Of a stretch of DNA of 64,000 nt, positions 1-64,000 are shown piece after piece. The DNA lies in NCBI GenBank assembly GCA_019359395.1, contig JAHHHK010000005.1, positions 124,001 to 188,000 of the forward strand, read 5' to 3'. Made by a program: the position numbers and the translations under genes. This stretch comes from Komarekiella atlantica HA4396-MV6. GTDB lineage: Bacteria > Cyanobacteriota > Cyanobacteriia > Cyanobacteriales > Nostocaceae. Numbering within the stretch: the first letter of the stretch is position 1; each line of letters begins with the position of its first letter. The notes under the pieces were generated by a model. The model was given only the letters and a program-made list of their open reading frames with translations, made no database searches and was not told where the DNA came from.

Positions 1-780
1 CCCACTATAACGAGCGGTGTAGCCCTCTGTGCGATGGACGTAGCGAATATATTCCCGGATTGATTCTTCCCACTGCCAGAAATTCCCTTCGTTCACGCTG
101 TAAACAGAACCGTGGTTGGGAATCCGAATATTTTCTTCTGTGAGAATAAACTCCCCTAAACTGGGGTCAAGGGTAAACGAATGAACCCCTCTACCAATAG
201 TATAGACCAGCATCGTGCTGGGGCCATATAGGATGTATCCAGCAGCAATTTGCTTGCGTCCGTCGGTAAGTAGGTCAGTTGCCTTGCCATCGCTATCGTT
301 TCCTTCTTGTTGCCGAATGGCAAAGATGGAACCCAAACTCAGATTAGTGTCAGTATTGGATGAACCGTCAATTGGGTCATACAGTAAGGTATAGCGACCA
401 ATTGGGCAATTTTCAGGTATGTAGTAGGGGTTTTCCATTTCCTCGGAAGCTAAGCGACAGACTAAGCCACTTTGCTTAAATACCGAGATAAATACGTCAT
501 TGGCATAGACATCCATCTTTTTGACGGATTCTCCTTGCACATTTACTTCCCCAGTAAATCCGAGAACGCCTTCCATTAACCCGGCGCGACTGAGGCGACG
601 AGCAACCAGTTTACCAGCAAGAGCGATACGATTCATCAATGCACTTAAATCTTGTGCATCTGGTGAAAAACTTTGAAGTTGCTGTAAAACGTGACGGGAT
701 AAGGTTGTACAATCACGATCTAGGGCTTTGTCTGTAGGATCGTTGATCAACAAATCTAAAGATTCTGGCACTTTAGCCAT
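1..780 (-). CDS. fbp: Fructose-1,6-bisphosphatase class I, N-terminal 260 codons (cut by window edge)
   Basis: This gene encodes class I fructose-1,6-bisphosphatase, which dephosphorylates fructose 1,6-bisphosphate in the Calvin cycle and gluconeogenesis in the cytosol. The reading frame starts at the ATG at 780 and stays open to base 1, so about the last quarter of a roughly 350-residue protein is missing. The substrate- and metal-binding motif DPIDGSSN is readable about half way along, followed by the family's SLGSIFA and AAGYILYGP stretches. It is transcribed leftward; the 420 bp upstream, to the end of the RRM gene, hold no other gene and should contain its promoter. Identification is by reading the translated motif and is firm; only the C-terminus cannot be judged. 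Confidence 0.95.
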
Positions 781-1201
781 TTTTGTATTCTCTCTAACGA
801 TGGGCTGTTAGTTGGGTGGTCTTTGTGCGTGGCAATTTATGGTTGCTGCCTCTATCTTAGAAAGCTAAGTCTCTAACTTAGATGTGATTTTAGATAAACT
901 AAAGAAATGAATATTTGGCGGCTTCTATTTCCTAGGCATAAAAACGTAGAGGCTCAATGTTTGGCTTTATTGTTTTTTAAGGATAGACACCACTGAATAG
1001 GAAATACTTGTTTAGTAGATATACTGAGATATTTTACTCTGTCATTAGAAAAACCAACTAGTTGTGATATATGTTTGGCGATCGCAACTAGTCGGGGGTA
1101 ATTTTATCAGGTTGCTTGATTTTGCATTGTTTCTAGTAAATTTCAGCGATATTGTATTGCGTAACTAGAAAACAATTTGCTATGATAATTATTCGTGTTT
1201 A
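781..1201. other. Intergenic region upstream of fbp
   Basis: This AT-rich gap separates the fbp start from the 3' end of the RRM gene. I see no open frame with coding character, no RNA gene and no clear terminator hairpin. A fbp promoter must lie here, but I cannot place one with confidence. Confidence 0.5.
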
Positions 1202-1486
1202 TTAAAACTCTGGCTTTTTGCCCCAACCACCTCGTCGGTTATCTTCTCTCGGTTTGGCTTTATTGACTCTGAGTTGACGACCCATCCATTCTGCACCATC
1301 TAACTCAGTGATAGCTGCGTCTTCTTGGGCATCATCATTCATTTCAACAAAGGCAAAGCCACGCATCCTACCTGTTTCGCGGTCAGTAGGCAGGACAACT
1401 CTTTTGACCTCGCCGTAGTCTGCAAATACGGCTTTTAAGTCTGCTTCGGTAGCACTGTAGGAGAGGTTTCCAACGTAAATAGTCAT
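1202..1486 (-). CDS. RRM-type RNA-binding protein (cyanobacterial Rbp family), 94 aa
   Basis: This is a single RNA recognition motif protein. The RNP2 motif IYVGNL (residues 3-8) and the RNP1 motif RGFAFVEM (about 42-49) are both present with their aromatic residues, so RNA binding should be intact. After the RRM the protein ends with a short basic tail rich in Arg and Gly instead of the long glycine-rich tail of many Rbp proteins. Cyanobacterial Rbp proteins are often cold-induced and act on mRNA in the cytoplasm. The gene stands alone, with about 460 bp of AT-rich sequence upstream, consistent with the long leaders known for this family. The exact paralogue cannot be assigned. Confidence 0.93.
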   Translation of the reverse strand: MTIYVGNLSYSATEADLKAVFADYGEVKRVVLPTDRETGRMRGFAFVEMNDDAQEDAAITELDGAEWMGRQLRVNKAKPREDNRRGGWGKKPEF

Positions 1487-1900
1487 GTGAGATCACGTAA
1501 TTGTCAACAAAAAGCGATTAGTTCAGCGGCAAAACAGATTTAATCAAATTGCAAATATTGCATAACTTCCTCTACAGCATTCGCCATTCGTGAATGTTGT
1601 GGAAGACTAACCAATCAAGTCAGGCGACATTATTTACAATTAAATGTGCTATCTGGAGGTAGTGCTTTACTAGGGTTTCTCCAGGTGAAGCAAGTACCAT
1701 GCTAAACTTACGCATACGCTCATATAATAACTGATTGTGGCATTTTTCAAAGTATGAGATTTTACAAACTCTCATCACATTTAAACATATAGTTTCATAT
1801 TATTTTCATTGTAGTTTTCATAAATATTGTTAATAACGCCCAGTTGATTTAAGAAAATCAAGAGCCTGAGAAACAGGGAACCTAGGCGTAACTTGGGTAA
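1487..1900. other. AT-rich upstream region of the RRM gene
   Basis: This gap of about 410 bp has no recognisable gene. It would carry the promoter and 5' leader of the RRM gene. I see no strong hairpin or repeat except the stem-loop that begins at 1901. Confidence 0.45.
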
Positions 1901-1925
1901 TCCCGCGTCTAATTGTGACGCGGGA
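1901..1925 (-). terminator. Stem-loop downstream of the 72-aa gene
   Basis: A perfect 9-bp stem (TCCCGCGTC with GACGCGGGA) encloses a 7-nt loop and lies 20 bp after the stop codon of the gene at 1946-2164. There is no clear run of T after it, so it may end transcription weakly or only protect the mRNA 3' end. Confidence 0.5.
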
Positions 1926-1945
1926 TGATTGTTACTAACTAAACA

Positions 1946-2164
1946 TTACTCAATTGAAATCTGCTGAGGGCCAGTGGCTTTGCCGTTATGTGCCTCAGTT
2001 ATGGTAGTACTGTAACTGTTGGAGCGGATCTGTTGATCCAGCCAACCTTTAACGGGATCGTCTGCAAGATTGAGTCGAAGTACACCAGAGAAGAACCCAC
2101 CCAGAAATGAAACTGGATGCTGAGTCAATTCTCGAAATATCGGTGACAATTCATCAATGAACAT
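1946..2164 (-). CDS. Conserved-looking small protein, 72 aa, function unknown
   Basis: I do not recognise a named family. The product is a small, mostly hydrophilic protein with a central hydrophobic stretch (residues 16-32, SVLRL-like region preceded by PVSFLGGFF) and a polar C-terminus. It reads like a real gene: an ATG start, a purine-rich AGGAGAATCTTA stretch just upstream of the ATG, and a strong stem-loop just after the stop. It lies between nrdJ and the RRM gene on the same strand but is separated from both by more than 200 bp, so it is probably expressed alone. The central segment could associate with a membrane, although it is short for a full transmembrane helix. Confidence 0.6.
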   Translation of the reverse strand: MFIDELSPIFRELTQHPVSFLGGFFSGVLRLNLADDPVKGWLDQQIRSNSYSTTITEAHNGKATGPQQISIE

Positions 2165-2396
2165 TAAGATTCTCCTAGCGCTGTCGTAAAAAATTATTAC
2201 TTTTTAACTGATCGTAACGTGTCTGGCGCTGTAGGGTTGAATGTCACAAGGAATACTGTTGATAAAAGGTACTTTTGCAAGCGGTGGCAAAACAGGAAAG
2301 AAAAAATTCAATCTCTTTCTCCCTTTTATTGACTTTTGTAAGGAATCTGCTGCATACTGCTGAATTATTTTATCATTACCCACAAAACTTCAGTTA

Positions 2397-2435
2397 TAAA
2401 AAAGCAGTGGTTAAACTTCGGCTCAAACCACTGCT
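2397..2435 (-). terminator. Intrinsic terminator of nrdJ
   Basis: On the minus strand a 10-bp stem (AGCAGTGGTT with AACCACTGCT, arms at 2426-2435 and 2403-2412) is followed directly by six T residues (2397-2402). It sits about 50 bp beyond the nrdJ stop codon, which is ideal for rho-independent termination of that gene. Confidence 0.85.
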
Positions 2436-2483
2436 ATTTATTGTAATGATAATTACCTATTTTAAGTTGATAGTTAGTTTACC

Positions 2484-3557
2484 TTATGAGCTTGGTTGCT
2501 GATCGGGAAACATACACTTATCAGAATCACAACCACTAGGGCCCGCTTCTGACAATTCACCTAAGTCATAGCGGCTTAATACTGCACAGAAATCATCTGT
2601 TTTGCGCCGTGCTTTCACTTCTTGAATCAAACGTTCGTAGGTAATTTTATCTATTGGTTCAAACGGTAAACGTGGGAATGATTGCAAGTCATCAAAACGG
2701 GCTAAAAGAGCTGCGGAAATATATCCTTGATCATTTTGAATAGCTTCGTATATTTGCTGTCCCAATGGTTCAATTTCATCAGAGCGCAGTTCTAAAGTAG
2801 CCGATGTATTATGGGTAACGTACCAGCGCTGAACTTGGAGAACAAAATCAAATTGAGCTAAGACCGAAAACTGAGAAACATCAACTTCATCAGCACCAGA
2901 TAAATCAGCCCAAGGTACAGAAACGGGGATTTCTACTAACCATTCGCTCACTCGTGGATCAAAAGGATCGTTGAGTAAATTGCCTTGTTCATCTTTGTCA
3001 GATTGAGAGGGAATGACATTATAACCATAGTCAATACAAGCTAAGGCTACTGGGTCATTTTTCCCGAAGGTAATCCGCCGAATAAATCTTTGGGCTTTGG
3101 GAGGATGCCAGCCTGAACTAGCATTAGTTAATAAAGCTTTAGTGCCACTAGGTTGGACTGTGGTGCAGCGATTTGGACGTTTAAGATTGTGGCGATCGCA
3201 GTAATCCCAAATCACCCGATGTACAATATCTCTCCAAGAACTTAAATATTTTTCTTCTTGGTGCTTAAACGCTAATCCTTGTTCAGTTGCAGGTCTTCCT
3301 TCGGCCCACCAGCGCAGCCAATCAACGCCAAAAGCATGGACAAAGAAATCAAATAAACCTGTGAAAGAAACCCCTACAATTGGGTCTAAATCACGGCTGT
3401 ATTGATAGCGAGGTTCTAAGAATTTGTGATTCAAAAGTGCTGCTACAGATAATGCTCCAGCAGTAAAAGCTTCCTCTTGTTCTTTGTAATTATATGGATC
3501 TATTTGATTCAGGTGGACTTCTGACAAATTGCAGTGAAAGTTACTACCAATAATTTC
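2484..3557 (-). CDS. nrdJ: Adenosylcobalamin-dependent ribonucleotide reductase, exon 2
   Basis: This is the 3' exon of a class II, monomeric-type ribonucleotide reductase, which uses adenosylcobalamin to make deoxyribonucleotides. The frame continues from exon 1: the exon begins with the GAA codon that completes the active-site motif NPCG|E and then reads IIGSNFHCNLSEVHLNQ, giving the second active-site cysteine (C418 of the spliced protein). The C-terminus carries a CX4C pair (CDSDKC), the redox shuttle expected for the monomeric class. Splicing predicts 409 + 357 = 766 residues, close to the roughly 740 of the Lactobacillus-type enzyme. The ATG at 3560 that appears to start this frame spans the last three bases of the intron and is not a true start. 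Confidence 0.93.
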   Translation of the reverse strand, partial: EIIGSNFHCNLSEVHLNQIDPYNYKEQEEAFTAGALSVAALLNHKFLEPRYQYSRDLDPIVGVSFTGLFDFFVHAFGVDWLRWWAEGRPATEQGLAFKHQEEKYLSSWRDIVHRVIWDYCDRHNLKRPNRCTTVQPSGTKALLTNASSGWHPPKAQRFIRRITFGKNDPVALACIDYGYNVIPSQSDKDEQGNLLNDPFDPRVSEWLVEIPVSVPWADLSGADEVDVSQFSVLAQFDFVLQVQRWYVTHNTSATLELRSDEIEPLGQQIYEAIQNDQGYISAALLARFDDLQSFPRLPFEPIDKITYERLIQEVKARRKTDDFCAVLSRYDLGELSEAGPSGCDSDKCMFPDQQPSS

Positions 3558-3869
3558 CATTTTTGTTACCCTAGAGGCTTTTTATCCTCTAGTTCTACGA
3601 GTTCTTAATTCCCCGTAGATCCGACTATATTTTCTACTAAAGATTAAAAGTATCATTAGTAGCCGGAGACTCGTGGAGCCGTTCTTAGAAACGGGAGTAA
3701 AACCCAGATTATATTCTTTTTACAATTCAGATTTATTTTAAATTGTAAAAAGGTTCACTCTCTAGTCTGTACGGTGTCAAAGGTGTTTTAATCTCTCTGA
3801 TTACCTCGGTATTCCCAATCGCAGGGTTCACCGATTTTCTCCGGTGTTTAACGTGAGGCAAAATTACTT
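3558..3869 (-). other. Group I intron (312 nt) interrupting nrdJ
   Basis: The two nrdJ frames are joined exactly if 312 nt are removed. The 5' exon ends in U and the intron ends in G, as group I introns require. Exon bases CGUGUGGU pair with intron bases GCCUCACG in seven of eight positions, with U·G at the splice site (P1). A candidate R element (AGACTAGAGAG, 3758-3768) and S element (AAAATATAGTC, 3623-3633) supply GACUA/UAGUC for P7. Near the 3' end lie stem-loops CTACG/CGTAG and CTAGAGG/CCTCTAG, which fit P9 and P9.2. No homing-endonuclease frame is present. Confidence 0.88.
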
Positions 3870-5096
3870 ACCACACGGATTTAGCCCATAGCGAGCCAAA
3901 CGATGTTCTACTTCATTACCATCAAGCTGAGGATAGTGTTCCTGTAACCACTGTTTTGCTGTTCCTTGTTCGTAAGATTTCAAGAAATCAGTTTTTAAGT
4001 TAGGAGTTGACAGCAAATCACAGTTGGCTCTAGCTACAGCTTCACCAGCCCATTGAATTGCTCCCTCACCGCTGTAATACTGTTTGCGGACAGCATTAAG
4101 ACATTCTTCCAATGTCGGTTTGCGGTGAAAAACTCTAGTATGATTTGCCATTCTCAGAGCATCACGCTCTGGATCAATTCGCCAGTTGCCATTTTCATCC
4201 TGCTGCCATAAATTATCTTTGGCAATGGCTGCTTGTTGGTCGTCAGCAGTAAACTGACGCATCCCTGCACTTCTTCTAATATTGCCCGCAACAATTGTTA
4301 CAGCTGCTTGGTCGATTAACAAACAGCATTCAACTGAATTTAATTGTCTGCCTACAGCTTTATTGAGAATAGATGCACAACGCTGATAAAGTCCGGGCAA
4401 TTTTACAGGATTGGCAACTCCTCCAAAGCCGTTAAGAGTTTCTCCTGCTTTACGTACGTCGCTGATATCGACTAATACTTCAATTTCTTTGGTAAATCGT
4501 TCATTAGTAGAGAGTTCCAACAGGGTTTGATACGATTCAACCCAACCTTCACGGCTGTCTCCTACGTGAATAGTGACGCTGTTGCCTTCTATATTGGTTT
4601 CAGTATATTCACGACGGAGTTGTTTAGGTGTGCTACCAATTTCACCTTGTACAGTGACATTTAAATGGTTGCGGATGGGTGGCAACTGGTTAATATATTG
4701 TGGTTCTAGGACGGCTCCAGTACCACAACCCATCATTGCCAAATCCATCATCAATCCGAAGGCACTCCAGTCTTCAAGATTCGTAGAGGTGCAATTATAA
4801 GCCCCAGAAAAGTTCTTGGGCTTAGTTATCCAGTCTGTACCACCAACCCATAACCAGCGCCCACTGGGCAGAGCTTTCAAGTTTCGTTGCATCTGCTCTA
4901 AGATGGCAACTTCTTCTGGGCGTAGTTTCCCCAACTTGATTAAGTCGGTTAAGGTGCGATCGCATACATCATCCCATGTTTCTCTCAACCCTGCCGCTGT
5001 ACGGCGGCTGTAGGTTCTGAAAAATACGGGATTAGCAGCAGGGGCATTTTCTGGAAACTTTGCAATCTGGCGTTTTCGTTCAAGCTCTCGAACCAT
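3870..5096 (-). CDS. nrdJ: Adenosylcobalamin-dependent ribonucleotide reductase, exon 1
   Basis: This 5' exon encodes residues 1-409 of the class II ribonucleotide reductase. It includes the first active-site cysteine in AYNCTSTN (C102), the dinucleotide-site region around MMGCGTGAVLEPQ, and the thiyl-radical cysteine at 408 in the terminal motif NPCG. Translation past the splice site would add only one Lys and then stop, so without splicing the product would lack the rest of the barrel. The ATG at 5096 gives the expected N-terminus (VFFRTYSRR about 20 residues in). Class II enzymes need B12 but no oxygen, which suits both heterocyst and vegetative-cell conditions. No cobalamin riboswitch was recognised upstream. 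Confidence 0.94.
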
Positions 5097-5462
5097 AAAT
5101 CAAGTCTTGTTGGATGCGGATAGATATAAGACTATACGCCAAGTAGATTTAGGATCAAAGATTGTCAAATTGTCCACTTTGCGCTAGCTCTACGCCGTAC
5201 TAATTGCAACAAAATTTTATGATGTATAATGTCGATTCTCCTCCGATATAGCTAAGTACTACGTTGCAATTAGAACATAAGTTTATGCAAACGCGATCGC
5301 TGGAAGCGGGCGTTTCGCCATCGCCTTTGGCGCTGCCCCTTGGGCAATCGCGGCTGGAGAAACAAAATTAATAAGCGATCGCAAGTGCGTAACTTTCTCT
5401 CACGCTCATAACAGTTAATTACGTCCACGATCAGAAATTAAGAGATAATCACTGAAGCCATC
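5097..5462. other. nrdJ upstream region with a palindromic repeat
   Basis: This gap lies between two divergent genes. It contains the nrdJ promoter region and, at about 5292-5365, a GC-rich repeat block with HIP1 (GCGATCGC) and repeated GCGATTGCC/GGCGATGGC-like modules typical of Nostoc dispersed repeats. No gene is visible. Confidence 0.5.
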
Positions 5463-6358
5463 ATGCTAGAGTACAATCCATCAGCTTGTTTGCCCTCTTC
5501 AAAAGAACTACCTGACTCTGACGATACTCCAGTAGATAATCAATTACAAAAATCAATTCCCGATTTACTCAGAAGCGTTTTAGCAATGGCTTGGGCAGAT
5601 AGGATGGATTGGTTTTTTGGTATTCGCATGGGTATTTATTATGACCCAAATTTACCAGCGATCATCCCAGATGCGTTTTTGAGTTTGGGTGTTAAACGAT
5701 TTTATGATGAAAACCTCCGCCCTAGTTATGTGCTTTGGGAAGAGAAGAAATTACCCATATTAGTGCTTGAGGTGGTATCTCAGAGGATGTCTGAGAAGTC
5801 AAAATTGTCATGCTGAATGAAGCGATAGCGTAATGTACCCCTGCGGGGAAGCAAGCTACGCGGAGCGTCTCGTAGAGAAGCATCTCAGAAATTAACGGAC
5901 AATAGAGATTCTTCCTTCCGCTCTGCTCCAGTCAGAATGACAAAATATACCATTACCTAGCTTTTCAAACATCCTCTCAGACATATAGCGGTGAGTACTC
6001 AACTAAGAAAGCAGAGTATGCAAGATTGGGGTTTTTGTATTATGTAGTTTATAATCTATTTCGTCGCCGCAAGCCACGTTTAGAAGTTTACAAATTAGTT
6101 AATAATGCTTATGAATTACATGATGGCGATCGCGTTTGGTTGCCAGAGATAGGTTTAGCGATTGGCATAGAACGAGGAACTTATCTAGGCATTCCCCGCG
6201 AGTGGTTGTATTGGTATGACGAGCAAGGTGAACGGTTTTTAACACCAGAAGAACAGATGAAACAAGCTCAACAACAAGCCCAGCAAGCACAGCAACGCGC
6301 TCAATTGCTAGCGGAAAGGTTGCGATCGCTCGGTGTAGATCCTGATTCTCTGTTCTGA
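5463..6358 (+). pseudogene. Uma2-family (DUF820) protein gene disrupted by a MITE
   Basis: The two halves encode one Uma2-family protein, a group with a PD-(D/E)XK nuclease-like fold that is greatly expanded in cyanobacteria and of uncertain function. The N-terminal part (5463-5783) reads through IPDAFLSLGV and WEEKKLPILVLEVVSQ; the C-terminal part (5981-6358) resumes with TYSGEYSTKKAEYARLG and YNLFRRRKPRLEVYKL and ends in a Gln-rich coiled coil. Removing 5784-5980 (the insertion plus one copy of its 5-bp target duplication) restores a continuous 232-residue frame. As it stands translation stops after 117 residues, losing the second half of the nuclease fold, so the gene is presumably inactive. 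Confidence 0.9.
5784..5975. mobile_element. 192-bp MITE inside the Uma2 gene
   Basis: The element has imperfect 15-bp terminal inverted repeats (AGGATGTCTGAGAAG and, read inward from the other end, AGGATGTTTGAAAAG; 13 of 15 match) and is flanked by a 5-bp direct repeat CTCAG at 5779-5783 and 5976-5980. It has no coding capacity. Its interior carries TGTCAT/ATGACA sub-terminal motifs and the dispersed module TACCCCTGCGGGGAAGCAAG, which is found at other sites in this window. The transposase that moved it is not present here. Confidence 0.88.
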
Positions 6359-6370
6359 ATAACTGTCAAT

Positions 6371-6643
6371 ACTCATTAACAAAGCTCCGAGGTTCACGAA
6401 TGAAGCTCAAAGGTTCATTAATGGAGTTCAAAGACTCGTCCACGAATATCAAATATTCATCCGCGAATATCAAAGACTCGTCCACGAATATCAAATATTC
6501 ATCCGCGAATATCAAAGACTCGCCCGCGAATATCAAATATTCATCCACGAATATCAAAGATTCATCCGCGAATATCAAAGACTCGCCCACGAATATCAAA
6601 AATTCATCCGCGAATATCAAAGATTCATTACAGCAATTTTCAT
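6371..6643. repeat. 21-bp tandem repeat, about 13 units
   Basis: The stretch consists of consecutive 21-bp units, for example ATTCATCCGCGAATATCAAAG alternating with an ACTCGTCCACG... variant. The central nine units (6434-6622) are close copies; the flanking units at 6371, 6392, 6413 and 6623 are degenerate. Because 21 is a multiple of three, both strands stay open (83-84 codons), giving low-complexity heptads that I do not consider proteins. It follows the broken Uma2 gene directly. Confidence 0.9.
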
Positions 6644-6707
6644 TTACTTAAATCCCACTCTTGCCTTCTTCTTTGCGCCTCTGCGTGAGACAAAAATCTT
6701 TCAGTAA

Positions 6708-6971
6708 TTACGAATTACGAATTACCCTATCAAGACTTGCACTCACACTTTCAGCGTGTGGTGACTTCAATCGCTGCAAAATCTCTAAAGCTGGTTGCAA
6801 ATAGGATATCGCTTTAGTGTATTCACCCTGCTGCTCTGCCAAATCTCCTAACCTCCGCAGAGTCATTGCTTGAGTTCGGACATCACCAATGCGTTGAGTT
6901 ATTTCCAAAGACTGATTATAGAGTGCGATCGCTTTTTGTACCAAGTGCCTGTAAACTAAATCGATCAACAC
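6708..6971 (-). pseudogene. Detached C-terminal tail of the TPR gene (remnant)
   Basis: The frame encodes one TPR unit (AIALYNQSLEITQRIGDV) and the same C-terminal cap as the large CHAT-TPR protein at 8770-13317 (GDLAEQQGEYTKAISYLQ and the ending SVSASLDRVIRNS). It lacks any N-terminal domain and has no plausible start of its own. It is best read as the displaced or duplicated 3' end of that gene. The last 250 bp correspond closely, with only scattered differences, pointing to recent duplication. Confidence 0.8.
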
Positions 6972-7049
6972 AAAGGTTGGTGCGAGTAAACCTGATTAGT
7001 TATGATTTAATTAAATTCCGGTTTGCCGGATTATGGTTATTTAGAATTT

Positions 7050-7301
7050 ATGGAAGTCATCAAGCTAGGAAAAACAGGTCAAGTCTCTATTCCCAAAGCA
7101 ATTCTTAATCGTCTAGGGTTGGATGGGGAAACTATGCTACTGGTGGAAACTACTGCTGATGGTGGAATTTTACTACGTCCTGCTGGAGTGTATCCGATTG
7201 AGATATATACAGACGAACGAATCGAGGAGTTTCAGATAGCCGATCGCTTAACTGACGAAGAAGCTAAACAACTTCAGCAACAGCTTCAAGATGCTGAATA
7301 G
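7050..7301 (+). CDS. AbrB/MazE-like antitoxin, 83 aa
   Basis: The N-terminus (VIKLGKTGQVSIPKAILNRLGL) is a swapped-hairpin AbrB/SpoVT DNA-binding domain, the usual N-terminal half of many antitoxins. The remainder is acidic and helical (DRLTDEEAKQLQQQLQDAE) and is the likely toxin-binding segment. I chose the ATG at 7050 because the family begins directly at this motif; an upstream TTG at 7023 would add nine unconserved residues. The PIN-domain gene starts 9 bp after its stop, so the two form a toxin-antitoxin-type operon that is probably autoregulated by this protein. Partnership is inferred from gene order and family habits. Confidence 0.85.
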   Translation: MEVIKLGKTGQVSIPKAILNRLGLDGETMLLVETTADGGILLRPAGVYPIEIYTDERIEEFQIADRLTDEEAKQLQQQLQDAE

Positions 7302-7310
7302 GGAATATAA

Positions 7311-7736
7311 ATGCGCTTATTCCTGGATGCTAATGTTATCTTTGCAGCAGCTATTAGTCCTGATGGTCGCTGTAGTGCATTGTTTAAGTTAGCTTCTGAT
7401 GGGTATTGTGCTTTGCTAACTTCGCCTCATGCTTTGGAAGAAACACGGCGTAATATTACAGCTAAATATCCCCAAGCTTTAACACGATTGGAGAAAGATT
7501 TAATCCCCAAACTAACTATAGTTGGAGAAGCACCAATTGCACGAGTCAATTGGGCAATGGAGATGGGACTACCTTTGAAAGATGCTCCCATTTTAGCGAC
7601 AGCAGTAGAGAGTAGAGCAGACCTTTTGGTGACGGGTGATAAGACACATTTTGGTTCATTTTATGGTCAGGAATTAGAGAGAGTAACGGTGGTAGATATG
7701 CGAGAGGCGATCGCACTTGTGTACTCAGAATTTTGA
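7311..7736 (+). CDS. PIN-domain protein, putative toxin RNase, 141 aa
   Basis: This is a PIN-domain protein, a Mg-dependent RNase fold. The first acidic residue lies in LFLDANVIFAA (D6), a second acidic position in PHALEETRRNI, and the C-terminal acidic cluster in LPLKDAPILATAVE and LLVTGDKTHFG, so the catalytic set appears complete. Length is normal for single-domain PIN toxins, which cleave tRNA or mRNA when not bound by the antitoxin. It follows the AbrB-like gene by 9 bp. The pair lies in an island of mobile sequence between TPR-gene remnants, which fits horizontal acquisition. Target specificity cannot be inferred. Confidence 0.87.
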   Translation: MRLFLDANVIFAAAISPDGRCSALFKLASDGYCALLTSPHALEETRRNITAKYPQALTRLEKDLIPKLTIVGEAPIARVNWAMEMGLPLKDAPILATAVESRADLLVTGDKTHFGSFYGQELERVTVVDMREAIALVYSEF

Positions 7737-7871
7737 GAAAGCGATCGCTTGTCAATCACCAGAAAACCAGATCCCGACTTTTTCAAATTACGAATTACGA
7801 ATTATTTTCTCAAGCATCGTCCTTACCTAAATTTATAATGTAATCATATCTCATCTAGCAGAGGTAAAACT

Positions 7872-8150
7872 ATGACTATTGAACAAACAGTTCTACAAAC
7901 ATTCCGAGAATTACCACCAGATAAACAGCAAGAAGTTTTAGATTTTATTCAATTTCTCAAATATAAATTATCAGTTCAAAAACCATTTTCTATATCTGAA
8001 CATCAAAAAAGTTTAAGAGAAGGTAAAGATATTATTGATTTTTGGTCTGCTTTACAAGACTTTAGACAAAGGGTTGATTTAGAAAGTATTGATGATGACA
8101 CTTTTGAAAATCTACGCGATAAGTCACCAGGAAGAGAAGTTAATTTATGA
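7872..8150 (+). CDS. DUF2281-family antitoxin, 92 aa
   Basis: The N-terminus (TIEQTVLQTFRELPPDKQQE followed by VLDFIQFLKYKL) is the DUF2281 signature, a short helical domain common in cyanobacterial antitoxins. The C-terminal half is acidic and probably disordered until it binds the toxin. A good ribosome-binding site (AGAGGTAAAACT) precedes the ATG at 7872. Its stop codon overlaps the start of the VapC gene (ATGA at 8147-8150), which indicates translational coupling. It is a second toxin-antitoxin pair directly after the AbrB/PIN pair on the same strand. Confidence 0.88.
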   Translation: MTIEQTVLQTFRELPPDKQQEVLDFIQFLKYKLSVQKPFSISEHQKSLREGKDIIDFWSALQDFRQRVDLESIDDDTFENLRDKSPGREVNL

Positions 8151-8569
8151 GTCTAAGTTATTTACTAGATACTAACATTTTATCGGAGGCTAAACGACCT
8201 CATCCCAACGAGAAAGTAATGGAAAAGCTAAGGTTATATAGACAAGGAACAGCCACAGCTATCCTAGTTATCCATGAAATGTCATATGGTTGTTTCCGTC
8301 TTCCTATTTCTAAAAAACGTCAAGATATAGAGGATTATATCAACAACGTAATTTTAGCAGAAATCCCTTTATTTGATTACGATCTAAAATCTGCACAATA
8401 TCATGCTCAGGAAAGAGCTAGATTATCAAAAATTGGTAAAAATCCTGGATTTATTGATGGGCAAATTGCGAGTGTTGCAGTTACAAATAACTTGATTTTA
8501 GTAACGAATAATGTAGCAGATTTTCAAGATTTTGATGGTATAAACATAGAAAATTGGTTCATTAATTAA
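8147..8569 (+). CDS. VapC-type PIN-domain toxin, 140 aa
   Basis: The protein starts SLSYLLDTNILSEAKRP, the classic VapC opening with catalytic D9, and continues with the acidic residue in VIHEMSYGC and the C-terminal motifs GFIDGQIASVA and LVTNNVADFQDF. All PIN catalytic positions are thus present. VapC enzymes are tRNA-cleaving RNases held inactive by their cognate antitoxin. The start overlaps the DUF2281 antitoxin stop by 4 bp. Base composition is more AT-rich than the adjoining TPR gene, consistent with acquisition as a module. Confidence 0.92.
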   Translation: MSLSYLLDTNILSEAKRPHPNEKVMEKLRLYRQGTATAILVIHEMSYGCFRLPISKKRQDIEDYINNVILAEIPLFDYDLKSAQYHAQERARLSKIGKNPGFIDGQIASVAVTNNLILVTNNVADFQDFDGINIENWFIN

Positions 8570-8769
8570 GATACCGCTTTAGCGTACTCACCCTGCCGTT
8601 CTGCCAAGTACCCTAACCACCAGAGAGTCATTGCTTGAGTTCGGACATCACCAATGCGTTGAGTTATTTGCAAAGACTGATTGTAGAGTCTGATCGCTTC
8701 ATCCACTTCCCCTTTGTTGGCGTAGATAAGTCCTAATTGGTGCAACGTCGTCGCTTTGCCTTGGACATT
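8570..8769 (-). pseudogene. Second TPR-gene tail remnant
   Basis: Read on the minus strand this stretch gives GKATTLHQLGLIYANKGEV, then a further repeat ending AERQGEYAKAVS, and stops at the VapC gene boundary. It matches the last repeat and the start of the cap of the 8770-13317 protein but is cut off before the end of the cap. With the remnant at 6708-6971 it brackets the two toxin-antitoxin pairs, as if a duplicated tail had been split by their insertion. Confidence 0.75.
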
Positions 8770-11700
8770 TTACGAATTACGCATTACCCTATCAAGACTT
8801 GCACTCACACTTTCAGCATCCGGTGACTTCAATCGCTGCAAAATCTCTAAAGCTGGTTGCAAATAAGATATCGCTTTAGTGTATTCACCCTGCTGTTCTG
8901 CCAAATCCCCTAACCACCACAGAGTCATTGCTTTGTCTTGGACATTTCCAATGCGTTGACTTATTTCCAAAGACTGATTGTAGAGTCTGATCGCTTGATC
9001 CACTTCCCCTTTGTTGGCGTAGATACGTCCCATCTGACGTAATGTTGCCGCTTTGCCTTGGACATCTTCAATGCGTTCATTTATCTCCAAAGACTGATTG
9101 TAGAGTGCGATCGCTTCATCCACTTCCCCTTTGTCAGCGTAGATAATTCCCAGTCGGTACAACGTCACTGCTTTGCCTTGGACATCACCAATGCATTGAG
9201 TTATTTCCAAAGACTGATTGTAGAGTGCGATCGCTTGATTCACTTCCCCTTTCTTGGCGTAGATCATTCCCAGTTGGAACAACGTCGCCGCTTTGCCTTG
9301 GATATTACCAGTGCGTTCATTTATCTCCAAAGACTGATTGAAAAGTGCGATTATTTCATCCACTTCCCCTTTGTTGGCATAGATCATTTCCAATTGGAAC
9401 AACGTCGCCGCTTTGCCTTGGAGATTACCAATGCGTTCAAATGTTTCCAAAGACTGATTGTAGAGTGCGATCGCTTGATCCACTTCCCCTTTGTTGGCGT
9501 AGATATTTCCCAGACATTGCAACGTCGCCGCTTTGCCTTGGACATCTCCAATGCGTTCAAATGTTTCCAAAGACTGATTGTAGAGTGCGATCGCTTGATT
9601 CACTTCCCCTTTGTTGGCGTAGATATTTCCCAGACATTGCAACGTCGCCGCTTTGCCTTGGACATTTTCAAGGCGTTCATTTATCTCCAAAGACTGATTG
9701 TAGAGTGCGATCGCTTGATTCACTTCCCCTTTGTTGGCGTAGATCATTCCCAGTTGGAACAACGTCGCCGCTTTGCCTTGGATATTACCAGTGCGTTCAT
9801 TTATCTCCAAAGACTGATTGAAAAGTGCGATTATTTCATCCACTTCCCCTTTGTTGGCATAGATCATTTCCAATTGGAACAACGTCGCCGCTTTGCCTTG
9901 GACATCTCCAATGCGTTCATTTATTTCCAAAGACTGATTGTAGAGTGCGATCGCTTGATTCACTTCCCCTTTGTTGGCGTAGATATTTCCCAGACATTGC
10001 AACGTCGCCGCTTTGCCTTGGACATTTTCAAGGCGTTCATTTATCTCCAAAGACTGATTGTAGAGTGCGATCGCTTGATTCACTTCCCCTTTGTTGGCGT
10101 AGATATTTCCCAGACAGTTCAACGTCGCCGCTTTGCCTTGGACATTTTCAAGGCGTTCATTTATCTCCAAAGACTGATTGTAGAGTGCGATCGCTTGATT
10201 CACTTCCCCTTTGTTGGCGTAGATATTTCCCAGACAGTTCAACGTCGCCGCTTTGCCTTGGACATTTCCAAGGCGTTCAAATGTTTCCCAAGACTGATTC
10301 AAAAGTGCGATCGCTTGATTCACTTCCCCTTTGTTGGCGTAGATATTTCCTAGACAGTTCAACGTCGCCGCTTTGCCTTGGACATCTCCAATGCGTTCAA
10401 ATGTTTCCCAAGACTGATTGTAGAGTGCGATCGCTTGATTCACTTCCCCTTTGTTGGCGTAGATATTTCCCAGACATTGCAACGTCGCCGCTTTGTTTTG
10501 GACATCTTCAATGCGTTCAAATGTTTCCAAAGACTGATTCAAAAGTGCGATCGCTTGATTCACTTCCCCTTTGCTGGCGTAGATATTTCCCAGACATTTC
10601 AACGTCGCCGCTTTGCCTTGGACACCTTCAATGCGTTCATTTATTTCCAAAGACTGATTGAAAAGTGTGATCGCTTTATCCACATCCCCTTTGTTGGCGT
10701 AAATATTTCCCAGATAGTACAACGTCTCCGCTTTGCCTTGGACATTACCAGTGCGTTCAAATATTTCCAAAGACTGATTATAGAGTGCGAACGCTTCATC
10801 CACATCCCCTTTTTGGGATTTTAGCATTCCAAAATTAAGATAAATTGATGCTAATTCTTGTTCGTCTTCTGCAGGACAAAGATTTAAAGCTTGTTCGTAA
10901 TAGTTTAATGCTCGATCAACCTCACCCATTTGGTGTTCACAATAAGCAATTTCTTTGAGAACACTATGGTTTTTAGTAATTTCTAAAGTTGATTTGCACA
11001 GATGTATTCCTTCCCGAAATCGACCTTTATTCAGCAAGTCTTTTGCCAATGAACTAGCTGTTTCCGCTGCGATTCCTTCATCCTTACCCAGCAACGCCAA
11101 CCGATGAATTTCTAACTTTTGTGCTTCCGTTGCAGTTTCCGCCTCTTCCCACCACAGGCGATACAAAATTTGTGCAGCTTGTTTATACAACTCTTCACCC
11201 TTGGGGTTTTCTGGAAATAGCAACGGTGACAAAATCCGGGGAACACGATACAACCTCTCTGTATTATTGGTGAGGGTAACTTCCAACAAACCCAAAATTT
11301 CAGCGCGTTGCTTATGACTTTCCCAACTTGAGATATCCTCACAAATCGGAGAAATAGCAGCTAGAGGAACAGGTAACTCATACACCAACAACTTCCCCAG
11401 CATTTGACGCAAAGCTGGAGTTTGCTGCTTCAGCAATTCCTCAGCCAAAATATCCTCACGAAATTCCTTTTCCTTATCTGCCATCTTTTGCAGAATCATC
11501 TCAACTCCCCTCTCCGCTGACGGCGACTTCGGGGAATTTTGCAAAATCTTATCTAACCATTCCAACAGCCGAGGATTTCCATCTGCTGCTTTTTTGGCAC
11601 GTTCGGGCAAATCTGGCTGAAATTGCCAACTGCCATTAAACGAATCCAGACGATTATACTTTTTAATTAAATCTGCCCCAGCCAAAGCCCCCAGAGGTTC

Positions 11701-13317
11701 GCGGTACAGACGATGATTCAGTTCCGACAATGTGAAATCGTAGCGACAGGTAATAATTACCTTGTGGGGAAGTTGGGAATTTTGAATCGCTTTCAGCAAC
11801 GCCAGCAGAACATCCACAACTTGTGGTTGCAAGACAGAAACCCCATTTCGTAATTCAAAATTAGCCTCAAAGTCATCCAGCACAAAGGCAAAGCGCTGTT
11901 CTTTGGAATTGAGTCCTTCAGTGAAAAACTTGGTGAGGCGCTGCATCAACGGTAACTTGCCATTAAGAATTTCATGCCCCCGTTCCGAGGTACATTGTTC
12001 AGCAAGGGTTTTGAGCAATTTGTCCTCATCCAGTTGCCGAAAGTTCACCAGCCTATGATAGCCAACCATCCTTTCCAGAAGTCGCGCCGTCACAGTACTC
12101 TTACCCACACCCCCCAGTCCGTGAATTAGTACCCCTAATGAAGTGCGAATTGCTTTGAGACAACGTTGCAAAGTCCGCCGTCTGCCAACAAACTCAGAGG
12201 GTTTCGCCACCCGCACCTGTTGGGTATCGGGATCTAAAAACTGTTCATAAGCAGGTTCCGGCGCTGAGGGTGGCAAATCTCCCAACACATCCACCAACGC
12301 ACCCGGACATTCTCCCTGGACATATAACCGTAACAAATGCCAGTCACGCACTTTCTGTTTAAACAACTGCTGGTAAGTGCTAGCGAGTGCTTGGGCTAAT
12401 TCATATCCGGCTGCCAATTTCCCGTAGAGGTGCGCGGCGGCGGCTGTGGCTGTCCGATCTTCCACAGGCCGCCCCCAACTTAAAACTGCCCTAGCCCCTT
12501 GGGCAATTAGCGCCTCAGCCATTGAAGGGACAGCCCCTTTATCTGGTGCTTGTCCGGTACGACACCCAGATAAAAACACCAACTTGGGAAAGCGAAATCG
12601 GAAGACTTCGGCCAGTTCTGCGGCTGTGGTTTCGTGGCGTTCCCCAATTTCCGTCTCGGTGATAAAGTAAGGCGTATAAGGTGCTTCACTCGTAATTGAG
12701 GCGTGTCCTGTGAGATGAAACACATCAAAGTCATTAAAATAGCGACTCCACACCTTACCCAACTCGCTCACGCAACCGCTTTCTTCCACCCGCAAATCCA
12801 CAGCAAAATCTCGCGTATCAGCCAGAATTCTCGCCTCTTCCTGTTCAAACTCTAACTTTGGTTCCACGTCTTCCGGGTCGGTTGCCATAAACAATACTCG
12901 CAATTGTCGTGCTTCCACAGAAAACTCTTCCGTTTCTTTCTCAATCCAGCGCAGAGGTAACACCACTGGATTAACCCGCTTCACCAAAAAATCCTCTCCA
13001 TCATGCAGCACTTCCCAAGGTAGATGTGCCAGTTGTTTATCAGTATCAATGGCAATTACCAACCCCTCACCGCGACAGTTAGCAATTCCCCGACTCAACC
13101 ACCGTCCATCCCCATCCAACCAAAAAAATAACTGCTGCCCGATTCCTGGTAAATTGGGCAGCAGTTTATAGTAATCTCGTTCACCTTGGTTGAGTAAGTC
13201 GGCAATTTCTAACAGTTTTAGACGACGTGATTCATAGTGCTTTTGTTGAGGTAGCCAATACCTGAGTTCAACTGTTTCCTGCGTACTTTCCCGTAGTTGA
13301 ATGCGGATAGTTTGCAC
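8770..13317 (-). CDS. CHAT protease - NTPase - TPR protein, 1515 aa (NLR-like)
   Basis: The N-terminal third is a CHAT (caspase-like) peptidase with the expected dyad: H205 in FHLTGHAS and C252 in FLSGCRTGQ. A STAND/NB-ARC-type NTPase follows, with Walker A GLGGVGKST (400-408) and Walker B FAFVLDDFE (476-484). From about residue 800 the protein is TPR repeats, including 15 near-identical 40-residue units (861-1460) and a distinct C-terminal cap. The architecture of effector, switch and repeat sensor is that of bacterial NLR-like conflict proteins. It starts with GTG at 13317, one base after the stop of the EACC1-like gene, so the two are co-translated. Ligand and protease substrate are unknown. 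Confidence 0.93.
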   Translation of the reverse strand: MQTIRIQLRESTQETVELRYWLPQQKHYESRRLKLLEIADLLNQGERDYYKLLPNLPGIGQQLFFWLDGDGRWLSRGIANCRGEGLVIAIDTDKQLAHLPWEVLHDGEDFLVKRVNPVVLPLRWIEKETEEFSVEARQLRVLFMATDPEDVEPKLEFEQEEARILADTRDFAVDLRVEESGCVSELGKVWSRYFNDFDVFHLTGHASITSEAPYTPYFITETEIGERHETTAAELAEVFRFRFPKLVFLSGCRTGQAPDKGAVPSMAEALIAQGARAVLSWGRPVEDRTATAAAAHLYGKLAAGYELAQALASTYQQLFKQKVRDWHLLRLYVQGECPGALVDVLGDLPPSAPEPAYEQFLDPDTQQVRVAKPSEFVGRRRTLQRCLKAIRTSLGVLIHGLGGVGKSTVTARLLERMVGYHRLVNFRQLDEDKLLKTLAEQCTSERGHEILNGKLPLMQRLTKFFTEGLNSKEQRFAFVLDDFEANFELRNGVSVLQPQVVDVLLALLKAIQNSQLPHKVIITCRYDFTLSELNHRLYREPLGALAGADLIKKYNRLDSFNGSWQFQPDLPERAKKAADGNPRLLEWLDKILQNSPKSPSAERGVEMILQKMADKEKEFREDILAEELLKQQTPALRQMLGKLLVYELPVPLAAISPICEDISSWESHKQRAEILGLLEVTLTNNTERLYRVPRILSPLLFPENPKGEELYKQAAQILYRLWWEEAETATEAQKLEIHRLALLGKDEGIAAETASSLAKDLLNKGRFREGIHLCKSTLEITKNHSVLKEIAYCEHQMGEVDRALNYYEQALNLCPAEDEQELASIYLNFGMLKSQKGDVDEAFALYNQSLEIFERTGNVQGKAETLYYLGNIYANKGDVDKAITLFNQSLEINERIEGVQGKAATLKCLGNIYASKGEVNQAIALLNQSLETFERIEDVQNKAATLQCLGNIYANKGEVNQAIALYNQSWETFERIGDVQGKAATLNCLGNIYANKGEVNQAIALLNQSWETFERLGNVQGKAATLNCLGNIYANKGEVNQAIALYNQSLEINERLENVQGKAATLNCLGNIYANKGEVNQAIALYNQSLEINERLENVQGKAATLQCLGNIYANKGEVNQAIALYNQSLEINERIGDVQGKAATLFQLEMIYANKGEVDEIIALFNQSLEINERTGNIQGKAATLFQLGMIYANKGEVNQAIALYNQSLEINERLENVQGKAATLQCLGNIYANKGEVNQAIALYNQSLETFERIGDVQGKAATLQCLGNIYANKGEVDQAIALYNQSLETFERIGNLQGKAATLFQLEMIYANKGEVDEIIALFNQSLEINERTGNIQGKAATLFQLGMIYAKKGEVNQAIALYNQSLEITQCIGDVQGKAVTLYRLGIIYADKGEVDEAIALYNQSLEINERIEDVQGKAATLRQMGRIYANKGEVDQAIRLYNQSLEISQRIGNVQDKAMTLWWLGDLAEQQGEYTKAISYLQPALEILQRLKSPDAESVSASLDRVMRNS
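8938..10737 (-). repeat. 120-bp coding tandem repeat, 15 units
   Basis: Fifteen consecutive 120-bp units encode 40-residue TPR repeats of the form GKAATLxxLGxIYANKGEV plus AIALYNQSLE. Units are nearly identical at the DNA level, and most carry a HIP1 octamer GCGATCGC coding for the AIA of AIALYNQS. The 120-bp block 9301-9420 recurs at 9781-9900 without any difference that I can see, four units away, which indicates recent duplication of a multi-unit segment. Confidence 0.95.
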
Positions 13318-13318
13318 T

Positions 13319-13645
13319 TTATTTGCTGAGAGATTTGAGGATTTCCGTGATTTCCTCTATAGTAGCTTCTTCGAGTAAAATCCTGTTTCCAGTATCAGGG
13401 TCAAGAATTACCACATCAAATTGCTTTCCTGGATGAGATTTATGCCATTCTTGATACCATTTGCGAATTTGTTCAGCTAAAGCTACAGCACCACCGACAA
13501 TGCCAATAATAGTTGCGATCGCCGCCAAAGTCCCCTCTCTTTGCGTCGGCACTTCATAGCTTCCCGATATTCCAGGGATTTCTAGCAAAGCCGCCGCCGC
13601 CGCTGGTGCGCCTTCACCCTCAATACCAACTTGAATTTCTGCCAT
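13319..13645 (-). CDS. EACC1-like small partner protein, 108 aa
   Basis: The sequence resembles the effector-associated constant component EACC1: an N-terminal strand with acidic and small residues, a conserved GTLAAIATIIGIVGGAVALA hydrophobic helix, an aromatic basic segment (IRKWYQEWHKSH), and a C-terminal hairpin plus helix (LLEEATIEEITEILKSL). In ternary NTP-dependent conflict systems such proteins are encoded beside an effector-NTPase-repeat protein. That is the arrangement here: the CHAT-NTPase-TPR gene begins one base after this stop codon. The family assignment is from memory of its motif, not a search. Its role is unknown; an adaptor joining sensor and effector is the usual proposal. 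Confidence 0.7.
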   Translation of the reverse strand: MAEIQVGIEGEGAPAAAAALLEIPGISGSYEVPTQREGTLAAIATIIGIVGGAVALAEQIRKWYQEWHKSHPGKQFDVVILDPDTGNRILLEEATIEEITEILKSLSK

Positions 13646-13783
13646 AGCTAATCTGCTAATTTATCCAGTACTTTTATCTCACGCAAAGGAGAGTATAATC
13701 TAGATTTAATTTGACTTTCTTAATTACGAATTACGTTAGCGTAGCGGGGCGTAGCCCCAGAGCGAATTACGAATTATATTAAT

Positions 13784-14353
13784 ATGTCTCTTGCTCCTTG
13801 GCGAAGTGCGATCGCCCATGCCCTCCATCGCAACCGCAGCCTTGTTTATGCCCGTTATCTGCAACTGGCAACAGTACGGGCAGACGGTCGTCCTGCTAAT
13901 CGTACCCTAGTCTTTCGCGGCTTTTTGGAAGATACCAACCAGCTCAAATTTGTTACAGATGCCCGAAGCGATAAAGCCGAGCAGATACAGCAACAACCTT
14001 GGGCAGAAGTTTGCTGGTACTTCCCCAATACACGAGAACAATTCCGCATCTCTGGATACTTAACTCTAATAGGCGACGATAATTCTCACCCTGCCCGCAT
14101 CACCACTTGGCAAGAACTAAGTGATGCAGGGCGTTTACAATTTGCTTGGCCCCATCCTGGTCAACCTAGAGAGCAAAAAGCAGCCTTTGAACCACCACCG
14201 CCCGATCCGGCTCACCCAGTGCCTAATTTTTGCCTATTGCTACTCGACCCCGTGCAAGTCGATCACTTAGAATTACGCGGCGAACCACAAAATAGATGGC
14301 TATATTGCCGCAACGACCAGCAAGGGTGGTCTACTCAAGAAATTAATCCGTGA
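13784..14353 (+). CDS. Pyridoxamine-phosphate-oxidase-like FMN-binding protein, 189 aa
   Basis: The protein has the split-barrel fold signature of the PNPOx family: LQLATVRADGRPANRTLVFRG at residues 26-46, where the phosphate of FMN binds, then DARSDKAEQI and WAEVCWYFP, which form the rest of the flavin site. The C-terminal half (QFRISGYL and the Pro-rich linker followed by LLLLDPVQVDHLEL) fits the Pyridox_oxase-like subfamily found across cyanobacteria. It need not be a true PdxH; these relatives reduce or bind diverse substrates. It is preceded by heptamer repeats and a palindromic module (13720-13775) and followed directly by a decayed transposon gene. Confidence 0.82.
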   Translation: MSLAPWRSAIAHALHRNRSLVYARYLQLATVRADGRPANRTLVFRGFLEDTNQLKFVTDARSDKAEQIQQQPWAEVCWYFPNTREQFRISGYLTLIGDDNSHPARITTWQELSDAGRLQFAWPHPGQPREQKAAFEPPPPDPAHPVPNFCLLLLDPVQVDHLELRGEPQNRWLYCRNDQQGWSTQEINP

Positions 14354-14354
14354 A

Positions 14355-15342
14355 CTACCCAACACCCATCTGAGTACAGATAGGGTGTGGGCTTCCCAAT
14401 TCACGGGGAATTGCCTCTGCCTTCATAGATTTTTTACGCCCTGACGACTTTGGTCTTACATCCCCTCCAAAGGCAGAAGCGCTAGTTCCTAACGCCACGC
14501 CAGTTACTCTACTTGGGGAGACCCCAAGACCGTACTGGCTCCATAATCGCAATCCTTCATTTTTAATATTTATAGCAGCATTGATGTCTCTATCATGCTG
14601 TTTCTGGTAGTGAGAACAGTCTACAAATCTAATACTCAATGAATCATATCCTTGTCTTGAAAAGTTTTGTGGAAGGAAACCTTCCCCACAAACTTTTCGC
14701 TTTTGCAACATTGGGATTGGTAGTAGAGTCTCACTACAAAGCTGAGAAGATGGAAAGAATCTACCTATTTCTTGATAGATATGTCCAAATTTTTCAGCTT
14801 TGTACTTAAGCATGGTTAGAAACATTCCCCACCCTTGGTCTAATATTGAGTTTGCCAAGTTTGGATTTTTCACCCTTACGGGTTCGCCAGTCGCTTCAAG
14901 TCGGGGAACCCGCCCAACGCGCTAGCTCACCATGTTCTTAACTGTCAAATCTTCTACACAAATAACTTGGTTTTCGTATGCTATTTTGCGAGATAGCTTG
15001 TGTAGAAAGTCTTCTCTTACTCTAGCTATTTTGCTAGATATTTTAGCTACTATTCGTTTAGCTTTGCGTCGTTTGCTAGAAGTCTGATCTGTCTTCTTAG
15101 CTAGTTTACGTTGTTTACGCTTTCTGTTCTTTTCTAGCTTTGCTAATTGTTTTTTAGGAAGGTTATACTTTGAACCTTCAGATGTAATAGCAAAGTTCTT
15201 TAAACCAAGGTCAACACCAATAACATCTCTAATAGCAACTACTGGATTATCAACCTGATTAAAAAGAATTGAAGCATAGTATTTACCATCAGCATTTCTC
15301 GATATTGTTACAGTATTCTTGCTGTTTGAGGTAATTTAGTAG
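14355..15342 (-). pseudogene. Decayed IS200/IS605-type TnpB (OrfB) with repeat insertions
   Basis: Minus-strand frames give the central and C-terminal parts of TnpB, the RNA-guided nuclease of IS605-type elements. The RuvC residues are recognisable: Asp in IGVDLGLKNFAI, Glu in CVEDLTVKNM and Asp in HDRDINAAINIKNEG. The N-terminal third is missing beyond 15342. The gene is interrupted at about 14876-14935 by a GC-rich palindromic repeat between NMV and KNPN, and a 54-bp palindrome (about 14650-14703) is inserted in frame near the zinc-ribbon region, where the usual CXXC pairs are not intact. The C-terminal part also has an unusual extension. No TnpA partner was seen. The element is inactive. 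Confidence 0.85.
14650..14703. repeat. 54-bp palindromic repeat inside tnpB
   Basis: The sequence begins TGTCTTGAAAAGTTTTGTGG and ends CCCCACAAACTTTTCGCTT, a near-perfect inverted repeat. The same outer arms (CTTGAAAAGTTT and AACTTTTCGCT) flank the longer repeats at 51865-51959 and 63577-63671. Its length is a multiple of three, so the reading frame is kept. Confidence 0.75.
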
Positions 15343-15394
15343 TCAAAAGTCAAAAAGTCCAGAGTCAAGTATCAATAGTCCAAGAATTTTTGAC

Positions 15395-15545
15395 CCTTGA
15401 ACGCCAGTCGCCTCTCCCAAGGGGAGACGCTGCGCGTAGCTTGCTTCCCTGCAGGGGTACAAGTCGGGAAACCCTTTCGGCAGTTCCTCCTGGGGGAAAC
15501 CCCCAAGACCGGACTGCCTCACCACGGCGCTGGCTTCCCTTGACC
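15395..15545. repeat. Composite dispersed repeat block
   Basis: The block contains CGCCAGTCGCCTCTCCCAAG, the module CTTGCTTCCCTGCAGGGGTA and CAAGTCGGGAAACCC, all also found in altered order at 50490-50830 and partly at 14880-14935 and within the MITE at 5784-5975. A small open frame across it (15343-15567) is only a by-product of these repeats. Confidence 0.8.
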
Positions 15546-15550
15546 CTTGA

Positions 15551-16315
15551 CTAAATACCAGCACCATCTAAAAATTGCTGGATCGCTTTATCTCTAAGGT
15601 TACACGAGCGAGAGTTTTGTACTGACTCATTTTCTTTAACAGCTAAATTACCCACCAAAACAGGAGTTTTTTCGGAAGAATGGGTACGCTGGAGATTTTG
15701 TATTTGTTCTTCAAGTGACTCAATACGAGTTACCAAAGCACGAATCACCTCGGCTTCCGAATCTGGTAAATTATTGTGTTCTAACGGAGCAACCCGCACT
15801 CCAGAACGGTAGACAATACGACCGGGTACGCCTACCACAGTACAGTCAGTAGGCACATCTCTCAAGACAACTGACCCAGCACCAATGCGGACATTGTTAC
15901 CAATTTGGAGATTGCCCAGTACCTTCGCCCCAGCTCCAACTACGACATTTTCGCCCAAAGTTGGATGGCGCTTGCCGCTTTGTTTACCAGTTCCTCCAAG
16001 GGTGACACCTTGATAAATCAGGGCATAGTCGCCAATGATCGCTGTTTCGCCAATTACCACACCCATCCCGTGGTCAATAAATACGCTTTGTCCAATGACT
16101 GCACCTGGGTGGATTTCAATTCCAGTCAAAAACCGAGCTATGTGAGATATCAAGCGAGGGATAAAGGGAATGCCAACACTATGCAGCCAGTGAGCTAGCC
16201 TATGGAAAAATAGCGCTTGCAACCCAGGGTAACAAAACAAAACTTCCAACCAGTTACGGGCAGCTGGATCACGTTCAAAGATAATGCGAAGGTCAGCACG
16301 CAGAGTAGATAGCAC
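15551..16315 (-). CDS. cysE: Serine O-acetyltransferase, 254 aa
   Basis: CysE acetylates L-serine from acetyl-CoA, the first step of cysteine synthesis in the cytosol. The N-terminal helical region ([33 protein letters not shown]) is followed by the left-handed beta helix of hexapeptide repeats ([60 protein letters not shown]). Active-site His and Asp lie in FIDHGMG. The last 50 residues ([17 protein letters not shown] and onward) form a coiled coil with a polar tail, a cyanobacterial extension. The stop lies next to a repeat block. No regulatory site is evident. Confidence 0.95.
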
Positions 16316-16457
16316 GAGATAATACCCTCGGAAAGCAAAACGAGCTACTCTCTCATATTATCGTCCCAAGTGTTATCTCTCATATCTCTTAGAGGAGGAT
16401 TGGAGATTGGGCATGGGGAAAGGGGGAAACTTAAATCTTGCAACTGCCCCATCTTCC

Positions 16458-16570
16458 GCTAAGAAATAAATTTCTTAGCTAATAGCTAAAGTACACTTAA
16501 GTGGACTAAAACCTTTACTCAGTCTTCTAAAGAAGACTTTAGCTATTAGCCTCAGAATTCATTCTGAGGC
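16458..16570. repeat. Cluster of nested palindromes
   Basis: Within 113 bp lie CTAAGAAAT/ATTTCTTAG (16459-16478), a 15-bp perfect inverted repeat GCTAATAGCTAAAGT/ACTTTAGCTATTAGC (16478-16492 and 16536-16550) that encloses AGTCTTCT/AGAAGACT and a CACTTAAGTG palindrome, and CCTCAGAAT/ATTCTGAGG (16550-16569). Such a string of hairpins could terminate transcription from either side or be a non-coding mobile repeat. Confidence 0.8.
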
Positions 16571-16673
16571 GGTTGTGGGAACAAGTGCAAAATCTGAGGA
16601 AAGGGGGGAAAGGTAAATATTATCCCTTTACCCTTTGCCCTTTAACCTTTTCCCTCCTTCCCCAATCCCCACT

Positions 16674-17168
16674 TTATTGCTGCTGTACCGTCACAGTGTA
16701 GTTACGCTTCATCCCAGGATTAAATGTACCCACCCAAATTCGATAAGTGCCACTTTTCCAGTTTTTGTCGTCAACGTTAGCATCTTTACTTTTACCAGTG
16801 TCATCGCCGCAACGAATTGTGGTTTTGTCTGGGCCTTGGATAAGTAAAGTTGTATCGTATCCATTGCTGTTAACTTGTATTTTCAGACGAGAAAAGTCTT
16901 TTTCCAAGATCATGATGTGATCTGGGGTGGGGTCAGCAAAGCCGATGCAGGCATTTCTATGCTGATCGCGGTTACTAATGGCAGATAAGGAATAAGAACC
17001 ACTTGTATAGCCTTCTACTATTCCTTTTGCTGCTTCAAAGCCTTGCGACAGACTGAATTTACCAAAATGTGCTGTCTCTTCTGCTATTGCAGGGGTAGCT
17101 GTTATGGCGGTGAATATAGCCAATAACAACCCAGCACGAAACTGAAGTCGGGGGCGACGATATTTCAT
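16674..17168 (-). CDS. Secreted protein with PPC-like beta domain, 164 aa
   Basis: An N-terminal signal peptide is clear: basic start KYRRPRLQFRAG, a hydrophobic core LLLAIFTAITATPAIA, and cleavage probably after ATPAIA near residue 28. The mature part has a beta-rich segment with DTTLLIQGPDKTTIRCGDD followed by GTYRIWVGTFNPGMKRNYTV, which is the pattern of bacterial pre-peptidase C-terminal (PPC) domains. Two cysteines could form a disulfide outside the cytoplasm. No catalytic domain is attached, so the function is unknown; a role in binding extracellular polymers is only a guess. It is monocistronic. Confidence 0.75.
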   Translation of the reverse strand: MKYRRPRLQFRAGLLLAIFTAITATPAIAEETAHFGKFSLSQGFEAAKGIVEGYTSGSYSLSAISNRDQHRNACIGFADPTPDHIMILEKDFSRLKIQVNSNGYDTTLLIQGPDKTTIRCGDDTGKSKDANVDDKNWKSGTYRIWVGTFNPGMKRNYTVTVQQQ

Positions 17169-17385
17169 GGTAGCCCTCCAACAGGCTATTATTGTTATTA
17201 TATATACATATTTTATTTACAAAAAGCCGTATAATCACAGTAGGTGTGCCACATTGAAATGTGCCACATTTAGAGTTTTTGCAGTTAACAGAAGTAGAGG
17301 AGTGGAAGCAGGAGAGAAGTTGCAGCAACTCTTTCCTCTCTGCTCCTTTGCCCCTCTGGCTCTTGAATCCTTTTTTCTATCTCCC

Positions 17386-19041
17386 TTACGAGTGATCAAG
17401 TTGGAAGAAGACACCGCCTTTGAGCGAATCCGTGTCAGTGCCATAACTACTGACTGTGAGCGATCGCAGTTTGTCGAAAAATGGTTTGCCTAATACTTCA
17501 ACTAGCTTCAGAATTGGTAGCTGACGCTCTATTAGATTCTGGCTCTTTGACCAGTCAAGATAAATGTAGCCTTGGTTTTGTTGAGGAATGGCAGCGATAC
17601 TATCTTGGAAATTGGGATTGTCAATTAAGGAATTATCTTTGGCTGTGAGAACTTCATTCATTGTTTCTAGGTCAGAAGTGAAAATCTCGTAATTTCCGAG
17701 AGTTGTATGTACTCCTCGCACTTTTGCTTCAATGCTGAGCGATGGTCGCTCTTTAACATTGGGTTGTTTAGAAGCAGTGACTAACTCTGTCCAAGCAGAG
17801 ATTTTTTGTTTACCTAGGGTGAGGGGACTAATACTGAGTCCATTTGATGAGGCGATCGCATCCAAATGAGCAACGCCTTGTTGTACACCTTCAGTGTTTT
17901 CCACCACAAAAATCCAACGGGGAGTTATTTGTTGCGGTAGCAATGCTATGGCATATTCTCCTTCTACCCAGCTAAAAACATCTTCTGGCAAGTTTACACC
18001 CCAACGTTTTTGAACATTCGCTAATGGTTCTAGCAATGGAAAAGTTACATCTTCCTCAGAACCGTATATAGTCGCTGTCGCTTGTTTCCAGAGTTTGGCT
18101 AGATCACTATTACCCAAGTTGCTCAAATTCGAGCCGGAGATTGCCAAACCTGCTGACGCGGGAATATACCGCAACGCTTCTACAGGTTTGGAAAGTGGTG
18201 GAGATGGGGTGACGATTTCTGATGAAGCCAGAAAGGTAGTTTCTGCTAGTAATCCTTTGGGGTTCAAAGCTAGAGAAATAATTTCGCTGTCATAGGTTTT
18301 TTCTGATAGTTCTAAGCCTTGCCATTTTGCCACCATAGGAAGATTCAGAAAAGCTACAGCTAAACTACCTTTGGGTACTTGTTTAGTAGCTTTTTGGTAT
18401 TCGGGGAATTTAGCTAAATTCAGATCGGGAGCTTGGACGTTATTAATGGCTTCTCGTAGCACTTTCGGATTGTTGGCAAACAGTACAAAGTCTTCGCCGA
18501 CAACTGCACCTGTAAGCAAGTCCTGCTCTGGTTGAGAATTGTCATAAATCAGTTTGACGCCTTTGTATTGCTCAACGGCTAAGTTTGCTCCAGCTAATGC
18601 CCGTTTGGAAAACAACAACTCAACAAACTCGCGGCTTTTTTCTGGTTGCTTGGTTGCTAATGCCATGAGATACCCTGGCTGTTGTCCATTTTCTGGATCG
18701 CGATCAATGTCTAAAGTGGTGATAGCCAGTGTAATTTCGTCTCCTAGCCAGGGCTGAATATCTTGTTTGTAATCTATGCGACTCTTAGCCAATAAACTAG
18801 TTTTGAGCTTAGACAGTTCACCTTCACGCTCCAACGCCTGTAAACGGTCTGGATTAACCAGTAATGACGCCGTAACAGGGGCAAGTTTCGATACAAATAT
18901 GGCAGCGCTTGGTTGGGAGGTAGAGGCGATGAGGTTAACCGGACTTTTAAAGATAAACCAATAAAAGCCAGCGATCACAATCACTAGCAGCGCGATCGCA
19001 CCAGCTACTAGGAAACCAAAGGATGAGCTTTGCCTGTTCAC
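17386..19041 (-). CDS. DUF3352-family membrane-anchored protein, 551 aa
   Basis: The protein has one N-terminal membrane anchor (FLVAGAIALLVIVIAGFYWFIF, residues 10-31) and a long extracytoplasmic part that matches the DUF3352 pattern: ASLLVNPDRLQALEREGEL, DIQPWLGDEITLAITTLD, a GYLMALATKQPEKSREFVE segment, and later repeats of LxxLAxxxxxxGxxxxxDVFSWVEGEYA. The family occurs widely in cyanobacteria and has no established function; the exterior domain is probably in the periplasm or thylakoid lumen. Start is at the ATG at 19041, right before the anchor. No partner gene is adjacent on the same strand, so it is probably transcribed alone. Confidence 0.85.
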   Translation of the reverse strand: MNRQSSSFGFLVAGAIALLVIVIAGFYWFIFKSPVNLIASTSQPSAAIFVSKLAPVTASLLVNPDRLQALEREGELSKLKTSLLAKSRIDYKQDIQPWLGDEITLAITTLDIDRDPENGQQPGYLMALATKQPEKSREFVELLFSKRALAGANLAVEQYKGVKLIYDNSQPEQDLLTGAVVGEDFVLFANNPKVLREAINNVQAPDLNLAKFPEYQKATKQVPKGSLAVAFLNLPMVAKWQGLELSEKTYDSEIISLALNPKGLLAETTFLASSEIVTPSPPLSKPVEALRYIPASAGLAISGSNLSNLGNSDLAKLWKQATATIYGSEEDVTFPLLEPLANVQKRWGVNLPEDVFSWVEGEYAIALLPQQITPRWIFVVENTEGVQQGVAHLDAIASSNGLSISPLTLGKQKISAWTELVTASKQPNVKERPSLSIEAKVRGVHTTLGNYEIFTSDLETMNEVLTAKDNSLIDNPNFQDSIAAIPQQNQGYIYLDWSKSQNLIERQLPILKLVEVLGKPFFDKLRSLTVSSYGTDTDSLKGGVFFQLDHS

Positions 19042-19266
19042 ATTAGACCTATAAAATGCGAAGGTTTACAGCAATTTAACTAAAACGCCCGGAATCCCAC
19101 CATTTCGATCTGGCGGCGGGATGAAAGACGGAAAGCGTGCCAGTAAATCAATACAGTTCACTTAAATTGTGATATAAGCAGACACACCCTCATTAAAATG
19201 GATGCTCATGCTAGATTAAAGGTTTTCTGTCACCATAAATAATATAGGATTGCTTACAAAAACCTC

Positions 19267-19614
19267 ATGACAGGGAAAACTTTTGGTCAAATCAGTGTAG
19301 AGGAACTAGCACAACGTCTATCTGCCGATGAGCCAGGTATTCAGCTAGTGGATGTGCGTGAACCGCAAGAATTGGCGATCGCTAATATTGAGGGCTTTGT
19401 CAACCTACCCTTGAGTGAATTTGTCGAATGGGGCGATCAAGTGCCGACTCTCTTCAATCCCCAAGCCGAAACTCTTGTGTTATGTCACCACGGCATTCGT
19501 TCTGCCCAGATGTGTCAGTGGTTAATTGCTCAAGGATTTACAAATGTTAAAAATATTGCAGGCGGTATTGATGCCTATTCTATGTTGGTTGACTCTTCAA
19601 TTCCCCAGTATTAG
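19267..19614 (+). CDS. Single-domain rhodanese-like protein, 115 aa
   Basis: A single rhodanese domain occupies the whole protein. The substrate-proximal motif VDVREPQELAIANIEGFVNL is followed by the active-site loop LVLCHHGIRSAQM, in which Cys is the persulfide-carrying residue. The six-residue loop starting with Cys is the length typical of sulfurtransferases, so it probably carries sulfane sulfur, for example for cofactor or thiol metabolism in the cytosol. It starts with ATG at 19267 and is flanked by non-coding AT-rich sequence on both sides. The physiological acceptor is unknown. Confidence 0.92.
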   Translation: MTGKTFGQISVEELAQRLSADEPGIQLVDVREPQELAIANIEGFVNLPLSEFVEWGDQVPTLFNPQAETLVLCHHGIRSAQMCQWLIAQGFTNVKNIAGGIDAYSMLVDSSIPQY

Positions 19615-20031
19615 CTTCTAGTTTCCTAAATCATGCATAACTCAGTTGGGGCTTGCTCTTGCTATTCTGAACACAGAAATGCATGAGTTGAGAATTTTGT
19701 GCTGAAAGCTTGAAACTTTTGGCACTCAGTACATACCCACCGAACCTTTCGATCCAAATACATTGTCAATTGGCAGAGAAATACGTATCTAATACTACTT
19801 TTGTTAGTATGGATTTATGCAAAAATACGGTTAAAATACATATAATAACCAGCAGCTTTGGTGGCAAAAGTTAGGCTTTAGTTAAAGTGCAATCTCAAAA
19901 ACTGCTAGACGTAAACTTTAAAGTTATTTGTCACAATATAATTAAGTAATTTGTTATCTTAATTAATTATTAATAATTTTTTTGGAGTCAAATTTTCTAC
20001 AAATTTTTCCAAAGTTTGATTAAAGTTTGCT
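19615..20031. other. AT-rich region upstream of hrcA
   Basis: No gene is visible. I looked for the CIRCE inverted repeat (TTAGCACTC-N9-GAGTGCTAA) that HrcA binds and did not find a recognisable copy. The promoter of hrcA should be here but cannot be placed reliably. Confidence 0.4.
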
Positions 20032-20049
20032 TTGAGCAAAACATGTCCT

Positions 20050-21198
20050 ATGGAAGTCCAGTTAACAAATCGACAACAGCATATACTTTGGGCAACGGTA
20101 CGTCACTATATCGCTACAGCAGAGCCGGTTGGTTCAAAAGCTTTGGTCGAGGAGTACGACCTGGGTGTTAGCTCAGCCACAATTCGCAATGTAATGGGCG
20201 TTTTAGAAAAGTCTGGGTTACTTTACCAACCACACACCTCGGCGGGGCGAGTACCTTCGGACTCTGGCTATCGCATTTATGTTGACCAGCTAATTACACC
20301 TTCTCTGCGTTCGCGCAGCGTGTCGCAGACAGACGTTCTTGCTAGCTTGCTTCCACGAAGTAGTACAGATTTAGGGCGAGAGATAGAGGTAGCATTGCAA
20401 AAGCGCCTCCAGTGGGAAGATTGGAGTTTAGAAACTCTACTGCAAGGAGCTGCACAAATTTTAGCAACCTTGAGCGGTTGTATTAGCTTGATTACGATGC
20501 CACAAACTACTACAGCGCTGTTGCGACATCTGCAATTAGTGCAAGTTGAAGCAGGACGGATCATGCTAATTGTGGTGACAGACAGTTATGAAACGCATTC
20601 TCGGTTAATGGATTTGCCATCAATACCAGAAGAGACACAACCTGATCCAGAAGTAATTGATCGCGAGTTACAAATTGTTTCTAACTTTTTGAATAGCCAC
20701 TTGCGGGGGCGAAGCTTGTTGGAATTAGCTTACCTCGACTGGAGTCAATTAGATCAGGAGTTTCAACGCTATGGCGAATTCTTGAAAAATTCAGTTGCGG
20801 AATTGACCAGGCGCACTGCTGCACCTGCTGCTACACAAATTATGGTTCGGGGTGTGGCAGAAGTTTTGCGCCAGCCGGAATTTTCTCAATTACAGCAAGT
20901 GCAAACGATTATCCAACTGCTGGAAGAAGAACAAGACCAACTGTGGCGATTAATATTTGAGGAGCCAGATGCAGAAGATGCGGGCAAACCACGGGTAACG
21001 GTTCGGATTGGTGCAGAAAACCCACTAGAACCGATACGTACCTGTACTCTGATTTCTTCCACATATCGCCGAGGTTCAATACCAGTAGGAAGTGTGGGAG
21101 TTTTGGGGCCAACGCGTCTAGATTATGAAAGTGCGATCGCTGTTGTGACTGCTGCTGCGGATTACCTGTCAGAAGCTTTCGGTTATTTCAATCCTTAG
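20050..21198 (+). CDS. hrcA: Heat-inducible transcription repressor HrcA, 382 aa
   Basis: HrcA represses groE and other chaperone genes by binding CIRCE operators. The N-terminal winged helix is clear ([70 protein letters not shown]), and the C-terminal part has the GAF-like core with [12 protein letters not shown] and the family ending ([22 protein letters not shown]-like [11 protein letters not shown]). I take the ATG at 20050 ([10 protein letters not shown]) as start; an upstream TTG at 20032 would add six residues outside the conserved domain. No dnaK/grpE genes follow, as is usual in cyanobacteria, where hrcA is often alone. Confidence 0.94.
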
Positions 21199-21265
21199 AG
21201 ATTAATCCTATTAAGCAGACAGCACAATTTCTAACGGCAAAATCAATCATTAATTAACTGTAATT

Positions 21266-21946
21266 ATGGTAAGAAAAATTGCCTTTGGGGTATTATGGCT
21301 CGGATTTGTTACCTATGCTTTTCTTCTGGCTCCTCCCACTCAACCCGGCACATTTGAGTTAATTAAAAATCTTTGTATTGGTCAATGGCAAGGTATTAAT
21401 CCCCTAGTAATAGCGCTATTTTATCTCATGGGCATTTGGCCCATAATATACGGCGCACTAGTATTTATTGATGGCAGAGAACAAAAAATAGCTGCTTGGC
21501 CATTTGCGATCGCCTCTTTTGCAGTCGGGATATTTGCGTTGCTACCCTATCTAGCTCTGAGGGAACCTAATAAACAATTTGTTGGTAAAAAGAATGCCTT
21601 TATCAAGGTACTCGATTCCCGCGTGCTCGGTATTATCTTAACAGTAGCTACGATTATTATCGTTAGCTTTGGTTTGCGAGGAGGAGATTGGGGGAATTTT
21701 GTACAACAGTGGCAAATCAGCCGCTTTATCCATGTGATGAGTATAGATTTCTGTCTACTTTGCCTATTATTTCCGGCATTACTAGGAGATGATATGGCGC
21801 GTCGCGGTTGGAAAAATCCGCAGTTTTTCTGGTTAATAGCGTTACTCCCGCTGTTCGGGCCATTGATTTATCTGTGCATACGTCCACCTTTACCAGAAGT
21901 AGGTGCAGAGCTAAAATCCAGCCAGCAACAACCAGCAACAAATTAA
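21266..21946 (+). CDS. Multi-pass membrane protein, 226 aa, paralogue 1
   Basis: I do not recognise a characterised family. The protein has about six hydrophobic helices, beginning MVRKIAFGVLWLGFVTYAFL and LVIALFYLMGIWPIIYGALV, with a conserved FIDGREQKIAAWPFAIASF loop, an LLPYLALREPN loop, and near the end LLFPALLGDDMARRGW and FWLIALLPLFGPLIYLCIRP. The gene starts 67 bp after hrcA and is followed by a clear paralogue of identical length. Relatives with the GDDM..RR.W motif occur in cyanobacteria and plants, in my recollection, but no activity is known to me. It probably lies in the thylakoid or plasma membrane. Confidence 0.8.
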   Translation: MVRKIAFGVLWLGFVTYAFLLAPPTQPGTFELIKNLCIGQWQGINPLVIALFYLMGIWPIIYGALVFIDGREQKIAAWPFAIASFAVGIFALLPYLALREPNKQFVGKKNAFIKVLDSRVLGIILTVATIIIVSFGLRGGDWGNFVQQWQISRFIHVMSIDFCLLCLLFPALLGDDMARRGWKNPQFFWLIALLPLFGPLIYLCIRPPLPEVGAELKSSQQQPATN

Positions 21947-22039
21947 TATAATCACCGGAAATTGGCGCTGAGACTTTTTTAAAATGGTTTAACCGGAGAA
22001 ATAATTAATTACTTTCCAGGTGCAAATTAAATACACCAG

Positions 22040-22720
22040 ATGAAGGTTATGGTAAGAAAAATCGGATTATGGTTAATATGGGTTGGATTTATAGCCTATA
22101 TTATATTGTTAGCACCGCCGCTGCATTTAGAGGAAACACTGGCGTTGCTGAAAAATATATTCACTCTTCAATGGGTTGCGATAAATCCAATTATTCTGTC
22201 CTTATTCGCTCTTGTTGGAATCTGGCTACTAATTTATAGTGGTCTGCTGTTCATTGATGGCAGGATGCAATGGATTCCTTTCTGGCCTTTTGCCTTGGCA
22301 TCAGTTGGTTCAGGTGTACTTGGTCTTTTACCGTATTTAGCTTTTCGTGAACCAAATCAGGAATTTTCTGGACAAAAGGATGCTTTTTTGCAACTATTAG
22401 ATTCTCGGTTTTTCGGTATTATTTTGAGCTTTAGCACAATTGTCTTACTTATCTACGCTTTGAGCTTGGGTGATTGGGTAGATTTTGTACAACAGTTTCA
22501 AAGCGATCGCTTTATTCATGGTATGAGCTTGGCATTTTGCCTTTTTTGGCTTTTATTCCCCACAATTCTTGGTGATGATATGGGCCGTCGTCACTGGAAT
22601 AACCCCCAACTGTTTTGGGTAGTGGCATTTGTCCCATTACTCGGCCCACTTGCTTATCTTTGTTTACGTCCGCCGCTAACATTAAACAGCAGTGAAGAAT
22701 TGCTAATAGGTAATAGGTAA
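22040..22720 (+). CDS. Multi-pass membrane protein, 226 aa, paralogue 2
   Basis: This is a tandem duplicate of the preceding gene: same length, same order of helices, and shared landmarks (FIDGR.Q...WPFA, LLPYLAFREPNQEFSGQKDAF, LLDSRFFGIIL, LGDDMGRRHWNNPQLFW, LGPLAYLCLRPPL). Divergence is substantial between landmarks, so the duplication is old. The likely start is the ATG at 22040; a second ATG three codons downstream aligns better with the first residue of paralogue 1 and may be the true start. The C-terminus differs and ends in a heptamer-type repeat (TAATAGGTAATAGG). Function is unknown. Confidence 0.8.
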   Translation: MKVMVRKIGLWLIWVGFIAYIILLAPPLHLEETLALLKNIFTLQWVAINPIILSLFALVGIWLLIYSGLLFIDGRMQWIPFWPFALASVGSGVLGLLPYLAFREPNQEFSGQKDAFLQLLDSRFFGIILSFSTIVLLIYALSLGDWVDFVQQFQSDRFIHGMSLAFCLFWLLFPTILGDDMGRRHWNNPQLFWVVAFVPLLGPLAYLCLRPPLTLNSSEELLIGNR

Positions 22721-22766
22721 TAGCAAGCGATCGCAAATCACCGATGACAATTTAGAGCAACAAAAA

Positions 22767-23531
22767 CTATTTAGACATTTTATAAATTACTGGTAGCCGC
22801 CACCAAGGAACATGAGGATATTCATGATGTTCTTCGTGATAACCAAAATGATAGCATGTGATAAATGACCACCAAATTGGACGGTTAATAGTTTGGGCAT
22901 GATGAGGCTGAATATAACCGCCTACTGGCTCACTATGAGGTAGGAAAGTACCAAAGTAAAATAATTGCAATGAACTTAAAAGTGAAGGAATTACCCAAAA
23001 GTAAGTTAGATTAACGCTGGGTATATGGAGCACATACTTAAAAAAGTTATAAATAATAGTTAGAGCTATAATTTGTCCCCAACTCCAATAACTCTTCATA
23101 AAATGAAGATACCAAGCAAAGAAATTTTTGTGTTTACCATTATGAAAGTCCGGGTCTATTTGGCTAGCTGGATTATGGTGATGTAACCAATGCTTTTTCA
23201 ATAACTGTTTATATGGTAAAAGACCATATAAAGATAAAGTCAATGAACCAATAATATGGTTAATTTTGGGGTTTTGAGGAAAAACTACCCCATGCATGGC
23301 ATCATGTGATGTAATAAATAATCCCGTATATAAAAATGTTTGCCAAAAAATGATTGGCAGTAATATCAAAAAGTTTAACTTTGAGATATCAAGGGAAAGT
23401 AACAAAATCAGGCTAACGACCCATACACTAATAATGACAATAGCAATGAAAAGACCCTTAAAGAAGGGTTTATCTTTCAATACTGGGGTAAGCTTTATTT
23501 GATGATTTGGTGGTTGTTCTAATTGGATCAC
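22767..23531 (-). CDS. crtW: Beta-carotene ketolase CrtW-type, 254 aa
   Basis: CrtW adds 4-keto groups to beta-ionone rings, giving echinenone and canthaxanthin in membranes. The integral membrane di-iron motifs are all present: HDAMHG (about residue 75), HWLHHHNPA (about 113-121), and the C-terminal HEEHHEYPHVPWWRLP. Four hydrophobic segments surround them. The length of about 250 residues suits CrtW rather than the longer, unrelated CrtO. Many Nostoc strains have CrtW for ketocarotenoid synthesis. The gene is alone; a high-light-inducible protein gene on the same strand lies 294 bp upstream, a suggestive but unproven photoprotection pairing. Confidence 0.95.
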   Translation of the reverse strand: MIQLEQPPNHQIKLTPVLKDKPFFKGLFIAIVIISVWVVSLILLLSLDISKLNFLILLPIIFWQTFLYTGLFITSHDAMHGVVFPQNPKINHIIGSLTLSLYGLLPYKQLLKKHWLHHHNPASQIDPDFHNGKHKNFFAWYLHFMKSYWSWGQIIALTIIYNFFKYVLHIPSVNLTYFWVIPSLLSSLQLFYFGTFLPHSEPVGGYIQPHHAQTINRPIWWSFITCYHFGYHEEHHEYPHVPWWRLPVIYKMSK

Positions 23532-23825
23532 GCTTTTACTCCGCCTAGGATTCAGGTAAAAATTCCCAAAATATAGTCATGATAAAAAGTACTAACCACC
23601 TCAAAAGTCTGTTAGTGGTAAGTGTTTCGCACTAAAAAGTGCCAACAATTTTATATGTGTATAAATATTAAGATACTTTAACTATTATTACACATATAAC
23701 CGCCAAACCAAAAACTGTTTTCGGTTAAGAGGTTGGTGAAATGGGTAAGGACACTACTAAACCTGGTATCAGCAGGAACTAGTGTCCACCCTTAAACAGC
23801 TGTAGCCTGGAAAAAATATCCTCAA

Positions 23826-24032
23826 TTATGAGCCAGGGGTATAGGAAATGAGATGGAGTACATCCCGCACTACGCTGTAGCCGTTAAGATCCCAAAGTAA
23901 ATAAGCAAGAAAACCGATCATAGCCAAGCGACCGTTCCAAAGTTCGGCCTGAGGAGTAATACCCACATCACCGGCATTGCGGTCTTTGCCATTGTATGCA
24001 GTTTCAGTTTTATCACTAGGATAACGTTCCAT
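23826..24032 (-). CDS. High-light-inducible protein (Hlip/SCP), 68 aa
   Basis: The single-helix chlorophyll-binding motif AELWNGRLAMIGFLAYLLWD (residues 29-48) is diagnostic for Hlip proteins, with Glu and Arg/Asn ligands for chlorophyll and pairing. An N-terminal hydrophilic segment of about 28 residues precedes it. Hlips bind chlorophyll and carotenoid during photosystem assembly and quench excess energy in the thylakoid membrane. Light or stress induction is typical of the family, although no operator could be recognised here. It lies upstream of crtW on the same strand, but the gap makes co-transcription uncertain. Which of the several Hlip paralogues it is cannot be said. Confidence 0.95.
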   Translation of the reverse strand: MERYPSDKTETAYNGKDRNAGDVGITPQAELWNGRLAMIGFLAYLLWDLNGYSVVRDVLHLISYTPGS

Positions 24033-24365
24033 TGTTAAGTTTCCTTAAGAATTTAATTACACTCTTTATGCTACTTGCTTAGCCATTTAGCGCTATCTGT
24101 CTGTAGTTTCAAAGTGCAAGCAACTCTAAAGAATGAGATTTTAAGGAAGTTCAGAAAATAGTTATACAACAAAAGTTTGATAAGTTTTTTTATTAGCCTA
24201 TTGAGTAGAGGCTTTTTGAACACGCAAATGATAGTCAGAGTATGCCTTGATGCCAACAATATATTTTCCAAGTTGCAATCAAAAATCTAACGCAAGTCAG
24301 AAGGTTTTTTGAATTTTCTTACCCAGACTATATAGATAGGAAATAATGTTTTTCAAAATTAAAAT
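24033..24365. other. Divergent intergenic region between the Hlip and SDR genes
   Basis: This AT-rich 333-bp gap must contain the Hlip promoter (leftward) and the SDR promoter (rightward). No hairpin, repeat or gene is evident. The sequence GACTATATAGATAGGAA shortly before the SDR start could hold a -10 element, but this is not certain. Confidence 0.4.
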
Positions 24366-25184
24366 ATGGCTCCTACGATTCTGATTACAGGTGCTTCGCA
24401 AGGTATTGGTAAAGCAACAGCTCTTTTGTTTGCTCGAAAAGGATATGACCTTGTACTTGCAGCTCGTCAGGTTGAACACTTAGAAGCTGTAGCCCAAGAA
24501 GTACGAGGTCTTGGTCGTACAGCTCCACTGACTATTAGTTGTGATGTCACAGATTCATCTCAGGTACAGACATTAGTGCAAAAGGCGTTGGAGCATTATG
24601 GCTATATCGATGTGCTGGTAAACAATGCAGGTATCTTTGCATCTGGGCCAGTAGAGGAGTTTTCTCTCAGCGATTGGCATCAAGTTATAGACACTAATTT
24701 ATGGGGGTATATACATACAATTAATGCCCTTCTGCCTCATTTCCTTGAGCGGGGAAGTGGAACTATTGTCAATTTAAGTTCCATCGGTGGCAAAGTGCCT
24801 ACGCCCTATTTAGTTGCTTACTGTACCAGTAAATTTGGTGTCACAGGTTTGACGGAGGCGTTGCAAGCGGAATTACAGCCAAAAGGTATTCATGTTTGTG
24901 GGATTTATCCAAATTTGATCAAGAGTAGTTTAATGGAACGGGCAATTTTTCGGGGCAAGGATGAGCAAGATACTCAAACTCGACGCGAACAGCTCAACAG
25001 CGTAGTCAAAACTCCCGTTATAGAGAAGCCTGAAGATGTCGCAAATGCTATTTGGGATGCAGTTAAAAATAATAAGTCAGAAGTGATGGTTGGTTCTGCG
25101 AATATATCGCAAGGTTTGTACCGCTTGTTTCCTGGCTTGATTAAATGGGTTTCCCGACAAGGCTTGAAGAATAAAGATAATTAA
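24366..25184 (+). CDS. Short-chain dehydrogenase/reductase, 272 aa
   Basis: A classical SDR: the nucleotide-binding motif TGASQGIG (residues 8-15), NNAG (about 89-92), the catalytic Ser in IVNLSSIGGK and the YxxxK pair in YCTSK. The residue pattern AARQ at the end of beta-2 suggests a preference for NADPH, by analogy with related enzymes. The C-terminal part is typical of the DltE/YciK-like group that acts on ketones or alcohols. The substrate is unknown. It starts with ATG at 24366 and stands alone. Confidence 0.9.
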   Translation: MAPTILITGASQGIGKATALLFARKGYDLVLAARQVEHLEAVAQEVRGLGRTAPLTISCDVTDSSQVQTLVQKALEHYGYIDVLVNNAGIFASGPVEEFSLSDWHQVIDTNLWGYIHTINALLPHFLERGSGTIVNLSSIGGKVPTPYLVAYCTSKFGVTGLTEALQAELQPKGIHVCGIYPNLIKSSLMERAIFRGKDEQDTQTRREQLNSVVKTPVIEKPEDVANAIWDAVKNNKSEVMVGSANISQGLYRLFPGLIKWVSRQGLKNKDN

Positions 25185-25264
25185 AACTTTTTCTTCCCTT
25201 CTTTCTGCCTCTTGCTTTGGCCAAGGGACGGGTGAATAATTTTATTGTTCAGCGCATTTTGCTA

Positions 25265-25711
25265 TCATGACTCGCATTCGCGTTTTGTTACATAGTGGCG
25301 GTAGCGAAACATAGCTTCTAATTGCGCTTGTACTAGCCAACCGCTGATAAATTCAACTGTTCCTCCACCAGGCATACAGAAGGAAATAGCATCAGTTAGC
25401 TTGGTTCGACCATTTTCTGGTTCAAATTCATGTCGATGTATCCAAGATTCAAAAGGGCCAGATATCTGTTCGTCGGCAAATAGGCGATATTTTTCGTGTT
25501 CAGTGTGACGTGCTAACCAAGTCAAGGGTAATGGCCCCAGAAAAAGGCGAAATTCTGTAATAGCACCGACATCAAGTCCCCCTTCACGGCGAACTACTTG
25601 AACTGGTTGCCAAGGTGGAGTTAGTAGTTGCAAAATATCTGATCTTTCATGAAATTTCCAAACTACTTCTGGTGGCGCATTAATCACTGAAGAATGTTTA
25701 TAGTGCAGCAT
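25265..25711 (-). CDS. SRPBCC-fold protein (START/polyketide-cyclase-like), 148 aa
   Basis: The sequence (HYKHSSVINAPPEVVWKFHE at the N-terminus, TPPWQPVQVVRREGGLDVGA, and GRTKLTDAISFCMPGGG near the C-terminus) is that of the CoxG/START-like SRPBCC family, with a hydrophobic cavity for a lipid or cyclic ligand. No catalytic residues are defined, and relatives in cyanobacteria are annotated only as cyclase/dehydrase. It is the last gene of a tight minus-strand run, 19 bp after the CPXCG protein and 8 bp beyond that the radical SAM enzyme, so co-transcription is likely. The ligand is unknown. Confidence 0.85.
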   Translation of the reverse strand: MLHYKHSSVINAPPEVVWKFHERSDILQLLTPPWQPVQVVRREGGLDVGAITEFRLFLGPLPLTWLARHTEHEKYRLFADEQISGPFESWIHRHEFEPENGRTKLTDAISFCMPGGGTVEFISGWLVQAQLEAMFRYRHYVTKRECES

Positions 25712-25730
25712 GGAAAGAAAAACCTAAAAT

Positions 25731-25922
25731 TTAGCCTTCGTATTCGGTATCAATCTCAATGTCCAAGGTGTCTTCATCAACTCGCACATACAAAATATTT
25801 GGGTGACAGCAAACTTGACAATCTTCTACATAAGATTGTTGTCCCCCAGCACTCAAATCAATAAAGGTTAAGTTCGGTTCGCCGCAATAAGCGCAGTAAT
25901 ACTCAGCTGTGTTTTGCATCAA
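25731..25922 (-). CDS. CPXCG-motif cysteine-rich protein, 63 aa
   Basis: This small protein has two CxxC pairs (CAYCGEPN at about residue 10 and CQVCCHPN at about 35), as in the CPXCG family, which probably bind one zinc ion. The C-terminal half is acidic (VDEDTLDIEIDTEYEG). Such proteins are short, widespread in bacteria and of unknown function. Its stop-to-start spacing to the SRPBCC gene (19 bp) and to the radical SAM gene upstream (8 bp) indicates an operon. No other feature can be inferred. Confidence 0.88.
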   Translation of the reverse strand: MMQNTAEYYCAYCGEPNLTFIDLSAGGQQSYVEDCQVCCHPNILYVRVDEDTLDIEIDTEYEG

Positions 25923-25930
25923 ATTTTCAG

Positions 25931-27577
25931 CTATGAATTCAATGGCTGTAGTTCTTTTGGGGATTGGTTGAAATGACTCGTAGCATCAGCCAAATGCTTT
26001 AGTAGTGTAGACTGTGGTAGCGGCCCTTGCAAGTGACTCCAGGGCAATACTTGCTCTGTTGACCAATCAGTGTGAACGTAGAAATCTAAGTCGGGAATTT
26101 GTCCTTTGAGTTGTTTGAAAGCACGTTTGTAGCTACCCAGGGAGTCGCCGAAGTCGCGGGTGAGTTCGAGAAGCTGTGAAAGACGGCGATCGCCTCTCGA
26201 TAACAAAGCTTGTATAATCGACCAATTATAGCTTTCTGGGCGAAATTCTATTCCCTGCGGTTTTAGCTGCTTTTGTAACATCTGCAACCGCTTCTCAGCT
26301 TGGCGATTTACCCCAAACCATTGAAACGGCGTGTGTGCTTTAGGGACAAAGGTGCTGCATCCAAATGTTAAGCGCAATCCAGGGGCAGCTTTTTTAATAC
26401 TACGCATCATCGCCACTGTTTGCTCTAAATCTTCTGGTTCCTCACCGGGAACTCCTGCCATTCCATAAAGTTTCAAGCTTGTTAATCCACCAGCTTTAGC
26501 ATTTATAGCTGCTTGGATAATTTCATCATTATTTAGCTTTTTGTTGATGATTTGCCGAACTTTTTCCGAACCACTTTCTACAGCAATAGTAAGCGATCGC
26601 GTGTCTCGTTTCGCCAAAGTTTTCGCCAGATTCACTGTTACTGTATTAGTCCGCACTGAGGCAATGCTTAAACGGACATCATCATACTTTGGCTGACTAA
26701 TATAATCTAGCAGCGCCTCAAACTCTGGATGTTGAGTAACAGAAGCTCCCAATAATCCGAGGCGATTTGTAACTTGTAAACCTCTTTCAATGGCAGGAAT
26801 TAACGAACCTTCAAGACTTGCTGTTCTAAAAGGCAATGTGAGATAACTCGCCATACAGAAGCGGCACATTTCTGGACAGCTTCTTACCACTTCTACCATG
26901 TAAATATTTTCCCACGCAGCCTTTTCTGTAACCACCGTTGATGCTGATAGGGTGTTACTTCGGTAAGTCTGCTTTTGTACTACTGCGGGAATTTCCGGAA
27001 AAATTGGCTTAATAGACTTAACCGCACCATCTATACCCTGATATTTCACTTCATACAAACTGGGAACATAAATTCCTGGTATTTGTGCAAGTGCTTTAAG
27101 TTGAGTTTGTCTTGAAGCGTTTCTTACTTCTTTGTAAGCTTCAATAAAATCTCCCAGCAGGTTTTCGCCATCTCCTAGCAAAATAACATCAAAAAAATCT
27201 GCGAAAGGTTCGGGGTTAGCAGTCAGAACAGGGCCACCACCAAAAATTATCGGATGATCATCATTACGAGAAGTTGCTCGAATGGGAATTTGCAAAGATT
27301 CTAGCAAATTTAAAATATTTACATAATCCAGTTCCCAGGAAATAGAAAATCCGACTATTTCCGGTGTTCTAGGAAGTTGTTCATGAGTATCTGTGAACAA
27401 GCGACTCGCTTGTACATCATCACGCATTGTCAAAGTTGCCCAAACAAATTGATAGCCAAGGCTAGTTATACCTACGCTGTACTCATTAGGAAAAGCAAAA
27501 ATGACTGGTATGGCGTCAGTGTCGGGTGTGGTTGGGGTGAATAAGAGGCGTTCAGAAGCAAATACAGATGATGTCAC
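25931..27577 (-). CDS. B12-binding radical SAM protein, 548 aa
   Basis: The protein combines an N-terminal B12-binding-like Rossmann domain (FGGGPVLTANPEPFADFFD, about residue 113, preceded by the ISWELDYVNILNLLE region) with a radical SAM barrel. The [4Fe-4S] motif CPEMCRFC lies at about residue 235, and GMAGVPGEEPEDLE follows. The C-terminal domain (FQWFGVNRQAEKRLQMLQKQ) resembles the TIGR03960-type family. These enzymes perform radical methylations or rearrangements; the substrate is unknown. It leads an apparent operon with the CPXCG and SRPBCC genes, with the SemiSWEET and nucleotidyltransferase genes just upstream on the same strand. Confidence 0.88.
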   Translation of the reverse strand: MTSSVFASERLLFTPTTPDTDAIPVIFAFPNEYSVGITSLGYQFVWATLTMRDDVQASRLFTDTHEQLPRTPEIVGFSISWELDYVNILNLLESLQIPIRATSRNDDHPIIFGGGPVLTANPEPFADFFDVILLGDGENLLGDFIEAYKEVRNASRQTQLKALAQIPGIYVPSLYEVKYQGIDGAVKSIKPIFPEIPAVVQKQTYRSNTLSASTVVTEKAAWENIYMVEVVRSCPEMCRFCMASYLTLPFRTASLEGSLIPAIERGLQVTNRLGLLGASVTQHPEFEALLDYISQPKYDDVRLSIASVRTNTVTVNLAKTLAKRDTRSLTIAVESGSEKVRQIINKKLNNDEIIQAAINAKAGGLTSLKLYGMAGVPGEEPEDLEQTVAMMRSIKKAAPGLRLTFGCSTFVPKAHTPFQWFGVNRQAEKRLQMLQKQLKPQGIEFRPESYNWSIIQALLSRGDRRLSQLLELTRDFGDSLGSYKRAFKQLKGQIPDLDFYVHTDWSTEQVLPWSHLQGPLPQSTLLKHLADATSHFNQSPKELQPLNS

Positions 27578-27603
27578 AGGTGTTTATTAGAGGCAGGGCA
27601 GGT

Positions 27604-27867
27604 TTATCTATATTTAATTTTAAGCCATAGAATAATGAAGTTAAAAACCAACGTCACGCTGTTAGCAAGAATGATCGGTAAAGATTGTAAATAAAGTCCG
27701 TAAATTAACCATAAAAAAATCCCACTCATGAATGTAATCAGCGTCACTAAAGAAACATCTTTTGCTGATTTTGTTTGCCATGTTTTAAACATTTGTGGGA
27801 GAAAAGAAACTGTGGTTATTGTGGCAGCAGCTAACCCTATAATTGTTAATAAATCCATTAAATGCAA
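27604..27867 (-). CDS. SemiSWEET / PQ-loop sugar transporter, 87 aa
   Basis: SemiSWEETs are half-size sugar transporters of three transmembrane helices that work as dimers. Here the three helices are easily seen, with the PQ motif in SFLPQMFKTWQTKSAKDVSL between helices 1 and 2, and GIFLWLIYGLYLQSLPIILA across the middle. The length of 87 residues is typical. The start could instead be the ATG three codons downstream (MDLLTIIG); the conserved part begins there. It lies 26 bp upstream of the radical SAM gene. Substrate specificity cannot be read from sequence. Confidence 0.92.
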   Translation of the reverse strand: MHLMDLLTIIGLAAATITTVSFLPQMFKTWQTKSAKDVSLVTLITFMSGIFLWLIYGLYLQSLPIILANSVTLVFNFIILWLKIKYR

Positions 27868-27903
27868 AGTTTTTAGCTAAATATATCCATCCATTTATTA
27901 TAC

Positions 27904-28830
27904 TCAGATTACCTCTTTTGATTCTTTAATAACTTTTTCATTAATTAAAAATACATCTAAATCATCAATCAGTTTATTTAACTGGTCAATTAAATCGTGT
28001 CCTTTCGTTAATGAAATAGCAAGAATTAACTTATTAATTCTTTCTTCCATATCTATAGGTAATTTGCTACAAAAGCGTTGAGCAAATTGAATTAATCGTT
28101 TTTCACCAGGATGAGGCAAATAGTTAATAGCAAAAATAATATCAAAATAACTAGCTATCAAAGCACTAAGACGATGATTAATACTGACTAAATCATTACG
28201 GTTGATAGCTAACTCTATCTGATGAATATAAGAAGAAATGTTATTCCGTAAAATTGGATAATTTTTGGTAATTATAGCTCGTCTTAAGCCTTCGGGATAA
28301 GGTTGTTTGGCGTCGATCTGTAATTGCCTAAACCAGCCATTTTTATCATATAGTGGCTTTGAGTATAATATATTCCACCAAAAGCAAGTTGAGTAACCAA
28401 CTGATGCTTGATGTTTGATTACTACAGAGTTCATCTGTTGCTCAATCCAAAAGAGCGTACGATACATAATATCGATGCTACGTCCGGAATTTTTATCTAT
28501 CCATTCATCACCCGGTTCCCAAAATTGATTATTAATTTCGCTGCGATCGCTAAATTGTTTAGCAATACTCTCACGAATATCTACTGAAATTTCTTCTTGC
28601 AGATACACATAAAAATCTAAATCAGATAAATCATCAAAAACTAGGCTTGTTTGAGAACCTGCTAATACAACAGCTACCACTTGCGGTAATTTACTAAATT
28701 CGGCGGCAATGCTGTCAGCTAAATAAAAAATTTCTTGAGAGTAACTAGACTTTTTAGGACTTGAATAATTATGTTCTGACATAATCAAAAACATCCATTT
28801 GATAACAAAGAGGATGGGCAATAATCCCAT
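27904..28830 (-). CDS. Nucleotidyltransferase-fold protein (DUF4037-like), 308 aa
   Basis: The motif VVLAGSQTSLVFDDLSDLDF (about residue 55) is the GS...DxD nucleotidyltransferase signature, and a third acidic residue lies in SIDIMYR. The rest matches DUF4037-type proteins: PEGLRRAIITKNYPILRNNI and a helical C-terminus with PHPGEKRLIQFAQRF. Relatives include aminoglycoside adenylyltransferase-like enzymes of unknown substrate. The start at 28830 adds a hydrophobic stretch (LLPILFVIKWMFLIM) of about 16 residues ahead of the domain; the internal ATG 48 bp downstream (MSEHNYSS) is the more natural start. It overlaps no neighbour, and aroC lies 43 bp upstream on the same strand. Confidence 0.8.
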   Translation of the reverse strand: MGLLPILFVIKWMFLIMSEHNYSSPKKSSYSQEIFYLADSIAAEFSKLPQVVAVVLAGSQTSLVFDDLSDLDFYVYLQEEISVDIRESIAKQFSDRSEINNQFWEPGDEWIDKNSGRSIDIMYRTLFWIEQQMNSVVIKHQASVGYSTCFWWNILYSKPLYDKNGWFRQLQIDAKQPYPEGLRRAIITKNYPILRNNISSYIHQIELAINRNDLVSINHRLSALIASYFDIIFAINYLPHPGEKRLIQFAQRFCSKLPIDMEERINKLILAISLTKGHDLIDQLNKLIDDLDVFLINEKVIKESKEVI

Positions 28831-28873
28831 CCTAGTAGAACAGTATTGTTATATAAAGTGGTGTATGAAAAAC

Positions 28874-29962
28874 CTACAACACTTTACACTGCCCATGATG
28901 TCTTAGTAAATGGTCGCACAGCACCAAAGCTACCATCGCCTCAACCATTGGAACTGCACGCGGTAATACACAAGGATCATGCCGTCCTTTTGCAGCTAAT
29001 AGCGTTTCTTCACCTTCACGAGTTACTGTCTTTTGCTCTTTTCTAATTGTTGCTGTTGGCTTAAATGCAACTCGTAAAATTATATTTTCTCCGTTGGAAA
29101 TTCCTCCCTGAATTCCCCCAGAACGGTTTGTGACGGTACGAATTTCACCTTGTTCATCAATATAAAATTCGTCGTTATGCTCAATTCCTGTTAACAGCGT
29201 TCCCGCAAAACCTGAACCGATTTCAAAGCCTTTGCTAGCAGGGAGAGACATCACACCCTTAGCAATATCCGCTTCTAATTTATCAAAGACTGGTTCACCT
29301 AAAGCTTTCGGTACATTCCGCGCCACGCATTCTACTACACCGCCGATAGAATCACCTTGTCTGCCGATTTGCTCAATTAATTCAATCATGCGATCGCCAC
29401 ATTCGGCATCGGGACAGCGGACGATGTTGCTTTCAACTTGTTCTAAGGTGACGGTATTTGGATCAACTACGCCTTCTAAGTCTTTGATGCGCTTGACATA
29501 ACCGATAATTTCAACATTGGCAACTTGACGGAGAATTTTTTTTGCGATCGCACCTGCTGCTACTCGTCCAATTGTCTCACGCGCTGACGACCTACCCCCA
29601 CCTTGCCAATTGCGAATGCCATATTTTGCATCATAAGTCGCATCTGCGTGCGAAGGGCGATACTTCTGTGCCATCTCGTCGTAGTCTTGCGGACGAGTGT
29701 CTTTGTTCCGCACCATAATTGCTATGGGCGTTCCTAAAGTTTTTCCTTCAAATACCCCAGAAAGTATCTCACAGCTATCTGCTTCCTTCCGAGGAGTCGT
29801 AATTTTGCTTTGTCCTGGACGTCTTCTATCTAGTTCTACTTGAATTTCTTCAGCCGAAATTTCTAGCTGTGGAGGACAACCATCAATCACAACCCCCACA
29901 CCACCGCCGTGAGACTCGCCAAAAGTAGTAATGCGGAATAGATGCCCAAAAGTATTGCCCAT
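28874..29962 (-). CDS. aroC: Chorismate synthase, 362 aa
   Basis: AroC converts EPSP to chorismate with reduced FMN, the last common step of aromatic amino acid, folate and quinone synthesis, in the cytosol. The N-terminus [20 protein letters not shown] and the motifs [10 protein letters not shown] and [15 protein letters not shown] are diagnostic, and [14 protein letters not shown] near the C-terminus is normal. Length fits the family. It is transcribed leftward from upstream of the nucleotidyltransferase gene and is separated from psbA by the psbA terminator, so the two are independent units. Confidence 0.97.
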
Positions 29963-30106
29963 GATCTTGAGGAAGTATCGTCCAGCGCTTGTAGTCTATC
30001 AATAGCATTTTCTCACTACAAAGCGACAAACAACATGATCATCATTTACCCATTTCTTTGACTTTTTTGCTTATTGTTTCGATAAGTATATTTTTGACGA
30101 CAAAAA

Positions 30107-30136
30107 AGAGTCCTCCGTTTCCGAAGGACTCTTTTG
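30107..30136 (-). terminator. Intrinsic terminator of psbA
   Basis: On the minus strand a 10-bp stem (GAGTCCTTCG with CGGAGGACTC) closes on a GAAA tetraloop and is followed by six T residues. It lies about 50 bp after the psbA stop. A shorter T run on the other strand may allow some bidirectional use. Confidence 0.95.
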
Positions 30137-30181
30137 ATTTAATAGAGATGTTGCAATTCAACATCTCTATAGTATTAAGTA

Positions 30182-31264
30182 CTAACCGTTGATAGCAGGA
30201 GCGGTCATTGCAACAGGAGCAACATCACCAGCAGCCAAGTCTAGGGGGAAGTTGTGAGCGTTACGCTCGTGCATTACTTCCATACCCAGGTTAGCGCGGT
30301 TGATTACGTCTGCCCAAGTTGAGATGACGCGACCTTGAGAGTCAATCACGGATTGGTTGAAGTTGAAACCGTTCAGGTTGAACGCCATCGTGCTCACACC
30401 TAAAGCGGTGAACCAGATGCCGACAACAGGCCATGCAGCTAAGAAGAAGTGCAGTGAACGGCTGTTGTTGAATGAAGCGTATTGGAAGATTAGACGACCG
30501 AAGTAGCCGTGGGCTGCAACGATGTTGTAGGTTTCTTCTTCTTGACCGAATTTGTAACCGTAGTTTAGAGATTCGGTTTCGGTGGTTTCACGAACCAAGG
30601 AGGAGGTTACTAGTGAACCGTGCATTGCACTGAACAAAGAACCGCCGAATACACCAGCCACACCTAACATGTGGAAGGGGTGCATCAAGATGTTGTGTTC
30701 TGCTTGGAACACGATCATGAAGTTGAAGGTTCCAGAGATACCCAGGGGCATACCATCAGAGAATGAACCTTGACCGATGGGGTAGATCAACAATACTGCG
30801 GCAGCAGAAGCCAGAGGTGCGCTGTAAGCTACGCAGATCCAAGGACGCATACCCAAGCGGTAGGACAATTCCCACTGACGACCCAAGTAGCAAGCACAAC
30901 CGATTAAGAAGTGGAATACTACTAATTGGTAAGGGCCACCGTTGTACAACCACTCATCTAAGGAAGCAGCTTCCCAAATGGGGTAGAAGTGCAAACCGAT
31001 CGCGTTAGAAGAAGGAACAACTGCACCAGAGATGATGTTGTTTCCGTAAATCAAAGAACCTGCAACTGGCTCACGAATACCATCAATGTCCACAGGAGGA
31101 GCAGCGACGAAGGCGATGATAAAGCAGGTGGTAGCGGCTAGCAGAGTTGGGATCATTAGAACGCCGAACCAACCGATGTATATACGATTGTCGGTGCTTG
31201 TAATCCACTCGCAAAAACGCGCCCATACGTTAGCGCTAGAGCGCTGTTGTAAGGTTGTAGTCAT
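30182..31264 (-). CDS. psbA: Photosystem II D1 protein, low-light (Q130) form, 360 aa
   Basis: PsbA is the D1 core subunit of photosystem II, in the thylakoid membrane. The five helices, and the donor and acceptor residues, are in place: Y161, D170, H190, H198, H215, H272, and the manganese ligands in [17 protein letters not shown] near the end. The C-terminal extension after A344 ([16 protein letters not shown]) is 16 residues, removed by CtpA. Residue 130 is Gln (GRQWEL), which marks the D1:1 form used in low light, not the Glu130 stress form. Its 5' leader is AT-rich and lacks an obvious Shine-Dalgarno. psbA transcription is typically light-regulated. Confidence 0.98.
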
Positions 31265-31617
31265 TGTTTTATGAGTGCTATTGGTTGTTAAAAATGAATC
31301 AGGCGAATGAATGTTTGCCTGTTGTATTTGAGTCTACATGAATTTATTTTGATGCGATATATGACTTAATATTCTGTAATAAAGTTGTTGAGTAAGCTCA
31401 TCTAACTGTAAAGTTTATTTACCAGTAATTTAGAGTTAATTCAGCGCTCAAAGCCTTTTAAGATATCAAAAAACTATGCCTTTAATCAGGCGATCGCGTT
31501 GTTAGTCACCTTTACATTTCTTAATAAATAGTCTTTAAACTCTTTAATAGAAAATATTTATTAAAGAAAATTTAGCAGAGTCGGTATTGTCCACTCTGCT
31601 TACTACTCAAGTTTTAA
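31265..31617. other. Upstream region of psbA
   Basis: This 353-bp gap contains the psbA promoter and leader and the end region of the MBOAT gene. It is AT-rich, with one HIP1 octamer at about 31491-31498. I cannot point to -10 or -35 elements confidently. No gene is visible. Confidence 0.4.
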
Positions 31618-33114
31618 TTAAAAATCAAAGTATATGTAGGGCAAGCTACCTTCAGGAGCTAATAACCAAACGGCATAGAGGCATAGAGGCACAAAAACAA
31701 GCTTTACCGGCCAGTGGAACTCTAATTTCAATTTGCGGTTAAAGACATAGACTATACCCATGAAACCAGCTATAGCTAGCAGCAGCCAGGTGAGTTGGTA
31801 TTGGCTCATATTCAGGGCTTCCACGTAGACCTTTTGAGCAAACTGTTCATCAGCAGGATAACCCCAAAGATGCCGAATTACTAAAAAAGAGTCTTGGGGG
31901 TTGGGGAGGCGAAACCAAATCCAAGAGGTGAAAACCATTAGTTGAGTTAACAACCAAGCGACAAATATACCCAGAGGATTTTGCCAGAATTGTTCTAGAT
32001 TCTCAAAGCGATCGCTCATAGTATCTGTAAGTCGATGAACCACTAAAGCTAACCCGTGGATTGCGCCCCAAATAACATAACCCATAGCAGAACCGTGCCA
32101 GATACCTGCAATTAGCATCACAATTAATAAATTCCAGCAAGTGCGGGCTAAACCCCGTCGGGAACCGCCCAAAGGAAAGTAGAGGTAGTTCCGCAACCAA
32201 TCTCCTAGAGTCATGTGCCAGCGCCGCCAAAATTCTGCAATATTGGTGCTGAAGTAAGGAAAGTCAAAATTTTCAGGCAGAACCAACCCGAAAAGTAAAG
32301 CACTGCCACGGGCGATGTCTACGTAACCGTTAAAATCCAAATACAACTGCAAGCCATACGCAAATGTACCTAACCAAAGATCAGTACTACCCGCTCGTTG
32401 CAAGTTGCCAAAACATAAATCAACAAAAATTCCCAATTGGTCTGCTAAAATACCTTTTTTGACAGCACCTCTGGCAATCAACCACAGCGCCTCTGCGACT
32501 TTATCAGTAGTAGGCAAATGTAGTGTATTGAATTGATTTGCTAGGTTATGGTAACGAGTAATTGGGCCTGATATTAATTTGGCGAAAAATAATTTGTACG
32601 TTGCAAATTTGAGAAACTGATCAGTAGCGGGCGCACCGCGATAGACATCTACCAAATAGGCTATGCATTCAAAGGTGAAAAATGAAATCCCCAGAGGCAT
32701 AAACTTAAAAGAACTATCTGGTGAGTTAATTTCTATCTGAAAAACAAACTTGAATAAAAGTGGTAAATACTTAAAACCTAATAACAGTAAAACATTTAAA
32801 ACTACACCTACCCATAACAGTTTTAGTCGGCGAAGATTCCAGTCACCTTGAGAGAATTGCCACTCTTCATTAGAAATTTTATAGTCAAGAGAATGTTGTC
32901 CTGGTGAGGTGTTTTTTCCAATCTCCAGCCCCAGACGGAAATTGATAAAAGTAAGTGCTAATAGTAATGGAATGTACTGGATATGCAAAGATGCGTAGAA
33001 AACAAGACTAGCAATTAATAACGTCCACAAACGTAATTTTTGTTTTGCTAAAGACCAGTAAATTCCTAGTACACTTAGCAAAAATAGCGCATAGAAAATT
33101 GATATAAAGTTCAT
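31618..33114 (-). CDS. MBOAT-family O-acyltransferase (AlgI-like), 498 aa
   Basis: This multi-pass protein belongs to the membrane-bound O-acyltransferase family. The AlgI-type core is clear: PLGISFFTFECIAYLVDVYR, QLYLDFNGYVDIARGSALLF, NFDFPYFSTNIAEFWRRWHM, and the catalytic His region LIAGIWHGSAMGYVIWGAIH. Such enzymes pass acyl (often acetyl) groups across the membrane, where a partner adds them to a polysaccharide. A DUF1574/SGNH-like gene lies just upstream on the same strand (109 bp gap), the usual partner type. It probably modifies an exopolysaccharide or sheath polymer, but the polymer is unknown. Confidence 0.92.
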   Translation of the reverse strand: MNFISIFYALFLLSVLGIYWSLAKQKLRLWTLLIASLVFYASLHIQYIPLLLALTFINFRLGLEIGKNTSPGQHSLDYKISNEEWQFSQGDWNLRRLKLLWVGVVLNVLLLLGFKYLPLLFKFVFQIEINSPDSSFKFMPLGISFFTFECIAYLVDVYRGAPATDQFLKFATYKLFFAKLISGPITRYHNLANQFNTLHLPTTDKVAEALWLIARGAVKKGILADQLGIFVDLCFGNLQRAGSTDLWLGTFAYGLQLYLDFNGYVDIARGSALLFGLVLPENFDFPYFSTNIAEFWRRWHMTLGDWLRNYLYFPLGGSRRGLARTCWNLLIVMLIAGIWHGSAMGYVIWGAIHGLALVVHRLTDTMSDRFENLEQFWQNPLGIFVAWLLTQLMVFTSWIWFRLPNPQDSFLVIRHLWGYPADEQFAQKVYVEALNMSQYQLTWLLLAIAGFMGIVYVFNRKLKLEFHWPVKLVFVPLCLYAVWLLAPEGSLPYIYFDF

Positions 33115-33155
33115 CGGTTAGTTATTTGTCATTTGTCATTGGTCATTAGTCAAAA

Positions 33156-33183
33156 GTAGAGACGCGATTAATCACGTCTGTAC
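33156..33183. repeat. Short palindromic dispersed repeat (GTAGAGACGCGAT... type)
   Basis: The 28-bp palindrome GTAGAGACGCGATTAATCAC followed by GTCTGTAC lies in the gap between the MBOAT and DUF1574 genes. Close copies are at 48326-48353 and, in reverse form, at 50826-50853. Confidence 0.85.
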
Positions 33184-33223
33184 AAGTGAGTGCTGAGTTA
33201 TTATTTTCTCCCTGCTCCTCTTT

Positions 33224-36200
33224 TCACTTAGTTGGCCAAGGAATCATCGGGTCATGAGCTAGCTTTTTCGAGACTTCGTATGCCCCAAAGCGATTGAGGT
33301 GACTAGGGTCAGAAAAGTAGTCATTTGTTTTTGTCCACTGTTGGCTTAAATCACGATAGATAAAGTTGGGGGTAGTAGCTAGACTCAACATAAATTGCTG
33401 AAATTCTTGCTCATATTTTTTGCGTACTGGGTCTAGATAATCTGCGGTGAGAGGTGTGTTGACAAATACTAAGGAAATTTTTTGAGACTGGGTAAACTGA
33501 AGCACGGCTTGGAATGCGGCATCTTGTTCACCTCCTATTTGGAAAGATTTATAGTCGTTGTCGTAATTTCCTGGAACTCTGGAATGTTTTTGATAGTATC
33601 TAGCGGGATTGAAGCGAATAGACAAAGGTAAAAAGCCATCAAAGTCAACTGCTTGTTGAGAAGTATATTCGTCTGAATTGTCAGTTTTTGACTGTGTTTG
33701 TGATGCGATTGTTTGAGGGCGATCGCCAACTAATGGCAATGAGTTCCATTGTTTTTGCAATAGACTTTTAATCTGATCGCGGTTTTGATAACTAGCCGAG
33801 AAAACTGCTAAACCCTGATTTAACCATCCATCTACAGCTTGATAAATGCTAATTTCTTGTTTTTCCGCTTTTGTCTTTTGCTCCTTAGGAGGATTTTTGA
33901 GAGCCTGTTCGCTATTTGGAGTTGCCAATTGTTTCTGCAATGCCTGTTTGTAGCCATTTGATGCAGTAATTGACTTAAAGGTCATATCCTCGCGACCACT
34001 ATTAAAAGCACGTGCACCATCTGCCCAGACAATTAGTTTGGGTAGTTCTGATGGTTCTAATACTTGGCGGATCACAAAGTCTACAACTTGTGCAGTAGCA
34101 CCGTTAATGCCAAAGTTAAACACGTCAAGATTTGGATAACCCTGAGTTGCCAAAGCTTTAGAAAGTGCTGCCGGATCTACTCCTCTAAGGGCGCGGGAGG
34201 AGCCAATAATCAACACATCAGGTGGAGTACCAGTTCTAGCCAGACGTTGTTTGTATAGCACTAGTTGCTCATCTAACTGTCTAACATTGAAACTTGGCAT
34301 TTGTGATCGCGCTGCTAACAGAATAGCGGTTGCAGTTGCCTTTTCTTTGAGTGGTGCGGCTACCAAGTTCCTTTCTTGGGTATCATCATTACTTTGAGTA
34401 AACTCAGAAGCATTGAATACAGAACTATTATTTGGAGGGGATTTTGTCTTGGAAGTGTTGGCTAAAAATGCTGTTCTCTCACTCTGATTTTTCCCAGCCG
34501 TCAACGATGCTTTTTGCTTAGAAGGTGATGGAGGCGAGACACTGGTAGCAGTTGGTGTTGGCATGGTACGTGCGATGATTTGACCCAACACCCAATCGGT
34601 TTGGAGAGTAAGCAATAATCCCAATGTCCCCCAGACTAAAGCGACCTTAAGTCCTTGACTATCATAGTTAAGATTCTCTGACTGGTTGCTTTCCGTAAAT
34701 AGCTGGCTTGCCAACAGCCATTTTTTCCCTGTTGCACTCGCCGTTGTCAGCCAATCCCGCGCCACTCCCGTAACAAAACTTTGAACTTCTTCTGTTGTTA
34801 AGTCGGGACGCAAAACTGGCTCATCTGTCTCAGAGGTGATCAGGTCGCTAACGTATTGAGAAGTAGCAGCAAATTCTGGGGTAGCTTCTGGTACTAAACG
34901 TTGACGATGATCAAAATCAACACCGTAGTGCCAAAAAGGTTCTTTATTACCAGCACGGCGTCCGTAAACACGTACACCCGTAATGCTAGTCAGTTTTAAC
35001 TGGCGCACAAACTGAGCAACTTTGTTTGCTACTTGTTTACGCGCTGGACAAACTGGCGCATCACACATAATGTGCAATAAATCACCTTTATTTAGCAGGA
35101 GTACCCGAATACCACCTGTTAATAAACGCCACTCTAGGTCAGGATTAAGTAAGCGCTCCAGTAAAAAAACGATCGCAGGTTCATCGCCACTAGTCGCCAG
35201 TTCCAGTGCTGATACAGCAAGGGCGGGATGTTCCGTAGCAGGTAAAGAAACCCAATCAATCCACGCGGGTTGCTTGTCGCCTGTTTTTTGTCCGTAGATG
35301 GTGGCGGCGAGAATGCCTTGGGGAGCGATCGCTTCTATCAGTGGTAAAATCGCATCCAAGCATTGTGCTTTCTTTGGCGCTGGGGCGGTTTCTAAAGGGT
35401 CGAAAGCTGGAGTGCAAAAGATATGTAGGGTTGATTCTTTGAGAGAAGCTTGGATAGCAACTTTAGACTCGGCAAATAACTCAGTTAATAGCCGGGCGAT
35501 CGCTTGCACATCTCCCCAACGCGCCCATTCCTTAAGCATCACCTCTGGTGGCGTTAGATCAATGCGTAGCAGCCAATCTGGCGCACTCTCACCGCTGACT
35601 TGTGAAACAATCACCGCATCTTGGTAGCCGGAAAGCTTCAGATGACGCAACTTCTGGGCTACTGGTTCGGCTAACAATGATGCATCGGGGCTGTAGCTTG
35701 ACTGACAAAATATCCATAGGCGATTTTCATCAGGCTGATTCTGTCTTGCCTGAGACTTGCGAATCTTTACCTGTACTGCCACCCCCAAGGTACTCAAAGT
35801 TTCGCTAAGATAACGAGCAATAGCATCTGGATGTCCCTGGCGTGCCAAACTTTCGTTAGAGATAATCAGCGCCCCACCGGGTTGGCTTGATTTTTCCGAG
35901 TCTTTTAACAGAGCTTGTTGCACCTGCTCCAGATGCCGTTCTATTTGATTCAAGTAAACCCGATGACACCATTGGGGGCGCTGTTGTTCTTTTTTTCGAC
36001 CGTAGACAAATACTTGGTATATTGAGGGTTGTTCGCTGCTTGTGAGAGTATCCAAGTCTGTTTGCTGTAATGCTCGCAGCAAGTCAGACAGAGTGCGCCA
36101 ACGTTGCGGACACTCTGTACCTTCACAAAGAATGTGCAGGTCGTTTCCCCGCAACCGGACTTTCACCCCAAAAGTGTTGATTCCTGTTGCTTGGCTTACC

Positions 36201-36244
36201 AATTGCACTAAAGATTGCTGGTGGTCTGGTAATAATGTTTTCAT
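33224..36244 (-). CDS. DUF1574/SGNH-like protein with four N-terminal modules, 1006 aa
   Basis: The C-terminal third has SGNH-type hallmarks of the DUF1574 group: block I IIGSSRALRGVDP, block V near the end FSDPSHLNRFGAYEV, and FNFGINGATAQVVDF between. It is preceded by a membrane helix (ALVWGTLGLLLTLQTDWVLG, about residue 540). The N-terminal 450 residues repeat a module four times, each with a strand such as LHILCEGTECPQRW or LHIFCTPAFD and a strand such as VYGRKKEQQRPQWCHRV or IYGQKTGDKQPAWIDWV. This is probably the partner of the MBOAT enzyme, transferring acyl groups to polymer outside the membrane. The role of the modules is unknown. Confidence 0.8.
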   Translation of the reverse strand: MKTLLPDHQQSLVQLVSQATGINTFGVKVRLRGNDLHILCEGTECPQRWRTLSDLLRALQQTDLDTLTSSEQPSIYQVFVYGRKKEQQRPQWCHRVYLNQIERHLEQVQQALLKDSEKSSQPGGALIISNESLARQGHPDAIARYLSETLSTLGVAVQVKIRKSQARQNQPDENRLWIFCQSSYSPDASLLAEPVAQKLRHLKLSGYQDAVIVSQVSGESAPDWLLRIDLTPPEVMLKEWARWGDVQAIARLLTELFAESKVAIQASLKESTLHIFCTPAFDPLETAPAPKKAQCLDAILPLIEAIAPQGILAATIYGQKTGDKQPAWIDWVSLPATEHPALAVSALELATSGDEPAIVFLLERLLNPDLEWRLLTGGIRVLLLNKGDLLHIMCDAPVCPARKQVANKVAQFVRQLKLTSITGVRVYGRRAGNKEPFWHYGVDFDHRQRLVPEATPEFAATSQYVSDLITSETDEPVLRPDLTTEEVQSFVTGVARDWLTTASATGKKWLLASQLFTESNQSENLNYDSQGLKVALVWGTLGLLLTLQTDWVLGQIIARTMPTPTATSVSPPSPSKQKASLTAGKNQSERTAFLANTSKTKSPPNNSSVFNASEFTQSNDDTQERNLVAAPLKEKATATAILLAARSQMPSFNVRQLDEQLVLYKQRLARTGTPPDVLIIGSSRALRGVDPAALSKALATQGYPNLDVFNFGINGATAQVVDFVIRQVLEPSELPKLIVWADGARAFNSGREDMTFKSITASNGYKQALQKQLATPNSEQALKNPPKEQKTKAEKQEISIYQAVDGWLNQGLAVFSASYQNRDQIKSLLQKQWNSLPLVGDRPQTIASQTQSKTDNSDEYTSQQAVDFDGFLPLSIRFNPARYYQKHSRVPGNYDNDYKSFQIGGEQDAAFQAVLQFTQSQKISLVFVNTPLTADYLDPVRKKYEQEFQQFMLSLATTPNFIYRDLSQQWTKTNDYFSDPSHLNRFGAYEVSKKLAHDPMIPWPTK

Positions 36245-36460
36245 GGGAAGTTAACTTTACAGGAAGCGATTGTTGGGGGATAGTGCCTGCACTTGTAAAC
36301 TAGAACCATAGATTTATCACACTCTGACATTTTTTTTTAACACTTTTGTCACCTTCGTAGCTCACAAAATGGGCAAAGATAGTTTTGTACGGTTGCAAGT
36401 CAGACTGATCTTAAGTTTTGCGTTTATTTTACTCATCTTCCTAATAACTGAGAATTAGCA

Positions 36461-36697
36461 ATGCCTCCTGCCAACCAACAGCCTTCTCCTAACTCTGGAT
36501 TAAATCTGGTTTTGTTTAGCATTCCCCAATCTTTCCTTTTACAAATAGGTACAGCGTCTATACTACTGCTGCTCACCACACAGAAAACTACTGTTAGAGC
36601 ACTAGAAGCTATAGGGGAAGCCAGTGAAGAATTATTTCGGGGCGATCGCTTACCCATCCTCAACTTCCCAGACGACAACGAACTCGATAAAAGTTAG
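36461..36697 (+). CDS. Small single-pass membrane protein, 78 aa
   Basis: The protein has a short polar start (PPANQQPSPNSG), one hydrophobic helix (LFSIPQSFLLQIGTASILLLL, about residues 18-38) and a C-terminal acidic tail (EASEELFRGDRLPILNFPDD). I do not recognise a named family, though small proteins of this shape recur in cyanobacteria. It precedes ppc on the same strand by 104 bp. The start at 36461 is the only good ATG. Confidence 0.65.
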   Translation: MPPANQQPSPNSGLNLVLFSIPQSFLLQIGTASILLLLTTQKTTVRALEAIGEASEELFRGDRLPILNFPDDNELDKS

Positions 36698-36801
36698 AAA
36701 AATTTACTATAAACAATTATTTGCTCCGGAAAAATACCATGAGCATTGGGTGCAAAACGTAGAAGTGTAAACAGTAATCAGCTTTATCAATAATAGAGAA
36801 T

Positions 36802-39800
36802 ATGGGTTCCCTTTTATACTCTTTGTCTCAAGCTGCAAATATATGTCCGACATCGGAATTATTTTTGCGACATCGCCTACAGGTAGTAGAAGAATTGTGG
36901 GAGTCAGTTCTGCGGCAAGAATGCGGTCAAAATATGGTAGATCTGTTGCGACAGTTGCGCGATCTGTGTTCGCCAGAAGGACAAGCAACAAATGACCAAG
37001 CCTCCTCAGCCGTAAAATTGATTGAACAACTGAATATCAACGAAGCAATTCGAGCGGCTCGTGCCTTCGCTCTGTATTTTCAGCTGATTAACATCATAGA
37101 GCAGGAATATGAACAAAAGCAGCAATTGAGTCGCTTTGAGGCAGAAATTGAACCAGCTGATCAAGAAATCCTACCCAATATTATCTATTCATCCAATCAA
37201 GGAGAAGACGACGCACCTGTTAAGAGGGGGATAGTAGGAGACTTACTGACCAGAAATTGGGTGGATAAAGCATCAAGCCAAAAAGGTACTTTTGCTGCTT
37301 TATTTCCCCATTTATTCAAACTGAACGTACCACCCCAGCAAATTCAACGGCTAATTTCACAACTGGATGTGCGCTTAGTCTTCACAGCTCACCCCACAGA
37401 AATTGTTCGTCATACCATCCGGGATAAACAGCGACAGGTAGTAAAACTCTTGCAACAGCTTGATTCTTTAGAAAGTCGGGCTGGTAGTGCAGGAGGAGGA
37501 TATCCTTGGGAGGTAGTAGACTTACGTGAACAATTGCTCGAAGAAATTCGCCTGTGGTGGCGCACAGACGAACTTCACCAGTTCAAACCCTCGGTACTAG
37601 ATGAAGTAGATTATGCTCTGCACTACTTTCAAGAGGTATTGTTTGATGGAATTCCCCAACTTTATAAACGCTTCAAATACACTTTAGCCGCTACCTTTCC
37701 TTGGCTGGAACCGCCGAGTAAAAACTTCTGCTGTTTTGGCTCTTGGGTTGGTTCAGACAGGGATGGTAATCCATCAGTAACACCAGAAATTACCTGGCAA
37801 ACTGCTTGCTATCAGCGCAAAATGGTCTTGGGAAGATACATCGAGTCAGTGAAGCAACTGATTGAATTATTGAGTGTATCGATGCACTGGAGTGATGTTT
37901 TACCAGATTTGTTGGAATCTCTGGAGTTAGATCAGTCTCAGTTGAGTGAAGTATACGACGCTTTAGCGCTACGTTATCGGCAAGAACCCTATAGGCTAAA
38001 GCTAGCTTATGTACAAAAACGGCTAGAAAATACACGCGATCGCAATTTAGCCTTGTACAACCAGGAAACCCCAAAAAATCAAGACACCCCAATGTATCGT
38101 TCGGGAGCAGATTTTTTAGCAGAACTGCGGTTGATTCAGCGCAACTTAACCGAAACAGGCTTGAGCTGTCGAGAACTAGAAAATCTCATTTGTCAAGTAG
38201 AAATTTTTGGCTTTAACCTGACACAGCTAGATATCCGCCAAGAATCATCCCGTCACGCCGATACGCTGAATGAAATTTTAGAATACCTACAAGTACTTCC
38301 TCAACCTTATAACGAACTCAGTGAGGAACAAAGAGTCGCTTGGCTAACAGGAGAATTACAAACTCGCAGACCGTTAATTCCAGCAGAATTGCCATTTTCC
38401 GAAAAAACCAACGATGTAATTGAAACCTTCCGCACCATGCGATCGCTGCAACAAGAGTTTGGCAGCAATATCTGCCACACTTATATTATCAGTATGTGCC
38501 GCGAAGTTAGCGATGTCCTGGAAGTGTTGCTGTTAGCCAAAGAAGCTAGACTTTTTGACCCCGCCCTCGCTGTAGGAACTATTCAAGTTGTTCCTTTATT
38601 TGAGACAGTAGAAGACTTGCAGCGCTCTAGAAGCGTCATGCGTCAGCTCTTTGAACTCCCCCTATATCGAGCTTTATTAGCCGGCGGCTACCAAGAGATC
38701 AAAGCAGAAGCTACAGAAAGCGATTCTTCCTCCCTAGCTCCCCCTGCCTCCCCAGCTTCCACAGTTTCATCCCCCCTCACCTCTAACTTACAAGAAGTAA
38801 TGCTGGGGTATTCTGACAGCAACAAAGACTCTGGTTTTTTAAGTAGTAACTGGGAAATTCATAAAGCCCAGAAATCACTCCAGACAATCGCAGAAGGATA
38901 TGGCGTGAATCTACGGATTTTCCACGGACGAGGCGGTTCTGTGGGACGCGGTGGCGGCCCAGCTTACGAGGCTATTTTGGCTCAACCGGGTCACAGTATT
39001 AACGGGCGAATCAAGATTACCGAACAAGGGGAAGTTTTGGCTTCCAAATACTCCTTGCTGGACTTAGCTTTGTACAATTTGGAAACCATCACCACTGCTG
39101 TGATTCAAGCTAGTTTACTGCGGACTGGGTTTGATGATATCGAACCCTGGAATGAGATTATGGAAGAATTAGCAGCGCGATCGCGTCAACATTATCGTGC
39201 TTTAATCTACGAGCAACCCGATTTTATCGACTTCTTCCACCAAGTAACCCCAATTGAAGAAATTAGCCAGCTGCAAATTAGTTCCCGTCCCGCACGGCGT
39301 CCATCTGGCAAAAAAGATTTAAGTAGTCTGCGAGCTATTCCTTGGGTATTTAGCTGGACACAAACCCGCTTTTTGCTGCCTTCCTGGTATGGCGTCGGCA
39401 CAGCTTTGCAAGAATTCTTGAACGTAGAACCAGAAGAACACCTGAAATTGCTACGTTACTTTTATATCAAATGGCCCTTTTTCAAGATGGTCATTTCCAA
39501 GGCAGAAATGACCTTGGCAAAAGTAGACATCCAAATGGCGCACCATTATGTTGAGGAATTGTCAAAACCGGAAGACAAACTTCGCTTTGAGCAGGTTTTT
39601 GAGCAAATTGCCAGCGAATTCTATCTCACAAGAGATTTGGTCTTAAAAATCACTGGTCACAATCGACTTTTGGATGGTGATCCTGTTTTGCAGCGATCAG
39701 TGCAGTTACGCAATGGCACAATTGTCCCTTTGGGATTTATACAAGTTTCCCTGCTCAAGCGCCTACGGCAATCCCTGAATACTACTGCTACTTCTGGAGT

Positions 39801-39891
39801 TATCCACTCCCGTTACAGCAAAGGTGAACTACTACGAGGAGCATTGTTAACTATCAATGGCATTGCTGCGGGTATGAGAAATACAGGCTGA
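36802..39891 (+). CDS. ppc: Phosphoenolpyruvate carboxylase, 1029 aa
   Basis: PEPC makes oxaloacetate from PEP and bicarbonate, feeding the TCA cycle and amino acids. The motif [13 protein letters not shown] (about residue 195), with catalytic His, and [14 protein letters not shown] (about residue 709), with catalytic His and Arg loops, are both present; [17 protein letters not shown] lies just before the latter. Residues [10 protein letters not shown] and the C-terminal end AAGMRNTG are normal. A Pro/Ser-rich insertion (about residues 650-668, [16 protein letters not shown]) is typical of some cyanobacterial forms. The start at 36802 leaves the usual N-terminus, [10 protein letters not shown]. 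Confidence 0.97.
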
Positions 39892-39904
39892 GCCGCTGTA
39901 TGGA

Positions 39905-39955
39905 GTCCTTTGTCATTGGTCATTAGTCTTTGGTAATGTTCTAATGACAAAGGAC
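39905..39955 (+). repeat. Inverted repeat downstream of ppc
   Basis: A 13-bp inverted repeat (GTCCTTTGTCATT with AATGACAAAGGAC) encloses a 25-nt loop that repeats the same TCATTAGTC motif, and lies just after the ppc stop. It may act as a terminator or be a small dispersed element; related TTGTCATTGGTCATTAGTC sequence is at 33126-33151. Confidence 0.65.
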
Positions 39956-39978
39956 TAATGACAATTGAAAATTAACAA

Positions 39979-40233
39979 ATGACTAAAAATCGAATTTTCA
40001 TTTGCACCTTTTTAGCACTGTCATCAGGTTTTTTTGGTGGTTATATTGGTGGACAAATTACCTTAATGCTACATAACCAAAAGTGCCAAAATCAGCCTTG
40101 GGGTTTCAAGCAGATGTGCAACGCTTGGGTAACACCAGGAGCAATGTGGCAAGGTAGCACTACAGGAATATGGACAGGCACAATCTTAGGGGCATTTGTC
40201 GGCGGTTCAGTAACGCGTCAAAATCGTGATTAG
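39979..40233 (+). CDS. Small membrane protein, 84 aa
   Basis: The product has two hydrophobic, glycine-rich segments (FLALSSGFFGGYIGGQITLM at the start and IWTGTILGAFVGGSVT at the end) that look like small transmembrane helices with GxxxG packing. In between are two Cys (QKCQNQ, KQMCNAW). I do not recognise a family. It follows ppc on the same strand but beyond the inverted repeat at 39905, so separate transcription is possible. The ATG at 39979 gives a usual N-terminus. Confidence 0.65.
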   Translation: MTKNRIFICTFLALSSGFFGGYIGGQITLMLHNQKCQNQPWGFKQMCNAWVTPGAMWQGSTTGIWTGTILGAFVGGSVTRQNRD

Positions 40234-40312
40234 CGTGAGCTTCTAACGAAAGACATTCGTTATACCAAATTGCCAACAAAAGAAATAAAGAGAGTTGCAT
40301 GAATGAATTAGC

Positions 40313-41296
40313 CTATCCTCCATAGAAAGTACTCAATCTAGCATTGCGTTTGAGTTCATCAGGCAATTGAAAATATGGGTTAAATTCCTGCTCTCGACTA
40401 TTGGTATCTTCAATCAGTGGTGAACCAATGATATACTCTGGGTGCGATCGCTCAAAAGGCATCTTGAGAGCCATACTGGCGGGCCAACCTCTTGCTATCG
40501 CTTTAGAATGTTCAAAATTACCGTGGCGGATTTGGAGTGTCCAGCGGATGCGATCGCTGCGATTAACTCCACTGGCATGTAGCATTAGGGTATTGAAAAC
40601 CAGCACATCCCCTATTTGCATAGGTACGTGAAGATGCGGAAATTGCCTCAGTATCGACCAATCAACAATATCGACGCTTGGAGGTTCATTCTTGCTCCGT
40701 GCCCTCCTTGGCAACACCCCCAGCTTGTGCGATCCGGGTGCAATCTGCAAACAACCATCCTGTTCTTCCACGTTCCGTAATGGAATCCAGTATACGACTG
40801 CATCTTCAGAGTCCTGAATAACTGGATAATCCTGATGCCACGGAAATAGATGCTCGTCTTCGTAAGGTCTATCGACCCGTATATCAAACAACATGTTAGC
40901 CATTAATGTGTTTGTAGACATTAGTTTCTTGGAAAGTCTGACTAGCTTGGGGTTGACGTTTATTTGGTGGATAGAAATTAATAAACGAGCAGCGTGTTTA
41001 ATCACCTGTCCGTGCATATACTCTAACTGACTCAATTGTTGAAATCCTTCATCAAATTCGGTAAGCGCATTTACTGTGGATTCTTTTTGCAGCCCTAACT
41101 GTTGCATTTTTAGTTCAATCAGCTGCCTAATATCGCAGCGGACTGAATTGAGTTCTTCATCAGTAAGTAGTCCTTTAGCCAAAAAGCAACCAAACTCACC
41201 AAACAACTGCTTAGCTTGGTTGTCAGACTTTGCTAATGAAGTTAGGTCAGTCAGAGAGTAATCGACTGATAAATCGTTAATTAAAATACTTTGCAT
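40313..41296 (-). CDS. PhyH-family Fe(II)/2-oxoglutarate dioxygenase in the lasso locus, 327 aa
   Basis: The fold is of the phytanoyl-CoA dioxygenase family. The facial triad is present: H154 and D156 in WHQDYPV and H240 in MLHASGVN, with Arg in RWTLQIR to bind 2-oxoglutarate. Such enzymes hydroxylate, and a few halogenate, an aliphatic carbon; the Asp at the second ligand position argues for hydroxylation. It lies 33 bp after the cyclase gene and has a GGAG ribosome-binding site, so it belongs to the lasso operon. I infer that it modifies the peptide. A hydroxylated aspartate is the plausible product, since another 2-oxoglutarate enzyme of a Streptomyces lasso pathway does so. Confidence 0.88.
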   Translation of the reverse strand: MQSILINDLSVDYSLTDLTSLAKSDNQAKQLFGEFGCFLAKGLLTDEELNSVRCDIRQLIELKMQQLGLQKESTVNALTEFDEGFQQLSQLEYMHGQVIKHAARLLISIHQINVNPKLVRLSKKLMSTNTLMANMLFDIRVDRPYEDEHLFPWHQDYPVIQDSEDAVVYWIPLRNVEEQDGCLQIAPGSHKLGVLPRRARSKNEPPSVDIVDWSILRQFPHLHVPMQIGDVLVFNTLMLHASGVNRSDRIRWTLQIRHGNFEHSKAIARGWPASMALKMPFERSHPEYIIGSPLIEDTNSREQEFNPYFQLPDELKRNARLSTFYGG

Positions 41297-41329
41297 TGTT
41301 AACTGCTCCTTCAGTGTTAGGTACTAACA

Positions 41330-43225
41330 CTAAATCTGCAAAAGATAATTTATATAATGTATTTCAGTGGGCTTTTCCAGAAGGTGATGCCAGGTCTTGA
41401 TCATCTGCTCAAACCAGGCGATGAGTGAGAGTGTGATATTAATGCGACCACAAGTTGGCATATCTCCAATACCAACGGCAGCTTGCTGCATGACTCGAAT
41501 TAATTGTGATTTATCAAATATACCTAACTCGCAGATAGCCGAAGTTTGAACCATTGTTTCTAATTGCGGTAGATGCTTTGATAAACCTAGCCAATAGTTA
41601 TCGTTAAAAGACCTTTTGTCTGTCCTAATACGGATGGCTTCGGGCAACACTCCCTGCATAGCCGTTTGGAGTATGGGTTTAGGCATCCCAGGGATTTCCC
41701 TGATGCTTCTTGGAAGCCCCAAGCAAAAACTCAATAGACGTGGATCAAGGAAGGGACGAGAGTTGTGCATTCCTCGTGGAGCTGCCAGATTCCAACTAGA
41801 CCAATCTCCTACAGAGCTTTGGATAGCCCATAAATCCGCAGCAATTTCAATAGGGCTATGATATAATGTCTGAGCATTTTCTCTGCCAACACTCTGCATC
41901 TGATAACTGCGAGCAAAATCAGGAATCACCCACGGAGGAATAGAAAATGCCCCAAGGTTTGGCCAACGTCCAAACCCATGTCGTAAGAAATATCCGAATC
42001 TTTCACCCGTTAAGATAGGCCAAGCAGGCTGAATACCGCATCCATACAGTATCGACCATACATCTTGGTTTTTAGCATAGGCCCATCGCTTAGCCTCGAA
42101 AAGTGCTGCCAACCATCGACCCTGCCGTAAAAAGTCGGCGATGTAAAACCGTTTGCTGGCTAGTAGTTGATCACCTCCTATACCTGTCAATATAGTGTCT
42201 ACTCCAACTTGATGGGCAGTCTCAATTAAAATCTTTTCCATCCCCAACTGGTTTAAATACGGGTAAGGCTCATCATGTATGGGGATTTCCTCGTTAAACC
42301 AAAGAAAGTCCAATGCATTGTCTGAGTCGATCAAGTGGGCTGCAACTGGCCCACCTTGTTCAATCACCATTTCAATATAAGCTCGCTCACCAACCAAGCA
42401 AGACCTTTTGTACACTTCCGACAAAGTATGTAACGGCGATCGCCCTACGCCTGATAGCATCCATTCACGAGCCGTACAAACTATACTCGAAGAATCCATT
42501 CCTCCCGATAAATGGGCAGCAATTCGCCCTCGCTGGACTCTTTGTTTAACGGCTTGTCTCAAAAGCTCAGCGTACTGTTCGCCAGCTTCCTCTAGTGTGA
42601 TGTTGTTATTTTCGTCGAGTTTTGCTTTCCAATTCCACCAACAGTGACTTTTTACCTGTCCGATTGGGTTCATTTCCAACGTAGTGCCAGGAAGAACGCG
42701 CTTAATTTGTGGGAATGGTGTTCTTTCGGTGGGTAGCTCAAAACCTGGATTAGACCACATAATAAACCGTGCTATGAAATCAAGATCTAGTGATCTTTCA
42801 GGTAGCAAAGCCAGAAGCGATCGCAAACTCGTACTTACGGCTATTCTTTGGGAGTTGACGAGCCAAAATAGAGGCCACGAACCAAGGGGGTCTCTTAAAG
42901 CAAATAGACGCTGCGAAGCTCCATCCCACAATACTAAGGAAAATTCACCCTCTAATTCTTCAAGACCCTTAAGGCCACTGTAACAATAGACAATTATGGC
43001 GATCGCCGCATCGGAAGCACAATTTTGCCTCATTGATTGCGGCAATTTCGAGAGAATTTCATCTTGATAACACAGGTGCCCCAAAAGTACAGCTGCAACT
43101 CCAGATCGGCGATCGTCAGCAAATGTAACTAAAGGTGCTTGCTTGGGATCATCTCTATGGCAGGAAAATAAATGAAACTGAGTATCTTCATTCAAGGCAG
43201 TGAAGACATCAAATCCTACTCTCAT
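41330..43225 (-). CDS. Lasso-peptide cyclase (asparagine-synthetase-like C protein), 631 aa
   Basis: The C protein activates the side-chain carboxyl of an Asp or Glu with ATP and couples it to the N-terminal amine, closing the macrolactam. Its synthetase domain has the pyrophosphate loop LSGGMDSS (about 239-246), and GIGGDQLLA about 100 residues later. The N-terminal glutaminase-like domain lacks the nucleophilic Cys2, as expected for a lasso cyclase. I chose the ATG at 43225, two bases after the stop of the B gene; the open frame reaches a TTG at 43234, which would overlap B. Coupling with B and PhyH supports one operon. Confidence 0.94.
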   Translation of the reverse strand: MRVGFDVFTALNEDTQFHLFSCHRDDPKQAPLVTFADDRRSGVAAVLLGHLCYQDEILSKLPQSMRQNCASDAAIAIIVYCYSGLKGLEELEGEFSLVLWDGASQRLFALRDPLGSWPLFWLVNSQRIAVSTSLRSLLALLPERSLDLDFIARFIMWSNPGFELPTERTPFPQIKRVLPGTTLEMNPIGQVKSHCWWNWKAKLDENNNITLEEAGEQYAELLRQAVKQRVQRGRIAAHLSGGMDSSSIVCTAREWMLSGVGRSPLHTLSEVYKRSCLVGERAYIEMVIEQGGPVAAHLIDSDNALDFLWFNEEIPIHDEPYPYLNQLGMEKILIETAHQVGVDTILTGIGGDQLLASKRFYIADFLRQGRWLAALFEAKRWAYAKNQDVWSILYGCGIQPAWPILTGERFGYFLRHGFGRWPNLGAFSIPPWVIPDFARSYQMQSVGRENAQTLYHSPIEIAADLWAIQSSVGDWSSWNLAAPRGMHNSRPFLDPRLLSFCLGLPRSIREIPGMPKPILQTAMQGVLPEAIRIRTDKRSFNDNYWLGLSKHLPQLETMVQTSAICELGIFDKSQLIRVMQQAAVGIGDMPTCGRINITLSLIAWFEQMIKTWHHLLEKPTEIHYINYLLQI

Positions 43226-43227
43226 AT

Positions 43228-44004
43228 TCAGCAATACCGTATTGCAGGGGTAAATATCTCACAGTGGCTACGATCATCCGTTACAATCCAGGAGCCACAC
43301 TCTACCCAAGCGTGTGCCTGAAAAGGATATAAGTTAATGCCAAACACCAGTTCTGCTGGAAAACCAAAAATTGTTTTTAGAATTTGCCAACCAACAAGGG
43401 CACGTTCTTTACAGGCGATCGGTAATAAAAAGTACTTCGCTGCTGTTTCACGAACCAGTTTATCAACTGCTTTGACTGCCGTTTCCCAATCGCCAGAAAG
43501 TTTATTATTGTCAGTAGGATAGTGCCAAAGCTGCCAAAAACGGACAGTTTTAGTCCAACCCAAAGTACGAATGCTAATCCAGGCAAGTGTTAGCAACACA
43601 GAGGTAACGACAGGAGACGGAACTACTGGGTGGGAGCGCGGTAATTGAGAGCGAATCAATTGCTTAGATTGCAAATCACGCAGGAATTTTGTTAAGTCAG
43701 TTCGCACCTGCTCCTCTGCAATACCATATTCCTGAGCAATATAATGCACAGACGTTTCTAGACCATGCTCAATTAGGAGCATTAACATTTTTGTACTGAC
43801 TAAATCTAATCCGTAAAATCTGCCACGATTGAGATCTAGCAGCCGTGCCACTCCATCTTGCAAGAACAAGATTACATCCGCTTGGAGATGGTAGGATTGT
43901 TCTGCCTTCATCAACATAGTGGAGCTAAGCTCTTGCCACCCTATGTTTGTCATAAACGTCCATCTCGTTGTTTTTGTATATGAGCAGGCAGCTTGAGAAA
44001 ACAT
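43228..44004 (-). CDS. Lasso-peptide RRE and leader peptidase fusion (B1-B2), 258 aa
   Basis: This protein joins the two halves that many other lasso systems encode separately. Residues about 35-118 form a PqqD-like RiPP-recognition element (LLDLNRGRFYGLDLVSTKML), which binds the leader. From about 140 the B2 transglutaminase-like peptidase follows with its triad: Cys198 in LPIACKERALVGW, His231 in FQAHAWVE and Asp243 in WIVTDDRSH. It removes the leader just before core Gly1. The start may be the internal ATG (MTNIGWQE, residue 18), since the first 17 residues look unconserved. It lies between the precursor and cyclase genes. Confidence 0.92.
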   Translation of the reverse strand: MFSQAACSYTKTTRWTFMTNIGWQELSSTMLMKAEQSYHLQADVILFLQDGVARLLDLNRGRFYGLDLVSTKMLMLLIEHGLETSVHYIAQEYGIAEEQVRTDLTKFLRDLQSKQLIRSQLPRSHPVVPSPVVTSVLLTLAWISIRTLGWTKTVRFWQLWHYPTDNNKLSGDWETAVKAVDKLVRETAAKYFLLPIACKERALVGWQILKTIFGFPAELVFGINLYPFQAHAWVECGSWIVTDDRSHCEIFTPAIRYC

Positions 44005-44069
44005 CTCTACAAGATGCCTGCGTCATGATAACGTTTTCAAAACTTAGCTTGGTGAGTACCGTCTGATCA

Positions 44070-44085
44070 AAAGCATTGATGCTTT
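44070..44085 (-). terminator. Small hairpin between precursor and B gene
   Basis: A short inverted repeat (AAAGCAT with ATGCTTT, 2-nt loop) lies 27 bp after the precursor stop. Partial termination here is common in lasso operons to favour precursor mRNA over enzymes, but this hairpin is weak and the call is tentative. Confidence 0.35.
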
Positions 44086-44112
44086 CAATACTCGATATTG
44101 GCTATAAATGGA

Positions 44113-44271
44113 TTAAGAATAATACCCACCCCAATCATCCCAATATCCCCAGTAACCCTGCACTTTATTGAGATTGCCAAGTTCGTATAGTTTTGGTGCG
44201 TGGTAGTTTTGTGCTTTGGCTTGTTCACCACTACTGCATGTATTTGTCAATTCAAGCTGTTGAAATTTCAT
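44113..44271 (-). CDS. Lasso-peptide precursor (A protein), 52 aa
   Basis: This short gene has an ATG at 44271 with the strong ribosome-binding site AGGAGCTAGTT just ahead. The leader has the YxxP...LGxL pattern recognised by RRE domains (NYHAPKLYELGNLNKVQ), and the next residue is Gly, the typical core start. The predicted core is GYWGYWDDWGGYYS, 14 residues, with Asp at 7 and 8 able to form a 7- or 8-residue ring. The residue at -2 is Val, where Thr is usual. It sits directly upstream of B, C and the PhyH gene on the same strand. It is not a hit to a database search, only pattern reading, but the context is convincing. Confidence 0.9.
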   Translation of the reverse strand: MKFQQLELTNTCSSGEQAKAQNYHAPKLYELGNLNKVQGYWGYWDDWGGYYS

Positions 44272-44466
44272 AACTAGCTCCTATCAAAGAAAATTGGAAA
44301 AGAATTCAAAAGACAGAATGCTTTGTTTGATCTTTAGTGCATAATCATCATAAACAGCCTTTCTCTGTCGTGGTGTTCGAGCTTAGAGCTAATTTGTAAA
44401 AACCTTAAGCTGCCGTTCGCTTTACTACTATCAGACGAATTAATGAGCCATAAATTCTAGCTTCAC
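44272..44466. other. Putative promoter and leader region of the lasso operon
   Basis: The 195 bp upstream of the precursor gene contain no other frame and should hold the operon promoter. The sequence CTTAGAGCTAATTTGTAAAAACC and AT-rich stretches do not allow a safe -35/-10 call. The next sequence upstream is a transposase remnant. Confidence 0.4.
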
Positions 44467-44595
44467 TTACCTCCGATACAGCTCATAATCCTTGCTCAGA
44501 CGCCGAAATTGATTGAGCCATCTAAATGTACGTTCCACAATCCATTGCTTGGGTAATGACTCAAATGTTTTCGATATCCGTTCAATTACCTCAAC
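44467..44595 (-). pseudogene. IS5-family transposase C-terminal fragment
   Basis: About 42 codons survive: [36 protein letters not shown] and a stop. The WIVERTF...[12 protein letters not shown] motif is the C-terminal catalytic segment (third acidic residue E) of IS5-type DDE transposases. The rest of the element and its terminal repeats are gone. It lies just upstream of the lasso-operon promoter, so mobile DNA may have brought or disturbed this locus. Confidence 0.8.
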
Positions 44596-45013
44596 TCAAA
44601 CCTGGTCTCCACAAAAAAAGCTACCCAAACTGTAGATTTTCTTTACAAATCAGCTTTTAAATCTCCTGTTCCTATAAATTTGCTGATTATCAGCAGTTTC
44701 TATTTCTTATAACGAAGACCCTACACAAAATATTCCAAAACTGGAAAAAATTTTTGCCAAGCTTACTGCTAATGGTCGTATTCATGAGGTTTCTACAGGC
44801 GTTGAACCCTTATAAATTGGCAATGGTATTAATTTGTTAGCAGTAATTTATTTTGATCCTTAACACCAGCTCACTCAACGGAGGGAACCCTGCGTTCGCG
44901 CAGCGTCTTTGCTAGGAGAAGTTCAGTCAGAGCGCCGGAAGCCGACGCTCCGACTTCTCTTTGCACGTGACTGACTGCCCTTGACTCTTGACTCCTAACT
45001 TCTGACTCCTTGA
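44596..45013. other. Remnant and repeat-rich gap
   Basis: On the plus strand 44715-44810 reads as part of a protein (DPTQNIPKLEKIFAKLTANG then RIHEVSTGVEP) but ends in stops; I do not recognise it. At about 44878-44965 there is a GC-rich dispersed repeat block with GAGGGAACCCTGCGTTCGCG and GAAGTTCAGTCAGAGCGCCG. No intact gene is present. Confidence 0.5.
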
Positions 45014-45418
45014 TTAACCATCAGTCGGAGCAATAGGCGATTGCAGATTACTCAGAGTTTTCCACGTGTGAGTACTGGTATCAAAACAACGCCAATCCCC
45101 AGAGCGCTCTTGATAGCAAAACAGACTGCGATCGCGACCATCAAGATTATCAGTTAAATAATATACAATTCCTCGAAAAGGATAAGTCTTGCGACTCAGC
45201 CGCTTAGCCACTGCTTGATTCGGACATTCGATAACAAGAACTGGTTGACCATCCAGGTGAGCCAATGAAAAGATACACATCCGCAAAATGGCTCTGAGCC
45301 AACTCTGTGAGTTGTCAAAATATTCGTCTATGATTTTGTTGGTCAGAGCTTTTTCGAGCTTACGGTCTTTGTCGTGAGGAGTTTGGACATCAGACATAGC
45401 ATCACCTAATTGCCACAC
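45014..45418 (-). CDS. Conserved hypothetical cytoplasmic protein, 134 aa
   Basis: I do not recognise a named domain. The protein is soluble-looking, with LVIECPNQAVAKRLSRKTYP and LFCYQERSGDWRCFDTSTHT as its most structured part, and the aromatic/Cys pattern suggests a small alpha/beta fold. The ATG at 45418 gives 134 residues, but the ATG seven codons later (MSDVQTPHDKDRKLE) is likely the real start. It diverges from the 101-aa gene at 45589. It looks like a cyanobacterial family of unknown role. Confidence 0.65.
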   Translation of the reverse strand: MWQLGDAMSDVQTPHDKDRKLEKALTNKIIDEYFDNSQSWLRAILRMCIFSLAHLDGQPVLVIECPNQAVAKRLSRKTYPFRGIVYYLTDNLDGRDRSLFCYQERSGDWRCFDTSTHTWKTLSNLQSPIAPTDG

Positions 45419-45588
45419 CGTTGGTTTGAGATTAAACCAAAATCTTCAAAACTGACAAGTGTATATATATGTATAGCTAGCGTATATGGTATCGCAATTA
45501 TAAAAAAATACTAGTGAGTAAGCAAACAGAGCATTCAGGGATCAGCAAGGCTGGTAAAATCTGCTTATAGCCTTGAGAGCAAATTGTT

Positions 45589-45894
45589 ATGCCTACTGAA
45601 ACTAACCCAGGAAATCAAACTACTACGGGTGCTGATGCTGTTGATGAAGCGATCGCACAAGGAATTGATTTTGATGGTTCTCCCATTCCGCCTGCCAAGC
45701 TAGAACTTTATGGTAAAGTCATGGCGCTAGAGGGCAATAGACAGCGCAGTGGCGTTTCCAATACAATGCGATCGCGGATTGTGCGAATTGGTGCAAAACA
45801 TATTCCCCAAGCAGAACTCGACAAATTACTTGTAGATGCTGATTTCGCACCTCTGAAAGAGAAAGAAATTGCCTTTTTCTATAGCGGCAAGTAA
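45589..45894 (+). CDS. Small hypothetical protein, 101 aa
   Basis: I do not recognise a family by name. The first 20 residues are Thr/Asn/Gly-rich and probably disordered; from about residue 30 on it is helical (DFDGSPIPPAKLELYGKVMA, NTMRSRIVRIGAKHIPQAEL, DKLLVDADFAPLKEKEIAFF) and could be a compact helical fold. It starts with ATG at 45589. The gene is flanked by repeats on its 3' side. Codon use and a single good start support it being real. Confidence 0.7.
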   Translation: MPTETNPGNQTTTGADAVDEAIAQGIDFDGSPIPPAKLELYGKVMALEGNRQRSGVSNTMRSRIVRIGAKHIPQAELDKLLVDADFAPLKEKEIAFFYSGK

Positions 45895-45943
45895 CTATTA
45901 GCTGAGGATACTAAAATAGGACTTTGGCGAAAAGGCTTTTTAC

Positions 45944-46120
45944 CTTTGTGTCTTAGTCAAAGCAGTCCGTTCAAGTCAAGCCACTGCCTTGCAAAGAGAA
46001 GTCTGAGCGGAGGCTTCCCCCCGTTGTGGCAAGTGGCGCGGGACACTCGCCCACACGGCTGCCCTCGGCTTGGTAGTTAAAATATTACTTTTTTAACCAC
46101 TAAGGCTCTAAGACACAAAG
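45944..46120. repeat. Repeat block bounded by a 13-bp inverted repeat
   Basis: CTTTGTGTCTTAG (45944-45956) and its reverse complement CTAAGACACAAAG (46108-46120) enclose a GC-rich stretch with the dispersed modules AAGCCACTGCCTTGCAAAGA and GCGGGACACTCGCCCACACG. This looks like a small composite non-coding element. No target duplication was found. Confidence 0.7.
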
Positions 46121-46293
46121 AAAGATATATTATACATTGAAAGGGCTAATGCTAATTAATTTACTGTTTTAAAAAGGCTATGCAAAGTATTACATCAATC
46201 TCCAGCTATAGGAATTGATTTTTAATAAATGAACATGATACATATGACAACGATTGATGTAAGTTTTAACATGATTTAGATGAGGTTTCTGTA

Positions 46294-47085
46294 ATGAAGT
46301 GGCTAAAACGAACCTATCAATTTATTTTTACCAGGAAATCCTTATTTAATTTTCATCTAGCCCTGTTTCATCTTTCGCTTCGAGGAATGGGAATTTTAAA
46401 TTATGAAAGCAAAGTTGATTCGGGAGAAGATTTTTTTATTAAAAAATATATCAAAGGAAAAGAACAAAAAGTAATATTCGATGTCGGTGCGAATAATGGT
46501 AGTTATTCGCGTGAAATTAAGACTGAAGCCCCAAACTCGATTTTATATTCGTTCGAGCCTCATCCCGTGCATTTTAATACGTTGTCTCAAGTTGCTCAAG
46601 AATTCAACTTCCAGGCAATTAATGTCGGATGCGGTGATCAAAAGGGCAAAGCAAAGATATATGATTACCGTGATCAAGATTCTTCAGGACATGCTTCGTT
46701 GTATAAGAATGTCATAGAAGTGCTGCATTATTCATCATCGATAGAGTACGAAATAGAGATAATTACCATTGATGATTTTGTCGAAGAACATAATATTCAA
46801 AAGATAGATTTTCTGAAGATAGATACGGAAGGACATGAGTTAGCTGTCTTAAAAGGGGCTAAAGAAACCCTTAGTAGTGGCATCATAAAAATGATTCAAT
46901 TTGAGTTTAACGATATGAATATTGTGTCTCGAACATTCTTTCGAGACTTTCAGGAGATTTTAAAAGGATACCGTCTTCACAGAATGATGCGAGATGGACT
47001 TATTCCTATGAAGGCATATTTAGGCGGAAGACAGATTCATTACGAACTATTTGCCTATCAAAATATTGTTGCGATTCGTGATTAG
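46294..47085 (+). CDS. FkbM-family methyltransferase, 263 aa
   Basis: FkbM methyltransferases use S-adenosylmethionine to methylate hydroxyl groups of sugars or natural products. The SAM motif VIFDVGANNGSYSREI (about residue 58) is followed by the conserved FEPHP, INVGCGDQKGKAKIY and the family signature DFLKIDTEGHELAVLKGAKE. Only the substrate is unknown; glycans are common for stand-alone members. The N-terminus starts at the ATG at 46294 with about 40 residues before the domain. It is not adjacent to a glycan cluster, and 2 kb separate it from the lasso operon, so no link is claimed. Confidence 0.93.
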   Translation: MKWLKRTYQFIFTRKSLFNFHLALFHLSLRGMGILNYESKVDSGEDFFIKKYIKGKEQKVIFDVGANNGSYSREIKTEAPNSILYSFEPHPVHFNTLSQVAQEFNFQAINVGCGDQKGKAKIYDYRDQDSSGHASLYKNVIEVLHYSSSIEYEIEIITIDDFVEEHNIQKIDFLKIDTEGHELAVLKGAKETLSSGIIKMIQFEFNDMNIVSRTFFRDFQEILKGYRLHRMMRDGLIPMKAYLGGRQIHYELFAYQNIVAIRD

Positions 47086-47356
47086 TATCCGAGTTTTTGA
47101 AATGAAAAACTATTAAGAATGGCTCTTAACTAAGACTACTTAAAATCACAAAAGATAGTCAAAAACGTGGTGATGTGCTCAAAGTTATTAAATCGAAAAA
47201 GAGTAGATTATGATTAGTCAGCGATCGCGCACACCGTTACGTTATAAATAATCGCTAAACTGCTCATTCTTTAACCTCAATTCCCCAAGAGTTGATTATG
47301 ATTAACTTTGGGGTTTTAGCCTCTAGCTTGCTAAATACTCCGATTTTTTAGCTCAT

Positions 47357-47788
47357 TTATAAATATTCAAAAAATACCTCTGGTACTAATCTTAATTCCC
47401 CAGACTTAAAGCGAGAAATCTCTATCCAAAGTGCCAGATGTTTATGAGTTTCTGACTCAGAAAAAACTAAGCTTTCTAGTTGATAAAACTTGGGATCAGC
47501 AAAATCACATTGATAAAGTTGAATAATTTCATGTCCCTGTCTGCCATTAAATATAAACAGATTTTCTATACAACCCAGATAGTAAATATTCGTTAAATCT
47601 GCCTGAATTTCTTCTTGAAATTCCCGTTCTAGAGCTAGGCGGCTGGTTTCACCAAATTCAACACCACCACCCAGAGCACGATAGAATGTGTCTTGCTTTA
47701 CAGGGTCATAACCTTCAGAAACAAATATGCGTTCGCCATCTCGAATTAGCCCCAAGGCTAATAGCCGAATTTCACCTGGTTTATTCAT
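47357..47788 (-). CDS. NUDIX hydrolase, 143 aa
   Basis: The Nudix box GVEFGETSRLALEREFQEEI matches GX5EX7REUXEEXGU except for its last Gly position, which is Ala. The N-terminal strand set (IRLLALGLIRDGERIFVSEG) precedes the box, as usual. Such enzymes hydrolyse nucleoside diphosphate derivatives; the substrate is unknown. It ends an apparent two-gene operon: the DUF3531 gene upstream ends 8 bp before its ATG. No further clues. Confidence 0.9.
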   Translation of the reverse strand: MNKPGEIRLLALGLIRDGERIFVSEGYDPVKQDTFYRALGGGVEFGETSRLALEREFQEEIQADLTNIYYLGCIENLFIFNGRQGHEIIQLYQCDFADPKFYQLESLVFSESETHKHLALWIEISRFKSGELRLVPEVFFEYL

Positions 47789-47796
47789 TGTTGTAA

Positions 47797-48258
47797 CTAA
47801 TTGTCGTAAATAGAGTGAGAACGACTGTCACTATCCTCGACAGGCCAATCTGCATTTTCGCCGCCAATATATAATTCTTCAAGAGTGACATATTCTTCAG
47901 AAAGCTGTGTGAGAGCATTGATTAAAATATCTAAGGCGATCGCATCACTCGTTCCTAAGTCAAACCAGCAGCGTGCCCACATGCCTTCATACTCAAACTC
48001 GCCCATGTTATGCATCAGCGCTAACAGGCTTTTATCATACCCTTGTGGATCATAATCCATGTAGTTGATATCTGCTCCAGTTTCCTGCACTTGCAGATTT
48101 TCAGCATTAAATGCACCCAGTTTACCTAAATAAAACCAGGAATTAAAAACCTCTTCTACATACTGCTTTTCACGTCCAGAAGGAATAGTGCTGAACTTCA
48201 GCCAAATCCAAACATCAAATGGATTAAAATCACGGAACTGAATGTGCATTGCGGACAA
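47797..48258 (-). CDS. DUF3531 protein, 153 aa
   Basis: The sequence (MHIQFRDFNPFDVWIWLKFS and DPQGYDKSLLALMHNMGEFE, EGMWARCWFDLGTSDAIALD) belongs to DUF3531, a family of cyanobacteria and plastids with no known function. It is rich in aromatic residues and acidic and is probably cytoplasmic. The start may be the ATG at the fourth codon (MHIQFRDF), where the conserved part begins. The NUDIX gene follows after 8 bp, so the two are likely co-transcribed. Confidence 0.85.
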   Translation of the reverse strand: MSAMHIQFRDFNPFDVWIWLKFSTIPSGREKQYVEEVFNSWFYLGKLGAFNAENLQVQETGADINYMDYDPQGYDKSLLALMHNMGEFEYEGMWARCWFDLGTSDAIALDILINALTQLSEEYVTLEELYIGGENADWPVEDSDSRSHSIYDN

Positions 48259-48325
48259 ATATTTTAACTACTCTTACTAAAAATAAGCATATCAGGGTAG
48301 GGCTGGGAATAAGGTAGGAGTCAAA

Positions 48326-48353
48326 GTAGAGACGCGATTAATCGCGTCTGTAC
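48326..48353. repeat. Short palindromic dispersed repeat
   Basis: The 28-bp palindrome GTAGAGACGCGATTAATCGC plus GTCTGTAC is the same family as at 33156-33183 and 50826-50853; all three copies lie in intergenic sequence next to GTCAAAAGTC- or CCCTGCTCCC-type repeats. Confidence 0.85.
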
Positions 48354-48407
48354 AAGAGTCAAGAGTCAGTATTTATTCTCCCCCTGCTCCCTGCTCCCAA
48401 TACCCAA

Positions 48408-49370
48408 CTAACCGCCCGAATTATTTAGGCGACTAACAGCACCGCCGCGTTCACTCTCAATTTGTTTTACCAGATTAGCTGGGAGTTGGGATCTTTTAGT
48501 CAATGCTTTGTCAAAATTAGCGATCGCTTCTTGGATAAGTTGTTGGCTTTTTTCCTGTCTCCCCTGTTCCTTGAGGATTTGAGCTTTGAGATAATAAATT
48601 TCTGGGTTATCAGATGTAGTTTTTATCGCGCGGTTGGCATACTCCAGTGCTTGAGAGTACTGTTTTAAATCTCGGTAGGCAAGAGCAATACCGCGATCTA
48701 CAAGATACTGAGGAGCAGCATTTCTTTCTAACCGTTCAATTGCCTGATCTGGGCTAGCAAAAGGCAAGTTTACAGCCAACATTAAATCCATATAACCCTT
48801 GATTAAATTCAGTTCTGGGTCGTTGGCAGAAATCGCTTCGGCTTTGTCTAAATATTCATAAACTTGCCGCAACCGACCTAGAGCTCTTGGTGCACCGTGA
48901 ACTGTACCCTCGCGCGTGAGAATTACCGCTCCTTCTAAAAAATGACCAACAGCAGTGTATAAATTACCACGTAAAGGGTCGGTTGAAATCAATTTTTGTC
49001 CAGTTTCTAAGGTTCTCTGGCTGTAGCTGTCTAGTTTGCCAAAATCCTTTTTTCCATATGCTAAGGATGCCTTCATGGCATAAGCTAGAGGTTCATTTGG
49101 CTCATTGGATAGTGCTTTTTGCAGGTAACGCTCTGCTTCTGGATAGTTACCTTGTTGGAAAATTGCTTTAAAAGCTGCTTCCGTTTGATCGCCAATTTCA
49201 TGAGGTTTATTACTCCGAAACGGATCTCCAGCGAGGGAGGGACTTATCCACAAATTAAGAGCGATTGCCCAAGGGGCAACACCAAAGGCGATCGCACCCG
49301 CAAAAGTCACCTTAGTAAAGCGAGTAAATTTGGTAAACAAAATTGGTCGAGAAGAAAACCGTTTAGTCAT
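48408..49370 (-). CDS. Secreted TPR-repeat protein (Sll0314-like), 320 aa
   Basis: An N-terminal hydrophobic segment with a likely signal peptide (FTKVTFAGAIAFGVAPWAIA, up to LWISPSLAG) is followed by TPR-like helices, for example EAAFKAIFQQGNYPEAERYL, QKALSNEPNEPLAYAM, and GIALAYRDLKQYSQALEYAN. The GTVHGAPRALGRLRQVYEYL segment resembles the Sll0314 family. The protein probably acts in the periplasm or lumen as a scaffold. Function is unknown. The last residues (GAVSRLNNSGG) end 33 bp before a CCCTGCTCCC repeat. Confidence 0.8.
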   Translation of the reverse strand: MTKRFSSRPILFTKFTRFTKVTFAGAIAFGVAPWAIALNLWISPSLAGDPFRSNKPHEIGDQTEAAFKAIFQQGNYPEAERYLQKALSNEPNEPLAYAMKASLAYGKKDFGKLDSYSQRTLETGQKLISTDPLRGNLYTAVGHFLEGAVILTREGTVHGAPRALGRLRQVYEYLDKAEAISANDPELNLIKGYMDLMLAVNLPFASPDQAIERLERNAAPQYLVDRGIALAYRDLKQYSQALEYANRAIKTTSDNPEIYYLKAQILKEQGRQEKSQQLIQEAIANFDKALTKRSQLPANLVKQIESERGGAVSRLNNSGG

Positions 49371-49450
49371 TTTAGCCCTCAGAATAATTGCCGTTGAAAT
49401 AGTTGTATGTCTTACTTAAAAATGCAAAAAAATGCAAAAAATGGTTAATT

Positions 49451-49573
49451 CTAAAATTGCGACGATTTCAGCCAACACTTTCTACACAGGTTGACTTCGG
49501 TAATTTTTCCAGGTTCCCATACCTGTTGTCGGCATTGTTTACGGGTAAGTCTGCCACAATGGAGAGGATTCAT
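49451..49573 (-). CDS. Possible small Cys-rich peptide, 40 aa
   Basis: A short minus-strand frame encodes MNPLHCGRLTRKQCRQQVW, then a segment ending NLCRKCWLKSSQF, with a CX7C and a CX2C pair that could bind zinc. It continues upstream in the same frame without an ATG (KLPVGGVRAVQAPF), so it may be the end of a decayed gene. Coding character is suggested by the balanced Cys pattern only. There is no clear ribosome-binding site. Confidence 0.35.
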   Translation of the reverse strand: MNPLHCGRLTRKQCRQQVWEPGKITEVNLCRKCWLKSSQF

Positions 49574-49753
49574 AAATGGCGCTTGGACTGCTCGGACGCC
49601 ACCAACTGGTAACTTCGGGGAGAAGGTGAATGATTCTAGCTGCTAGATTAAGGTGTGAACGCAGGTAATGCGCGATGAATACTTTTCAGAATCTTCTAGT
49701 TGCTCTTGGTGTAGTTAATCAGTAATTTGCTGACTTTTTGGTAATCTTAACAA

Positions 49754-50428
49754 ATGCTCTATCTTAGAAATCTAATTTATCACCCCACAGCTTGCCCAAC
49801 AGCGATTCTCAAATCAATCAACCTAGAATTAGCACCCCAGCAGCTAGGTCTGATTATTGGCCCTAGTGGTTCTGGTAAAAGTACCTTACTAGAAATTTTG
49901 TCGGGACTAGCCGAACCTACTTCTGGCGCAGTCTTGTGGCGAGAACAAGAACTCATAGCCGAACAGCTACAACAATTGGCTGGGTTAGTATTTCAGTTTC
50001 CAGAGCGGCATTTTTGCGGTGGTTCGATTTTAGAAGAATTGCGTTTAGGGCATCCTGAATTGGGGTCAGAGCGAGTCAGACAGGCACTAAGTGAAGTAGG
50101 ATTAGAGCATTTATCACTTTCGGCAGCACCTTATGCTTTGAGTGGTGGTCAGCAACGACGTTTAGCTTTGGCAGTACAGCTAATTCGCCAGCCAAATTTA
50201 CTATTGTTAGATGAACCAACAGCTGGATTAGATTGGTCAATGCGTCGGCAGCTGGTAAATTTATTAGCAAAACTGAAACAAGATTGGACATTATTGATAG
50301 TGACACACGATGCTGGCGATCTTTTAGCGATCGCAGACCGTTGCTGGACACTCAACCACGGTGAACTAGAATCAATTGACCCAGAAAATCTGAAAGCCAA
50401 AGTCAAAGAACCCCAGCCGGCGGCGTGA
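49754..50428 (+). CDS. ABC transporter ATP-binding protein, stand-alone, 224 aa
   Basis: A complete ABC ATPase: Walker A GPSGSGKST (about 37-45), Q-loop in LVFQFPERHF, signature LSGGQQRRLA (about 125), Walker B LLLLDEPTAG and His switch IVTHDAGD. The overall pattern, with VFQFPERHF, matches energy-coupling-factor/CbiO-type ATPases for metals or vitamins. No permease or substrate-binding gene lies next to it, so it presumably works with components encoded elsewhere. The ATG at 49754 starts right before the first strand. A G-rich repeat follows the stop. Confidence 0.92.
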   Translation: MLYLRNLIYHPTACPTAILKSINLELAPQQLGLIIGPSGSGKSTLLEILSGLAEPTSGAVLWREQELIAEQLQQLAGLVFQFPERHFCGGSILEELRLGHPELGSERVRQALSEVGLEHLSLSAAPYALSGGQQRRLALAVQLIRQPNLLLLDEPTAGLDWSMRRQLVNLLAKLKQDWTLLIVTHDAGDLLAIADRCWTLNHGELESIDPENLKAKVKEPQPAA

Positions 50429-50432
50429 AATA

Positions 50433-50466
50433 GAGCAGGGGGCAGGGAGCAGGGGGCATGGGGCAG
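50433..50466 (+). repeat. G-rich tract with quadruplex potential
   Basis: Directly after the ABC ATPase stop is a run GGGGGCAGGGAGCAGGGGGC followed by ATGGGG: four G tracts with short loops, able to form a G-quadruplex. Related CCCTGCTCCC tracts are near 48374-48402 and 33205-33220, each just beyond a gene end. Confidence 0.65.
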
Positions 50467-50484
50467 AATAAATACGACCCTTGA

Positions 50485-50869
50485 CATCTTGAACGCCAGT
50501 CGCCTCAAGTCGGGAAACCATGCACGGCAATCGCTCATGGGGAGCCAGCACGTTGCGGAGGTTCCCTCCGTTGTAGTGACTGGCGTCGGCTCTGCCGACT
50601 TGTACCCCTGCGGGGAAGCAAGCTACAAAGCAGCGTCTCCCCTTGGGAGAAGCAACTGGCGTGGAAACCCCCAGACGCTCGATAGCGATAGCGTAAAGCC
50701 TGCGGCATGGCTACGCTTAGAGCGACGTAGGAGCGTCTGACTCGCTACCGCTTCGCTATCGCCCTACAGCCCTCCCTTGCATCCTACGGCGGGTGTCTCC
50801 CCTTGGAAGAAGACCGCTGACCCTTGTACAGACGCGATGAATCGCGTCTCTACTCTTCACAAATAACAA
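50485..50869. repeat. Composite dispersed repeat block upstream of rsmG
   Basis: This whole gap is dispersed modules: CGCCAGTCGCCTCAAGTCGG, GGAGGTTCCCTCCGTTGTAG, TACCCCTGCGGGGAAGCAAG, GCAGCGTCTCCCCTTGGGAG and, at 50826-50853, the short GACGCGAT...ATCGCGTC palindrome. No gene is credible here. The rsmG promoter would have to lie within it. Confidence 0.8.
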
Positions 50870-51619
50870 ATGACAAACCCAATAACTCCTTTACTGCCGG
50901 AAATGCCAGAGATATGGCAGCAAACTCTGAATTGGCAACCAACTGCTCAACAGCAAGCGCAATTCCAGAAGCTTTATGAATTAATCCTGGAAGGAAATCG
51001 CCAATTGAATTTGACTCGCATCACCGAACCCCACGAGTTTTGGGAAAAACATCTATGGGATTCTTTGCGGGGAATTGCGCCACAAATGCGATTTATCTCT
51101 TCTCTACAAGCAGGTGCGTCTGTAATTGATATTGGCACGGGTGCAGGTTTTCCAGGGATTCCGGTAGGAATTACTGTACCTAATTGCACAATTACTCTTT
51201 TGGATTCTACTCGGAAAAAAATTACTTTTATCGAAAAAATCTTGACCGAACTTGCTCTTACCAATGCCAAAACTCTCGTGGGTAGAGCTGAAGAAATAGG
51301 TCAACAATTCCAGCACCGACAAAGCTACGATATTGCTTTGATCCGTGCTGTTGGTACAGCCTTCGTCTGTGCAGAGTATGCCTTACCATTGCTCAAACAG
51401 GGTGGGTTAGCCATAATTTATCGTGGTAATTGCACAGAAGATGAAATAACTACTTTGCAAACTACTGTTAAGCAGCTAGGTGGAGTTGTTGAATCAATAG
51501 AGCAATTTCTTACTCCCATTAGTACAAGCATCCGTCACTGTTTGTATTTGCGTAAAACAGCAACCACGCCAGCTAATTTTCCTCGTGCTGTTGGTGTACC
51601 AACTCAAAAACCTTTGTAA
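50870..51619 (+). CDS. rsmG: 16S rRNA (guanine527-N7)-methyltransferase RsmG, 249 aa
   Basis: RsmG methylates G527 of 16S rRNA with S-adenosylmethionine. The SAM motif VIDIGTGAGFPGIPVGI (about residue 83) and the conserved AVGTAFVCAEYALPLLKQGG region are present, and the N-terminal helices with NRQLNLTRITEPHEFWEKHLW are typical. Length is normal. It starts with ATG at 50870, close behind the dispersed repeat block. Loss of this enzyme gives low-level streptomycin resistance in other bacteria. Confidence 0.95.
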   Translation: MTNPITPLLPEMPEIWQQTLNWQPTAQQQAQFQKLYELILEGNRQLNLTRITEPHEFWEKHLWDSLRGIAPQMRFISSLQAGASVIDIGTGAGFPGIPVGITVPNCTITLLDSTRKKITFIEKILTELALTNAKTLVGRAEEIGQQFQHRQSYDIALIRAVGTAFVCAEYALPLLKQGGLAIIYRGNCTEDEITTLQTTVKQLGGVVESIEQFLTPISTSIRHCLYLRKTATTPANFPRAVGVPTQKPL

Positions 51620-51769
51620 TGCGTAATTCGTGAGGTTACGCCCCGTTAAGCTAACTTAATTAAGAGGCGTCAGATTTAATCTGCGTAACATTATTTGAAT
51701 CTGTTGCTTTATTTTGGAGAATTGATATAGGAAGGAAATGGGGTAAAGAGGAAAAAAAGAAATTAGCCA

Positions 51770-51880
51770 TCAAGCACAAGGAATCTCAATTATAAATTCT
51801 GTGCCTTTACTAAGAACAGAGTTACAGTTTAACTTGCCACTATGAGTTTATTCAACAATTTGACGAGCGATGCCTGTCTT
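51770..51880 (-). pseudogene. Histidine kinase C-terminal remnant
   Basis: A minus-strand stretch reads GIARQIVE, then a stop, then THSGKLNCNSVLSKGTEFII followed by EIPCA and a stop. This is the G2-box end of a histidine-kinase ATPase domain (family pattern HSGK...GKGTEF...IP). An in-frame stop and the palindromic repeat at 51865-51959 cut it off from any upstream part. It is dead. Confidence 0.75.
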
Positions 51881-51959
51881 GAAAAGTTTGGATGCCTACG
51901 GCGGGCTACGCCAACGTCGGACGCCGGCGCTCCAACTTTTCGCTCTTGGCGGGCTACGC
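51865..51959. repeat. 95-bp palindromic dispersed repeat
   Basis: The arms CTTGAAAAGTTTGG and CCAACTTTTCGCTC enclose GATGCCTACGGCGGGCTACG and GTCGGACGCCGGCGCT. A nearly identical copy in opposite orientation is at 63577-63671, and the outer arms recur in the tnpB insert at 14650-14703. It lies next to the histidine kinase remnant. Confidence 0.9.
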
Positions 51960-52089
51960 TTACGCTAATGCCAATCTTGTTCTTTTACCAACCTCTTTGG
52001 TGGTAAGCCATCCTACTGAATCATTCTTGAATAACAAGATTCCCGACTTATATAAAAAAATTGGGAATCTGAGCCTTTAAAATGACTCT

Positions 52090-52224
52090 AAACTATGTAT
52101 CTACGTAAATATCCCGGTAGATGAGGCAATAGTTGACGGCAACTTAGTAACAGCACCAGCTTGGCCTGCTCACCCGCGTTGGCTGGCAGAATTTCTCAAA
52201 GTACTCGGAACTAGCTACAGTTAA
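52090..52224 (+). pseudogene. PfpI/DJ-1-family protease C-terminal remnant
   Basis: The frame reads [20 protein letters not shown] followed by [20 protein letters not shown] and ends at 52224. The [17 protein letters not shown] pattern is the C-terminal part of PfpI-type glutamine-amidotransferase-fold proteins. The catalytic Cys part is missing, so this is a remnant. It lies in a 1.1-kb gap of remnants and repeats between rsmG and the FHA gene. Confidence 0.75.
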
Positions 52225-52703
52225 TTAAGTGTTAGCAAAAGTTAACTCCCAAGTAGTTTGCTTAATCATTCAAGTTTAAAAATTATCAGTAGTCAGCAGT
52301 CTATTGTCACTGGGAAAAAGAACTGGCAATAGACCGCTGATAATTTTATCTTTTTTGAATACGACTAAATGTGGTAAAAACTACTATTTTCTGACAAATT
52401 ATCATGTGTTTAATTTGCAGTAGAGTGTCAGGAGTAGATAATTTATAGACTATGATTAATAAACCTGACATAGATTCAGGAAACGCTACTAACAGCCTAA
52501 ATGCTTATTAACATTGGTAAAACAATCTTAAATTTTGAGACAAACCGAAGCAATGGCTTCCATCAATCAGAACTTTAATGATTTTGAATTTATTAGCAGT
52601 GAGTGAAGCTATAGTGTATTTAGTAATGTTGTGTTGATGTGGCTAAGGTTAAGTCCTCCTGCCAAAGTATTTTAAGAATAATTTTAGAAACGTACTCAAC
52701 TCG
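52225..52703. other. Gap upstream of the FHA-PrsW gene
   Basis: Contains an inverted repeat around 52290-52346 (CAGCAGTCTATTG.../CAATAGACCGCTG) and AT-rich sequence; otherwise no gene or clear RNA. It should hold the promoter of the FHA-PrsW gene. Confidence 0.4.
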
Positions 52704-54083
52704 ATGACAGGCAAAAACGCAAGACAAAATGCATTTCTGCGGCTAGTGTCTGGTAATGGAGCACCTTCTGGATCAGAATCTCGCTACTCGCTCCCTCCCA
52801 GTAAAGAGATGGTAATTGGACGCGACCCCAGCTGCCAAGTTGTCTTGGATGCCATAATGCACCGGATGGTATCTCGTCGTCATGCAGTGGTTCGTCCCCT
52901 CTCTTCATCACCAGATAGCAAATTCAGCTGGTTGGTTTGTGATTTGAATAGTGCTAATGGTACTTATTTAAATGGACAGCGATTGTACGGGTGTCAGGAA
53001 TTGCACCCTGGCGATCGCATTTCTCTGGGTACTGATGGGCCGCAATTCGTTTTTGAGTATGAATTCACTTCTCAAGCAACAGTAATGTCGGCTAACCAAG
53101 TCACACCATTGCCTTCGGCGACAAACTACTACAACCACACACAATTAAAGCCGCCAGATTCGGTTAGCTTTACTCAACTGTTTCCAATTATTTCCACTGG
53201 TAAAGATTTGACTCGTAAAGCTTACCTCGTACCAGGAATACTGACGGTAGTCTTTGTGGTACTGATGTTTGCTACGGTAGGTCAACCCCAAGCCAATCAA
53301 ATTATAGTAGCGACTTACATAGCTTCTGCTGCCTACTATTTTGTTTACCAACTTTGCGGTAAACAAAAGCCTTGGTGGGTGCTAATGGCTACCGCATTAA
53401 GCACAACGCTAATTTTGCTCAGTCCTCTGTTGAATTTCTTTATCTTCGTATTTCGCGGCATTCTGCCTGGTAACTTATCTTCGCCTCAAGACTCTACAAC
53501 CTTTACAGAGTTGCTAGTGCGAATGTTTTTTGGCGCGGGGTTGATGGAGGAATTACTCAAGGCATTACCTGTGTTAGGAGCGTTTTTTATTGGGAGAATA
53601 CTGTCCTCACCTTGGCGGGAACGCATAGGTGTTTGGGAACCTCTAGATGGCATTCTTCTAGGAACGGCTTCCGCTGTAGGTTTTACTCTATTGGAAACTC
53701 TCGGACAATATGTGCCAGATATCACTCAAAATGTTACCCAACAGGTGGACATAGGGACTGGTCAATTGGTGGGTTTACAATTACTTATTCCGCGAATTTT
53801 AGGCTCTGTAGCTGGACACATGGCTTACAGTGGGTATTTGGGCTATTTTATTGGTTTAGCTGTGCTCAAGCCCAGTAGGAGTTGGCAAATTCTTTTGGTT
53901 GGTTATTTGAGCGCGGCTGCACTCCACGCTTTATGGAATGCTACAGGATCTATCAACGCTCTGCTGTTAGTGGTTGTTGGGGTTTTGTCTTATGCCTTTT
54001 TGATGGCGGCAATTCTCAAAGCACGGGCGCTGTCACCAACGCGATCGCAAAATTTTGCGACTCGCTTTCTTGGGCCAAAGTAG
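52704..54083 (+). CDS. FHA domain - PrsW-type intramembrane protease fusion, 459 aa
   Basis: The N-terminal FHA domain (about residues 35-115) has the pThr-binding pattern VIGRDPSCQVVL, RMVSRRHAVV and DLNSANGTYLNGQRL. About eight hydrophobic helices follow, with GAGLMEELLKALPVLG (about 275), DGILLGTASAVGFTLLET and the late ISVAGHMAYSG-like pattern SVAGHMAYSGYLGYF; the EExxK and later His are the PrsW protease signatures. So a phosphothreonine reader is joined to a membrane protease, probably activated by a phosphorylated partner. In some bacteria PrsW cleaves anti-sigma factors. The neighbouring PP2C and CHAT-FHA genes support a phospho-signalling role. Confidence 0.88.
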   Translation: MTGKNARQNAFLRLVSGNGAPSGSESRYSLPPSKEMVIGRDPSCQVVLDAIMHRMVSRRHAVVRPLSSSPDSKFSWLVCDLNSANGTYLNGQRLYGCQELHPGDRISLGTDGPQFVFEYEFTSQATVMSANQVTPLPSATNYYNHTQLKPPDSVSFTQLFPIISTGKDLTRKAYLVPGILTVVFVVLMFATVGQPQANQIIVATYIASAAYYFVYQLCGKQKPWWVLMATALSTTLILLSPLLNFFIFVFRGILPGNLSSPQDSTTFTELLVRMFFGAGLMEELLKALPVLGAFFIGRILSSPWRERIGVWEPLDGILLGTASAVGFTLLETLGQYVPDITQNVTQQVDIGTGQLVGLQLLIPRILGSVAGHMAYSGYLGYFIGLAVLKPSRSWQILLVGYLSAAALHALWNATGSINALLLVVVGVLSYAFLMAAILKARALSPTRSQNFATRFLGPK

Positions 54084-54332
54084 GAGAGGGGAAGGGGGAA
54101 AATAATAACTCTTGACTTTTGACTAACTACTTGTGTCTTGGGATAGATGGCGGTACTCTGACAATAAACTTATTGTGAAATTAATTTGGGCTTTCTATGT
54201 CTGGAGGAAAAAAATCAGAGAAATGTAATACTTTTAACACAAGCATTACTTCACTTACAGACATCATACATACTTGCCCTCTAAATCTAATCAAAATAAT
54301 GTGTGATCAAAGAAATAGATAGCAAGCTGAAG

Positions 54333-54992
54333 TTATAGTTTAGACCGAAAGCTGTTTAGTTGATTTAAAGCATAGTAAGCGATCGCTAAACTAACTTTGG
54401 CTTGCTCTATTTCTGATAAAGTTGTCCACTCACGATTGTCAAGATTACTAACTACAGATACTACATTTTGCGGTTCGTTGCTTCGCATAGAGTAGGCAAG
54501 AGGACGGGCTAAGACCAATAGATCATCAGATCCCCAAGTTGGTAGTACACTCTGAACGCACTCAACCAGTTGGCCGCCTATTGATTGATGAGGCGCAAAA
54601 ATTTCAGCAGCTTTCTTGGCGATGGCGTTGAGCCAAACTTGAGGGACACAGGGAGCAAAAGTATTTTGTAAAGTTTCTTGAAGATTAACATCAAGTGCTT
54701 GTTTTGTAGTATGCTCGTAGCATAAAGTATTTGGAACACCAGACCAAAGCGTATCTAGATGGTTGTAAAAACCTTCTGATCTGGTTGGCAGTTCATCTTC
54801 TAGCCAATCTGGGATATCAAATTGCTGTTCTAGTTCGTGAAAATAAGCTTCTGACTCCTCATCAGCCGGATTCCAGGGATAACTAATATCCTCTGATTCC
54901 AATAACGCTTCTAAAAACTCCAAATCTACTTGAGACGGCAAAGAGTTGGAAGTGTTAGAACTGTTGATTTTATTATTCATTTTTTGCCTCAT
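54333..54992 (-). CDS. Hypothetical protein, acidic, 219 aa
   Basis: I do not recognise a domain. The protein starts with a Asn/Ser-rich disordered stretch and an acidic part (LEFLEALLESEDISYPWN, DEESEAYFHELEQQFDIPDW), followed by helical sequence (VPQVWLNAIAKKAAEIFAPH, QSIGGQLVECVQSVLPTWGS and LARPLAYSMRSNEP). The gene lies 140 bp downstream of CHAT-FHA and on its strand, so it may be co-transcribed. Its start could be the second ATG (MNNKINSS). Function unknown. Confidence 0.65.
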   Translation of the reverse strand: MRQKMNNKINSSNTSNSLPSQVDLEFLEALLESEDISYPWNPADEESEAYFHELEQQFDIPDWLEDELPTRSEGFYNHLDTLWSGVPNTLCYEHTTKQALDVNLQETLQNTFAPCVPQVWLNAIAKKAAEIFAPHQSIGGQLVECVQSVLPTWGSDDLLVLARPLAYSMRSNEPQNVVSVVSNLDNREWTTLSEIEQAKVSLAIAYYALNQLNSFRSKL

Positions 54993-55132
54993 GATTGATT
55001 AATTAGCGGTATTGACAGCTACAACTGCAAGGATCAGATTTCCGCAAAAACAAAGTTGTTTTTCCCTATAGTGAACGCAGGTTATAAAGGCTGATGTTAA
55101 TGACTGAAAAATCATTTCTGCCATACCTTGAG

Positions 55133-56713
55133 TTAAGAATCTTCAATAATAAACTCCCAGGTTTCGCCTCTAGCACTACCAAACTTTAACTGCATTCCTG
55201 ATTTCAATGGGACTTCCTCGCGGAGGATTTGCTGCCAACCATTAGGAGCTAAAAACCAGGTTGTGCCGTATGTAGATAAATCTTGCAAATAATAAGTTCG
55301 CACCAGTGTAGCATCGGTGAGAGTATTACGACATAAGATTTCAGCGTGGCGTTTAGAAACCGACGGTTCTGGGATGACAATATCATTATCTCTCGTGCGA
55401 CCGATGCGAGTGACTCCAGAACGTAAAGACCAGGTTATACCACCTGGAGAAAGCGATCGCAAAGAAGCAGTGGGAGCTGGGGAACCGATTTCGGGGATAG
55501 CAGTATCGGGTAATTCTGTAATTCCTTCATCAAAGCTTTTAATGAGTTCGCCATCAAAATCTGGATGTAGGTAGAGAACAGGTAAAGTCCAAGCTGGTTG
55601 ATTGAACTTATATATAGTTAATAATTCTTGTCTGGCCTGTGCTACAGCTTCATCAATTGGCTTGCGCGATCGCAAAGCTTCAGTAAATGCTTGAATAAAA
55701 CTGTGGCTTTCGTGGTCAGCAATTTCGTCGCGCATCCCTAAAACAGCAGGCACACCATGACGGATGAGTACTTCTGCTAAACTGCTAGCAGGTACGGCTT
55801 GGTGATTGATAGCAGCGGGTTGTGCTCCCCAACAGGCATTGAAAACCGCCAATTTCATCCCTGTACGCGTCAACACTTGCGCTAATTCTATACCATTAAG
55901 GGTCATCTCTGGGCGCAAAAACAGTAACCCTCCGTCTGGCCCAGGCAAACCATGACCAGCATAAAAAAAGACATTATATGCTTTAGTGTCTAGCTCTTGA
56001 ATCAACTCCTGCGGGGTTGGTTGCAGAAGCGTATTTACTATGCAGGGTGCATATCTCTGGGAATTACCAGCCCCGGTGGTGGCATCTGCAATAGTTTGCT
56101 GTAGAATAGCGGCTTCTTGTTCTAGTTGCAGGTTATCATCATGACCTAAAACGAGCAGGATACTTAAAGCTTGGTCAGTTCGCAAATATGGCAAGGGGTC
56201 AACTTCGCTGCTGGTGCGACTAAATAGCAAATCTTGGGAAAATGACATAGCCGACTGACCAGGCTCACGCTGCATAATTTCCCAAGGCAGAGCGATGAGA
56301 TCCGGGTCACGAATTTCTAGTCGAAAGCGTAATTGTGTATGCTGACCCATAGCAATGCCGCGACTACGTTCCAGACTACCGAGAATTGATCCGTCAAATA
56401 CCCAGCGCCATAAACTTATTCCTAAGTATTGCATCAGACGACTACTGTAAGGCCCCGTGGTCTGACTTGAAGGAAGTGAAATTAAGCTAATGGGAGATGG
56501 GTTTGCCTGCCCAGATGTTGAAGGGGAAATATCTAAGCGACTATGACCAGCAAACATTTGCTGCCATTCTTGCCAGACTTGAGTTAGTTCAACAGGCCAT
56601 ACACAGTCACGGAGAACATAGCCACTAGGATAGGGAGCTTTGACCACCCAAATGGCGAAGTTGTCAGTGCCAGTGTTTAAAAGACGGGCGATCGCCAGAT
56701 TCAGGGATGGCAT
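55133..56713 (-). CDS. CHAT protease - FHA domain protein, 526 aa
   Basis: The N-terminal 400 residues are a CHAT caspase-like peptidase; the dyad is H254 in VFFYAGHGLPG and C294 in LAVFNACWGAQPA, and the region with GVPAVLGMRDEIADHESHSF fits the family. The C-terminal 100 residues form an FHA domain (RIGRTRDNDIVIPEPSVSKR, HAEI, and LQDLSTYGTTWFL), a phosphothreonine reader. Protein-kinase and phosphatase signals could thereby steer the protease. The PP2C gene lies 122 bp upstream on the same strand. Substrate unknown; the enzyme is presumed cytoplasmic. Confidence 0.9.
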   Translation of the reverse strand: MPSLNLAIARLLNTGTDNFAIWVVKAPYPSGYVLRDCVWPVELTQVWQEWQQMFAGHSRLDISPSTSGQANPSPISLISLPSSQTTGPYSSRLMQYLGISLWRWVFDGSILGSLERSRGIAMGQHTQLRFRLEIRDPDLIALPWEIMQREPGQSAMSFSQDLLFSRTSSEVDPLPYLRTDQALSILLVLGHDDNLQLEQEAAILQQTIADATTGAGNSQRYAPCIVNTLLQPTPQELIQELDTKAYNVFFYAGHGLPGPDGGLLFLRPEMTLNGIELAQVLTRTGMKLAVFNACWGAQPAAINHQAVPASSLAEVLIRHGVPAVLGMRDEIADHESHSFIQAFTEALRSRKPIDEAVAQARQELLTIYKFNQPAWTLPVLYLHPDFDGELIKSFDEGITELPDTAIPEIGSPAPTASLRSLSPGGITWSLRSGVTRIGRTRDNDIVIPEPSVSKRHAEILCRNTLTDATLVRTYYLQDLSTYGTTWFLAPNGWQQILREEVPLKSGMQLKFGSARGETWEFIIEDS

Positions 56714-56835
56714 GGATTCATTAAACTACAAGCTAAAAACAAATCATTTCAAATAACAATTTTTCAAGGTTAAAACTGCACCTTGTAAATTTTTCATTTT
56801 AGTTATTACCTGTATTATTTCAGGTTTCTACCAGT

Positions 56836-59112
56836 TTATCGAGTATTTGATTCAGTTGGACTGGTGCCAGGTGAATTAATAACTGGCGGAGCTGTGATAT
56901 TATTACATGGACTTGGTGCGTCCGATTGCAAAACAGAGACTCCAAAACGTTTGAGTTGAGAGAAATCAATCAATACTGTTTTCTCTGGCGGCAAAGGTGT
57001 TGTTGCAGCCGTAGGAGAAGATACTGGTGGCTTGTTTGTATTTGCTGTTGGCGTGATTTTATTTGAGCAGAGCCGCAGTTGCACCTCAGAGCCACCAGAA
57101 GCAGTTCTAGTACTTGGGATTGTCTCAACAACTTCTAAAAAAGTACCAGAGGGAAGTGATTGGTTGTTTCTCAATGGGATTTCACGCTGAGTTTGAATTA
57201 CCCACCCGGCTGCAAGGTTAGCGAGCGATCGCGTCTCAAGTGTTACTGCGGGAGTTGGCTGTTGAGTCGGACTAGACAATAATGGAATCGACATAGATGG
57301 CGATCGCAGTTTCATCACAAAGTATCCCAGAGAACCTGCGGCTAGCACCAATATTAACGGGACTAGAAACTGTAGCGGTAATTGAGGAGTTTTGGCTGGC
57401 TTGCTTTCTGGAATTACCTGAGTTTTATGATTGGGGCTGCCTAGAACTGTGCCACCTGCCCCTCTGGATGCTAAATCAGCAGTTTTTACTGAGGCGCTGT
57501 CTGGAATGACTGCTTTTACTGTGATTTCTGGTTCCCAGTATTGGACTTGATAATGTACTAAAGCAATGGTGACATTATCGTGTCCATTCTTAGTATTGGC
57601 GATTTCTACTAATTTGTCCGCAACAGTTGCTAAATTCACTTCGCCAGCGATAATCGGCAAAACTTCTGTTTCCCAGAACTCCTCTACGCGATCAAAATCA
57701 CTTAAACCATCAGATGTGAGCAGAAAAACAGCATCTTCATCGAGAATAAATCGTTGGGAAGTGGGATGTAATGAAGTGCTGGGACTCATGCCCAAAGCCT
57801 GCACAAGAGAGCCAGAAGCACTTTGTTGCACAGCCTCGCGGTAGACTGCATAGCCTAGCCGTACCTCGCGGGAAGCGACATCATCATCAAGAGTGACTTG
57901 GTAACAGCCGTGGCGTGTAATCCAGTAGGCACGACTATCGCCAACGTGAGTAATGTACATTTCATGAGCAACGGGCAATGCCATCACTAAGGTTGTGCCC
58001 ATGCGTTGACGTCCTTGGCGATTTTCTCCGTCATTGCGCTGACTAATTTTGTCGTTGGCAACTGCTACAGCCAATTCTAAGTCAGCCAGCAGCATTGGAG
58101 GGTCTATATGCTCGTAAGGAACTTTTGTTAATTGCTGTACCTGTTGCTGGATCGTTTCAATTGCTAAATTTGATGCAACATTGCCTCCTTCATGTCCGCC
58201 AATGCCATCACAGACAATTGCTAAGGCTGTTGGTTGTGGTGGTTTGCTTAGAAGTGTGCCACTGGGGGGATAACAAGCGTCTTCGTTGCGTTGGCGGCTA
58301 GGCCCAGTATCAGTTTTGGTAGCAATTGTGATCGTGGGTGTTTGCGATCGCCCTAATTCTGCTAGTCCGCGATCTAAAACTGCGATTAATTGCTCAGGTG
58401 AGTTAATCTCTCCTTGAATCAAACAATGGCTAATAACGCTGACAAATTCAGCTATGACTGGCTTAGTTTCGCTCAGTAATTGCTGCCAAAACTCCCCTAA
58501 TTGGGGTAGTTCTGGGGCTGTTTCGGGGTCGAAACGCAATTCTAACAAGCGCACTAATGGCCCTTCTACCCGCAATAAATCAGGATCAAGCAAGCTAGAA
58601 ACGACGCCTTCACTTAAAAGAGGTTCCCACAGATGAGCTAACTGCCATAGCCAATTTAGTTGACGCATTGATGTCGCATCACGCCAAGCTGTAATTAGTT
58701 CGCTGCATAGATGCACTTGTTGCATGTCATCTACAAGCAGTGGTGGTTGTTCTAAAAGTAAGATTTCTTGATGGGAGTGCCCGTTATTTATGGGTAACAC
58801 TCCATATACCTGCGGTACATTTAAGCGGTAGGGAATTAGCCTCAAATAAGCTCTAATTACCTCTACATCATCTAACTCAGGCGTTTGAGGTAATAAACCT
58901 GGCTTCGTATCTAAAACTACAGATTGATTGATGACTAAATAGCGATCGGCTAATATTTCTCCAGGGCTACCCACACTCAATCCATCTACCACAGCCCAGA
59001 GATAAATTTTGGGTAGGGGTGTGGAGCATCGCTGGCAAAACTTGTGAGTCAGGGGGTTGAGAGCCTGACAGTTTTCATTTGGGCAGTAGAGCGTTGCCGC
59101 TTCATTTTCCAT
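56836..59112 (-). CDS. PP2C-type protein phosphatase with N-terminal zinc ribbon and membrane anchor, 758 aa
   Basis: The protein starts with a zinc ribbon (CPNENCQALNPLTHKFCQRC, residues 10-29), then a region of unknown type, then a PP2C phosphatase (about 265-530) with metal-binding motifs RQRNEDACYPP, VCDGIGGHEGG, THVGDSRAYW, LTSDGLSDFD and NGHDNVT, which dephosphorylates Ser/Thr-phosphorylated proteins. One transmembrane helix (FLVPLILVLAAGSLGYFVMK, about 590) and a C-terminal extracytoplasmic part with Pro/Thr linkers follow. With the adjacent FHA genes it likely forms a Ser/Thr phosphorylation circuit, though no kinase gene is adjacent. Confidence 0.92.
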   Translation of the reverse strand: MENEAATLYCPNENCQALNPLTHKFCQRCSTPLPKIYLWAVVDGLSVGSPGEILADRYLVINQSVVLDTKPGLLPQTPELDDVEVIRAYLRLIPYRLNVPQVYGVLPINNGHSHQEILLLEQPPLLVDDMQQVHLCSELITAWRDATSMRQLNWLWQLAHLWEPLLSEGVVSSLLDPDLLRVEGPLVRLLELRFDPETAPELPQLGEFWQQLLSETKPVIAEFVSVISHCLIQGEINSPEQLIAVLDRGLAELGRSQTPTITIATKTDTGPSRQRNEDACYPPSGTLLSKPPQPTALAIVCDGIGGHEGGNVASNLAIETIQQQVQQLTKVPYEHIDPPMLLADLELAVAVANDKISQRNDGENRQGRQRMGTTLVMALPVAHEMYITHVGDSRAYWITRHGCYQVTLDDDVASREVRLGYAVYREAVQQSASGSLVQALGMSPSTSLHPTSQRFILDEDAVFLLTSDGLSDFDRVEEFWETEVLPIIAGEVNLATVADKLVEIANTKNGHDNVTIALVHYQVQYWEPEITVKAVIPDSASVKTADLASRGAGGTVLGSPNHKTQVIPESKPAKTPQLPLQFLVPLILVLAAGSLGYFVMKLRSPSMSIPLLSSPTQQPTPAVTLETRSLANLAAGWVIQTQREIPLRNNQSLPSGTFLEVVETIPSTRTASGGSEVQLRLCSNKITPTANTNKPPVSSPTAATTPLPPEKTVLIDFSQLKRFGVSVLQSDAPSPCNNITAPPVINSPGTSPTESNTR

Positions 59113-60516
59113 AGTTGTCGCACCGATCAGCGCTTGGCAATTTCTTCAACAGTATTGGCAGCGGCAACCTAGACCGCTAATGTTTCTTGAACTTGACATA
59201 TCCAAACTTTGGATAATGATTTTAGCTGGCAGATACCAGCAGGTGCTAATACTTAATTTACCTACTTATCCAAAGAACACGCTCCTAAGTCAACCCTACA
59301 GCCTCAATCATAGCCTCTATTGCTCTGTGACTCTGCATCACCAGGGCAACTAACGCTAAGCCTGTCACCAAAACATAACTCAAGGTCAGTTATGCGATTT
59401 TCTTTTGTTAAATTACCTCATAATCAAAAGATAGATAATGTTGGTATTCATTTAGTTTATAAGTAGTAAGCTACCAATGAACTTTAATTAAGAATTAAGC
59501 TGGATAGACTATAAGCCTATCGCGATTCTAAATAATTTTAAATAGTTAGTAATAAATGTTTGCCAAGTTTTAGCATTTTCCACGTTGACAAATAAACAAA
59601 TTTTAAAATTATTGGTTTGTCATCAACAGTCAGCAATTTTGGCGATTATCTAAAGCAGGCGATTTATCTAGTTTTCAGGCTGTAAATTGAAGATTAATAA
59701 TCTATTTCGTAGTAGTAATGAATCACAGCAATTGTTACCATCAATTACTAATACTCTGGCAATAGTTACGCTGAGGAATACAAATATACTTCCTAATACT
59801 AAAATTTCTGTTAATTTCTTTACAACTTTAAATTTTCAATAAATTTAATAGTAATTTCTAATTGGTAAAAACCTGTTTCTTTAAATTTTTGGTGTTAATT
59901 TATTGAAGGTGTTTGTATTGAGCAGATTTCTCCAAAATAGATTTTTAGGATCGCCTAATTGAAACAAGTGCCCTATTAAAATCAAGTCATTATTGTTAAA
60001 TACTGCTAGCTCAGCAATTACATAGCTATTTTTATTACCACTGGATAAAAAAATAAGTTATGTCATGAATTAATCATCTATTCTGTTTAAGTTTACCTAT
60101 CTATATCACGGCTAACATTACCTCAAACTTCTGACACCTGGTACTGAGAACAATACATTACAACTGGCGTTAAACCTGATACTAGCTCAATTGTGAGATT
60201 TTATAAAATTTAATTTACTGCTGCTAAATTCTTTAAAAGATTAAATTTTCATGCTAGGATTCGTGGGACATTCTCACAAAAGTTAAGTTTGGCTGTTCTA
60301 GGGGTAAAAACCTTGGCAAATTGTGATGGGATTATACTATTAACAAGTTGTAAATAGAACAGACAAAATCATAAATATACTGTTTGAGCAGTTTTATGAG
60401 CCAGCAGGATTTTATTCAGAATCATCATTTAAGAGTTAGTAGGGGCACAGACGAACCGTACCCCGATGAGTCAAGAGTTACAAAACTCATAACTCATAAT
60501 TTGAGAACTCTTGACT
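59113..60516. other. Large AT-rich gap, no gene recognised
   Basis: This is the longest gene-free gap of the window (1.4 kb). I see no coding frame with convincing features; a 60-codon plus-strand frame at 60384-60566 has no family resemblance and overlaps the ndhM 3' end. No tRNA, repeat array or strong terminator is visible. It could hide a small RNA, which cannot be told from sequence alone. Confidence 0.45.
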
Positions 60517-60876
60517 TTATTGATTACCTTCAGCTGCAACTTGGGGGATTCCCATGCTGTAGTTAGTAACACGTGCAGAGAGATTGTAACTGACTTCGCC
60601 TTGTTGCAGGAGCGATCGCAAATAATGCTCCAAGTCTGACCCAATGCGACGTAAGTTATAGTCTGTTAAGTCCGCACCGCTAGATGCTTCTACCAGTTCA
60701 TCAAACTTCCGATAAATCTTTTGCAGTGCATCTTCATTCCAATTGAATTCGTTATCTGGGTCAACATCTAACGTTAAGACTTGATTACTGGGAAGCAGTT
60801 CGCCATCTTGATCCATTTCAGCCGCAAAAATGCGGATATGACGGGTTGTGGACTTGAGCAGCATCGGGTTATCCAT
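60517..60876 (-). CDS. ndhM: NAD(P)H-quinone oxidoreductase subunit M, 119 aa
   Basis: NdhM is a small peripheral subunit of cyanobacterial and plastid NDH-1, needed for cyclic electron flow and respiration at the thylakoid membrane. The family sequence is present (LLKSTTRHIRIFAAEMDQDG, FNWNEDALQKIYRKFDELVE, DYNLRRIGSDLEHYLRSLLQ and a QGEVSYNLSARVTNYSMG tail). The start may lie at the fourth-codon or upstream ATG; I used 60876. The gene is alone. Confidence 0.95.
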   Translation of the reverse strand: MDNPMLLKSTTRHIRIFAAEMDQDGELLPSNQVLTLDVDPDNEFNWNEDALQKIYRKFDELVEASSGADLTDYNLRRIGSDLEHYLRSLLQQGEVSYNLSARVTNYSMGIPQVAAEGNQ

Positions 60877-61558
60877 AAGAAGGTGTAAGATTTGGGTGAA
60901 TTACACTGAAATCATTGTAGACGCTATACCTTAGCTTTAATGTCTTCAACTCACAAGCTTTAAGCCCAGCCTCAACTCCCCAAAGGAATATTGAACGGGC
61001 TGAAGTCATAATATCGCTTGGGTTGCTTGTTGCTCCGACTGCTGTTAGGGGTTGAAGCAGGGGATAACTGCTAGCATTTAAAGTCGTCTAATTGTTCTCT
61101 TACCACAATTATTGGGTAGAGTGTTTTCATTTGTAAAAACCACAGACAAGTTTTAGCAGTCTGCTATTCTTGCCAAAGCTTAACAGCTAGACTTTTCGTA
61201 CTTATCAGAGTCAGAAGACAGTAGGATAAAGTACTCGATTGGAATAATTTGAGCAGTGCATATGTTGTCCTTGAGAAAAAAGTTTATTTTGCATAACTTT
61301 GCTCATAAACGTCTTATAAATTTGCTGATGAATAAAACGTACATCAAGTAGTTTTACGTAGTTGTGGTACATCGACCTCTGGCTCTCATTAAATGGAAAA
61401 AAATCAGCGTTTTTACTTACGTATAAACACCAAAAATCTAGTAACAAGTCAAACTATTATTGACGTAAAGATAAAGTTGATGTAAAAACCTTTAAAAAGC
61501 CAGAACAACTTCTTACAGAAACTTTATTGTATGGAATCTTAAAAACTGAATAATAGTT
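60877..61558. other. Gap upstream of ndhM
   Basis: A long AT-rich gap. A minus-strand frame of 78 codons (61211-61447) is not convincing: low-complexity and with no family features. I see no repeat or RNA gene. Confidence 0.4.
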
Positions 61559-61669
61559 ATGGCTTACCTTGAGCGACATCTAGCGCAGGCACAGCAAAAC
61601 CTAGACGGTGAAAGTCTAGCTTCAAAAAAACCACAGGAGAGTGAAATGGAATACAAATGTGATGGATGA
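61559..61669 (+). CDS. Possible small protein, 36 aa
   Basis: A short frame MAYLERHLAQAQQNLDGESL, followed by ASKKPQESEMEYKCDG, begins with ATG and ends before the 94-aa gene at 61780. It is helical at the start and polar. There is no strong ribosome-binding site and no family evidence; it may only be the leader of the following gene. Confidence 0.3.
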   Translation: MAYLERHLAQAQQNLDGESLASKKPQESEMEYKCDG

Positions 61670-61779
61670 AGAAAAATTCTTAATTCAAACACTTTGGATT
61701 CAAAAAAAATATAAAGAATTTTTGCTGGAGATCTACTTTCTGACCCTGATAGCCCCCAAATAAAGGAATCCTAAAAACT

Positions 61780-62064
61780 ATGAACTCCAAAGCATTACCA
61801 CGCCAAATAAATAATCTCGAAGTAGGTGTTTATGAGTGCGAGATCCATCTGAAATTTCGGCTGATTGAGGAAAAGAGTCTATTGGGCGATCGCGAGCAAC
61901 TGCTACAGGTGCTACTTGATGCTTTAACCGAGGGATCTGACGACTTTCTGGAGACGCTACAAGCGTCTGTTAAAGCCCAGGAAGTATCTGAGTTCAAAGC
62001 TTCACCTCAAATGCGACGTCAGCTAATGCGCTTGCGTAATGCTGCTGATAATGCACAAGCTTAA
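61780..62064 (+). CDS. Small hypothetical protein, 94 aa
   Basis: I do not recognise a named domain. The protein is probably cytoplasmic: an N-terminal beta-like part (NNLEVGVYECEIHLKFRLIE) and helices from residue 35 (DREQLLQVLLDALTEGSDDF, ETLQASVKAQEVSEF, MRRQLMRLRNAADN). It starts with ATG at 61780 after AAAGGAATCC, a plausible ribosome-binding site. It appears to be a cyanobacterial family of unknown role. Confidence 0.75.
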   Translation: MNSKALPRQINNLEVGVYECEIHLKFRLIEEKSLLGDREQLLQVLLDALTEGSDDFLETLQASVKAQEVSEFKASPQMRRQLMRLRNAADNAQA

Positions 62065-62138
62065 AAGTGTAGTTTGAGTAGTGGCAAATTGGGAATTAAG
62101 CATCAAATATTGAATTGGTGTTAAATTTGTCTATTTGC

Positions 62139-62280
62139 CTATTTGCTCTTATCATCAGCTGGCTTGTACAAATTAACCCCACGGCTACGAGCTAAAGCTA
62201 TACCCCAAGGGAAGCTAAAGAAGTATCTACAGTAGTCTTTAACCCTTACACTACGAATATACTTAGGTGGCTTTTGATCC
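62139..62280 (-). pseudogene. Possible gene remnant, about 47 codons
   Basis: The minus strand reads LDQKPPKYIRSVRVKDYCRY, then FFSFPWGIALARSRGVNLYK and PADDKSK before a stop at 62139, with no ATG or GTG start before the preceding stop. It looks protein-like, with a balanced amino-acid mix, but I do not recognise it. It may be the end of a decayed gene. Confidence 0.35.
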
Positions 62281-62647
62281 AGTCACACCTTGCTTCCAGG
62301 GTTGATTACAATTTTTCTAAATTTATATTCCCAGAGAATCTTTAAACCATTGTTGTGCTTAGATTTTAAGTAATATTAGCTAGTAACTAATTCCATTAAA
62401 TATCGGAAAAAATCAAGTATTTTGAATAATATTTATGCTTGATGTTCTAAGCTAATGTCTTTACCTAATTTAGTATTTTACAAAGTTGAATAATGCCATT
62501 TTGTACAGTAGTATTAAACTTAGCCAAGTACTTGAAGCATATAGCTAATATCATCTTGGTTAGAATACTTATGTTTTATCGAAAACGTTGAGAAACCTTG
62601 TTAAGAGAATAGGCAGGGAGTAAAGCCGCCCCATCCCCTATACCCAA

Positions 62648-62677
62648 AAACTCCATCCCGCAAGTGGGATGGAGTTT
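62648..62677 (-). terminator. Terminator of the response-regulator gene
   Basis: A 12-bp stem (AAACTCCATCCC with GGGATGGAGTTT) has a 6-nt loop and is followed on the minus strand by further T residues. It lies 83 bp after the response-regulator stop and could also serve rightward transcription. Confidence 0.8.
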
Positions 62678-62759
62678 CAATAATTATTATTGGTAATAGG
62701 TAATGGATTAGCAGCCAGTTACCTGTTAGCCACAATCAAAAGAGGATTTTAGGGGCTAT

Positions 62760-63455
62760 CTATTTAGCAAGACCGTGTTCTAAAGCAAAACGAACTAACT
62801 CCGTGCGGCTGTTAGTGCCAGTTTTACTAAATAAACGGCTCACATACTTTTCTACATTACGGACACTAGTTTCTAGGCGACGAGCAATTTCTTTGTTCAT
62901 CAACCCTTCGGCTACCAAGTTTAAAACACTTTGTTCCCTAGGGGTTAAATCAATTTTGAAGGGGGCTGGAGATTGAGAAATTGCACTTCTTTGAGTTAAC
63001 AAGGCCTTTATTTGAGCAATCTGATTAGCCAGTTCAGCAATATCAGGAGTTTCAACTTCTTCTCCCGTAGCTGGAGGCGCGGCGGTGCGGCGGGTTAGTA
63101 AGTTTTCGACTATTGCCACTAACTCATCTGGGTCAAAGGGTTTGGGCAGATAAGCATCAACACCAGCTTGATAGCCTTGGATGCGATCGCCTGTCATGCC
63201 TTTAGCAGTCAAGAATACTACCGGAAGCGCTTGGAAGCGGGGGTCTTCTCGCAATTGCTTGAGGAACTGATAGCCATCCACTTGGGGCATCATGACATCA
63301 GAAATAACTAAATCAGGTGTATTTTGCTGCATCAAGTCCCAACCCTCACGGGCGTTACTGGCAACTTGAACGCTGAAACCGCTTTCTTGCAAATAGTCTT
63401 TCACGGCTTCACGCAATCCTGGTTCATCATCTACCAGTAACAGTTGTGCTGACAT
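62760..63455 (-). CDS. NarL/FixJ-type response regulator, Ycf29-like, 231 aa
   Basis: The receiver domain (about 1-120) has D9, D10 and the phosphorylated D53 in VISDVMMPQVDG, with Lys in YLPKPFD. A linker (AELANQIAQIKALLTQRSAI) leads to a C-terminal LuxR helix-turn-helix (LTPREQSVLNLVAEGLMNKE, ARRLETSVRNVEKYVSRLF). Overall it resembles the cyanobacterial/plastid Ycf29 regulators. Cognate kinase is not adjacent. Start ATG at 63455, followed by a terminator at 62648. Confidence 0.9.
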   Translation of the reverse strand: MSAQLLLVDDEPGLREAVKDYLQESGFSVQVASNAREGWDLMQQNTPDLVISDVMMPQVDGYQFLKQLREDPRFQALPVVFLTAKGMTGDRIQGYQAGVDAYLPKPFDPDELVAIVENLLTRRTAAPPATGEEVETPDIAELANQIAQIKALLTQRSAISQSPAPFKIDLTPREQSVLNLVAEGLMNKEIARRLETSVRNVEKYVSRLFSKTGTNSRTELVRFALEHGLAK

Positions 63456-63576
63456 TTAAAATTTCCTTTAATTTACCTTTTTCCAATTTAGCGAAAGTTG
63501 ACAGTCATTGGACAAAAGGAACAAGGAAAAACCCACTCATTTCTAATGCACTAAAAGAGAAGGACAATTTGCTTAG

Positions 63577-63671
63577 GCGTAGCCCGCCAAGAGCGAAAAG
63601 TTGGAGCGCCGGCGTCCGGCGTTGGCGTAGCCCGCCGTAGGCATCCAAACTTTTCAAAACAGGCATCGCTC
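63577..63671. repeat. 95-bp palindromic dispersed repeat, inverted copy
   Basis: This is the reverse complement, with only a few mismatches, of the repeat at 51865-51959: arms GAGCGAAAAGTTGG and CCAAACTTTTCAAAACAGGC, with a GGCGTCCGGCGTTGGCGTAG core. It lies upstream of the response-regulator gene. Confidence 0.9.
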
Positions 63672-64000
63672 TTGCTTGCTAAGCTTTGCACCCTCCTAAT
63701 CACAAAATATTGCTAGAATTTGGAACATTCGAGGCTTGGAATGTCAATTTAGCAAGCTTTGTACTCAATACACCTATTCAGTACTGAGTTTCTATTTACC
63801 AGTCAGTACCCCAGCTACAAAGACATGGGTAAAAGCACACAACTAGCTGTACGCTATTACAACCATATCTGTTACAAAGATTTTTAAAATGGTATGAGGC
63901 TATTCATAAAATCGTACAATTTCACAAAAGTTCTGCCAACTTTGCCAGTAGACTATCTGCTAAATTCAATAAATCAATATTGTCTCTATCAACACTATTT
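63672..64000. other. AT-rich end region
   Basis: Nothing recognisable: no coding frame, hairpin or repeat stands out in these last 330 bp. Confidence 0.4.

Follow-up and report, generated by a model that had tools for sequence, protein, structure and literature searches.

A probably mobile lasso-peptide cassette with a fused B protein, a PhyH-type oxygenase and a predicted Gly1-Asp8 ring in Komarekiella atlantica

The window, i.e. the whole stretch of 64,000 nucleotides of Komarekiella atlantica HA4396-MV6 that was analysed, carries a tight minus-strand operon at 40313-44312, consisting of a precursor (A), a fused B protein, a cyclase (C) and a PhyH-type oxygenase. From sequence comparison, we conclude with good confidence that it is a mobile A-B-C-PhyH lasso cassette, whose precursor would be hydroxylated by PhyH and whose product is predicted to close a Gly1-Asp8 ring. 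Its features are the following.

44113..44271, minus strand: lasso precursor A, 52 aa, leader ...YHAPKLYELGNLNKVQ, core GYWGYWDDWGGYYS
44113..44157, minus strand: core region including the stop codon, from family alignment and position counts
43228..43953, minus strand: fused B, RRE (PqqD) and B2 transglutaminase-like leader peptidase, from family matches
41330..43225, minus strand: lasso cyclase C, asparagine-synthetase homologue, SGGMDSSS, without Cys2
40313..41296, minus strand: PhyH-type Fe(II)/2-oxoglutarate oxygenase, from family match and invariant residues
40313..44312, minus strand: cassette common to the window and Nostoc LEGE 12450, from blastn
44467..44562, minus strand: C-terminal remnant of a DDE transposase, directly upstream of the cassette

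Comparison with relatives makes ATG 43953 (MTNIGWQ) the more likely start of B and ATG 43225 (MRVGF) that of C; two bases separate the B stop from the C start, and the PhyH gene is preceded by a GGAG of its own. In a promoter and terminator scan, promoter-like sites were not in excess, with 6 observed where 11.0 would be expected, and terminator-like sites numbered 7 (expected 5.0). No exporter was seen among the neighbouring proteins scanned in 39979-47788, which counts against the preferred reading.

As judged from the genes themselves, the assignment to a lasso-peptide pathway is well supported by the RRE and B2 matches, the invariant Cys/His/Asp triad and the purifying selection on the precursor. 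The PqqD-peptidase fusion with Cys198/His231/Asp243, which the initial annotation had proposed, is borne out by both halves of B. PqqD (35.4 bits, cut-off 23.4) and Transglut_core3 exceed their Pfam cut-offs, the B2 half matches the NCBIfam lasso B2 model NF033537 (51.8 bits, cut-off 33), and C198, H231 and D243 are invariant in 8/8 aligned B sequences, as befits a B2 peptidase. Moreover, a profile of the eight B proteins retrieves the solved lasso RREs TbiB1 (2.6e-9) and TfuB1 (5.2e-5).

The precursor gene had been described as 52 codons long with a strong ribosome-binding site and a 14-residue core, half of it Tyr or Trp. Indeed, the ORF at 44113-44271 starts at ATG with AGGAG upstream, family comparison supports the core and the leader/core boundary, and 7/14 core residues are Tyr or Trp. 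The leader is of the YxxPxL type, and in the core a macrolactam could form between the first residue and an acid within positions 7-9. Among the small ORFs of the window (30-100 aa, n=463), the precursor is the sole match to a loose lasso-precursor pattern that we wrote for this analysis, and 20 block shuffles of the window yielded 1 match in 12332 ORFs. The precursor dN/dS of 0.06-0.14 against two orthologues indicates purifying selection, although the pairwise values derive from a small number of changes, between 5 and 18. A chance ORF was rejected on the grounds of this selection and of the single pattern match set against the shuffles. Leader position -2 is Val or Ile in 17/17 precursors compared, and not the Thr that is usual, if not universal, in lasso precursors.

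The high aromatic content seems to be a trait of the subclade and not of the window. Trp, Tyr and Phe make up 44-56% of all five distinct subclade cores and 16-44% of 11 other cores, and the uniqueness of the Tyr/Trp-rich core claimed earlier is weakened by this and was rejected. Independent evidence supports the remainder of the initial interpretation, from the lasso assignment to the boundary of leader and core and the functions of the enzymes. Tryptophan-centred lasso mining by Harris et al. in 2024 has reportedly dealt with Trp-rich lasso peptides and their modifications. A search with the back-translated core pattern, with 2 mismatches, returned the core itself only, and no publication on the precursor family was found by title or opening abstract.

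The earlier call of a Cys2-less, asparagine-synthetase-like cyclase is likewise confirmed. The protein matches Asn_synthase and GATase_7 and carries the ATP motif SGGxDS as SGGMDSSS; it lacks Cys2 because its N-terminus reads MRVG. The window cyclase reaches 200.6 bits with the cyanobacterial lasso cyclase model NF033535 (cut-off 525; six scanned relatives, 167.9-222.4) and 166.9 bits with the albusnodin/ikarugamycin cyclase model NF033561 (cut-off 300; the six, 167.9-194.8), and both shortfalls count against the lasso assignment. So does an AlphaFold2 model of the cyclase, computed from a 5-row alignment, with a mean pLDDT of 43.1. The cyclase group is split from the common cyanobacterial family NF033535 by a 100/100 branch, and in one annotated record the cyclase is labelled only 'asparagine synthase-related'. 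With the sub-threshold cyclase scores and a tail of only six residues beyond Asp8, the product might be cyclised but unthreaded, or a different B2/Asn-synthetase RiPP. We regard this as quite unlikely, given the full lasso gene set, the lasso-type leader and the ring acid. Nor is a core of 14 residues exceptional by itself, because canucin, a known lasso peptide, is a 14-mer in the account of PMC9266682.

The ring of the lasso product was evaluated on 16 distinct cores from 15 loci, with cleavage taken after the conserved Val/Ile-Gln. The ring acid is residue 9 in 14/16 cores, the exceptions being the window (8) and one Gloeocapsopsis precursor (10); shuffles give a mean of 1.2 cores with the acid at 9 and 0/20000 reach 14, a figure to be read with the relatedness of the sequences in mind, which are not independent. 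Initially, Gly1 was proposed to fold onto Asp7 or Asp8. Closure on Asp7 would give a 7-residue ring as in xanthomonins, a size listed in the ring survey of a 2026 review (PMC13352647), and Asp7 occurs in the window and in MG11, whose cores are identical. Nevertheless, this ring is improbable: in the LEGE 12450 sister precursor Ala is aligned to Asp7 and the next Asp is retained, and Gly stands exactly four positions ahead of the Asp8-type acid in 14/16 distinct cores. The comparison thus favours Asp8, and the most likely arrangement is a Gly1-Asp8 ring with the tail Trp9-Ser14.

The cleavage site bears on the same question. By hand count, the leader Tyr lies 16 residues from the cut in the window as opposed to 17 in an outgroup member, which counts against the Val-Gln site. 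A cut one residue later would bring back the distance of 17, shrink the 10-residue Gloeocapsopsis ring to 9 and make most family rings one smaller. It would also make residue 1 Tyr, Phe, Asn and similar, whereas cleavage after Gln leaves Gly, Ala or Ser at the start of 14/16 distinct cores and Asp or Arg at that of the remaining two; in the outgroup L064, the distance of 17 occurs together with this VQ boundary. Hence, the later cut has little probability, and we retain cleavage after Val-Gln.

The PhyH dioxygenase noted in the locus is clear from its Pfam match (82 bits, cut-off 22). H154, D156, H240 and R251 are invariant in 5/5 aligned sequences; we take the first three to be the HxD...H facial triad of the family and R251 the 2OG-binding Arg. 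By analogy, PhyH most likely acts on the linear precursor by hydroxylation. Since it is missing from the Gloeocapsopsis and G343 relatives, it is dispensable for the core pathway. It may even be a passenger acting on something else: the subclade relatives L004 and L060 have exporter-type genes in its place, and homologues in L096 and L097 occur without lasso genes nearby. We consider this rather unlikely, as PhyH was transferred jointly with A-B-C, is under strong purifying selection (dN/dS 0.09-0.10), and has two other Nostocaceae homologues, in 192 genomes searched, that also adjoin a small secreted-peptide gene. A PhyH scan found no relative in viral contigs.

In the proposed pathway with PhyH as the hydroxylase, the RRE half of B would bind the YxxPxL leader, and the B2 half, a cysteine protease, would cleave after Val-Gln and release Gly1. 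C would adenylate a side-chain carboxylate, most likely that of Asp8, and link it to the Gly1 amine, so that the ring would enclose the threaded tail, with bulky Trp and Tyr residues as putative plugs. Hydroxylation by PhyH most likely precedes cleavage, as in the canucin pathway, where CanE is described as the Fe/2OG hydroxylase of the linear 14-mer precursor (PMC9266682). The genes, their family matches, the selection, the joint transfer and the conserved positions are observations, whereas we infer where the leader is cut, which acid closes the ring, that the tail is threaded, and that and where PhyH hydroxylates. The unhydroxylated lasso has a predicted mass of 1755.663 (MH+ 1756.670), with +15.995 per hydroxyl, and the linear core one of 1773.674.

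Ordinary cyanobacterial loci with an NF033535 cyclase, one of which (G000:C22) is a second lasso locus in the same genome, share the YxxP leader, RRE, B2 and cyclase type. B1 and B2 are separate in those described for Cyanocohniella (LLY, PMC9332814) and Roseofilum (PMC9967302), in contrast to the fused B. Likewise, L098 has separate ORFs of 100 and 145 aa and Thr at -2, where the window group has Val/Ile; by eye, its cut after ...Thr-Gln is compatible with Gly1-Asp9. The canucin system of Streptomyces canus (CanA/B1/B2/C/E), as outlined in PMC9266682, resembles the window in its core length and clustered Fe/2OG hydroxylase gene, but canucin ends in a beta-hydroxylated Asp14 and the window core is Tyr/Trp-rich and ends in Ser; the likeness of PhyH to CanE is an analogy of role. 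The Bradymonas sediminis system (BsfA/B1/B2), in the description of PMC10368454, has an aliphatic -2 residue, a YxxPxL leader and a Gly1-Asp8 ring as well; it differs in having a kinase, a split B and Ile(-2) in place of PhyH, a fused B and Val(-2). The BsfA I(-2)V variant nearly abolished cleavage (PMC10368454), which counts against Val(-2) in the window.

Nostoc LEGE 12450 shares the cassette as two blastn blocks (90.9% and 87.7% identity) between otherwise unrelated flanks. Since the same four genes lie elsewhere there without common flanks, the cassette appears mobile as a unit. A stretch of ~270 bp around the transposase remnant is absent in MG11, and a plasmid search gave one distant relative. 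Within the cyclase group, a precursor sharing this leader and the [VI]Q boundary was found at 15/20 loci. In a sister group, pentapeptide-repeat genes are present and may hint at gyrase as the target.

The lasso family here goes uncalled by the curated cyclase model, and in the cassette PhyH is likely a tailoring oxygenase added for the Tyr/Trp-rich core. The predicted 8-residue ring is one codon shorter than that of the LEGE 12450 sister, and the relatives suggest that ring size is altered by single-codon gain or loss. We tentatively suppose, short of thinking it probable, that one cyclase family has natural substrate rings of 8 (window), 9 (sister; 14/16 cores) and 10 residues (one Gloeocapsopsis precursor). 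Characterised lasso rings have only 7, 8 or 9 residues in the survey of the 2026 review, where caulosegnins I-III show one enzyme set making 8- and 9-residue rings (PMC13352647); in the window family, by contrast, it is orthologous cores that differ in ring size, and a ring of 10 is predicted for one relative. Gloeocapsopsis has two tandem precursors with one shared cyclase, A1 predicting the 10-residue ring (calculated neutral mass 2378.124) and A2 one of 9. If real, the A1 ring would be the first natural 10-residue lasso ring known to us, and the pair would be a built-in experiment on how cyclases measure the ring. Ring size is a constraint on lasso engineering: according to the same review, a one-residue change sharply cuts yield (PMC13352647); the cyclase family may offer natural sets of substrates and cyclases in which the ring is changed by one codon.

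The four genes of the cassette lie on the minus strand in the order precursor, B, cyclase and PhyH:

44113-44271, minus strand: lasso precursor A, 52 aa, AGGAG before the ATG
43228-43953, minus strand: fused B protein, start at 43953 judged from relatives' N-termini
41330-43225, minus strand: cyclase C, start at 43225 judged from relatives' N-termini
40313-41296, minus strand: PhyH oxygenase, GGAG before the ATG

The coordinates and core given in the initial annotation are correct; only the start codons of B and C move inwards, and B stops 2 bases ahead of the C ATG.

The B protein had been described as a PqqD-peptidase fusion with a Cys198/His231/Asp243 triad (258-aa numbering). It passes the Pfam models PqqD and Transglut_core3 and, at 51.8 bits against a cut-off of 33, the lasso B2 model of NCBIfam. 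The triad is invariant in 8 aligned B proteins, whose profile retrieves from the PDB a lasso PqqD chaperone (0.001) as well as the lasso RREs TbiB1 (2.6e-9) and TfuB1 (5.2e-5). Likewise, the cyclase contains Asn_synthase and GATase_7 domains and the motif SGGMDSSS, and lacks Cys2 as proposed; its PDB sequence matches are asparagine-synthetase-type enzymes, beta-lactam synthetase among them. Its scores are far below the cut-offs of the curated lasso cyclase models NF033535 (common cyanobacterial type; 200.6, cut-off 525) and NF033561 (albusnodin/ikarugamycin; 166.9, cut-off 300), and six relatives' cyclases also fall under both. We take these scores to mean that the group is a separate one and do not count them against a cyclase function.

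Two observations count against the lasso reading. No exporter was found among the neighbours scanned in 39979-47788, and leader position -2 is Val or Ile in 17 of 17 precursors, whereas earlier work describes Thr(-2) as conserved. The lasso precursor BsfA resembles this family in its aliphatic residue, a natural Ile(-2) that is proven, but its Val variant was hardly cleaved, the Ile-to-Val change nearly stopping the reaction, as reported in PMC10368454.

A GTDB contig scan retrieved Nostoc MG11 (94% in B), Nostoc LEGE 12450 (85%) and Gloeocapsopsis crepidinum (61%), besides a locus of distant relationship (29%) in Gemmatimonadetes. At E <= 1e-20, the B profile finds carriers in 11/217 Nostocaceae genomes, 14/388 of the order, 4/386 of the phylum, and 2/19, 2/20 and 1/27 in three other families, these genome sets overlapping. 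In a midpoint-rooted tree built from 25 cyclases without L102, a 100/100 branch sets 20 rows, including the window, apart from the Gemmatimonadetes row and from cyclases of the NF033535 type, and the window, MG11, LEGE 12450, Gloeocapsopsis and G343 form a subclade at 100/99; the placement of rows L005, L066, L067 and L101 is unsure because of long branches.

The NF033535 cut-off is exceeded in 83/192 Nostocaceae genomes. One of them is the window's own, with one such locus on contig C22, and the strain therefore carries two distinct types of lasso locus. The second, ordinary locus (L098, G000:C22:38890-40821) has a candidate precursor core GLGLGLFTDKEFPISTPKDDVTFS. A relative of the locus in the window is borne by a conjugative 337-kb Nostoc plasmid (L068; NZ_CP046704.1, pNsp_a); the gene table of this one annotated record, incomplete by its own description, names B lasso B2 and C only 'asparagine synthase-related', and has no entry for a precursor.

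Eight loci of the sister group (L035-L040, L059, L062), six of which are close kin, all have a Pfam pentapeptide-repeat protein near B and C. A pattern scan found none in the 64-kb window, L002-L005, L041, L042, L060, L064, L066, L067 and L096-L102, nor in L061 and L063, both cut by contig ends. Certain antibiotic clusters contain pentapeptide-repeat proteins that shield gyrase (described in PMC9231227), so the lasso peptides of these loci may, by analogy, target gyrase.

An alignment of 5 PhyH sequences shows H154, D156, H240 and R251, which we take to have metal and 2OG roles, to be invariant. Homologues (E <= 1e-20) occur in 5/192 Nostocaceae genomes, of which two (L096, L097) are additional to the three lasso strains. 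In these two they adjoin a 116-aa ORF that carries a beta/gamma-crystallin domain and a double-Gly leader recognised by eye, a C39-peptidase ABC transporter being the next gene in L096. This context, an association only, is consistent with an enzyme that acts on small ribosomal peptides; the regions L096:8517-10013 and L097:8756-10186, with PhyH homologue, crystallin-type ORF and secretion genes, might yield a hydroxylated secreted peptide. For comparison, PMC9266682 describes the Fe/2OG enzyme CanE, which, assisted by its B1, hydroxylates the precursor of canucin (a 14-mer) in its linear form, and 7-hydroxy-Trp in RES-701 peptides. For the putative hydroxylation by the window's PhyH, candidate target residues are Trp, Tyr and Asp.

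The surrounding DNA is common to the window and MG11. By blastn (E <= 1e-10; window 34001-54000, 12.8 kb of L003, 16 kb of L043), homology with LEGE 12450 is confined to two blocks together covering 40313-44312, and the four genes therefore moved as a unit; the A-B spacing in LEGE 12450 is about 200 bases longer. Some 270 bp (44394-44663) missing in MG11 include one further feature:

44467-44562, minus strand: C-terminal remnant of a DDE transposase (23.2 bits, cut-off 23)

Pairwise dN/dS among the window, MG11 and LEGE 12450 is 0.14, 0.08 and 0.06 for the precursor, with only 5 to 18 changes per pair, 0.27-0.30 for B, 0.28-0.35 for C and 0.09-0.10 for PhyH.

Fifteen of the 20 loci have precursors that share the leader and end it in Val-Gln or Ile-Gln, 17 genes in all with 16 distinct cores. 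Two L042 precursors with a YxxP leader and a different boundary are excluded, and none was found at L061 and L063, where contig ends are close to B, or at L066 and L067. Upstream of the divergent B/C pair of L066, a small ORF (MKKQERKSMKVYV...; 11274-12359, minus strand) occurs in three near-copies, which are possible unusual precursors. The seven Tyr or Trp residues noted among the 14 of the window core were confirmed, and Trp, Tyr and Phe together also make up 7 of 14. Such a core is not particular to the window: the subclade's 5 distinct cores all have 44-56% Trp, Tyr and Phe, against 16-44% in the other 11, and high aromatic content is a subclade trait.

With the cut placed after Gln, residue 1 is Gly, Ala or Ser in 14 of 16 cores, Asp in L041 and Arg in L060. 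The predicted core of the L060 precursor (8499-8666, minus strand), RYWFGPRFDWFFWRCFFFCR, has two Cys, and the listed start of this gene is a TTG without a clear ribosome-binding site. An acid occupies residue 9 in 14 of the 16, a number reached in 0 of 20000 residue shuffles (mean 1.23), the 16 cores not being 16 independent events because many sequences are close kin; in 14 of the 16 cores a Gly lies four residues ahead of the putative ring acid. The departures from residue 9 are one Gloeocapsopsis core, whose sole acid is at 10, and the core of the window and MG11, with acids at 7 and 8. When the window is compared with LEGE 12450 (GDYWGYWADWGGYYSS), the Asp2 codon GAT has no counterpart in it, and GAT replaces GCT before the shared Asp. 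Of the two ring acids initially considered, this comparison points to Asp8 as the conserved one and Asp7 as new, so the predicted ring would close on Asp8, one codon shorter than in LEGE 12450.

Cyanobacterial lasso loci are already published (among them those in PMC9332814, PMC11392904 and PMC9967302); this precursor family had no match in the literature searched, and the main genome-mining paper, outside that search, may include it. Because the subclade's other cyclases go with 9 (and 10), we infer that the predicted 8-residue ring is derived. In the one Gloeocapsopsis assembly of the scan, two precursors (L004:5357-5497 and 5678-5815), each with AAAGGAG before its ATG, form a tandem pair ahead of a single B and C, and rings of 10 and 9 residues are predicted for this one cyclase; a 2026 review (PMC13352647) gives 7, 8 and 9 residues as the sizes of characterised lasso rings. 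This series of predicted ring sizes is the point of most interest in the cassette family.
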